Assembly: GCA_024709165.1 (NCBI GenBank)
Contig: JANJXF010000109.1
Coordinates: forward strand, 1-33,430
DNA: 33,430 bases
Source: Thiobacillus sp.
GTDB taxonomy: Bacteria; Pseudomonadota; Gammaproteobacteria; Burkholderiales; Thiobacillaceae
Reading direction: 5' to 3'
Shown here piece after piece: positions 1 through 33,430 of this stretch (within the stretch, counting starts at the first letter, position 1; every line of letters begins with the position of its first letter). The position numbers and the translations under genes were made by a program. The notes under the pieces are model-generated. The model was not told where the DNA came from and made no database searches. It saw only the letters and a program-made list of their open reading frames with translations.

Positions 1-251
1 CCGCCCAGCACCCAGTTGGAAATCGGGCAGGACACGAACTTGTCGTTCGGCTCGATGAGGGTAACCTCGACATTGGGATCCCACATACGCAGATACTTGG
101 CGCAGGTCGCACCGCCGAAACCGGCGCCGACCACGACGACATGGGCACGGCCGCCGGTGCCGCTGCCAGCGGGGGTTGCGGCACAACCGGCCAGGGCCAC
201 GGCTGCGCCTGCTCCGGAGATCTTCAGGAAATCGCGACGATTCAGAGTCAT
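1..251 (-). CDS. fccB: Flavocytochrome c sulfide dehydrogenase flavoprotein subunit, N-terminal part (runs off window)
   Basis: Only the first 83 codons are present; the gene continues beyond base 1. The product starts MTLNRRDFLKISGAGAAVAL, a twin-arginine (Tat) signal with an RRDFLK motif, then a lipobox-like LAGC. A dinucleotide-binding Rossmann motif follows (VVVVGAGFGGATCAKYL, about residues 38-54). The later KFVSCPISN segment carries the cysteine that in this family lies near the FAD. FccB is the periplasmic FAD subunit that oxidises sulfide and passes electrons to the cytochrome subunit FccA. FccA is encoded 20 bp upstream on the same strand, which makes FccB much likelier than a stand-alone sulfide:quinone reductase. 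The start at 251 is chosen because the Tat signal begins there. Substrate is inferred from family and neighbour. Confidence 0.9.
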   Translation of the reverse strand, partial: MTLNRRDFLKISGAGAAVALAGCAATPAGSGTGGRAHVVVVGAGFGGATCAKYLRMWDPNVEVTLIEPNDKFVSCPISNWVLG

Positions 252-271
252 GTTCTAGGTCTCCTCGGAAA

Positions 272-574
272 TTATTTCAGGCTGGCGAAGTACGCGCCCA
301 TGGATGCATATTCGGCGTCGGTGTAACCGGCGGCATGCTTTTTCATGATGGTGCCCTTGCGGGTGCCGGCCTTGTAGTTTTTCATCATGTCGACGAACTT
401 CTCCTGGCTGATTCCGGCCAGTCCGGGCGCGGCGCCGACGCTCTTGCCGTTCGGGCCATGGCAGCTCATGCAGGTCGCGGCGATGGTGCGGGTATGGACA
501 TCCGTTGCGCTGGCGATACCCGAAAGGGCAATCCCGGCCAGTCCGGCAAGTACCAGGATGGTTTTCTTGTACAT
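272..574 (-). CDS. fccA: Monohaem cytochrome c subunit of sulfide dehydrogenase (FccA-like)
   Basis: The product is 100 aa: a Sec signal peptide (residues 1-23, ending IASA) followed by a small class I cytochrome c. One haem attachment site CMSCH is seen at residues 35-39. A methionine in the RKGTIMKKHAAGYTD stretch (M77) is the likely sixth ligand. The start at 574 has a clear GGAGG ribosome site 6-7 bases upstream. Its stop lies 20 bp before the fccB start, so the two form an operon. The protein should accept electrons from FccB in the periplasm and pass them to the respiratory chain. It is a monohaem type; the Allochromatium FccA is dihaem. A generic cytochrome c553-like protein is the alternative, but the fccB neighbour argues against it. 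Confidence 0.85.
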   Translation of the reverse strand: MYKKTILVLAGLAGIALSGIASATDVHTRTIAATCMSCHGPNGKSVGAAPGLAGISQEKFVDMMKNYKAGTRKGTIMKKHAAGYTDAEYASMGAYFASLK

Positions 575-769
575 AGACTCCTCCAGTGGTTTCAGGAACA
601 AAAGTGCTGAGTGACCATACCCCGGGAGGCGCATTCCACATGGCTTCCCGGAAGATGGACCCGCTGCGCAATCCTGCGGGAGGGACAAGACCATGTCAAC
701 AAGGAGAGTCTAATATTGACGGCGGTCGCGGGGGAGTTGCGCTGGTATATTAATACCCGGGCATCCGAT

Positions 770-1873
770 TTACTTCGCCGCGCCGAGGTTGTGCGCACGT
801 CGTGCGCTGTCGCGGCGCATCGCTTCGTTGGCGTCACGGTCCCACTGCTCGCTGACCCAGCCGCCAAGATTTTCGAGTGCGATGCGCCCGAGTGCGTCGA
901 TCCAGTGCGGGTTCTCGTTGAGTGCGGGGATGTAGTGAAATTCACGGCCACCTGCGCCGAGGAAGCTCGCGCGGCCTTCCATGGCGAGCTCCTCCAGCGT
1001 TTCCAGGCAATCGGCGGTGAAACCGGGTGCAACGACGTCGACGCGTTTCACGCCTTCGCGTGCAAGCGCGAGCAGTGTATGGCCGGTGTAGGGTTGCAGC
1101 CATTCGGCGCGGCCGAAGCGCGACTGGAAGGCGAGACGATACTGTTCCGCTTCCAGCCCCAATGCTTCAGCGAGCAGACGGCCGGTTTTCTGGCACTCGC
1201 AGTGGTAGGGGTCGCCCTTGTCGAGCGCCGTGCGCGGCACACCGTGGAAACTCATCAACAACACGTCGGGGCGACCGTGTATCTGCCAGAAGTCGCGCAC
1301 GTTTGCCGTGAGTGCGTGAATATAGGCGGGATGGTCGTGGTAGTGACGCAGCGTGCGCAGTGCCGGTTGGTTGCGCACGGATTTCAGCCAGTCGAATGCC
1401 GCGTCATTCGCTGTGGCGGTGGTGGATGAGGCGTATTGCGGATAGGCCGGCAACAGCAGGATGCGGTCGCAGCCGCCTGCTTTCATGCGGTCCAGTACCG
1501 CGGGAATCGACGGTTCGCCGTAACGCATCGCGTAATCGACGGTGAATGGCGATGCGATGCGCTCGCCCAGCCAGCCTTTGAGGAGCTTGGCCTGCTTCTC
1601 GGTGTGCGTCTTCAGTGGCGAGCCGTCGGCGGTCCACACTGCGGCGTATTTCGCGGCGGATTTTTTTGGCCGCGTGTTGAGGATGAGGCCGTTGAGAATC
1701 GGCCACCACAGCGCGCGCGGAATTTCCACCACGCGCGGATCGGAGAGAAATTCCCTGAGGTAGCGGCGCAGCGCCTGCGGCGTCGGCGCCGCCGGGGTGC
1801 CGAGATTGACCAGCAGTACGCCCGTGCGCGGGAGCTGGCCGTGGGTGTATGCCGGTTCGGCGCGGTAGCGCAT
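770..1873 (-). CDS. hemH: Ferrochelatase
   Basis: This 367-aa protein inserts Fe2+ into protoporphyrin IX, the last step of protohaem synthesis. Family landmarks are the N-terminal [10 protein letters not shown] (residues 18-27), [11 protein letters not shown] (144-154) and LLMSFHGVP with the catalytic histidine H210. The acidic cluster DCLETLEE (E291, E294, E295) is next to the metal path. Length is normal for proteobacterial HemH. The ATG at 1873-1871 shares its A with the TGA stop of hrcA (TGATG), implying translational coupling; a longer reading upstream would run into hrcA. The protein is probably membrane-associated or cytosolic. No terminator with a T-tract follows. Haem supply fits the cytochrome and bacterioferritin genes nearby. 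Confidence 0.95.
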
Positions 1874-2889
1874 CAGTGATGCGACAGTGCGCTGGACAAC
1901 AGCCTGGCCGTGATGTCGACGATGGGCACCACGCGCTCGTAGGCCATGCGTGTGGGGCCGACCACTCCGAGCGTGCCGACCACCTGACCGTCTACCGAGT
2001 AGGGTGCGGTCACCAGACTGCATTCGTCGAGCGGCAACAGCTCGGATTCACCGCCAATGAAGATCTGCACGCCGGCGGCGCTGCGCGACTGGTCGAGCAG
2101 TCGCAGCAGTCCCGTCTTCTGCTCGAAAGCATCGAACAGACGGCGCAGGCGTTCCATGTTGTTCGAGAGCTCTTCCACGTCGAGCAACTTGCGGCTGCCG
2201 GCGACGACGACTTTCTCATGGCCGGTGTCGAGTGCGTCGCTCCCGGCATCCACTGCGGCATTCATGAGGTGTGTGATGTCGTCGCGCATGCGGCCGAGCT
2301 CGTCGCCCAGCTTCGCGCGCACCTGGTCGAAGGTGAAACCGCAAAAATTATGGTTGAAAAAATTGGCGGCTTCGGTCAGCGTGGATGCGCTGCACGGTTG
2401 CTCGGTCAGGATGACGCGGTTTTCCACGGCGCCTTCCATGGTGACGATGATGAGCAGGATGCGCTTGTCGGACAGGCTGATGAATTCGATCTGGCGAAAC
2501 GCGGGGTTGCGCCGCGGCGTCATCACCAGCCCGGCGAACTGGCTGAGATCCGACAAAAGGGTGGAGGCGACCGTCATCAGCTGTTGCGGATCCGACGGCG
2601 TGAGACGGGTTTCGAGCTGGGTCACCGCACGCTGGTCGAGCGGCTGCACCGTGAGGAGGGTGTCGACGAAGAGGCGGTAGCCACGAGGCGTCGGCACGCG
2701 GCCTGCCGAGGTGTGCGGACTGGCGACAAAACCCATCTCTTCCAGGTCGGCCATGATGTTGCGGATGCTCGCGGGCGACAGGTCGAGTCCCGCGTGTTTC
2801 GACAAGGTACGCGAACCCACCGGTTCACCCTCGGCGATGTACCGTTCCACCAGGGTCTTCAGTAGTACGCGGGCGCGATCATTGAGCAT
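1873..2889 (-). CDS. hrcA: Heat-inducible transcription repressor HrcA
   Basis: The 338-aa product begins [20 protein letters not shown], with the winged-helix DNA-binding domain in the first ~100 residues ([39 protein letters not shown]). A GAF-like and dimerisation region follows. HrcA binds the CIRCE element and represses groESL and dnaK operons, refolding through GroEL. The ATG at 2889 is preferred over an in-frame TTG at 2916 because homologues start at MLN/MLD. The grpE-dnaK-dnaJ genes that often follow hrcA are absent; hemH follows instead. I see no CIRCE inverted repeat upstream. A TATAAT sits only 7 bases before the ATG, so the message may be leaderless. Confidence 0.95.
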
Positions 2890-2896
2890 TGGGGGG

Positions 2897-2902
2897 ATTA
2901 TA
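2897..2902 (-). promoter_or_regulatory. Candidate -10 element for hrcA, adjacent to its start codon
   Basis: A consensus TATAAT on the minus strand ends 7 bases before the hrcA ATG at 2889. Standard spacing puts transcription start at about 2890, giving a leader of 0-1 base. The bases in between are C-rich, with no Shine-Dalgarno sequence. No good -35 lies at 16-18 bp; a TTGACC at 2911-2916 is only 8 bp away and too close. The hexamer could be fortuitous. Confidence 0.4.
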
Positions 2903-2965
2903 CGGGAAGCGGTCAACGGGTAGCGGGGCGCCGATCGCGGCCCGCTGCTCCCCGGCGCTCCCCGC

Positions 2966-2971
2966 TATAAT
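2966..2971 (+). promoter_or_regulatory. Candidate -10 element for nadK, adjacent to its start codon
   Basis: A consensus TATAAT ends 6 bases before the nadK ATG at 2978, so the predicted transcription start falls on or next to the A of that ATG. No ribosome-binding sequence is visible between them. No convincing -35 was found in the GC-rich bases upstream. It mirrors the arrangement at divergent hrcA. Confidence 0.4.
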
Positions 2972-2977
2972 TGCCGC

Positions 2978-3850
2978 ATGCAAACCGCTTTCAAGACCGT
3001 CGGCCTGGTAGGCAAGTACGATACCCGTGGCATCGAGGGTTCCCTGTGTGCGCTGGGAAGGTTCCTGGAGCAACGGGGACATGGCGTTCTGGTGGCGGAG
3101 CAGACCGCGGAGCGCCTGAACATCGACGATTTTCAGCGGCGGGCACTGCACCAGCTGGCGGAAGAGAGCGACGTCGTGGTGGTGCTGGGCGGCGACGGCA
3201 CGATGCTGTCGATCGCGCGCACGTTGGCGCCGCATGGCGTTCCGCTGATCGGCATCAACCACGGGCGGCTCGGCTTCCTCACTGATATCACCATCGACGC
3301 CATGCACGATGCGGTGGGGGAAATTCTTAGCGGGCAGTACGTGGCGGAGGAGCGCATCCTGTTGAATGGCCAGATTCGCCGGGAGGGTGAGCAGGTTTTC
3401 GAAGCCACTGCATTCAACGACGTGGTGCTCGGCAAGGGTGGTTCGGGGCGCCTGATCGATCTGGAAATCACCATCAACACCGAGTTCGTCTACAGTCAGC
3501 GCGCCGACGGTCTGGTGGTGACGAGCCCGACCGGTACCACCGCCTATGCACTGTCGGCGGGCGGACCCATCGTGCATCCCACGCTGCAGGCGATGGCGCT
3601 GGTGCCGATCTGTCCGCACACACTGTCGGCGCGGCCGATCGTGGTGGACAGCGAGTCGCGCATCGAGCTGCACCTGACGTATGCGGACGACGCGCGCGTG
3701 CACTTCGACGGGCAGGAGCATTTCGACCTGCACAGCGGCGACCATGTGTGGATCACTCGCGCCAAGCGTCCGGTCACGCTGCTGCATCCGCATTCCTACA
3801 GTTATTACGACACCCTGCGGCAGAAGCTGCATTGGGGAAAAAAGCTCTGA
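2978..3850 (+). CDS. nadK: NAD kinase
   Basis: The 290-aa cytosolic enzyme phosphorylates NAD to NADP using ATP. It carries the diagnostic GGDGTML motif (residues 71-77), the GVPLIGINHGRLGFLTDI segment and the conserved TSPTGTTAYALSAGGPIVHP loop that closes over NAD. Length matches bacterial NadK. The start ATG at 2978 gives the usual N-terminus with a TVGLVGKYDTR first strand. recN follows after 7 bases, so the two are probably co-transcribed. The gene is divergent from hrcA, with 88 bp between the two start codons. Confidence 0.96.
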   Translation: MQTAFKTVGLVGKYDTRGIEGSLCALGRFLEQRGHGVLVAEQTAERLNIDDFQRRALHQLAEESDVVVVLGGDGTMLSIARTLAPHGVPLIGINHGRLGFLTDITIDAMHDAVGEILSGQYVAEERILLNGQIRREGEQVFEATAFNDVVLGKGGSGRLIDLEITINTEFVYSQRADGLVVTSPTGTTAYALSAGGPIVHPTLQAMALVPICPHTLSARPIVVDSESRIELHLTYADDARVHFDGQEHFDLHSGDHVWITRAKRPVTLLHPHSYSYYDTLRQKLHWGKKL

Positions 3851-3857
3851 GTGCTCG

Positions 3858-5513
3858 ATGCTCGCGCATCTGTCCATACGCAATTATCTGCTGGTCGACT
3901 CGGTCGAGCTGGATTTCACACCCGGGCTGACCGTGCTCACGGGCGAGACGGGCGCCGGCAAGTCCATTCTGGTGGATGCGCTGGCGCTGGCGCTCGGCGA
4001 TCGCGCAGAGGCAGGGGTGGTGCGGCAGGGTGCGCTGCGCGCGGAGATTGCCGCCGAATTCTCGCTGGACGATGCATCGCCGATCGGGAACTGGCTGGAG
4101 GATGCCGGTTTTGCCGCCGAGGAAGGCATGCTGATGCTGCGCCGCGTGATCGAGACCGGTGGACGCTCGCGCGCCTTCGTCAACGGCAGCCCGGCGACGC
4201 TGGCACAGCTCAGGGAAGCCGCGGAATTTCTGCTCGACATTCACGGTCAGCATGCACATCATGCGCTGTTGCGGCCGCAGGTGCAGCGCGATGTTCTCGA
4301 TGCCTATGCCGGCGCGCAGCCGCTGGCCTCAGCCGTGGCAGATGCGTGGCACGCCTGGCGGGGTGCGCGACAGCGCCGTCTGGATGCCGAGACACACGGC
4401 CAGGCTCGGCAGATCGAGCGCGAGGGGCTTGTGCTTGCGCTGGAGGAGCTGCGCGCGCAGGGCGAAGGCCTTCTGCGCTGGGACACGATGCAGGCCGAAC
4501 ATGCGCGGTTGGCGCACGTCACCACCCTGCTCGAAGGCAGCCAGGCTCTTATCGAAGGGCTGGACGATGGCGAAGCCGCGGTGTCCGGCCTGCTCGGCGC
4601 GTTGCAGGGCAGGCTCGCTGCGATGCGGACCGTCGATGAAGGCCTGGGTGAAATCGCCGCGCTGCTGGACGCCGCGCGCACCGATCTGGCCGAGGCCGTG
4701 CATACTTTGCGGCGCTATGCCGGACACCTCAGTCCCGACCCCGAGCGCCTGTCGGAACTCGATCGGTGCATGGCTGAAATGCATCGCCTGGCGCGCAAGC
4801 ACCGGGTGCAGCCGGACGCGCTGGGCGACCTGCTGGCGCAGTTCGAGGCACGCCTCGCGGAATTGGCAGCCAGTGACGATCTCGAAGCCCTGCAGGCAAC
4901 CGAGACTGCCGCGCTTGCTGCGTATCGCAGGGATGCGCAGGCGCTCGGCACGGAACGGCACCGTGCCGCAGTCGCGCTGAGCCAGGAAGTCACGGCGGCG
5001 ATGCATGAGCTTGCGCTGGCGGGTGGGCATTTCGACGTGCGCCTCGAAAGTGGCGCCGAGCCGCGCGCCCATGGGCTCGAGGAGGTTGTGTTTCTTGTCG
5101 CCAGCCATCCGGCCTTGCCGCCAGGGCCGCTGGCGAAAGTCGCCTCGGGCGGCGAACTGTCGCGCATCAGTCTGGCGATCCAGACCGCCGTCTCCGGCGT
5201 GGCTGGTGTGCCAACCCTGATCTTCGACGAGGTCGACGTGGGGATTGGCGGTGCTGTCGCCGAAGCGGTCGGGCGGCGGCTGGCAAGGTTGGGCAAGGTG
5301 CGCCAGGTGCTGGTCATTACCCATCTGCCGCAGGTCGCGGCGCGTGGCACACAGCATCTGCGCGTGACGAAACAGGCCGATGGCGCCTATGCCACCTCCA
5401 GCATCGAGTGCCTGGATGACGCAGCGCGCATCGACGAAATCGCGCGCATGCTGGGTGGCAGCACCATTACTGCAACGACGCGACAGCACGCCGTGGAGAT
5501 GCTGGCGGGTTGA
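3858..5513 (+). CDS. recN: DNA repair protein RecN
   Basis: This 551-aa SMC-like ATPase acts in double-strand break repair. The N-terminal MLAHLSIRNYLLVDSVELDF and Walker A GETGAGKS (residues 29-36) form one half of the ATPase head. A long central region rich in Ala, Leu, Glu and Arg is the coiled coil. The C-terminal half of the head has the signature ASGGELSRISLAIQ, Walker B TLIFDEVDVGIGG and the ITHLPQVAA switch. The length is typical. The start at 3858 lies 7 bases after the nadK stop, with no strong ribosome site, suggesting coupling to nadK. The gene is convergent with the SulP gene 48 bp downstream. The hairpin between them (5521-5536, GCCGCG-loop-CGCGGC) lacks a T-tract. Confidence 0.95.
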   Translation: MLAHLSIRNYLLVDSVELDFTPGLTVLTGETGAGKSILVDALALALGDRAEAGVVRQGALRAEIAAEFSLDDASPIGNWLEDAGFAAEEGMLMLRRVIETGGRSRAFVNGSPATLAQLREAAEFLLDIHGQHAHHALLRPQVQRDVLDAYAGAQPLASAVADAWHAWRGARQRRLDAETHGQARQIEREGLVLALEELRAQGEGLLRWDTMQAEHARLAHVTTLLEGSQALIEGLDDGEAAVSGLLGALQGRLAAMRTVDEGLGEIAALLDAARTDLAEAVHTLRRYAGHLSPDPERLSELDRCMAEMHRLARKHRVQPDALGDLLAQFEARLAELAASDDLEALQATETAALAAYRRDAQALGTERHRAAVALSQEVTAAMHELALAGGHFDVRLESGAEPRAHGLEEVVFLVASHPALPPGPLAKVASGGELSRISLAIQTAVSGVAGVPTLIFDEVDVGIGGAVAEAVGRRLARLGKVRQVLVITHLPQVAARGTQHLRVTKQADGAYATSSIECLDDAARIDEIARMLGGSTITATTRQHAVEMLAG

Positions 5514-5561
5514 GCGTGGTGCCGCGATGGCGCGGCGCCGGAATGGGTGTTCAGGCGGTGT

Positions 5562-7367
5562 TCAGCCGCTGGCGCTGCGTGGGGTTCCGTCCGGCAGCGC
5601 GTCCTGGCACTCCTGGAAGATGCGTCGTGTGCAACGGCGGCAGGTTTCATTGTCGAGGCGTGGGTAGATGGCGCGCAGGGCGTCGCCCTTGTGACCGAAA
5701 ATCTGTTCCTCGCCGACGGTGTCGACCTGGCCGCTGCGGCGCAGCATCTCGCACAGGTCGGGCTGCACGCCGACCAGATAAAGACCGCCACCGATCTTGC
5801 GCCGGCGCGTCGCTTCCTTGGCCAGCAGGTCGGCACCCGCGAGGTCGATGAAGCCGATCGCACGGGACGTGAGCAGCAGATGTTTTTTCTGCGGGTCGGT
5901 CTCGTCGACATTGCGGAAATGCTGCTGGATGTATTCGACCGCACCGAAGAAGATCGATCCCTCGACGCGCAGGATCGTCATTTGCGGGCACGACGGCATG
6001 GCGCCGGCTGCCGGCACGAACTTGCGGCGCGGGTTGGCCAGGTCCTCGGGGTCTGGAAGCAGCGCGCGGATCGAGGGCTGCGAGGTGCGGTAAAGATAGA
6101 ACAGCAGCGACACCAGGATGCCGAGAAAGATGCCTTTTTCCAGATCCACCAGCGTGCCGAGGAAAGTCAGGGCGAGGATGATGCGTTCGCGTTTGTGGCG
6201 CCGGAAGATTTCCCCGATGTGATGGAAATCGATCAGGCTCCACGCCACGATGAACAGGATCGCCGCCATCGACGCCACCGGCAGGTAGGCGGCGAGCGGC
6301 GCGACGAGCAGGACGATGAGGATCAGGAATACGGCCGACAACGCGGCAGCGAGAGGAGTTTTTGCGCCCGACGTGAAATTGACGCCGCTGCGGTTGAACG
6401 AGCCGCTGGAGGCATAGCCCGAGAAGAAGCTGCCGGCGATATTGGACAAGCCCTGGCCGATGAATTCCTGGTTGCTGTCGATGCGCTGGTCGGACTTGAT
6501 CGCGACCGAGCGTGCGATGGCGACTGCTTCGGTCAGCGCGAGAATGGCGATGATGGTGGCGGGAAACAAGGTCTGCTTGATTGCGATGAACGAGAAATCA
6601 GGCAGCGACAGCGGCGGGAAGGAGGCTGCCAGCGCACCGACGGTCCTGATGCCGGTGTTCTCGGCGCCGAATTCGGCGTTGAGTGCGGCGGCGACCACGC
6701 TGCCGGCCACCATGGCGACGATCATGTAGGGAAGCCTGGCGAGATAGCGCTTGGCGAGAACTCCCGCGAGCAGGGTGGCGGCCCCCACCGTCAGCACCCA
6801 CGGCTGGATGTCGGCGAGATGGGTGCCGAAGTGGATCAGCACCTGGTGGAAGTGTGCCCCGCGTGGCATGTCGAGGCCGAAGAAGTTCTTGATCTGGCTC
6901 GCGGCAATGAGGATCGCCGCACCGGCGGTGAAGCCGATGATGACGGTATGCGAGATGAAGTTCACCAGCATGCCCAGCCGCGCCAGGCCCATCGCCAGCT
7001 GGATCAGACCGGCGAGAAAGGTGAGCGTGAGAACCAGGCCGATGAACTGCGCGCTGCCGGACTCGGCGAGCGGGCTGATCGATGCGAAGACGACGATCGA
7101 GATTGCGGTGGTGGGCCCTGACACCAGGTGCCAGCTCGATCCCCACAAGGCCGCGACGACGGTCGGGATCATGGCGGCATACAGGCCGTATTCCGGCGGC
7201 AGGCCGGCGATGGTCGCGAAGGCCACCGCCTGGGGCAGTACGATCAGTGCGCCGGTCAGTGCGGCGACGGCATCCGCGCGCAGCGTCTGTTTCGTGACGC
7301 CCGGCCACCAGCGTAGGAAGGGCAGCAGGCGATAGAGCCAGAGCGGGCAGGCGTTCAGGTCGATCAC
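5562..7367 (-). CDS. SulP-family anion transporter with C-terminal STAS domain
   Basis: The 601-aa inner-membrane protein has the SulP fold: about 14 hydrophobic spans from residue ~30 to ~430, including GALIVLPQAVAFATIAGLPPEYGLY in the first signature region. A cytoplasmic STAS domain follows (about 440-560; SRAIGFIDLAGADLLAKEA is its core). SulP members move sulfate, bicarbonate, dicarboxylates or other anions; the substrate cannot be read here. The start is GTG at 7367, because no in-frame ATG gives the family N-terminus. The extreme C-terminus carries a cysteine group (C576, C579 and C587) after the STAS domain, which is unusual. The gene stands alone: 100 bp follow the preceding gene on the same strand, and the 3' end faces recN. 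Confidence 0.9.
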   Translation of the reverse strand: MIDLNACPLWLYRLLPFLRWWPGVTKQTLRADAVAALTGALIVLPQAVAFATIAGLPPEYGLYAAMIPTVVAALWGSSWHLVSGPTTAISIVVFASISPLAESGSAQFIGLVLTLTFLAGLIQLAMGLARLGMLVNFISHTVIIGFTAGAAILIAASQIKNFFGLDMPRGAHFHQVLIHFGTHLADIQPWVLTVGAATLLAGVLAKRYLARLPYMIVAMVAGSVVAAALNAEFGAENTGIRTVGALAASFPPLSLPDFSFIAIKQTLFPATIIAILALTEAVAIARSVAIKSDQRIDSNQEFIGQGLSNIAGSFFSGYASSGSFNRSGVNFTSGAKTPLAAALSAVFLILIVLLVAPLAAYLPVASMAAILFIVAWSLIDFHHIGEIFRRHKRERIILALTFLGTLVDLEKGIFLGILVSLLFYLYRTSQPSIRALLPDPEDLANPRRKFVPAAGAMPSCPQMTILRVEGSIFFGAVEYIQQHFRNVDETDPQKKHLLLTSRAIGFIDLAGADLLAKEATRRRKIGGGLYLVGVQPDLCEMLRRSGQVDTVGEEQIFGHKGDALRAIYPRLDNETCRRCTRRIFQECQDALPDGTPRSASG

Positions 7368-7467
7368 GCGTGGTCCATGATTTTGTCGCAGGAAGGCGCG
7401 CTTCGGTCAGGGGGCGGCGGCCATGGCGCGCACATCGAGAACGGTGCGGGCGCCCGAGTGCACGAGA

Positions 7468-9339
7468 TTATATCGCGTCGCGTGCGGTGGCGTGGTCCTG
7501 GATGAAGAGTTCGAAGGCGGTCTTTGTGAGCGGCTTCGCATGAAAATAGCCCTGGAACATTCCGCACCCGTGGCGCATGAGAAAGGCGTGCTGCGCCGCG
7601 GTTTCGACGCCTTCGGCCACGGTGTTCAGGCCGAGCAGTTTCGCCATGTTGAGGATGGTCGCCACCATGGCGCGATCGCCGTCGTCGTTCCCCAGCGCGA
7701 GGACGAAGGCGCGGTCGACCTTGAGTTCGTCGAGCGGGAGACGGTTGAGGTGGCTGAGCGAAGAGTAGCCGGTGCCGAAGTCGTCCATGGAAAAGCGTAT
7801 GCCGAGCGTCTTGAGCCGTTGCATGGTGCGGATGACGCCCTCGATGTCTTCAGCGACGACGGTCTCGGTAATCTCGAACATCAAGGTTCGAACAAGCACG
7901 GGGTCGAGGTGGCGACGCACCAGTTCTTCCACCTGCGCGGCGAAACCGGGATGGGTGAATTGCCGCATGCTGATGTTGACGGAAAATTGCTTGAGAGCGA
8001 GGCCGGCGCGGTGCCAGTCGTCCAGGGTGCGAAAGGCGGTCTCGAGGATGTGCTGTCCGAGCTGGATGATGAGGCCGGTTTGCTCGGCAATCGGAACGAA
8101 ACGACTGGGTGGAACGGCGCCCAGCGCGGGACTGGTCCAGCGTGCCAGCGCTTCCGCGCCGATGATGCGGCCGGCGCGGTCCACCTGCGGCTGGTAGTGC
8201 AGCGTGATTTCGCCATGCGGCAGGGCGAAGTGCAGCATGCGCTCGATGTCCAGATTGCCTTCCACGCGGCGGGCGATTTCCTCATCGAACACGAACGCGC
8301 CGTCGCGGCCCCTCGCCTTCGCCTCGTACATGGCGATGTCGGCTTCCTTGATGAAACGCGTGGCATTGCTGTCGCCGGGCCCGAGCAGGCTCACGCCGAT
8401 GCTGGCGCTGATATGAAGTTGGTGGGCGCCGACGGTGTAGGGGGTCTTGAGCGCGACGAGCGTCCGCCGCGCGGTTTCCAGCGCTTCGGCCTCGCAGGCG
8501 TCGCGCTGCGCGAAGCGACCGCCGGTGACGATGAATTCATCGCCACCGAGGCGGGCGACGATGCAACGGTCCGGGGCGCTGCCCAGCAGCCGCTCGGCGA
8601 CGCTCTGCAGCAGACGGTCGCCGACGTCGTGGCCGAGGGTGTCGTTGACGGTCTTGAAGTGGTCGAGATCGACGAGCAGGAGATAGCCATGCTCGCCGCT
8701 TTCGTTGAGCGAATTCATGCGACGCTGCAAATGCTCGATGAAGTACTGGCGGTTGTAGAGGCCGCTCAGGGCATCGTGGGTGGCCTGGTGACGCGTCTGC
8801 ATGAGCAGGCTGTTGGTGCTGCGTGCGGCGTACAGCAGCACCCAGGTCAGAATCGTCGAGAACACCGCGAGAACGTAGGCATACCATGCTCCGACCAGCA
8901 TGAAATAGACGATCAGGGGAATCATCAGCACGAGTATGGTCGGCCTGAACAGCCGCTTGTCCGAAGCGAGCAGCGAGGACGCCACCACCGAAGCGCCGAT
9001 TTCCGTGAAGATGGCGATGTAGTGGAATTTGTAGGTATCGAGCCTGACATAGATCAGGAAAATCAACGCCCACAGGGCAAAGAAGACATAAACGAGCCAC
9101 GTGCATTGTGCGTACCACTGCTCGCGCCGTGTCTCGCTCATGGTCGCGGCGTCGAAGCTGCGGTAGAGGCGGATGCCCCACACGGAGGTGGCGAGCATCA
9201 CGAGATACCAGCCGACTGCCGGTACGGCACTGTCGTGGAGCCAGCCCAGAAAGATGTAGGCGAGCCCCGGACCGAGAGAAAGGCCGACCATCACCGGAAT
9301 CTGCCGGCGCAGGAATTCATGGAAGTGGGTATCGTGCAT
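7468..9339 (-). CDS. Membrane-bound diguanylate cyclase/phosphodiesterase (GGDEF-EAL)
   Basis: The 623-aa protein has five or six N-terminal membrane segments (residues ~13-173), then a GGDEF domain with an intact RLGGDEF (263-269). A C-terminal EAL domain follows, starting at GAEALARW (EAL 396-398). Later EAL motifs are complete: MFEITET, DDFGTGYSSL, ELKVDRAF and VAEGVET, so c-di-GMP hydrolysis is likely. The allosteric I-site RxxD before GGDEF reads SAPD, so product inhibition is probably lost. No PAS or periplasmic sensor domain is visible; the membrane part is presumably the sensor. The ATG at 9339 is chosen because longer readings run towards the upstream deacetylase gene. That gene ends 55 bp upstream on the same strand, so co-transcription is possible. 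The ribosome site is weak. Confidence 0.9.
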   Translation of the reverse strand: MHDTHFHEFLRRQIPVMVGLSLGPGLAYIFLGWLHDSAVPAVGWYLVMLATSVWGIRLYRSFDAATMSETRREQWYAQCTWLVYVFFALWALIFLIYVRLDTYKFHYIAIFTEIGASVVASSLLASDKRLFRPTILVLMIPLIVYFMLVGAWYAYVLAVFSTILTWVLLYAARSTNSLLMQTRHQATHDALSGLYNRQYFIEHLQRRMNSLNESGEHGYLLLVDLDHFKTVNDTLGHDVGDRLLQSVAERLLGSAPDRCIVARLGGDEFIVTGGRFAQRDACEAEALETARRTLVALKTPYTVGAHQLHISASIGVSLLGPGDSNATRFIKEADIAMYEAKARGRDGAFVFDEEIARRVEGNLDIERMLHFALPHGEITLHYQPQVDRAGRIIGAEALARWTSPALGAVPPSRFVPIAEQTGLIIQLGQHILETAFRTLDDWHRAGLALKQFSVNISMRQFTHPGFAAQVEELVRRHLDPVLVRTLMFEITETVVAEDIEGVIRTMQRLKTLGIRFSMDDFGTGYSSLSHLNRLPLDELKVDRAFVLALGNDDGDRAMVATILNMAKLLGLNTVAEGVETAAQHAFLMRHGCGMFQGYFHAKPLTKTAFELFIQDHATARDAI

Positions 9340-9394
9340 TGCGGGGTTAACGGCGAATTCCCGATGGTTCTTGAACGCCCAGTGCCCGGGATCC

Positions 9395-10318
9395 CTATAC
9401 GCCGAGCAGGGTCTTGATGTGGGCGGCGACACTGCGCCCGAGCGCGCTGAGGGCGTAACCGCCCTCCAGCACGGAGACGATGCGTCCGCCGGCGTGGCGC
9501 GCGGCAACGGCCATGATCTGCTCGGTGATCCAGATGTAATCGGCTTCCATCAGGCCGAACTGCGCCATGTCGTCTTCGCGGTGACCATCGAAGCCGGCGG
9601 AACAGAACAGCATCTGCGGTGCGAAGGCTTCGAGGCGCGGCAGAATGTTTGTCCTGAAGGCTTCGCGGTAGGCGGTGCCGTCGGTACCGGCGGGCAGCGG
9701 CACGTTGACCACATGGGGGTTCGCGGTGTCCGCACCGCTGAACGGATAGTAGGGGTGCTGGAAAGTCGAGCACAGCATCACGCGTGGATCGTCACGAAAG
9801 ATGTCTTCGGTGCCGTTGCCGTGATGGACGTCGAAATCGACGATGGCGACGCGTTCCAGCTCATGCGCGTCGAGGGCGTGCGCGGCGGCGACGGCGACGT
9901 TGTTGAAGATGCAGAAACCCATCGCGTGCGTGCGCGTGGCGTGGTGACCGGGCGGGCGACAGGCGACGAAGGTGTTTGCCGCCTCGCCGGCCAGGACCAG
10001 ATCGACGCCATGCACGGCGCCGCCTGCTGCACGGCGTGCGGTGGCGAGGCTGTGCGGGTTCATGAACGTGTCCGGATCGAGCCGCAGCACGCCCTCGACC
10101 GGTGCGGCGGCTTCGATCGCGTCGACATATGCGGCATCGTGCACCCGCAGCAACTGGGCGTGGGTGACTTCCGGCGCCAGACGATGATCGAGAAAATCGA
10201 ACAGTTGCGCCGCATGCAGCCGATCGTCGATGGCGCGCAATCGCGCAGGACATTCCGGGTGCGAATCGCCCATGTCATGCAGCAGAAAGCTCGGGTGGGT
10301 GATGTAGGCGGTGTGCAT
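9395..10318 (-). CDS. Histone-deacetylase-family zinc deacetylase (AcuC/acetylpolyamine hydrolase-like)
   Basis: This 307-aa protein covers the whole HDAC fold. Catalytic features are RPPGHHATRTHAMGFC with the His pair H125-H126, DFDVHHGNGT giving zinc ligands D163 and H165, SAGFDGHREDD giving D244, and EGGY with Y288. Bacterial members remove acetyl groups from protein lysines (AcuC), from polyamines, or from other amides. It is divergent (97 bp) from a Pat-type lysine acetyltransferase, which favours protein deacetylation, for instance of acetyl-CoA synthetase. That is inference. A spermidine gene lies 22 kb away, so the polyamine role is not excluded. The MHTAYITHPSFLLHDMG start is the standard N-terminus. 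Confidence 0.9.
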   Translation of the reverse strand: MHTAYITHPSFLLHDMGDSHPECPARLRAIDDRLHAAQLFDFLDHRLAPEVTHAQLLRVHDAAYVDAIEAAAPVEGVLRLDPDTFMNPHSLATARRAAGGAVHGVDLVLAGEAANTFVACRPPGHHATRTHAMGFCIFNNVAVAAAHALDAHELERVAIVDFDVHHGNGTEDIFRDDPRVMLCSTFQHPYYPFSGADTANPHVVNVPLPAGTDGTAYREAFRTNILPRLEAFAPQMLFCSAGFDGHREDDMAQFGLMEADYIWITEQIMAVAARHAGGRIVSVLEGGYALSALGRSVAAHIKTLLGV

Positions 10319-10415
10319 CGTGAGTGGGCAGGAACTGGCTCGACTATACGCTGACGCACTTGGTCATGTAAGCGAAACGGCCTAGCATGGGGCTTTGCCT
10401 CCCTGCGAACGAGCC

Positions 10416-13094
10416 ATGCCGCAACATTATCTGCACGCCCTGTTCAACGCACGCTCGGTGGCCGTATTCGGCGCCAGCGAGCGCGATGATTCGGTTGCCG
10501 GGACGCTGTTCCGCAACCTGCGCCATGCGGGTTATCAGGGTGAGGTGTATCCGCTCAACCCCAAGCACGAAACAGTGTTCGGCGAACGCTGCTATGCCTC
10601 TGCGAGCGAGCTGCCGACGGTTCCCGATCTGGCGCTGATCGCCACGCCGGCGCCGACCGTGGCCCAGGTGATGGAGGACTGCGGCAAGCGCGGCATCCGT
10701 CACGCCGTGGTGCTCTCCGCGGGCTTTCGCGAAACCGGTGCGAAGGGCGCCGCGCTGGAAGAGTCGCTGAAGCGTGTGGCGGAAAAGTACGGCGTTCGCT
10801 TCATCGGTCCCAACTGTCTTGGCATCCAGCGGCCGGCAATCGGCCTCAATGCCACCTTCAGCCAGGGCGCCACGCATGCCGGGGAGCTTGCCCTGGTGTC
10901 GCAGTCGGGGGCCTTGTGCACGGCCATGCTGGACTGGGCCGAATCCAACAGCATCGGTTTTTCCAGCGTGATTTCGACGGGGGCGTCGGCCGATCTCGAC
11001 TTCGGCGAGATTCTCGACTACCTGGCCTACGACAACGCGACTCGTGGCATCCTGCTCTACATTGAGGGCATTCGCGACGCACGGCGCTTCATGAGCGCGC
11101 TGCGCGCCACCGCCCGTTGCAAGCCGGTCGTGCTGGTCAAGGTGGGACGTCACGAAGCGGGCTCGAAGGCGGTGCAATCGCATACCGGCGCGCTGGTCGG
11201 TTCCGACGCGGTGTTCGATGCGCTGGTGCGGCGCGCGGGTGTGGTGCGGGTGAACACGATCCTGCAGCTCTTCGCTTCGGCGCGTGCGCTCGCCTTGCGT
11301 ATCCAGCCGAGCGGCAACCGTCTCGCCATCGTCACCAATGGCGGCGGCCCCGGCGTGATGGCAACCGACCTCGCCGTCGACCTCGGCGTGGCCATGGCGG
11401 AACTCGCGCCGGCCACGCTCGCCGCCCTCGACCAGCACCTGCCGGCCACGTGGTCGCACGGCAATCCGGTCGACATCATCGGCGACGCCACCGCGGCGCG
11501 TTACCGCGTCGCGCTGGAAGCGAGCCTCGCCGATCCTGGCGTGGATGGCGCGCTGGTGATGCTGACGCCGCAGGCGATGACGCAGCCGACCGCGGTCGCT
11601 GAGGCTGTCATCGAGGTGGCGCGCACGGCGGGCAAGCCGGTGCTGACGTGCTGGATGGGCGAGGATCAGGTGCGCGAAGGGCGTGCACTGTTCAAACGGG
11701 CGGGCATTCCGTACTTCACCACCCCGGAGCCGGCGGTCGAGGTGTTTTCCTTTCTTTCCGCTTTCTACGCGAACCAGCGTCAGCTGCAGCAGACCCCCGA
11801 GCCGCTGTCCCAGCAGATCGCCCCCGATATCGACGGCGCCCGGTTGATCATCGAAAGCGCGCTCGCACATGGCCGTCGCCTGCTCAGTGAGGTCGAATCG
11901 AAGGCGCTGCTTTCGGCGTTTCGTATCCCGGTGGCGCAGACAGTCATTGCGCGCGATCCGATGGAAGCGATGCTGTTGGCGCAGCAGATCGGCTTTCCCG
12001 TGGTGCTGAAGATCAACTCACCGGACATCACCCACAAGTCGGACGTCAATGGCGTGCGTCTGGGCTTGTCGAGCGGCCAGGCGGTGCGCGCGGCCTTCGG
12101 TGAGATGCTCGCGGATGTGCGCCGCCTGCGCCCCGATGCCACGCTGGATGGCATCGTCGTCGAGCCGATGGTGAAGCGGCCACATGCACGCGAGGTGCTG
12201 CTCGGCGTGACCTGCGATGCGGTGCTCGGTCCGGTGATCGTGTTCGGCGCCGGCGGCGTCGATGTCGAGGCTTTCCGGGACCGTGCGGTGACGTTGCCGC
12301 CGCTCAACGGTTTTCTCGCGCGCGACCTGGTCGGCCGCACGCGTGTTGCGACGCTGCTCGGAGCATTCCGCAACCGTCCGCCAGCCGACATGGATGCGCT
12401 GGAAAACGTGCTGCTCCGGCTGTCGGAGATGGTGTGTGAACTGCCCTGGCTCGCCGAACTCGACATCAACCCGCTGCTGGTCGACGAGCACGGCGCGCTT
12501 GCTCTCGATGCGCGCATCATCATCGCGCCGCGCGTGCCGCGTGCCGACCGTTACGCGCACATGGCCATCCATCCCTATCCGACGCATCTGGTGACGCACT
12601 GGCAGCTGCCCAGCGGACTCGATGTGGTGATCCGCCCCATCCGGCCGGAAGACGCCGAGCTGACGCAGAACTTCGTGCGCGGTCTGTCCGAGGAAAGCCG
12701 CTATTACCGCTTCATGGACGCAATGAACGAACTGTCGCCGGTGATGCTCGCGCGGCTGACCCAGATCGACTACGCGCGCGAAATGGCGCTTGTCGTGCAG
12801 GCTACGATCGACGGACGCGACGTCGAACTTGGCGTGGCGCGCTACGCGATCGATGCGGATGGCAAATCGTGCGAATTCGCGCTCGTCGTGGGGGACACCT
12901 GGCAGAAGCAGGGTATCGGTCACAAGCTCATGGGCGTGCTCATGGACGTGGCGCGCGCGCACGGTGTGGAGACGATGGCGGGTGAAGTGCTCGACGCCAA
13001 CAAATCGATGCTGAAACTGATGCAGGGGCTTGGCTTCCGTATCGAACCCCATCCGGAAGACGAGCGTGTGCGCTGGGTGTCGCGCGCGCTGTAG
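10416..13094 (+). CDS. Pat-type protein lysine acetyltransferase (ACS-like domains fused to GNAT)
   Basis: The 892-aa product has four parts. They are a CoA-binding Rossmann domain (residues ~10-105, SVAVFGASERDDSVAG), a succinyl-CoA-synthetase-like region (~150-450), an ATP-grasp domain (~480-700, IGFPVVLKINSPDITHKSD) and a C-terminal GNAT domain (~735-890). The acetyl-CoA loop QKQGIGHKL is at 830-838. This is the architecture of Pat/YfiQ, which acetylates and silences AMP-forming acyl-CoA synthetases. ADP-forming acetyl-CoA synthetases lack the GNAT domain. The ATG at 10416 gives MPQHYLHALFNARSVAVFG, the family start; an upstream TTG at 10395 is less likely. It diverges from the HDAC gene and ends 39 bp from the convergent nitroreductase gene. 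Substrate is inferred from family. Confidence 0.92.
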   Translation: MPQHYLHALFNARSVAVFGASERDDSVAGTLFRNLRHAGYQGEVYPLNPKHETVFGERCYASASELPTVPDLALIATPAPTVAQVMEDCGKRGIRHAVVLSAGFRETGAKGAALEESLKRVAEKYGVRFIGPNCLGIQRPAIGLNATFSQGATHAGELALVSQSGALCTAMLDWAESNSIGFSSVISTGASADLDFGEILDYLAYDNATRGILLYIEGIRDARRFMSALRATARCKPVVLVKVGRHEAGSKAVQSHTGALVGSDAVFDALVRRAGVVRVNTILQLFASARALALRIQPSGNRLAIVTNGGGPGVMATDLAVDLGVAMAELAPATLAALDQHLPATWSHGNPVDIIGDATAARYRVALEASLADPGVDGALVMLTPQAMTQPTAVAEAVIEVARTAGKPVLTCWMGEDQVREGRALFKRAGIPYFTTPEPAVEVFSFLSAFYANQRQLQQTPEPLSQQIAPDIDGARLIIESALAHGRRLLSEVESKALLSAFRIPVAQTVIARDPMEAMLLAQQIGFPVVLKINSPDITHKSDVNGVRLGLSSGQAVRAAFGEMLADVRRLRPDATLDGIVVEPMVKRPHAREVLLGVTCDAVLGPVIVFGAGGVDVEAFRDRAVTLPPLNGFLARDLVGRTRVATLLGAFRNRPPADMDALENVLLRLSEMVCELPWLAELDINPLLVDEHGALALDARIIIAPRVPRADRYAHMAIHPYPTHLVTHWQLPSGLDVVIRPIRPEDAELTQNFVRGLSEESRYYRFMDAMNELSPVMLARLTQIDYAREMALVVQATIDGRDVELGVARYAIDADGKSCEFALVVGDTWQKQGIGHKLMGVLMDVARAHGVETMAGEVLDANKSMLKLMQGLGFRIEPHPEDERVRWVSRAL

Positions 13095-13133
13095 GAGGAC
13101 TTGCTCCGCACCGGATCCGGAATCGGCCAGGAT

Positions 13134-14135
13134 TCAGCACCCTGCGTCGACCGGGTTGTCGGACACGTATTCGATCACCTCGTCGAGGGGACGGCGCGGC
13201 GTGGCGGCCAGGTGGTTTTCGGCGTGACCGAGGCGCAACAGAATCTGCGGGTAGCCGGCCTGCCCGATTGCCTGCAGCAGGCGCATGCGCAGCGGTGCGA
13301 CTTCGATCGGCTGATTGAGGAACGAGGCCTGCAGCCCGTGCCGGCATGCCGTCAGAAGGGTTCGCTGCAGCGCCTGCCCGGCGTCGACACGGCTCGCCAG
13401 GTCGTCGCCGCGGGTGCCCAGTACCGCCAGCACGGGTGAGGCGTCGGCGAGTTGCACGTCCCGTGCGGCGACGCCGTGCCCGATGTCGAAGGTGCGCACC
13501 ACGGCCTGTGCCAGCGGTATGGCCAGATCCGGCAGCACGAGGCCGTCACCGCGACGGCGCGGGTGCATCCATGCCGCCAGTTCGCGTCGCCATGCGGGGT
13601 CCGCCCATTGTGCATCGTCGCCCTCGGCGATGAGTTCGGCTGCCATGCGGCGCTGGCTGTCTCCCCGCAGGACATGGAACCATGCCTGCTCGCTGGCGGC
13701 CGCCGCGACCAGTGCCTCGAGTGCGGCAGCGGCCACCGGACGCGCGGCGAAAGTCTTGCGGTAGGTGCGGCGCTGCGCCAGCGCATCATGCAGCTCCGCC
13801 AGCGTGGCATCGGGCGTGGTCTCGGGCAGAACTTCCAGCCGAGCGAGGCAGTCCGGATCGCAGGCGCCGGACGGTCCGTGCACCTGCGCCCCGAACCCGG
13901 CATGGGCGGCGGCCACCCGCATGTTGAACAGCGCACAGCCGCCGCTCAAGGTCAGTTCGCGGTCGTCGGGGTCGTTCGCCGGCAGCGCGCGTGTGCGGTC
14001 GGCGATCACGCCGATGCAGCGCCCGCGCACGCGAAAAATCCACGGCTGCGAGTTGTGAGGGGAGGGTGCGAGGATGGCAGCGCCGATCAGCCGCGTGATG
14101 GCATCGCGCGACAGGCGGGTTTCGGCAACGTGCAT
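13134..14135 (-). CDS. Acg-family nitroreductase-like FMN protein
   Basis: The 333-aa protein starts with an FMN-binding nitroreductase motif, APSPHNSQPWIFRV (residues ~23-36), and ends with the family's PQILLRLGHA segment. Its length, about twice that of a simple nitroreductase, and pseudo-duplicated layout match the Acg group (named for mycobacterial Rv2032). In that group the fold is monomeric and FMN use is uncertain. A strong GGAGGATCC ribosome site precedes the ATG at 14135. It lies 65 bp after the MOSC gene on the same strand and is probably the last gene of that operon. The role is unknown; redox stress or quinone reduction are guesses. Confidence 0.75.
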   Translation of the reverse strand: MHVAETRLSRDAITRLIGAAILAPSPHNSQPWIFRVRGRCIGVIADRTRALPANDPDDRELTLSGGCALFNMRVAAAHAGFGAQVHGPSGACDPDCLARLEVLPETTPDATLAELHDALAQRRTYRKTFAARPVAAAALEALVAAAASEQAWFHVLRGDSQRRMAAELIAEGDDAQWADPAWRRELAAWMHPRRRGDGLVLPDLAIPLAQAVVRTFDIGHGVAARDVQLADASPVLAVLGTRGDDLASRVDAGQALQRTLLTACRHGLQASFLNQPIEVAPLRMRLLQAIGQAGYPQILLRLGHAENHLAATPRRPLDEVIEYVSDNPVDAGC

Positions 14136-14200
14136 CGGATCCTCCGTCGATATCCGGGCGAACCCTCAATAAAGCACATAAACACCCGCAGCGTGAGGCG

Positions 14201-14911
14201 TTACATCCTTGTAGTCGGTGTGGTCAAACGGCCGAGCCAGGATTCCACCTGGTTCGATGCCAGGCGGTGCGCCGCCAGCTTCCGCCAGGATGGCGACAGT
14301 TCGCTCAACTCCGCGATGGCTTCCAGCGCCGCGTGCTCGAGCGGCTCGACGTAGAAAAAATGCAGCACCCGGGCCAGCGGCCAGTCCGGGCAGCGGCGTT
14401 CGATCAGGGTAAAAATATCGCCGGGCGCTACCGTGCCGGATTTGAGCACGCGGTAATACCAGCCGGTGCGGCCGCTGCGCTGCACGCGTGCCGCCATGTC
14501 GATCTGCCCAAAGCGCAGGTTCAGCTTCCAGCACGGTTGGCGCGCCTGCGACACCTGTACGGTGGCGCCACCGATGCGGAACACGTCGCCGACGCAGACG
14601 CTCGCTTCGGTCAGTCCCAGTGTCGAGACGTTCTCGCCGAAGGCACCGGGTTGCTGGCACGAGGGGGCCGGTTGCGGCAGTTCCAGCAGCCACGCGGCGT
14701 AATGCTCGGCCGGATAGTGGTGCAACGCCTTTTCCGGCCCGCCATGATGACGAGGGTCGCCCTGCTCGTCGCCGGCGAGGCCGCTGGGTCCCAGCCACAG
14801 GGGCGTGGCGACGGCTTGCTTGTCGATCGCGCTGGGTTCGCCGTTGGGGCCGAAGGCGCGCGCGCAGCCTATACGCAGTTCACGCAGCTCGGTGGCAGGC
14901 ACGCCGTTCAC
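14201..14911 (-). CDS. MOSC-domain protein, YiiM-like
   Basis: The 236-aa cytosolic protein carries a MOSC domain. GDPRHHGGPEKALHHYPAEHY (residues ~51-71, described by its key HHGG) and FGENVSTLGL (91-100) are typical. RQPCWKLN (125-132) gives the molybdenum-cofactor-binding C127. A helical tail (~170-220) matches the 3-alpha domain of YiiM proteins. YiiM reduces N-hydroxylated compounds such as 6-hydroxylaminopurine; that role here is by family only. It begins with GTG at 14911, overlapping the amidotransferase stop by 4 bases (GTGA), a sign of coupled translation. Its operon partners are a glutamine amidotransferase and an Acg-type nitroreductase. Confidence 0.85.
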   Translation of the reverse strand: MNGVPATELRELRIGCARAFGPNGEPSAIDKQAVATPLWLGPSGLAGDEQGDPRHHGGPEKALHHYPAEHYAAWLLELPQPAPSCQQPGAFGENVSTLGLTEASVCVGDVFRIGGATVQVSQARQPCWKLNLRFGQIDMAARVQRSGRTGWYYRVLKSGTVAPGDIFTLIERRCPDWPLARVLHFFYVEPLEHAALEAIAELSELSPSWRKLAAHRLASNQVESWLGRLTTPTTRM

Positions 14912-15612
14912 AGGCCGACGCCGTCCAGCCAGTCGGCGAAGCAGCGGCTACCCTGCGCTTCCAGCGCTGTACCCAGGCGCTGCGTATCGGCACGCAGTTG
15001 TGGCACCTGGATTTTCGCTGCGGCCAGTTCGCTTGCGTGCCCGATGAACCAGCGTTCCATCGTCGCGGTGCGTACCTCCGGGTGGCACTGGAAGGCCAGC
15101 GCGGCACCTCTCCAGGAGAACGCCTGGTGCCGGCAGAGTTCGGTGGATGCGAGCAGCGTGGCGCCGCTGGGCAGGTCGAAGGTGTCGCCGTGCCAGTGCA
15201 GCATCGATGTCCTGGTGCTGTCCAGATGCGCCACCGGTGAGGCGCGCCCGGCGTCCGTCAGCGCGAGCGGCGTCCAGCCGATCTCTTTCGCTGGCCCCGG
15301 ATAGACGCGCGCACCGAGCGCGCGCGCCATCAGCTGTGCGCCGAGACACAGGCCCAGCGTGGGGCGGTCGGCGGCGAGGCGGTGTTCCAGCAGCCGCAGT
15401 TCGTCGGCGAGGAAGGGATAGATGGCCTCCTCGTAGGCGCCGATGGGTCCGCCCAGCACCACCATCAAATCCGCCGTCAGCGCATCGACGCCGGCGAGAT
15501 CGTCGACGCCGGCTTCGAGGTATCTGACGCCGAAGCCGCGCGCGGCGAGCACGTCGGAGAAACTGCCGAGGTCCTCGAAGCAGACGTGACGGATGACGAC
15601 GGCGGTGGGCAT
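14908..15612 (-). CDS. Class I glutamine amidotransferase (GMP-synthase-like, stand-alone)
   Basis: The 234-aa protein is a stand-alone GATase1 domain. The catalytic triad is visible: C89 in LGLCLGAQL, and H177 with E179 in FQCHPE. It resembles the YfeJ/GuaA-like family rather than the C26 gamma-glutamyl hydrolase PuuD. No synthetase domain is attached, so its amine acceptor is unknown. The ATG at 15612 has an AAAGGAAA ribosome site. An upstream in-frame start would read into the operator, so it is rejected. It heads a likely three-gene operon (amidotransferase, MOSC, nitroreductase) and is divergent from an HTH-cupin regulator. Confidence 0.85.
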   Translation of the reverse strand: MPTAVVIRHVCFEDLGSFSDVLAARGFGVRYLEAGVDDLAGVDALTADLMVVLGGPIGAYEEAIYPFLADELRLLEHRLAADRPTLGLCLGAQLMARALGARVYPGPAKEIGWTPLALTDAGRASPVAHLDSTRTSMLHWHGDTFDLPSGATLLASTELCRHQAFSWRGAALAFQCHPEVRTATMERWFIGHASELAAAKIQVPQLRADTQRLGTALEAQGSRCFADWLDGVGL

Positions 15613-15640
15613 GGCGTTTCCTTTCTGGGCGGCCGGGGTG

Positions 15641-15663
15641 TATATGACACAGAGTGTCATATA
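15641..15663. promoter_or_regulatory. Perfect 10-bp palindromic operator between amidotransferase and HTH-cupin regulator
   Basis: TATATGACAC (15641-15650), spacer AGA, then GTGTCATATA (15654-15663) form a perfect inverted repeat. A second related repeat overlaps it: ACAGAGTGT (15649-15657) against ACACTCTGT (15666-15674). A -10-like TATACT (15660-15665) for the rightward gene overlaps the repeat edge. The position suits a site bound by the adjacent regulator to control both genes. That is inference. Confidence 0.75.
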
Positions 15664-15697
15664 CTACACTCTGTTTCAAACATGAAAAACCATCGCG

Positions 15698-16276
15698 ATG
15701 ATGCTGCAAATCCGGCCGTTGCGCCGGCAACTGGGCCTCAGCCTGCAGGCGCTGGCAGAAGCCAGCGGTCTCACCCGCAGCTATCTGTCCAAGGTCGAGC
15801 GTGGACTGTGCGTGCCGTCCATCGCCGCGGCATTGAAGATCGCCGCGGCGATGGGTGTCGACGTCGCACACCTGTTCGGCGACGTGGCCACGCATGCGCC
15901 GGTCACGGTCGTGCGTCGTACAGACCGCTTGAGACTCGAACGTTCCGGTGCCGAAGGCGCCAACGTACTCGAAGCCCTGGCCGCAGAAGTGGGCGCCAAG
16001 TGCATGCTGCCTTTCATCGTCGAACCATCCCTGGCGTTCGCTCACGGGCCTCAGGTGTCAGGTCATGCTGGCGAAGAATTTCTTTTCGTTCTCAAGGGAC
16101 GGATCGAGATCGCCTTTCCCGATCGTGTTGAATCGCTTGGCGCTGGCGATGCCGTTTATTTCGACGCCTGGGTGCCGCATCGCCTTCGCTCGGTGGGACG
16201 TATACAGGCGTCGGCGCTGGTGGTGATCGCAGACGCCGAAACGAGGGATCGTACTCAAAAGACGGCCGGGGCATGA
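15698..16276 (+). CDS. XRE-family HTH regulator with C-terminal cupin sensor domain
   Basis: The 192-aa protein has an N-terminal lambda-repressor-like helix-turn-helix (about residues 4-60: LGLSLQALAEASGLTRSYLSKVERG). A C-terminal cupin_2 domain follows (about 105-185), with HAGEEFLFVLKGRIEI and GDAVYFDAWVPHRL motifs. PuuR and related regulators share this architecture and sense small molecules through the cupin. It is divergent from the amidotransferase operon, and the 85-bp gap holds a perfect palindrome, so it probably controls that operon and itself. Two adjacent ATGs (15698 and 15701) are possible starts; the first is used. The effector is unknown. Its 3' end faces bfr across 191 bp in which I see no gene. 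Confidence 0.88.
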   Translation: MMLQIRPLRRQLGLSLQALAEASGLTRSYLSKVERGLCVPSIAAALKIAAAMGVDVAHLFGDVATHAPVTVVRRTDRLRLERSGAEGANVLEALAAEVGAKCMLPFIVEPSLAFAHGPQVSGHAGEEFLFVLKGRIEIAFPDRVESLGAGDAVYFDAWVPHRLRSVGRIQASALVVIADAETRDRTQKTAGA

Positions 16277-16467
16277 GTTCCCGGCAGCGCAAGACAGGCG
16301 GTGGCGTGCTCGTTTGCGGGTTCGGCCGGTTCCCGGATCATTCTGGCAGGGCGAGGAGAGGAGAGGGCAACGCGCGGGCAAGCCGTCGCATCATGCCCTT
16401 TGGCGGTGAGTCGGCATGAACACTGTGGGGGGGTCATGCGGGATCGTTCCGGCTCGTGGGCAGGAGA

Positions 16468-16947
16468 CTACTCGTTCAACCCGCCCATCGCGGACTGCAG
16501 ATAGTTCTGCACGCCGAGTTGCTCGAGCAGGCTGAGCTGGGTCTCCAAGTAGTCTATATGTTCTTCGGTGTCTTCCAGGATGTCTGCCAGAATTTCCCTG
16601 GACACGTAATCGCGCACCGATTCGCAATAGGCGATCGCCTCCAGATAGTGGCTGCGCCCGGCTTGTTCCAGCTTGAGGTCGCAGGCGAGACATTCAGGCA
16701 CGTTTTCACCGATGAGCAGCTTGTTCAGATCCTGCAGGTTGGGCAGGCCGTCGAGAAAGAGAATGCGCTCGATCAGCTTGTCGGCGTGACGCATCTCCTC
16801 GATGGATTCCTCGTATTCGTGCTTGCCAAGCGCGGTGAGGCCCCAGTTCTTGTACATGCGGGCATGGAGAAAGTACTGGTTGACTGCGGTCAGTTCGACG
16901 ATCAACGCCTTATTGAGAATCTGGATGACTTTCTTGTCGCCCTTCAT
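16468..16947 (-). CDS. bfr: Bacterioferritin
   Basis: The 159-aa four-helix protein is a cytosolic haem-containing iron store forming 24-mers. It has the haem ligand M52. Five of the six usual ferroxidase ligands are seen: E18, E51, H54, E94 and H130. The sixth, E127 in E. coli numbering, is threonine here (ACC codon; local sequence [13 protein letters not shown]), unless a neighbouring E128 substitutes. Otherwise it follows the canonical MKGDKKVIQ...NQYFLHAR sequence. The ATG at 16947 has a GAGG ribosome site. bfd lies 103 bp upstream on the same strand. Iron chemistry at the altered centre cannot be judged from sequence. Confidence 0.95.
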
Positions 16948-17050
16948 GGTCGTATCCTCGCTTCATGTGGTCATTGGGGGCCCTATGGGACTTCATTCAG
17001 TGTATCGCAAATTTCGACGAAGCCAGGCTGCGACCTGGGCGGCGGTGGGT

Positions 17051-17257
17051 TCAGGCACAGGCCGCATCGGCCGGCGACAGGGAAGCCGACGGACATGCCT
17101 GGCATTCCTTGAGAATACCGTGGGCGCAGCGAGCACATTTTCCACATTCGGACGCGACGCCGAGATGCTGCCGCAGGCCGCGCATCGACTGGACGCCGCT
17201 GTGCACCGCCTCGCGCACCTGGCGATCGGTGATGGCTTGGCAGACGCAGACATACAT
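17051..17257 (-). CDS. bfd: Bacterioferritin-associated ferredoxin
   Basis: The 68-aa protein has the BFD-like [2Fe-2S] site: C4 and C6 in MYVCVCQAIT, with C38 and C41 in SECGKCARC. C44 is an additional cysteine. Bfd docks on bacterioferritin and donates electrons to its haem to release stored iron. The ATG at 17257 follows an AAGGAG ribosome site with 9-base spacing, which excludes longer readings. A strong promoter with an overlapping Fur box lies upstream, so the gene should be induced by iron shortage. bfr follows in the same direction. Confidence 0.95.
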   Translation of the reverse strand: MYVCVCQAITDRQVREAVHSGVQSMRGLRQHLGVASECGKCARCAHGILKECQACPSASLSPADAACA

Positions 17258-17290
17258 GGGCGGAACTCCTTGGGTGATTCATCTGGGCTC

Positions 17291-17318
17291 ATTTTATTTG
17301 AATGAGAATGATTGTCAA
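17291..17318 (-). promoter_or_regulatory. bfd promoter
   Basis: On the minus strand, TTGACA (17318-17313) and TAAAAT (17296-17291) are separated by 16 bp, a near-consensus sigma-70 promoter. It would start transcription about 27 bases before the bfd ATG. The -35 overlaps the Fur box. Confidence 0.75.
17303..17317. promoter_or_regulatory. Fur box at the bfd promoter
   Basis: TGAGAATGATTGTCA matches the 7-1-7 Fur consensus TGATAATnATTATCA at 12 of 14 specified bases. It overlaps the -35 element of the bfd promoter, so Fur with iron should repress bfd. Confidence 0.75.
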
Positions 17319-17364
17319 TACTAATATGAGCCGATTTCAGGATCGTTGCGCGTGACCGGCTGGA

Positions 17365-18363
17365 TCATCTGGGGTGCAACAGAATCCGGCGCGTATCCGG
17401 CGGTGAGCCGCTGGTGCGCCACAGCCACAGGGCGATCAGAGTGAAGGCCAGGCTGCGGATCGCCACTGTCGCACTGTCATGCAGACCAAGGTGTTCGCTG
17501 ACGACCGCCCCAACGAACCAGTAATAGAGGCCGATCGCCAGTGCACCCAGCAGTCGCACCGCCGTCTCTGAACGCAGACTCAGGCCGCGCACCACGATTT
17601 GCGCCAGCACATAGCTTGCGAGGGTGTAGACGGCGATGGTGGAGTAGACCTGGCCGGCCGTCTCCAGCGGGCCATTGGCGGTGAGATAGTACCCCAGGAC
17701 GAAACCCGGAAAGCTCGCTGCGAAAGCGCCAAAACCGGTTTGCAGCCAGTTGTGGGACATGCTCGATGTACCGAGGATTTGCCGTATGGATTTTCCCGGC
17801 GCCTTGTCCAGACAGCCGCGCGACACGCACTGGCTGCAGGTGGAGCAGTGCGCGTTGCCTACGGTCATCAAGGGGTTTTGCCCGTAGAGCCGCTCAACGG
17901 GAAGCACCGGGCAAATCGAATTGCAGAACCCTCCTTTCCTGCTGAACAAGGCCCCCAGCAGCAGGGTCAGAAGGGCCACCACCAGAATCGTGGCGGCAAG
18001 GGCCGGACCGTTTTCGTTGAACAGGAAACGGCGTGCGGGCACCATGAGCAGGAGCAGAAAGATCCCTGCCATTCCCGCACCCGGAAGCAGCCGGTCAGAC
18101 AACCCCCCAGGTCTGATGCGGCCCGATGCGAGCATGTTGAGCGTACCTAGCGGGCAGGCGTTGCGCCACAGTTTCGGGTTGATGAGGAATATGGCGGGCA
18201 GCAAGGGAATCACCACATCCCAGAGCAGGCGCAGGGCAAGCTCAGGTGCCAGAAACAACCCGGAAATCAGCAGGGCCGTGACCCCCAGGCCACCGATCTG
18301 CGCAATGCGCCATAGGTGGCCACCCGACGGAGAGGGCGGCCTGTTCGCGGTTGTTGTCGCCAT
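17365..18363 (-). CDS. Polyferredoxin-like 4Fe-4S membrane protein
   Basis: The 332-aa inner-membrane protein has about eight hydrophobic segments. Cysteine groups are C70 in ACPLGTL, C147 and C151 in FCNSICPVLP, and C173, C176, C179 and C184 in CSTCSQCVSRGC. This is the NapH/NosR/CcoG style of membrane electron-transfer protein, but the clusters do not follow the strict CxxCxxCxxxCP spacing. It is the last gene of the long iron operon, 11 bp after the DUF1513 gene, with a GAGGAG ribosome site. Distinct from ftrD in the same operon, it may pass electrons for reducing or oxidising iron at the membrane. That role is inferred only from context. Confidence 0.7.
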   Translation of the reverse strand: MATTTANRPPSPSGGHLWRIAQIGGLGVTALLISGLFLAPELALRLLWDVVIPLLPAIFLINPKLWRNACPLGTLNMLASGRIRPGGLSDRLLPGAGMAGIFLLLLMVPARRFLFNENGPALAATILVVALLTLLLGALFSRKGGFCNSICPVLPVERLYGQNPLMTVGNAHCSTCSQCVSRGCLDKAPGKSIRQILGTSSMSHNWLQTGFGAFAASFPGFVLGYYLTANGPLETAGQVYSTIAVYTLASYVLAQIVVRGLSLRSETAVRLLGALAIGLYYWFVGAVVSEHLGLHDSATVAIRSLAFTLIALWLWRTSGSPPDTRRILLHPR

Positions 18364-18374
18364 GCCGTCGCTCC

Positions 18375-19502
18375 TCAGGCCTCAGCGACCAGTACCCAGT
18401 GGTTGTCGAGGGCCATCGGCTGCGGCCACGGCAGAATCTTTGCCTGGGCTTCGGGATGCCAGCGCAACAACCCGCTTGCCGTGGCGACCAGCGCACCACC
18501 GCCCTTGCCAGGCCCGTGCCAGGAGGCGAGGGCATAGGCTTCCGGCATTTCCACAATGGTCTGCATTTTTTCCGGGATGCCAGGGTGCCAGAGCAAGGCC
18601 TTGTTTGCCGTGCTGGTGAGGGCGAAACCGCCGCGATGGGCCGGCGCGATGTTGCCGCAATACCCGATACCGTCGCCAATGGGGGTCGGCACGCTCAGGG
18701 TTTTGCCGTCGAACACTGCCAGTACGGGTGCCGCATGCCGCCGGGCAGCGGAAGCATGCTCCGCCTGCAGGGCAATACCGAGCAGCGCACCCGGTTCGCC
18801 GGCCGGACGGCTCCAGGCCATGTGCCGCAGCGAGAGGCGCGAATCGTCGAGCCGCCACTGGCCCAACAGCCGGCCATTGCGGCCGTCGAGTCTGACGAGG
18901 GAGGAGTCCATGTTGTCGAGGCCGAGCTTCTTGTCGTCCTCGGGACGGCGCGGCACACCACCGTTGGCGACCAGCAGCGTCCCGTCGCGATCCATCTGGG
19001 CCTCGTGAGGGTCCTCGCCGTGGGTCTCCCATTCAGCGGCTTTTTTCAGGCTGGCGGGGTCGCGTGCGGTGATCCAGCCCCGGCCCGTGCGGATGTCGGT
19101 TTCCGTGGTGTAGAGCACAGAGCGGTCCGGGGCGTAGACGGCGTGCCCGCAGAGGCGGCGGTTGCCTTCGTCCGTGAGGGCAATGCGGCGCACGATCTTG
19201 CCCTCCTTGTCGCACCGTAGTATCCAGTCGCCAAAGCGGTAGGCGGTCACCAGCAATCCGCCTGCCGGCTCGGCCAGTACGCCGTGGGCACGCCCCGGCA
19301 GCGGCACGGCATAGCGGATGCCGATTTTTTGGGTGTCCCAGTCGGCCACGAGTTCGCCCGCAAAATGGGTGTCGTTTTTGTTTGGGCCGCGCCAAGCGGC
19401 GCCCACCGCGGCCTGGCGAACCTGATCGGCCAGCGCCATGCGCGGCAGGGCCGCCAGGGCGAACAAACCCGAGAGGGTGCCCAGAGCTTGTCTTCTGTTC
19501 AT
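18375..19502 (-). CDS. DUF1513-family periplasmic protein
   Basis: The 375-aa protein starts MNRRQALGTLSGLFALAALP, a probable Tat signal. The body is rich in beta-strand repeats with GRxG-type turns, suggesting a beta-propeller. Landmarks such as RGPNKNDTHFAG, LPGRAHGV and THGEDPHEAQ match my recollection of DUF1513, a family that often sits beside iron-regulated periplasmic proteins such as imelysin. Biochemical function is unknown. An AAAGGA ribosome site precedes the ATG at 19502. The gene lies 17 bp after the TonB-dependent receptor and 11 bp before the polyferredoxin-like gene, inside the iron operon. Confidence 0.7.
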   Translation of the reverse strand: MNRRQALGTLSGLFALAALPRMALADQVRQAAVGAAWRGPNKNDTHFAGELVADWDTQKIGIRYAVPLPGRAHGVLAEPAGGLLVTAYRFGDWILRCDKEGKIVRRIALTDEGNRRLCGHAVYAPDRSVLYTTETDIRTGRGWITARDPASLKKAAEWETHGEDPHEAQMDRDGTLLVANGGVPRRPEDDKKLGLDNMDSSLVRLDGRNGRLLGQWRLDDSRLSLRHMAWSRPAGEPGALLGIALQAEHASAARRHAAPVLAVFDGKTLSVPTPIGDGIGYCGNIAPAHRGGFALTSTANKALLWHPGIPEKMQTIVEMPEAYALASWHGPGKGGGALVATASGLLRWHPEAQAKILPWPQPMALDNHWVLVAEA

Positions 19503-19519
19503 GTCGTGTCCTTTTCTAC

Positions 19520-21778
19520 TCAGAATTTGTATTCGCCGGTGAGAATCGCCTTGCGCTTCGTGCCAGGTACGGTGAAGGCACCGTTGTCGTAAATCGAATC
19601 GAAGTACAGCTTGTCGAACAGGTTCTGCACGTTCAGGCGCAGCGCCCAGCTTTTTTGCTCGTAAGCCAGCATGGCATCCCAGCGAGCGTAGGCCGGCGCC
19701 GTATTGGGGTGGAAGGTGCTGCCGCCTGGCAGGGTGGGAACGGCGCCTGTGCCGCTGGGGTTGTAGGCATAACGATCACCCTTGGCTTCCACGCCGCCGC
19801 CGAGCTTCCAGCCGCCGCCCAGCTTGTAGGTGGTCCACAGGTTGAAGGTGTATTTCGGCGTGTTGCGTGCCCGCTGGCCTTTGTATCCGGGGTTGGCAGA
19901 GGTGATGACACCGGTGGTGGCATTCACGTTCTCGGCCACTTCCAGGATTTTGGCGTCCATCAACGCCAGGCCGGCGAAAATTTCCCAGTCGTCGTTCACC
20001 CGACCCGCCGCTTCCAGTTCCAGACCGTCGGTGCGACGTTTCTTGGTGAGGATGGCGGCGGTGGATTCCAGGTCGGTGCTGCGTTCCCACTCCTTGTCGG
20101 CGCGGTAGAGGGCGGTGCGCAGCGCCAGGTCGCCTTCGAACAACAGCCATTTGGCGCCCAGTTCCAGAACCTTGGAGCGTTCCGCCGGCATGGGGGCAAC
20201 CGTGAGCTGATACAGGTCAGCCGTAGGGCTGAAGGAATCGGAGAAGCCCAGATAGTAATGGGTTTCGTCGCTGGGATGATAGGAGAGGGCGGCGCGCGTG
20301 CTCATTTCGTCGTATTTGAGCCTGGGCGAGGTGACGCTGGAATAATCGGCATCCATCCAGTCCTGACGCAGGCCGAGGGTAGCTTTCCACTGCGGGATGA
20401 ATTCCACCGTGTCCTGTATATAGAAGGCGTAGGAATCGGACTTGAACTTGGTGGCGGTTCCGGTGACAGCCACCTGATTGGGTCGGTAGTCCGGCGGGGT
20501 GGCGATGGTGGTGCCGCCGAAGTTCTGCAGGCCCTTGCGGAAGCTGTCTTCCTGCAGGAATTCCACGCCGGTCAGAAATTCGTGTTGCATGCCCCAGGTG
20601 CTGAATTTGTTGTTGAAGTCCGATTGCAGGGTGAGCGTCTCGTAATCCATGGCCCGGGTCACGGAACCGCCGACCGTGCCCTGGGGGTTTGGAGGTGTGG
20701 TCAGATGGGGCTTGATGGCCCAGTAGGTGCGCTCGTAATCGGCGTAGCGCAACTGGGTGCGCCACTCGCTCCTGGGCGAGAAACGGTGGGTATAGGTGGC
20801 TGTGCTGATATTGGTTTCGCCCTCATCGAAGTTGCGGTCGACACCCCAGTAATAGTGGGCGGGCAACACCGTGCCGGGGCGGCGTGTGCTGGAGTCGAAA
20901 CTGACGCCATAGTCCATTCGGTCATCCGTGGTGGTCACGATGTGGCTCAGGATGAACTCGTCATTCGTGGAGATGCCGAGGCCGAGACTGGCGGCCAGCC
21001 CTTCCCGGTGAATCTCCGGTTCCGCGCCGGTGCTGGGATTGGAGCGCCAACTTTCGTCGTCACGGTGCATGACGTTGATGCGCAGCGCCGTATTTTTCCC
21101 CAGACGCTTGTTGAAATCGCCCGTGCCTTCCAGATAGCCGTTGTTGCCGGCGCTGACTGTGAGCTTGTGGCGATCCGTCAGCAGTGGGGTTTTGCTCACC
21201 TGGTTGATGACCCCGCCGGCCTGGCCCCGGCCGAAGAGCATGGCGCCGGCGCCGCGCAGCACGTCCACCTGCTCCAGGTTGAAGGTTTCCCGATCGTACT
21301 GCGCGGTATCGCGGATACCGTCCAGGTAGATATCGCCAAAGGTGTAGAAGCCGCGCAACATCATGTTGTCGCCCGAGCGTCCTCCCTCGGCGGCGTTGAA
21401 CGTGACGCCGGAGACGTTACGCAGGGCCTCCCGCAGGCTGCTCACCTGCTGCTCCTCCATGATCTTGTTGGTCACGGTGGTGATCGCCTGCGGAATGTCG
21501 TGCGGATCCTGCAGTGTCTTGCCGACCCGTGTGACCGAAGCGCGGTAGCCGTCCCGTGCGGCTTCGGCTTCGGCGTCGGTCTCGACGGTGACGGTGGACA
21601 ACACCTGGTCACGTCCGGTGGCGTGTGCCGCCTCCTCGGCCAGGACCGGTAGTGACAGGCTGGCCATGATCAGCGCACTCAGGGGCAGCAGGGCCGGGTT
21701 GGGGCCGAGCTTGATGCGATGTGCAATGGTGGGTCTGTCCGCCTTGTTCGGGCGGGTCTGTTTGTTGGTACGAGACAT
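19520..21778 (-). CDS. TonB-dependent catecholate-type siderophore receptor (Fiu-like)
   Basis: The 752-aa outer-membrane receptor has a long N-terminal signal region ending near ALIMASLSLPVLAEE (~residue 48). A putative TonB box follows (LSTVTVET, ~60-67), then a plug domain (~80-210) with PQAITTVTNKIM, LRNVSGVTFN and DVLRGAGAMLFGRG. A 22-strand barrel ends in a terminal Phe (GEYKF). Plug motifs and length resemble Fiu and related receptors for Fe-catecholate compounds. The ligand is uncertain. An AAGGAG ribosome site is present at the ATG. The 85-bp gap to exbD is the largest in the operon and holds a 10-bp direct repeat (GCTGGCTGGC at 21825 and 21842), but I see no promoter or Fur box there. 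Confidence 0.9.
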   Translation of the reverse strand: MSRTNKQTRPNKADRPTIAHRIKLGPNPALLPLSALIMASLSLPVLAEEAAHATGRDQVLSTVTVETDAEAEAARDGYRASVTRVGKTLQDPHDIPQAITTVTNKIMEEQQVSSLREALRNVSGVTFNAAEGGRSGDNMMLRGFYTFGDIYLDGIRDTAQYDRETFNLEQVDVLRGAGAMLFGRGQAGGVINQVSKTPLLTDRHKLTVSAGNNGYLEGTGDFNKRLGKNTALRINVMHRDDESWRSNPSTGAEPEIHREGLAASLGLGISTNDEFILSHIVTTTDDRMDYGVSFDSSTRRPGTVLPAHYYWGVDRNFDEGETNISTATYTHRFSPRSEWRTQLRYADYERTYWAIKPHLTTPPNPQGTVGGSVTRAMDYETLTLQSDFNNKFSTWGMQHEFLTGVEFLQEDSFRKGLQNFGGTTIATPPDYRPNQVAVTGTATKFKSDSYAFYIQDTVEFIPQWKATLGLRQDWMDADYSSVTSPRLKYDEMSTRAALSYHPSDETHYYLGFSDSFSPTADLYQLTVAPMPAERSKVLELGAKWLLFEGDLALRTALYRADKEWERSTDLESTAAILTKKRRTDGLELEAAGRVNDDWEIFAGLALMDAKILEVAENVNATTGVITSANPGYKGQRARNTPKYTFNLWTTYKLGGGWKLGGGVEAKGDRYAYNPSGTGAVPTLPGGSTFHPNTAPAYARWDAMLAYEQKSWALRLNVQNLFDKLYFDSIYDNGAFTVPGTKRKAILTGEYKF

Positions 21779-21863
21779 CAGCGACTCCTTCTGGTTTTGT
21801 CAGCATTGAACGACATACGAGAGAGCTGGCTGGCATCAGGGGCTGGCTGGCGGAAATGGAACA

Positions 21864-22286
21864 TCAACGGGCTGGCCGCGGGTCTGTGACGAAACCGATC
21901 CGGCTCAGTCCCAGACGGCTGGTTTCAGCCATGATCTCGGCGATGTGGCGGTAAGGTCCCGCCTGATCGGCCAGAATGTGAAGTTCAGGTTGGGGCGAAC
22001 GGGCAGCGGCCTCGCGCAACTGAAGCGTGAGCTCGGCATGCGACACCGGCTCGCCGTTCCAGCTGATTTCCCCGTTTGCACCGATTGCGATGCGCACCGG
22101 CTCCTGCGGCGATGTGTCGATCTGGCTGGCGGCCCGTGGCAGATCGACCTTCACTGCGTGGGTCATGAGCGGTGCAGCGACAATGAAGATCACGAGCAAC
22201 ACCAACATGACGTCGATCAGCGGAATCATGTTGATCTCCGCCACCGGTTGGTTGTTTGCGTTGGAGGAGAAACCGCCGAAGGCCAT
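21864..22286 (-). CDS. exbD: Biopolymer transport protein ExbD
   Basis: The 140-aa protein has a short cytoplasmic start, one membrane helix (residues ~22-42, IPLIDVMLVLLVIFIVAAPL) with the proton-handling D25, and a periplasmic domain. It works with ExbB to energise TonB using the proton gradient. Its ATG shares a base with the exbB stop (TAATG). Size and motif are canonical. Its place directly after tonB-exbB and before a TonB-dependent receptor shows a dedicated energising unit. Confidence 0.95.
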   Translation of the reverse strand: MAFGGFSSNANNQPVAEINMIPLIDVMLVLLVIFIVAAPLMTHAVKVDLPRAASQIDTSPQEPVRIAIGANGEISWNGEPVSHAELTLQLREAAARSPQPELHILADQAGPYRHIAEIMAETSRLGLSRIGFVTDPRPAR

Positions 22287-23008
22287 TACGCAGCCCTCGT
22301 CATGGTTTGCTTCTCCACACCCGCGTTTTCTGCGCGGATGCCGGTGGACATGAAGCCGAACAGGTCATGCGCAAAGCCGTCAAGTTCGGCCAGCAGCAGG
22401 CGGTTGGCACGGGTGAATGCGTTGTAGGCGAGCACGGCAGGAATTGCCACGGCCAAGCCCAGCGCGGTCATGATGAGCGCTTCGCCGACCGGCCCCGCCA
22501 CCTGATCCAACCCACTCTGACCCGTCATGCCGATGTTGAGCAGGGCGTGATAGATCCCCCAGACCGTACCGAACAGGCCTACGAAGGGTGCGGCGGAGGC
22601 AACCGAGGCGAGCACGGTATGGCCATATTCCAGACGCGCGGTGTCCTGCTCGATGGCCCGACGCAGAGCCCGCGTAAGGAATTCGTCGGCTGAACCCGCT
22701 TCGACCAGGCGCTGACTGCTGCGATTGCGATGCTGATCGGCGGCGCGCAGTCCATGATGCGTCAGGTGGGAGAAAGGATCTCCCACGCCTTGCTCGTGCA
22801 GATGGGCCGTTACCTCGTTCATGTCCGTCGCATTCCAGAAGCGGGAGAGAAAGGACCGTGCATGGCGCCGCGTGCGCCATTGCCTGATGGATTTGGCAGC
22901 GATGAGATACCAGGTGGCGACCGACATCGTCACCAGCACCAGCAGCAAAAACTGGCCCAACGCATCGGCGTGGCCGAGGAAGTGGGCGAACCCCATGTCT
23001 TGTTGCAT
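22286..23008 (-). CDS. exbB: Biopolymer transport protein ExbB
   Basis: The 240-aa inner-membrane protein of the MotA/TolQ/ExbB family has three membrane segments (residues ~18-40, ~130-155 and ~175-200). The conserved VASAAPFVGLFGTVWGIYHAL and LGLAVAIPAVLAYN signatures are present. It forms the pentameric proton channel with ExbD. The ATG at 23008 is chosen for its AAGGAG ribosome site and family N-terminus MQQDMGFAHF; a longer frame into tonB is not used. Its start is 2 bases after the tonB stop. Confidence 0.95.
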   Translation of the reverse strand: MQQDMGFAHFLGHADALGQFLLLVLVTMSVATWYLIAAKSIRQWRTRRHARSFLSRFWNATDMNEVTAHLHEQGVGDPFSHLTHHGLRAADQHRNRSSQRLVEAGSADEFLTRALRRAIEQDTARLEYGHTVLASVASAAPFVGLFGTVWGIYHALLNIGMTGQSGLDQVAGPVGEALIMTALGLAVAIPAVLAYNAFTRANRLLLAELDGFAHDLFGFMSTGIRAENAGVEKQTMTRAA

Positions 23009-23010
23009 GT

Positions 23011-23817
23011 TCAACTCCTTACGGAAAAAGAAATAGGAACGACGACCCATGCGGCAATTGCATTGCCGCCCTGTCGAGCGGGAGCGAAGCGCCATTTGCG
23101 CACGGCCTTCGCAGCTGCGTGATCCAGACGTTCGAAGCCGCTGCTGCTTCGGATTTCGACACGGGACGCGTTGCCATCGGCCTCGACGTAAACGCGCAAC
23201 AGGACCTTGCCCTGCTCGCCGAGGCGGCGCGATAGAGGCGGGTAGGCCGGCGCGGGATTATCCAGATAGTCGGCATCGAAGCGCGGCGGTTCGACTGGCG
23301 GGACCTCGGAGGTGACGACCGCGGCCGACACAACCGGCACCGGAGTGGACGCGGGGACGGGTGCGGGAGACGGAGTGGGCACCGTGACCATGGGTTCCGG
23401 GGGCGCCGGAGCCGTTTCGATCTCGGCTGGAGCCGAATCAGGCACGATTAGAACGGGTGGCACTACCGTCGGTCGTGGCGGCATCGGTCGTGCCGGCAAG
23501 GGTGTGGGTGGCTCCAGCGCCGGTTCCGGGCGAGGAGCTTCAATCAGGCTGACCACAAGCGGCTGTTCCAGCATGATCGTACGGGTGACGGGCTCGCTGC
23601 CGAGCAGGACGAAGGCAACCAGGACATGCATGCCGACAACTCCCCCAAGGAGGCGCCATTCAGTGCGTGGCTGTGTGGGGGTGGCGATGCTCGTCGTGGG
23701 GCCGTACGTCTCTCGGCGGAAAGTCGGCGCCGCCGCGGTGGACGGGCTGTACAGCATGGCTGATCCCGCCGGAGCAGGGGGGAGCTGTGATGAATTGGCG
23801 TGGAGCAGCGAGTTCAT
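23011..23817 (-). CDS. tonB: Energy transducer TonB
   Basis: The 268-aa protein has a longer than usual N-terminal cytoplasmic tail (~55 residues), then one membrane anchor (LLGGVVGMHVLVAFVLLG) containing the conserved histidine. A Pro-rich periplasmic spacer follows (residues ~95-175), then the C-terminal TonB domain (YPPLSRRLGEQGKVLLRVYV and KAVRKWRFAPA). It carries energy from ExbBD to the TonB box of outer-membrane receptors. The ATG overlaps the hemP stop by 4 bases (ATGA). An in-frame internal Met (residue 21) is a possible shorter start. The receptor of the same operon is its probable client. Confidence 0.93.
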   Translation of the reverse strand: MNSLLHANSSQLPPAPAGSAMLYSPSTAAAPTFRRETYGPTTSIATPTQPRTEWRLLGGVVGMHVLVAFVLLGSEPVTRTIMLEQPLVVSLIEAPRPEPALEPPTPLPARPMPPRPTVVPPVLIVPDSAPAEIETAPAPPEPMVTVPTPSPAPVPASTPVPVVSAAVVTSEVPPVEPPRFDADYLDNPAPAYPPLSRRLGEQGKVLLRVYVEADGNASRVEIRSSSGFERLDHAAAKAVRKWRFAPARQGGNAIAAWVVVPISFSVRS

Positions 23818-23984
23818 GCGGTGAGGATCAACTTGTTGGCGGTGGTGATGCGCAAGCGGTATTCCCGGTCACCGTGGACGATGACCACCACCTTGCCGCC
23901 GGCGAAGAGATCCTCGCTGCGCAGGCGCGGTGGCGCGGTGGGCTGGGTGGGGATGGGGGACGACAGCGAGTGCTTCTCTTTCAT
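23814..23984 (-). CDS. hemP: Hemin uptake protein HemP (HmuP-like), 56 aa
   Basis: This short gene is easily missed. The product starts MKEKHSLSSPIPTQPTAPPR and ends with the HemP core: SEDLFAGGKVVVIVHGDREY followed by RLRITTANKLILTA. Related HemP/HmuP proteins act as positive regulators of TonB-dependent haem receptor genes in other Proteobacteria. No haem permease or haem receptor gene is seen here, so it may regulate this iron operon. The start is 6 bp after the ftrD stop, and the stop overlaps the tonB ATG by 4 bases. The ribosome site is weak, so translation probably depends on coupling. The family call is strong; the role is inferred. Confidence 0.85.
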   Translation of the reverse strand: MKEKHSLSSPIPTQPTAPPRLRSEDLFAGGKVVVIVHGDREYRLRITTANKLILTA

Positions 23985-23990
23985 GACGGC

Positions 23991-25442
23991 TTACCAGACG
24001 TAAAACTGTTGATGCCAGGCCCACAGCGGCAGCGCGCCTGCGAGCGCGACACCGGCTGCTGCGGGCAAGCGTCCGAGCCGCCACGCCAGCGTGACCGACC
24101 AGAGCGCGGCAGCCGTCAACAGCCCCATGCGCAGCGGATTGGCCCAGGCCAGCACGATGTTTTCCTGGAACAGCTGGCCGGTGGTGAGATGGGACAGGCC
24201 GACGAACACGCTGATGCCCCCCAGGGGAATCAGCGTCATGGCCAGCCGGCTCCAGGGCAGTTCTGCAAGCATGGCGGCGGCGCGCAGGCAAAGCCAGAGC
24301 CAGCCACCCACGAGCAGGGCCGTGGCCGCCATGTAGGCCAGCAGCATGGCACCGTCCAGCCAGGTGAAGGCGTCGTTCAGTTGCGGGTAATCGGTGAACA
24401 GCCACCAGTGCCCGACCGTGTCCAGCGGCCACCAGAACTCCCTGTCGATCAGCCAGGTCGCAGCCGACTGTTTGGCCGTGATGAACCAGGGGGAAACCGA
24501 CCATTGGAAAGCGCCCAGCGCCACGCCCAACATGCCGAACACCAGCAGACGCGCAAGCCAGATGTCCTGCGCCCCACCTCCTGTCGACGGGGCAGGCGCG
24601 GCGAGCACCTCGGCTTCAGGAGAACGCCAGCTCAAGGTCACTGCGCCGCGTTGGCCGGCACAGCGCCCGCACATGTGACAGGCGGAGCCGCTTTGCATGC
24701 GCCGGATATCGATGAGCGGCGCGCAGTTCACTGGAGGACTCTTGGGATGTGAAGGCGCATCCCAGGCAGTCTGATCGACGGCAAAATGCACGGGTGCGAT
24801 CTTCGCGAGCAGACCGAACACCCCGGATACCGGGCACAGGTGCCGGCACCACACGCGCTTGTTGCGGCCATACAGCAGCCCGACGGCGATCGCGGCGATG
24901 GTGGAGCCACCGAGAATAAGCAGGGCGGGTTTTGGATAATCGTAGACGCTCACCATCTGCCCGAAGACCGTGGTCAGGACGAAGGCGACGAACGGCCAGC
25001 CGGCCCATTTCAGCCAGGCCGGAATGTGGCGGTTGAGGCTCCAGCGCGAGGCGAACTCGGTGAGCACCCCTTCCGGGCAGAACAGGCCGCACCAGGCCCG
25101 CCCCATGGTCATCACCGACAAGATGACGAAAGGCCACCAGATACCCCAGAACAGGAACTGGGCGAAGCGGGTGAGGTTGTCGAAGATGTGATCGGCTTCT
25201 CCCGGCAACGGCAGGAAGGCCGGGACAGCCACCACCACGGTGTAGAACAGCACCACCATCCACTGCGCGGCGAGAATGACGTTGCGGTGCTGGCGCATCC
25301 AGAGCCCTAGGCGGGCGATGGCCGTCACCTTCGGCCCCGCGACGGGGCCTGGAGGGTGCGTGCCCGGTGTCGCCCAGGTCACCACGGTGCCCGCGCCCTT
25401 GCCATCTTTCGCGCGGGATAGCGACACGGCACGGGCGTTCAT
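23991..25442 (-). CDS. ftrD: FtrD-like polyferredoxin membrane protein of the ferrous iron importer
   Basis: The 483-aa inner-membrane protein carries NapH/CcoG-like iron-sulfur motifs: C118 and C122 (CGLFCPEG), C199 and C203 (CRHLCPVSG), then C240, C255, C258 and C261 (CHMCGRC). About nine to ten hydrophobic segments flank them. In Bordetella and Brucella FtrABCD, the equivalent protein is thought to take electrons from iron oxidation during FTR1-mediated uptake. The ATG at 25442 overlaps the ftrC stop by 4 bases, and the reading frame upstream of it is the shadow of ftrC. hemP starts 6 bp downstream. Assignment rests on motif pattern plus the FTR1, P19 and cupredoxin neighbours. Confidence 0.85.
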   Translation of the reverse strand: MNARAVSLSRAKDGKGAGTVVTWATPGTHPPGPVAGPKVTAIARLGLWMRQHRNVILAAQWMVVLFYTVVVAVPAFLPLPGEADHIFDNLTRFAQFLFWGIWWPFVILSVMTMGRAWCGLFCPEGVLTEFASRWSLNRHIPAWLKWAGWPFVAFVLTTVFGQMVSVYDYPKPALLILGGSTIAAIAVGLLYGRNKRVWCRHLCPVSGVFGLLAKIAPVHFAVDQTAWDAPSHPKSPPVNCAPLIDIRRMQSGSACHMCGRCAGQRGAVTLSWRSPEAEVLAAPAPSTGGGAQDIWLARLLVFGMLGVALGAFQWSVSPWFITAKQSAATWLIDREFWWPLDTVGHWWLFTDYPQLNDAFTWLDGAMLLAYMAATALLVGGWLWLCLRAAAMLAELPWSRLAMTLIPLGGISVFVGLSHLTTGQLFQENIVLAWANPLRMGLLTAAALWSVTLAWRLGRLPAAAGVALAGALPLWAWHQQFYVW

Positions 25443-26269
25443 CGCTTCACCGCCACGGGTTTCGCGCACAGCACCCACATCACGGCGAGTGTCCACCACG
25501 CGGCAAGCGCCAGGTAGCTCATGCCCGTTGGCAGGCTGCGCCAGCCGGTGAAAGCGGCAAGAAGGCCGCCGACGCGTGTGCTGTCGTCGAGGACGCCGCT
25601 TGCGTCCCAGAGGGGGTCGGCAAGGGTGGGCAGCGCCTCCAGACCGACCAGCTTGTCGGTGCCGGTCACCAGCAACGCACCGCCCAGGAGCAGCAGCAGG
25701 ATCTCGGTGAGTCGGAAGAACGCCCGCCAGGAAAACCAGCGCGCACCGCGCACCAGCGCAGCGTAGGCGACGAGCGCGAGCAGAAAACCGAGTGCACCGC
25801 CGGCGAGCAGGTGGCCCGCCGAATCGTTGCCGGCCGCGCCGTAGAGAAAGATCACCGTTTCCGCCCCCTCGCGGCCGACCGCGATGGCGGCGAGCAAGGC
25901 CATGCCCGCCCACCGTGTGCGCTCGACCGCGGCGGACATGCCGGATTCCAGTTCCCTCTTCAGTCCCGCGCCGTGCCGTCGCATCCATGCCACCATCTGG
26001 AAAATGAGCGTGGCGGCGAGCAGTGGCATGATGGCCTGGAACCACTCCAGCGTCGTATCGTCGGCCCAGGCGGACAGGCCCAGCAGTGCAAGGGCGAGCA
26101 GGGCGGCCAGGCCGAGCCCGGCCGCCACGCCGCCCCATAGCCAGAGTGTGGCGCGCCGGCGTGTTTCGGCGATCAGATCCGACTGGGCGGTGAGCCAGCC
26201 GTGCAGAATGCCGACCACCAACATGGCTTCGATGGTTTCACGCCAGACGATGAAGGCAGCGTTACCCAC
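25439..26269 (-). CDS. ftrC: FTR1-family iron permease (FtrC/EfeU-like)
   Basis: The 276-aa inner-membrane protein has seven hydrophobic segments and both iron-translocating REXXE motifs: R10-E14 (RETIE) in the first segment and R133-E137 (REGAE) in the fourth. It imports iron from the periplasm. The start is GTG at 26269, one base after the DUF2325 stop; the protein would lose its first REXXE if started later. It overlaps ftrD by 4 bases. EfeO/EfeB partners are absent; P19 and cupredoxin partners place it in the Ftr type. Confidence 0.93.
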   Translation of the reverse strand: MGNAAFIVWRETIEAMLVVGILHGWLTAQSDLIAETRRRATLWLWGGVAAGLGLAALLALALLGLSAWADDTTLEWFQAIMPLLAATLIFQMVAWMRRHGAGLKRELESGMSAAVERTRWAGMALLAAIAVGREGAETVIFLYGAAGNDSAGHLLAGGALGFLLALVAYAALVRGARWFSWRAFFRLTEILLLLLGGALLVTGTDKLVGLEALPTLADPLWDASGVLDDSTRVGGLLAAFTGWRSLPTGMSYLALAAWWTLAVMWVLCAKPVAVKR

Positions 26270-26270
26270 G

Positions 26271-27581
26271 TCAATTTCCTGCGATCTGCACCTGCCCGTC
26301 GGCCAGACGGGCGAGTGCCGCGGCGAAGCTCGCGACGCCGGAGCCGTTCACCAGTACGCAGGGCTTGCCGGCCTGTTTGCAGTGCTTCTTGAGCTGGTAG
26401 TAAGCGAGATGGCCGACGCAATCCGTGGGACAGATCACCGCGTCGGAGGCGGACAGAAGATCGGGCAGCCGCGACATTGCCTCCTCGCGGCCGCCGTCGT
26501 GGTGGATCAGACGCACGCCGAGGCGTTCGGCCAGTTGCCTATACTGCGGCAGGAGTGGCGTGCGGCCACCGACACAGAGCACGCAACGGCCCGCAAGCTG
26601 GTTCGGGCAGGCATGGCAGCCGCCGCCGCAGGCCGGGGCTGCCGTCTCGGCGAGCCCGAGGCGCTCGAGGGCGTCACGCTCGGCCCGGGCCTCATCGCGT
26701 TCGCGCAGAAGGCGGCTATTTTCCGCCTCCAGCGCGGCTGCGCGGGAGGCGGAGTTGCGCAGGCGCGCAGCCTCGTCGGCAAGAGCCAGCAGGCGGCGAC
26801 CCATGTTCACCATGGCAACGCCGGATTCCAGTTCGGCGAGACGTGCGTGCAGCACGCTGTCGGTGTCGGTGCGCAAGGCGGCTTCCGCCGCCGTGCGCTC
26901 CAGGTCACGGATGCGTTCGTTCGCCTCGGCCCGTTCGCGGGCATGGCGTGCGGCCTCGCGGGCCGTCTGTTCCTTTGTCCGGGCAAGCTCGCGTTCCAGC
27001 CATTCCACGCGGCGCAGGTCGGCGGCCTGGCTGGCGCCGACCTGATGCGAGAGCATATGCAGATCGGCGTAAACGACGTGCTGGGTCGCCGTGCTGGCCG
27101 CTTTGTGCGTCAATGCTGCCCAAACGGCTCCCGCTACTTCGCCGCGTTCCAGATGTTGTTTCCACAACGCCAGGACGTCGGCGTCCTCCTTGACCTGGTC
27201 GAAACGGCGAACCTGAACGGCGTACTTGCGCTCCAGTTGTTTCTGCATGAATTCCGACGTGGCATTGCGTTCGAGGCTCGTCGACACCGCTTCCAGGTGC
27301 AGGTCGTAGGGGTCGACGTGGCGGCCTGCGTGGCCTGTCCTGTGCGTCAGTTTCTTCAAATCGTCCAGATCGAAGCAGGTGCCGACCACCGGGCAGTGGT
27401 ATTTCCCGTCCAGTTCCCAAAGCTTGCGGCGGCGAGTCGAAGTGCGCCTGTTTTTTTGGGGAGGAAGGACTGGGGACGACGGAGCATGGTTTGCCTCCGC
27501 GGCGGCGCCAGTATCCTGACTTTCTTCCAGGTTCCTGCCAATCAAAATGGAGGTGAGCTTCCGCATGGGATGTTTACACAT
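26271..27581 (-). CDS. DUF2325 protein with coiled coil and cysteine cluster
   Basis: The 436-aa soluble protein has three parts. The N-terminal region (~55-180) contains YHCPVVGTCFDLDDLKKL with C63 and C69. A long charged coiled coil follows (~190-310, rich in Glu, Arg and Ala). The C-terminal DUF2325 domain (~330-430) has a nucleotide-binding-like VLCVGG, IHHDGG and DAVICPTDCVGH. A cysteine group at the junction (C318, C322, C325, C333, C336) looks able to bind metal or an Fe-S cluster. Function is unknown; its place between ftrB and ftrC suggests a cytosolic iron-handling or sensing role. Its ATG overlaps the preceding small gene by 8 bases. Confidence 0.8.
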   Translation of the reverse strand: MCKHPMRKLTSILIGRNLEESQDTGAAAEANHAPSSPVLPPQKNRRTSTRRRKLWELDGKYHCPVVGTCFDLDDLKKLTHRTGHAGRHVDPYDLHLEAVSTSLERNATSEFMQKQLERKYAVQVRRFDQVKEDADVLALWKQHLERGEVAGAVWAALTHKAASTATQHVVYADLHMLSHQVGASQAADLRRVEWLERELARTKEQTAREAARHARERAEANERIRDLERTAAEAALRTDTDSVLHARLAELESGVAMVNMGRRLLALADEAARLRNSASRAAALEAENSRLLRERDEARAERDALERLGLAETAAPACGGGCHACPNQLAGRCVLCVGGRTPLLPQYRQLAERLGVRLIHHDGGREEAMSRLPDLLSASDAVICPTDCVGHLAYYQLKKHCKQAGKPCVLVNGSGVASFAAALARLADGQVQIAGN

Positions 27582-27774
27582 GGCGCACGTTCTCCCGTGC
27601 CTCCTCCAGCGCCGTGCTCATGCGCCCGTACAGCGTTCGCGTGTCGCCGTCCACGTCTGAACGATCGGCAATCTGGTCGAGCAGATGGGCTGCGACGCGG
27701 GCGGAGTGGGAACACCCGGTCAGCTGGAAGCGCACAAGATGATTGAGGGCGCCGGCAAGCAGGGATTCGGTCAT
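27574..27774 (-). CDS. Unrecognised 66-aa protein in the iron operon
   Basis: I do not recognise this protein. It starts MTESLLAGALNHLVRFQLTG at 27774 with a strong GAAGGAGA ribosome site, and has no signal peptide or membrane segment. It is predicted to be helical with one cysteine (C21, in TGCSHSARVAAHLLDQIA) and an acidic C-terminal helix. It overlaps the DUF2325 start by 8 bases, so the two are probably translated together and may interact. The good ribosome site and tight packing support a real gene. Confidence 0.7.
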   Translation of the reverse strand: MTESLLAGALNHLVRFQLTGCSHSARVAAHLLDQIADRSDVDGDTRTLYGRMSTALEEARENVRHV

Positions 27775-27790
27775 GAGCGGTCTCCTTCTG

Positions 27791-28123
27791 TCATTTCGCA
27801 ACGATGCGGCCCTTGGCCGTATCGGGGTGGAATTCGTCGAAGTAGTCGTACTCGCCCGGCTTCAGCGGGGCAATGACGACGAAAGACTGCGCACCGGGTG
27901 CGAGCACCTTCTCCTTGCGCAGACGCAGACTTTCGAACTCGATCGCATCGCGCCCTTCGTTCCTGATCACGATCTTGAAGCGCACTCCGGCGGGCACCTC
28001 CAGCACGGCTGGAGTCAGACGTCCGTCACGCGCCACCAGGGTGTAAGTGGGCAGTTCGGCGTGGGCCGTGCCGGCTGCGAGGGCCAGCCATACCAGGGTC
28101 AGACGGACGAGGTGACGTGTCAT
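27791..28123 (-). CDS. ftrB: Periplasmic cupredoxin-like protein (FtrB-like)
   Basis: The 110-aa protein has a signal peptide (residues 1-22, ending GTAHA) and a single cupredoxin-type beta domain with VPAGVRFKIVIRNEG and PGEYDYFDEFHPD motifs. It lacks the Cys of a blue-copper site, as do EfeO-like cupredoxin domains. In FtrABCD systems this component is proposed to oxidise or relay ferrous iron to FTR1. The ATG at 28123 is used because the two preceding codons lead to no standard start. It lies 12 bp after the porin gene and 16 bp before the 66-aa gene. Function is by family and context. Confidence 0.82.
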   Translation of the reverse strand: MTRHLVRLTLVWLALAAGTAHAELPTYTLVARDGRLTPAVLEVPAGVRFKIVIRNEGRDAIEFESLRLRKEKVLAPGAQSFVVIAPLKPGEYDYFDEFHPDTAKGRIVAK

Positions 28124-28135
28124 GGACAATTCCCG

Positions 28136-29596
28136 TCAGAAAGTCAGCTGGGCGCGCAGGCCGAGGATGTGGGTGTCAGGCAGGCTGGAGTCGGCGCCTG
28201 GCCGGCGAACGAACTGATAATCCGGGCTGAGTTCGAACTGCGCGTTCACCCGCCAGCGGTAGTAAAGCTCGGCCAGCTGTTCGCTTCCGGACACGCCGGG
28301 ATTCGCCTGCTCGTAGGCGTCCGCGGCGGCGAGCCAACCCAGCGCCAGACCGAAGCTGTCGCCGGCGCGGTCCCAATAGTTTCCGGAAAACTCGGTCCCC
28401 AGGGTGAGGGCGCGGTCGAAGGTCGGATGGCCGGAGATGGCATGGCCGTAGCGACCGAACAGGGTCACCCCGTCCCCAATACGCTGGTCCAGGGACAGCC
28501 CCCAGCCAGTCTGGACTTCCAGGGTCGAGCCGCTGAAATCCGTGGCGCGGCCGTTGCGCCAGGCGTAGAGGCGGTAGTTGCCTTCCAGCCCGCCGAACAT
28601 GCGCTGCGAAGTCTGCGCCTGCGCGATGACAAAGGGTTTCTTGAGGCTGTCGTCGAAGGCGGCACCGGCATCGGAACCGAACAGACCCAGCGAGACGCCC
28701 CAGCCGATGGGCGCCTGCGTGTCGTTATGGTAGGCCAGCCGTAACCCCGGCGAGAAGCCATAGGCATCCACGCCCGCGGCGCCCCCCGCATCGAGCAGCG
28801 GGTTGTGGACGAAAGCGAGGTTCATGAACTTGAGCGTTTCGTCGTCGGCGGCCGCGTTCTGGTCGAAGAACAGGAAGGGGTCGAGCTTGCCGAAAGTGAC
28901 GTCAAGATGCTCCCGGCTTGCGCCGAGTGGTTTGTCGTCGAGCGGCACGCCGAGCTGGTACCAGGCTTGGGCCAGGATGGGCGAGGCGTTGTCGGGCTGG
29001 CTTCCGCCCAGCTGGAATGCCGTGGCATTGGGCACGGAAAACAGCGGGTTGAGGCTGCCGAGCCCTTCACCCTGACCCATGCGGAAATGGAAGAACAGGC
29101 TGCCTTCGCTGGTGCCAAGACTGCCGCCGGGCAGACTGACTTGGGCATCGCCCCGCCAGGACAACTGGCTTTCGCTCTTGCCGGTTGCGCTTGCTCCGGC
29201 GTTGGCGTGCTGGGCGACCGATGTGAACGACACGCCCGCGGAGATGCCTTCGAGTGCCTCGATCGCGCGCGCGTGCTTCTGCATGCCGAGAGCCTGGAAC
29301 TCCACTGCTTTCAGGCGGGTCGCGATCTCCGGCTCGTTCTGCGAGAGGCGATCGCTATCCATCGCGTCGGCGAGTTTCGTGTTAGCGGCTTCCAGTTCCT
29401 TGACGCGTGCCTCCAGGCCGGGGGCGGGCAGGGCGCCGAGCTGGCGCTCCAGTTCGGCGTTGCGCGCTTCCAGCCGGGCGAGGCGTTCCTGCATCTGTTG
29501 CAGCGTATGGGCGAGATCGGTCGACGACTCGACCGCCGCGGCCGGCATGGCCCAAGCCATAGACACCGCGAGCACAAGGGGTTTGATGACTTTCAT
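28136..29596 (-). CDS. Outer-membrane porin with N-terminal coiled coil (OprB-like)
   Basis: The 486-aa protein has a signal peptide (residues 1-22, ending PAAAV), then a periplasmic coiled coil (~25-85) with heptad-like Leu/Ala/Glu repeats. A beta-barrel-rich body follows, ending in a terminal Phe (LRAQLTF). Alternating aromatic strands such as GWGLSLDQRIGDGVTLFGRYG and AELYYRWRVNAQFELSPDYQ support an outer-membrane porin resembling the OprB carbohydrate-selective group. The ATG at 29596 lies 1 base after the ftrA stop. Its place inside an iron operon suggests passage of iron or a small iron chelate. That is inference. Confidence 0.75.
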   Translation of the reverse strand: MKVIKPLVLAVSMAWAMPAAAVESSTDLAHTLQQMQERLARLEARNAELERQLGALPAPGLEARVKELEAANTKLADAMDSDRLSQNEPEIATRLKAVEFQALGMQKHARAIEALEGISAGVSFTSVAQHANAGASATGKSESQLSWRGDAQVSLPGGSLGTSEGSLFFHFRMGQGEGLGSLNPLFSVPNATAFQLGGSQPDNASPILAQAWYQLGVPLDDKPLGASREHLDVTFGKLDPFLFFDQNAAADDETLKFMNLAFVHNPLLDAGGAAGVDAYGFSPGLRLAYHNDTQAPIGWGVSLGLFGSDAGAAFDDSLKKPFVIAQAQTSQRMFGGLEGNYRLYAWRNGRATDFSGSTLEVQTGWGLSLDQRIGDGVTLFGRYGHAISGHPTFDRALTLGTEFSGNYWDRAGDSFGLALGWLAAADAYEQANPGVSGSEQLAELYYRWRVNAQFELSPDYQFVRRPGADSSLPDTHILGLRAQLTF

Positions 29597-29597
29597 C

Positions 29598-30152
29598 TCA
29601 GTAGCCGCCCCGTTTGCCGATTCCTGCATAGGCGAACGTCCATTCGATGTCGAAGGCCTTGAACCAGGGGCGTACGCCGGTCAGGCGGTCGGTGTGGCGG
29701 TGGAAGTGATGGCCGGCGTGGTTGGCGGGATCGTTGGGCGGCAGGATGGTGAACTTGACGCGGTACTTGCCCGGTCCCATGAGCTTGACGTTGTCGCCGT
29801 AATGCGGGCCGTCGCTCGCCACCATGGGTAGAAAATCACCGCCGATGCAGCTGCCTCCCTGCTTGCATACTTCGTAACGGACCAGCAGGTAAGGCACCCA
29901 CTCGCCTTCGGCGAAGCCGTTGGGATTGCTGCCGAGTGCACGAATATCCGCTTCCAGATGCACGTCCGCCTTGTCGGCGGGAAGCATCGTGTGGCCCATG
30001 ACCGATTCCATTTCCACAGGTTGCAGGTAGACGCCGGCGATTTCCATGCCGTGACGCTGCTGGGGGGCGCCGATCGGATACTCGGCGGCGTGGGCGGGGA
30101 GGGCAAGGCCGGCCACCAGGGCCAGGCCGGACAGGGTGCGCAGTACACGCAT
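29598..30152 (-). CDS. ftrA: Periplasmic ferrous iron-binding protein, P19 family (FtrA-like)
   Basis: The 184-aa protein has a signal peptide (residues 1-22, ending PAHA) and a P19/Tpd-type domain. Metal-site features are the MESVMGHTML segment, ADVHLEADI (~62-70), and the GKYRVKF strand leading to the His-rich HAGHHFHRHTD (145-155). P19 proteins bind Fe and Cu in the periplasm and pass iron to FTR1. C96 and C102 could form a disulfide. An AAAGGAGAAG ribosome site supports the ATG at 30152. The open frame extends upstream without a stop into a HemP-like segment. It is the first confident gene of the Fur-controlled operon. The symbol follows the Bordetella/Brucella system. Confidence 0.87.
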   Translation of the reverse strand: MRVLRTLSGLALVAGLALPAHAAEYPIGAPQQRHGMEIAGVYLQPVEMESVMGHTMLPADKADVHLEADIRALGSNPNGFAEGEWVPYLLVRYEVCKQGGSCIGGDFLPMVASDGPHYGDNVKLMGPGKYRVKFTILPPNDPANHAGHHFHRHTDRLTGVRPWFKAFDIEWTFAYAGIGKRGGY

Positions 30153-30260
30153 GGACTTCTCCTTTGCAGTAGTAAGGGCTAAAAAACATTCATGGCTGGC
30201 TACTGGGGCGGAGCGGCCCGCTGGCTGGCTGGTGCAGGCACGATGGCGCCTGCCGGTCTG

Positions 30261-30371
30261 TTTCGTGAGCCAGAGCTTGCCGCTGCGCGTCAGACTCAAC
30301 ACGCAGCGTTCGGTCCCGTGCTCGATCACCCGCAGTCGTCCCGCGCCGGGCAGGTCGCTGGCACGGACCAC
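30261..30371 (-). pseudogene. HemP-like segment in the ftrA leader, in frame with ftrA
   Basis: Reading from a possible GTG at 30371, the frame gives VVRASDLPGAGRLRVIEHG then TERCVLSLTRSGKLWLTK. That matches the HemP pattern (S-x-x-L-x-x-x-G-R-x-L-x-I-x-H-G...LxLTRxGKLxLTK). No stop follows; the frame runs on through a 36-residue linker into ftrA. No ribosome site is visible and the only nearby ATG (30415) is in another frame. It may be a decayed hemP, a small gene that lost its stop, or a real fusion. Confidence 0.5.
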
Positions 30372-30421
30372 GCGCGGGAGCGTGCGGCGCCGCAGCTGGC
30401 GGCAGCGGTGATCATGCAACT

Positions 30422-30450
30422 AGGATAACGATAATCATTCGCATTGACAA
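30422..30450 (-). promoter_or_regulatory. Promoter of the 14-gene iron operon
   Basis: On the minus strand TTGTCA (30450-30445) and TATCCT (30427-30422) are spaced by 17 bp. Transcription should start near 30415, leaving a ~263-base leader before ftrA. An A-rich tract (minus strand, 30480-30462) sits about 12 bp upstream of the -35 and could act as an UP element. The Fur box covers the spacer and -10. Confidence 0.7.
30424..30442. promoter_or_regulatory. Fur box of the iron operon
   Basis: GATAACGATAATCATTCGC matches the 19-bp Fur consensus GATAATGATAATCATTATC at 16 positions. It overlaps the -10 and spacer of the operon promoter, so iron-loaded Fur should block transcription of the downstream iron genes. 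Confidence 0.85.
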
Positions 30451-30514
30451 GCCCAGGGTCGCTTTTTTTGTTGTTTTTTTCCTTCGCTTTGTGAAACGTC
30501 CGGAAACCGGCACC

Positions 30515-30534
30515 ATGCCGCATGCCTGCGGCAT
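30515..30534. repeat. Perfect 8-bp stem-loop downstream of aroG
   Basis: ATGCCGCA (30515-30522), loop TGCC, TGCGGCAT (30527-30534) form a perfect hairpin 88 bases after the aroG stop. It has no adjacent T-tract on the aroG strand, so it is at best a weak or Rho-assisted terminator or an mRNA 3' end stabiliser. Confidence 0.4.
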
Positions 30535-30621
30535 AAGATGAGGGCGCGCCTGTACGGGCGAGGACGCCAAAACGGCACTTGTGCGACGGCGCGTGCGAAT
30601 GCGCCGGCAGGCGAGCGTGGG

Positions 30622-31698
30622 TCAGCCTGTCCGTGCGCCGCGGCGCGTACGCACCGCCTGTGCCAGCGTATCCAGCACCGGCACCGTCTGCGCGAAGCCG
30701 ATACAGGCGTCGGTCACCGACACGCCTGGGCGCAGCAATTGTCCAGGCACGATATCCTGGCGGCCTTCCTCCAGATGGCTCTCGATCATCACGCCAACGA
30801 TGCGGGCATCGCCGCCGGCGATCTGGCCAACGACATCGGCCGCCACGTCGATCTGGCGGCGCGCCTCCTTGCCGCTGTTGCCGTGGGACAGGTCGATCAT
30901 CACCTGCGGCCGCACACCCTGGCCGGTGAGCAGGGCGCATGAAGCCTCGACGTCTGCCGCCCCATAGTTGGGGTGGCGACCGCCGCGCAGGATCGCGTGA
31001 CAGTCGTCGTTGCCGCGCGTCTCGAAGATCGCCGCCTGCCCCATCTTGGTCATCCCCATGAAGGCGTGTGGCGAGCGTGCCGCCACGATCGCGTCCGCCG
31101 CGACGCGCACGCTGCCGTCGGTGCCGTTTTTGAAACCCACCGGACACGACAGCCCCGAGGCCAGTTGCCGGTGCGTCTGGCTTTCCGTCGTACGTGCGCC
31201 GATTGCGCCCCAGCTCACCAGATCGCTGATGTATTGCGGGCTCAGCAAGTCGAGGAACTCGGTCGCCACCGGCAGGCCCAGCGTCAGGATCTCCAGCAGC
31301 AGGCGGCGCGCGCCCTCCAGACCGTCGTTGATGGCGAAGCTGCCATCCAGCCGTGGGTCGTTGATATAGCCCTTCCAGCCGACCGTGGTGCGCGGCTTCT
31401 CGAAATACACCCGCATCACCACGATCAGATCGGCCGCGAGCGCGTCGGCCTGCGCCTTGATCCGGCGCGCATACTCCAGTGCCTGGTCGTGGTCGTGGAT
31501 CGAACAGGGACCGACGATCACGACGAGACGATCATCAGCGCCATGCAGAACGCGCGAGATCGCAACGCGCCCGGCTTCGACGACCGCCTGCGCTGCCGCG
31601 TCGATCGGCAGGCGCTCCGCCAGCAGCGCCGGTGTGATGAGCGGCCGCACTGCCTTGATGCGCAAGTCGTCGATGCGGGTGGTGTCGTGCGTTTTCAT
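30622..31698 (-). CDS. aroG: 3-deoxy-7-phosphoheptulonate (DAHP) synthase, type I
   Basis: The 358-aa enzyme condenses phosphoenolpyruvate and erythrose 4-phosphate, the entry step of the shikimate pathway. It matches the E. coli AroF/G/H group: VIVGPCSIHD (residues ~60-69), MRVYFEKPRTTVGWKG (94-109), PVGFKNGTDGS and MIDLSHGNSGK. The metal-binding Cys (GPCS), His and Glu motifs are intact. The N-terminal DDLRIKAVRPLITPALL segment is the usual feedback-binding arm. Which aromatic amino acid inhibits it cannot be told. The ATG at 31698 is the family start but has no clear ribosome site. It follows speDE by 91 bp on the same strand and may be co-transcribed with it. Confidence 0.94.
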   Translation of the reverse strand: MKTHDTTRIDDLRIKAVRPLITPALLAERLPIDAAAQAVVEAGRVAISRVLHGADDRLVVIVGPCSIHDHDQALEYARRIKAQADALAADLIVVMRVYFEKPRTTVGWKGYINDPRLDGSFAINDGLEGARRLLLEILTLGLPVATEFLDLLSPQYISDLVSWGAIGARTTESQTHRQLASGLSCPVGFKNGTDGSVRVAADAIVAARSPHAFMGMTKMGQAAIFETRGNDDCHAILRGGRHPNYGAADVEASCALLTGQGVRPQVMIDLSHGNSGKEARRQIDVAADVVGQIAGGDARIVGVMIESHLEEGRQDIVPGQLLRPGVSVTDACIGFAQTVPVLDTLAQAVRTRRGARTG

Positions 31699-31789
31699 GG
31701 CGGAAGCGGGCTGGATGGGGCAAATCGGCGATTGACGCCTGGTGCACGCGGGATCGAGGCTTCAGCGGGGCGTACCCGCCCGCGCGTGC

Positions 31790-33073
31790 TCAGTGCCGGA
31801 CTTTCGCAGCGTGTCGCCAGACGGCTGGTGCTTCGGATGCCGACGGCGCAACCAGTGCACGATAGTAGTTCGGCAACGCGAACAAGGCGTGGTGAACATC
31901 CGCATTGTAGTATTGCAGGTCCGGCAGCGTCGCCGTGCGCGCGTGCACCGTTTCGGCTGCAACCGCAGTCGGACGCAGCCGGTCCGAAGCCACGGCAAAC
32001 CCCCAGTATGTCCCGTACAGCGGAATATAAAGGCCGTAGCACTGCACCTGTGCGAACACGCGGCGCAGTCGCGCAACGATGTCGCGCACCTGTTCCGGCT
32101 CGAAGACCGGCGTGCCGACATGCAGCACCACCCCGGCACCCGGATTCATCACGCGCGTCAGCGAACGGAAGAACGATTCGGTGTAGAGCGAACCGGCCGG
32201 CGTTTCCGGATCGGTCAGATCCAGCAGGACCAGGTCGAAACGGTCCGTCGTTTCGGCAACGTATGCCAGTCCGTCGCCGATGCGCACCTCCAGTCGCGGG
32301 TCGTCGAACACGCCGTGGTGCACCCGTGCGAAGTGCTGCTTCGCCACCTCGATCACTTCACCGTCGAGTTCCGCCAGCACGGCACGCTCCACGCTGCGGT
32401 GCTTGAGGACTTCCTCCGCCGCGCCGCCGTCGCCGCCGCCGATGATCAGCACCTGGCGCGGAGAACCATGCGCCACAGCGGCCGGATGCACCAAGGCTTC
32501 GTGATAGAAATACTCGTCGCCTTCGGAGGTCATGAAGTGTCCGTCGATCCGCAACGCCAGGCCGAAACGCGGCGTGTGCAGCACTTCGATCGTCTGATGG
32601 GCGCTGCGACGCGTCAGCAGCCGTTCGCTGCTGACGTAGCCGTACACCGCATCACCCGTGCTGTCGAGCGTCTCGAACACAGTTTCGGCGGGTGGATGTT
32701 GTTCGTTCCCGCGCTCGAGTCGGTGGATCTCGGTGCGTGCAGGATTGAAACGCGCAACGATCTCGCGCAGCAGTGCCTCGGCCTTCGGGGTATTGTCGCC
32801 GGTGAAATTGCAGACATAGACATCCAGCGTCACGGCGCCGCGCTCGGGCCAGGTATGAATGGCAAGGTGTGATTCTGCCAGCAACAGCATGCCGGTGACG
32901 CCGCCTGGCTGGCCATTGTAGGGCGGAAACGGAAACCACTTCTCGCCGACGAGGGTGAGTCCAACCCCGTTCGTTTGCTGTCGACAAAGATCCGCTAGCT
33001 CGTTTGCATCGGTCAACAGACCTCCAGCATCGCGGCAGTCGTACAGATCAGCTGTCAGATGAAGCCCCTGCAT
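31790..33073 (-). CDS. speDE: S-adenosylmethionine decarboxylase-spermidine synthase fusion (SpeD-SpeE)
   Basis: The 427-aa polypeptide joins two consecutive enzymes of spermidine synthesis. Residues 1-120 are bacterial AdoMet decarboxylase: S68 in LLLAESHLAIHTWPE is the self-cleavage site forming the pyruvoyl group, and H73 and C88 (DVYVC) are conserved. Residues ~130-427 are the aminopropyltransferase: GGGDGG (212-217) binds decarboxylated AdoMet, with ELDGEV (235-240), IGDG (265-268) and LDLTDPE (284-290). Self-cleavage would release a short beta chain and leave the transferase attached to the alpha chain. The ATG at 33073 follows a G-rich ribosome site and gives the normal SpeD start MQGLHLTADLYDC. 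Such fusions are known but uncommon. Confidence 0.9.
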   Translation of the reverse strand: MQGLHLTADLYDCRDAGGLLTDANELADLCRQQTNGVGLTLVGEKWFPFPPYNGQPGGVTGMLLLAESHLAIHTWPERGAVTLDVYVCNFTGDNTPKAEALLREIVARFNPARTEIHRLERGNEQHPPAETVFETLDSTGDAVYGYVSSERLLTRRSAHQTIEVLHTPRFGLALRIDGHFMTSEGDEYFYHEALVHPAAVAHGSPRQVLIIGGGDGGAAEEVLKHRSVERAVLAELDGEVIEVAKQHFARVHHGVFDDPRLEVRIGDGLAYVAETTDRFDLVLLDLTDPETPAGSLYTESFFRSLTRVMNPGAGVVLHVGTPVFEPEQVRDIVARLRRVFAQVQCYGLYIPLYGTYWGFAVASDRLRPTAVAAETVHARTATLPDLQYYNADVHHALFALPNYYRALVAPSASEAPAVWRHAAKVRH

Positions 33074-33292
33074 GGCCCAACCCCCATCCAATCGGAAAAA
33101 CCGCCAGACCGTGTCGTGGTCTGGGCAAAGTCGATCATTCTATCATATTCGATCGTTTCGGGTCCTCCAGGCACGCTCGCGACAACATACCCGTCGACAG
33201 GACCACGATACCTTTCCGGATAAATTTAACATAATATACATTATGCGAAACATTTAAATCCAAACCAAAGCCCTATGAGGTGGTGTGACTAG
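33074..33292. other. Intergenic region upstream of speDE
   Basis: No gene is seen. On the speDE strand there is a leader hairpin with a short T-run (33096-33124) and -10-like hexamers TAGAAT and TATGAT around 33136-33144 without a convincing -35. An AT-rich near-palindrome (CATAATATACATTATG, 33230-33245) lies farther upstream. The AT content rises sharply from about 33130 compared with the rest of the window. Confidence 0.5.
33096..33124 (-). terminator. Hairpin plus T-run in the speDE leader (possible attenuator)
   Basis: On the minus strand CCAGACC (33124-33118), a 7-base loop and GGTCTGG (33110-33104) make a perfect 7-bp stem. CGG and then five T residues (33100-33096) follow, ending 22 bases before the speDE ATG. 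It resembles a weak intrinsic terminator inside the 5' leader. The short T-run and 3-base gap lower confidence. Confidence 0.35.
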
Positions 33293-33430
33293 GGAGACGC
33301 TGATTTATTCACAATTTCCGACACCGAGCACAAGCCCGAACGTTCGCTTCGTCAGATTTTTCATGATTTGCAGCGTGCACCACAGATTTTTGCTGTTTTT
33401 GGCCATTTCCCGGGGATTTTCCCCCGTTTT
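33293..33430. mobile_element. Probable end of an insertion sequence (IS5-like), truncated by the window
   Basis: After CTAG (33289-33292), which fits the YTAR target of IS5-type elements, the sequence GGAGACGCTGATTTATTC has the look of an IS terminal repeat. The following ~120 bases differ in composition from the chromosome, with repeated T-runs and no long coding frame. A stem CGGGG/CCCCG (33411-33426) followed by TTTT at the window edge may be a terminator. No transposase is visible inside the window, so the call rests on the terminus alone. Confidence 0.4.

Follow-up and report, generated by a model that had tools for sequence, protein, structure and literature searches.

The window, the whole 33,430-nucleotide stretch of Thiobacillus sp. 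DNA that was analysed, carries a row of 14 genes on the minus strand (Table 1). This row had been claimed from a sequence-only reading, and the gene number, strand, and families it named were all found. The tight packing it described was also seen: gaps range from an 8-bp overlap to +17 bp, and the sole exception is 85 bp before the receptor gene. The layout is consistent with co-transcription of all 14 genes. Behind the last gene are bfd and bfr, which follow a separate promoter-like site.

Table 1. Features of the gene row and its neighbours, with positions in the window.
Feature	Position	Strand	Evidence or remark
Sigma-70-like promoter, TTGTCA-17-TATCCT	30422..30450	-	overlaps Fur box
Fur box	30424..30442	.	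3 mismatches to a 19-mer consensus
hemP1, hemP-like frame at row head	30153..30419	-	PF10636, 25.2 bits (cut-off 25)
HPRE-1, two AGCCAGCC boxes flanking a GGGC/GCCC hairpin	30194..30230	-	41 nt before ftrA start
ftrA, periplasmic P19-like iron protein, 184 aa	29598..30152	-	PF10634 Iron_transport, E 2.4e-57
Porin (candidate FtrP), 486 aa	28136..29596	-	PF04966 OprB, E 1.8e-22
ftrB, cupredoxin-like, 110 aa	27791..28123	-	PF13473 Cupredoxin_1; PDB 8vuk, E 2.8e-22
g66, 66 aa	27574..27774	-	ORF; three-helix model
DUF2325 protein, 436 aa	26271..27581	-	PF10087
ftrC, FTR1/EfeU-type permease	25439..26269	-	PF03239 FTR1; two REXXE motifs
ftrD, polyferredoxin-like membrane protein, 483 aa	23991..25442	-	PF12801 Fer4_5; NapH-like
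hemP2, intact, 56 aa	23814..23984	-	PF10636 hemP, E 1.5e-15
tonB	23011..23817	-	PF03544 TonB_C
exbB (MotA/TolQ/ExbB family)	22286..23008	-	PF01618 MotA_ExbB
exbD	21864..22286	-	PF02472 ExbD
HPRE-2, GCCAGCCAGC-CCCTGAT-GCCAGCCAGC	21825..21851	-	in 85-bp gap, 46 nt before receptor start
TonB-dependent siderophore receptor, Fiu-like, 752 aa	19520..21778	-	PF07715 and PF00593; TIGR01783
DUF1513 protein	18375..19502	-	PF07433, E 1.2e-53; N-terminal RR signal-like stretch
ferr2, Fe-S membrane protein, second polyferredoxin-like gene	17365..18363	-	weak Fer4_5/NapH-type scores
bfd, neighbour outside row	17051..17257	-	downstream; own promoter-like site 17318-17291
bfr, bacterioferritin-type ferritin, neighbour	16468..16947	-	PF00210

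The claim of a single head promoter with a Fur box agrees with what lies there: the box overlaps the sigma-70-like site and is the only match in the window at 3 or fewer mismatches (0 in 100 shuffles). Two promoter-like sites occur in positions 16300-30700, one at the row head and one at bfd; their number alone is no evidence, because shuffles average 2.1. The box points to iron control of the row by Fur.

Gene neighbourhoods bore out the proposed order. The series ftrA-porin-ftrB-66aa-DUF2325-ftrC-ftrD-hemP-tonB-exbB-exbD recurs in two named Thiobacillus MAGs (2 of 80 named loci, L053 and L070), and L053 has the full order (1/80). In Candidatus Accumulibacter 66-26 (L110) and betaproteobacterium UBA1934 (L131), too, Ftr stands together with a TonB system and an orthologue of the receptor; the L131 locus also has DUF1513. 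Receptors of the Ftr-TonB-linked loci sit on separate branches of the receptor tree; therefore, the linkage of Ftr, TonB, and receptor arose, or was moved, more than once.

Iron uptake genes

The genes ftrA, ftrB, ftrC, and ftrD are adjacent on one strand, as in FtrABCD and FtrAPBCD systems. FtrC proteins are expected to carry two REXXE motifs, and the protein here has RETIE at 10-14 and REGAE at 133-137. FtrA matches PDB entry 7r4z, “FtrA-P19 protein” (E 5.3e-70). FtrB aligns through EFES-LRLRKEK to Brucella FtrB (8vuk), and both the E-F-E...R-K-E stretch and D-x-F-H are kept, residues for which iron-binding roles are given in the available text of PMC11966278.

The porin model has a signal peptide, a coiled coil, and a 16-strand barrel (mean pLDDT 75), and OprB (4gey) is its closest PDB fold. 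Its only plasmid relatives are three Candidatus Manganitrophus records at 34-35% identity. The FtrAPBCD of Rubrivivax gelatinosus is reportedly the subject of Steunou 2022. The literature search found no paper on ftrA, ftrC, porin, and cupredoxin together. The implied novelty of a porin joined to the Ftr set was rejected: 54 of 78 loci have the porin placed after ftrA and before ftrB, and a five-part FtrAPBCD of R. gelatinosus is in print (PMC11966278, available text).

The receptor scores 243.8 bits with TIGR01783 (TonB-dependent siderophore receptor; cut-off 223.5). It reaches 271.8 bits with the Fiu model, an NCBIfam equivalog with a cut-off of 686, and is far under the cut-off for the heme subfamily. 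PDB matches are 5fp1, 5nec, 5fok, and 6bpm. The protein is predicted to be a receptor of ferric-siderophore type, not ferrous. A receptor dedicated to Ftr is unsupported, since ftr was absent from all 20 inspected neighbourhoods of receptor orthologues, which were taken, on contigs of 10-20 kb, from the 34 other genomes that had a match. In 6 of these 20, the end of exbD lies 15-178 bp upstream of the orthologous receptor gene.

Both exbB and exbD belong to their Pfam families and are slightly nearer to TolQ/TolR than to ExbB/ExbD models, all under cut-off: exbB scores 122 for ExbB (cut-off 206) and 171 for TolQ (221), and exbD scores 80 and 76 for ExbD (216 and 153) and 103 for TolR (127). 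The Exb names are used because of the tonB neighbour. The ferr2 product matches Fer4_5 only at E 0.066, and NapH models at E 4.5e-4 and 1.5e-3 are far under cut-off. Relatives of it occur in just 3 of 399 other genomes and correspond to the N-terminal portion of NAD(P)H/FAD/2Fe-2S proteins; the relative in L183 has Pyr_redox_2 (E 6.8e-61) and Fer2 (E 2e-6) domains. No paper linking DUF1513 with iron was found in the literature search. g66 has no Pfam match, and PDB sequence and fold searches gave no significant match; a relative is fused to HemP in L095.

Proteins of the HemP/HmuP/ChuP family are described as regulators (PMC9131926, available text). The sequence-only reading had listed hemP2 as one more part of the row; it had overlooked the regulator role, the frame hemP1, and the two HPRE-like sites. 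hemP1 is in frame with ftrA with no stop between them, and comparison with the intact hemP of L053 shows its N-terminal part out of frame and its stop missing. In the window it is damaged or misassembled. A third hemP is present elsewhere in the genome.

HPRE-like elements

The HmuP-responsive element (HPRE) is said to have been defined in Amarelle 2019. Boxes of the AGCCAGCC type occur in leaders of iron/heme receptor genes, and the window has two such sites, HPRE-1 and HPRE-2. Within the window, the pattern GCCAGCCN{3,26}GCCAGCC matches 4 times, each time inside one of these two sites (shuffle mean 0.06). A genome-wide scan of the assembly that contains the window gave 1 match to the strict pattern and 21 to a looser one, compared to 5 in the control. 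Four of the 21 are in this row; of the 17 outside it, 14 were inspected, and 13 of these fall inside long open frames. The HPRE-1 hairpin taken by itself has p = 0.27. Rfam gave 0 matches above gathering score in the window. Near the site it returned only two weak hits to unrelated families (E 0.7-1), and an Rfam identity for the leader element was rejected.

In print, HPREs consist of paired AGCCAGCC boxes and lie 26-49 nt upstream of the start of TonB-dependent receptor genes, and ChuP raises chuR and vbuA output in Chromobacterium violaceum (PMC9131926, available text). In that text, the chuR HPRE has boxes 3 nt apart without a hairpin, and the vbuA HPRE as quoted is a single box; the hairpin form is therefore tied to the HPRE by sequence likeness of its boxes. 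Neither the hairpin form nor a site in an ftrA leader was found in print by a literature search that reached few subscription papers.

The sites are conserved and strand-biased in other genomes. Two boxes precede ftrA in 15 of the 74 named loci, compared to none across five control sets, and the strict form is absent from the other 59. In L055 both boxes are present about 80 nt apart, matching neither pattern. Sites of the HPRE-2 class precede 18 of 22 receptor orthologues compared to 81 of 4201 random windows, with 0/22 on the other strand. Among 300 genomes of the order Burkholderiales (GTDB), there were 37 pattern matches and 13 for the reversed pattern. Of 30 inspected loci, 21 precede receptors (8), ftrA (4), tonB (2), g66-like genes (2), or five single targets: a Pfam OprB porin, a porin-like gene without Pfam match, an ECF sigma factor, a multicopper oxidase, and a PKHD hydroxylase.

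Across 36 distinct elements, 78% of stem positions pair compared to 58% when shuffled, a value reached in 0 of 2000 shuffles. Without the ftrA elements the figures are 66 and 48% (0/2000); the ftrA elements, taken on their own, show hardly any stem variation (94 compared to 90%, reached by 14 of 2000 shuffles). Individual hairpins are weak (p<0.05 in 17/38, and in 2/9 of a presumed chance set), and the L245 element has no stem. Covariation of the stem suggests that the element acts as RNA.

Genomes with the element before iron genes usually have hemP (20/21, compared to 99/279 others; Fisher 4.6e-8), and 12 of 22 elements start within 75 nt of a hemP match. hemP is also frequent where matches were judged chance or were uninspected (9/13 genomes, p 0.04). 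In six of the 15 element-bearing ftrA loci, hemP was absent from the upstream 700 nt; in L131, hemP is present and the element is missing.

Discussion

The row is a set of known modules united by Fur and probably by HemP. We consider it rather likely that it is a Fur-repressed iron-starvation operon with two-level control, by Fur and by HemP via two HPREs. Its modules would be a ferrous importer (FtrAPBCD), a hemP-TonB-ExbBD-siderophore-receptor unit, and an Fe-S electron carrier with DUF1513. With iron plentiful, Fur would shut the single promoter; under iron scarcity, HemP from hemP2 and the third hemP would act on the two HPREs in the mRNA and, by analogy with ChuP at chuR and vbuA, would raise output of the genes behind them (ftrA and the receptor gene). 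Either a short spacer or a hairpin with free sequence and conserved pairing would keep the boxes close to each other. Fe2+ would pass through the porin to FtrA/FtrB and on to FtrC, with FtrD as electron partner, and ferric siderophore would enter via the receptor, driven by TonB-ExbBD. HPRE-2 would account for the only sizeable gap in the row.

Under such two-level control, HemP may govern ferrous-iron uptake too, beyond heme and siderophore receptors. If HemP reads the ftrA site, a regulator of heme and siderophore receptors would also set ferrous uptake, and a single small protein would set the priority among the cell's iron sources once Fur has opened the genes. The HPRE-like element provides an exact, testable mark, with carrier genes, box positions, and base pairs to keep, and the HPRE link offers a guessable function for the unnamed 66-aa family. 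A broader proposal, to which we lean slightly less than evenly, makes HemP a general post-transcriptional iron regulator of Burkholderiales (GTDB) that reads a two-box RNA element, with hairpin or short spacer, and has g66 as partner. Targets would be leaders of ferrous importers, siderophore receptors, tonB, an ECF sigma factor, and an iron-related oxidase; the three-helix g66 would stand beside HemP, and a Rhodocyclaceae MAG has the two fused as one reading frame. The operon in Thiobacillus would then be a self-contained case, in which a single transcript carries the regulator genes together with both of their target sites.

The sequence-only reading had coupled the whole row as one machine. 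The shared row, head promoter, and packing behind that claim stand; a single machine is unproven, given the predicted receptor type and the orthologue neighbourhoods without ftr. In its fullest form, the receptor would import ferric siderophore, electrons from ferr2 and DUF1513 would free Fe2+, and FtrAPBCD would import it, a would-be bacterial counterpart of yeast reductive iron uptake with TonB powering the first step. The receptor, TonB system, Fe-S carrier, and Ftr do share one row, which itself has no ABC permease for a ferric siderophore, and Ftr is joined to an orthologous receptor in L110 and L131 on separate tree branches. Because relatives of ferr2 make up the membrane portion of proteins that oxidise NAD(P)H, electrons could plausibly be delivered from the cytosol. 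However, FtrD is already available as electron partner, ferr2 is rare among the 399 genomes, and 20 of 20 receptor neighbourhoods have no ftr; we regard this coupling as doubtful.

It is also unlikely, in our judgement, that two independent uptake routes merely share a Fur promoter for economy, with HemP acting on neither and the boxes serving as targets of another factor, such as an sRNA with GGCUGGCU stretches. The modules are found apart in other genomes, and an sRNA could base-pair with a box of two GCCAGCC repeats; the hemP linkage across the same 300 genomes, the adjacency of hemP and element in 12/22, and the lack of any Rfam family matching the region argue against it, as does the published ChuP effect on transcripts carrying the same boxes (PMC9131926, available text). 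The family name “hemin uptake protein” would fit hemP genes as marks of heme uptake and the row as partly a heme system. This is very improbable: the row lacks genes for a permease or binding protein of heme type and for heme degradation, and the receptor passes the siderophore-subfamily cut-off and is far below that for heme.

Compared to known systems, the row shares the ftrA-D families and their order with FtrABCD of Bordetella, Brucella, and Burkholderia, and differs by the porin that separates ftrA from ftrB, by two genes inserted ahead of ftrC, and by the TonB system and receptor that follow. FtrAPBCD of Rubrivivax gelatinosus likewise consists of five parts, with an additional gene, P, separating A from B. 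The porin occupies that position here, and Rubrivivax P may belong to the same porin family; no downstream TonB or receptor is mentioned for the Rubrivivax system in the available text (PMC11966278). TonB-ExbBD modules beside their receptor are a known placement that the row shares, whereas here the module stands behind ftrD in the same row. With HemP/HmuP/ChuP and HPRE systems, the row has in common its hemP genes and box distances of 41 and 46 nt. Unlike in printed HPREs, a site here precedes a ferrous importer, a covarying hairpin lies between the boxes, and further targets include tonB, an ECF sigma factor, an oxidase, and a porin.

Gene row and surroundings

The row of 14 minus-strand genes proposed by the sequence-only reading was borne out, with the families as named, and so was its tight packing: neighbors overlap or lie no more than 17 bp apart, the sole exception being the 85 bp before the receptor. 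The single Fur box at the head was also recovered, and it overlaps a sigma-70-like site. That reading had overlooked a hemP-like frame at the row head (hemP1) and, past the last gene, bfd and ferritin with a promoter-like site of their own. Promoter-like sites number two where shuffles give 2.1, so only agreement with Fur-like sequence supports them. The window's assembly comprises 2.65 Mb in 219 contigs. Its nearest named relative, Thiobacillus sp. 65-29 (ftrC identity 89%), keeps the whole row, including aroF before it and bfd and ferritin after it. Compared with the Thiobacillus sp. 65-29 copy, hemP1 has its frame shifted close to the start and no stop, and it therefore reads in frame into ftrA; either real decay or an assembly error may be the cause.

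Coordinates of the row and of related features in other loci
Feature	Location	Remark
14-gene row	window 17365-30152	minus strand
hemP1	window 30153-30419	row head
hemP2	window 23814-23984	ends LILTA
Third hemP	G000:C196:30663-30764 (L287)	window's genome, contig 196
HemP, Thiobacillus sp. 65-29	L053:12286-12453	ends LILTA
HemP, another Thiobacillus MAG	L070:12220-12387	ends LILTA
HemP	L100:14587-14709	ends LILTA
Ftr row without ftrC match	L169:6361-12652
ferr2-like fusion	L183:8401-11055	881-884 aa
ferr2-like fusion	L184:9445-12090	881-884 aa
g66-HemP fusion, Rhodocyclaceae MAG	L095:1098-1466	123 aa

Ftr core and joined genes

Ftr systems were compared in named loci, taking the best 80 of 304 ftrC relatives. 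In 78 of these, ftrA, ftrB and ftrC occur together, and in 54 of the 78 a porin lies between ftrA and ftrB, making ftrA-porin-ftrB-ftrC-ftrD a common five-gene unit. FtrA is nearest to solved FtrA-P19 proteins, FtrB to Brucella FtrB, and the porin to Pseudomonas putida OprB; the porin model (mean pLDDT 75) is a 16-strand barrel preceded by a coiled coil. One row, in L169, has hemP, ftrA, porin, ftrB, g66, DUF2325, ftrD, bfd and ferritin; an ftrC match is absent from it. The other parts are rare: on the ftrC strand of the best 80 of 304 loci we counted g66 (the 66-aa gene) at least seven times, tonB six, DUF2325 and the receptor family five each, DUF1513 two and the last gene, ferr2, one, all lower bounds because many of these loci are short. 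Gene order through exbD is conserved in both Thiobacillus relatives, L053 and L070.

The receptor falls within the TonB-dependent siderophore subfamily; its nearest kin are, besides catecholate receptors such as Fiu (6bpm), 5fp1, 5nec and 5fok, and its score stays below the cut-off of the Fiu equivalog. It is conceivable that the ferrous and siderophore routes work as a single machine, a sharper form of the coupling proposed by the sequence-only reading. A Candidatus Accumulibacter 66-26 locus (L110) reads ftrA-porin-ftrB-ftrC-ftrD-tonB-exbB-exbD-receptor (receptor identity 63%), and one in betaproteobacterium UBA1934 (L131) reads tonB-exbB-exbD-hemP-ftrA-porin-ftrB-ftrC-ftrD-receptor-DUF1513 (receptor 51%, DUF1513 48% identity). 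The three receptors fall on separate branches of the receptor tree, so the joining of Ftr with a receptor looks recurrent; the window's receptor groups with that of L053 and then with two ftr-less receptors (support 0.99). Among 399 genomes of the order, 35 have a receptor ortholog (E <= 1e-130), and none of the 20 neighborhoods examined contains an ftr gene, which argues against a receptor dedicated to Ftr. The best-supported reading is a row of joined modules that would be under two-level control, with Fur acting at the promoter and HemP at two leader sites. Two loci, L218 and L232, have hemP, element, porin (45% identity to the Ftr porin), g66, tonB, exbB, exbD and receptor without any ftr gene.

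Relatives of ferr2 were found in only three other genomes among the 399. In two of them the ferr2-like membrane part is the N-terminal portion of a longer protein, joined to 2Fe-2S and pyridine-nucleotide oxidoreductase (NAD(P)H/FAD) domains; on this evidence ferr2 could plausibly carry electrons across the inner membrane. In L171, L172, L174 and L175, bfd, ferritin or hemP matches have long DUF2325 proteins nearby, so the role of this family in iron housekeeping seems to extend beyond Ftr.

Paired-box element and hemP

At the hemP1-ftrA junction, about 40 nt upstream of the ftrA start, a block consisting of AGCCAGCC, a short variable stretch and TAGCCAGCC is better conserved among relatives than its surroundings. 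This element precedes ftrA in 15 of 74 named loci with sufficient upstream sequence; reversed and reverse-complement readings of the 74 gave none, nor did regions before porin (41), ftrC (74) or ftrD (72). In L086 and L111 a single base of the first box is altered, and in L055 both boxes are present but spaced wider. The strict pattern has one match in the window's genome. The 85-bp gap before the receptor contains GCCAGCCAGC-CCCTGAT-GCCAGCCAGC. Two GCCAGCC boxes 3-26 nt apart match four times in the window, all at these two sites (shuffle mean 0.06). Upstream of receptor orthologs the pair occurs on the sense strand in 18 of 22 cases, versus 81 of 4201 random windows from the same loci, and on the opposite strand in 0 of 22.

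A scan of 300 genomes from the order with the strict pattern gave 37 matches in 34 genomes (reversed pattern, 13). Thirty of the 37 were inspected, and in 21 the element precedes genes for iron uptake or its control: receptors (8), ftrA (4), tonB (2), g66-like genes (2) and, once each, an OprB porin, a porin-like gene without Pfam match, an ECF sigma factor, a multicopper oxidase and a PKHD hydroxylase standing after a receptor. The other nine lie elsewhere, mostly inside long frames. Among the seven matches outside this inspected set, one was already familiar from L191/L220.

Pairing was assessed with the two boxes as sole anchors, comparing positions 4-7 after the first with 4-7 before the second. 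Among 36 distinct elements 78% of cells pair, versus 58% with shuffled right halves (reached in 0/2000); without ftrA elements the values are 66% and 48% (0/2000), and in the near-invariant ftrA elements alone 94% and 90% (14/2000). Single-element folding energies are weak evidence (p<0.05 in 17/38, and in 2/9 of a presumed chance set; the window's element has p = 0.27). In sites of the receptor type the spacer is short and has no stem; hairpin and short spacer may, we infer, be two means of keeping the boxes close.

Matches to PF10636 (hemP) occur in 119 of the 300 genomes. Where an element precedes an iron gene, 20 of 21 genomes have such a match (all except G254), versus 99 of 279 others (Fisher 4.6e-8), as do 9 of 13 whose element matches were chance-judged or uninspected (p 0.04); these p-values overstate independence, the genomes being mutually related. 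Twelve of 22 elements start within 75 nt of a hemP match end on the same strand. At named ftrA loci, hemP lies within 700 nt upstream in 9 of 15 with the element versus 4 of 57 without, and two of those four have a relaxed form of it. In the window's genome hemP is matched three times, by hemP1, by hemP2 and by a third copy on contig 196, which has a Fur-like box ahead and is followed by a single GCCAGCC box (half a pair) and a small g66-like frame. Three of the four LILTA-ending HemP copies lie mid-row beside tonB; most other listed copies end LILTK or LLLTK.

For g66, Pfam and PDB sequence comparisons gave no relative, and its confident three-helix model (pLDDT 89) had no significant match in fold comparison. 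In both L261 and L265 a relative immediately follows the element, and one open frame in a Rhodocyclaceae MAG joins a g66-like part (38% identity) to a HemP domain (E 6e-16).

Comparison with known systems

A five-component system, FtrAPBCD, has been named for Rubrivivax gelatinosus (PMC11966278), and the window's porin occupies the P position. HmuP-responsive elements (HPREs) are credited to Amarelle 2019 in PMC9131926, which quotes one AGCCAGCC box for vbuA and two, 3 nt apart, for chuR. On the basis of these quoted HPREs we class the window's two sites as HPRE-like.
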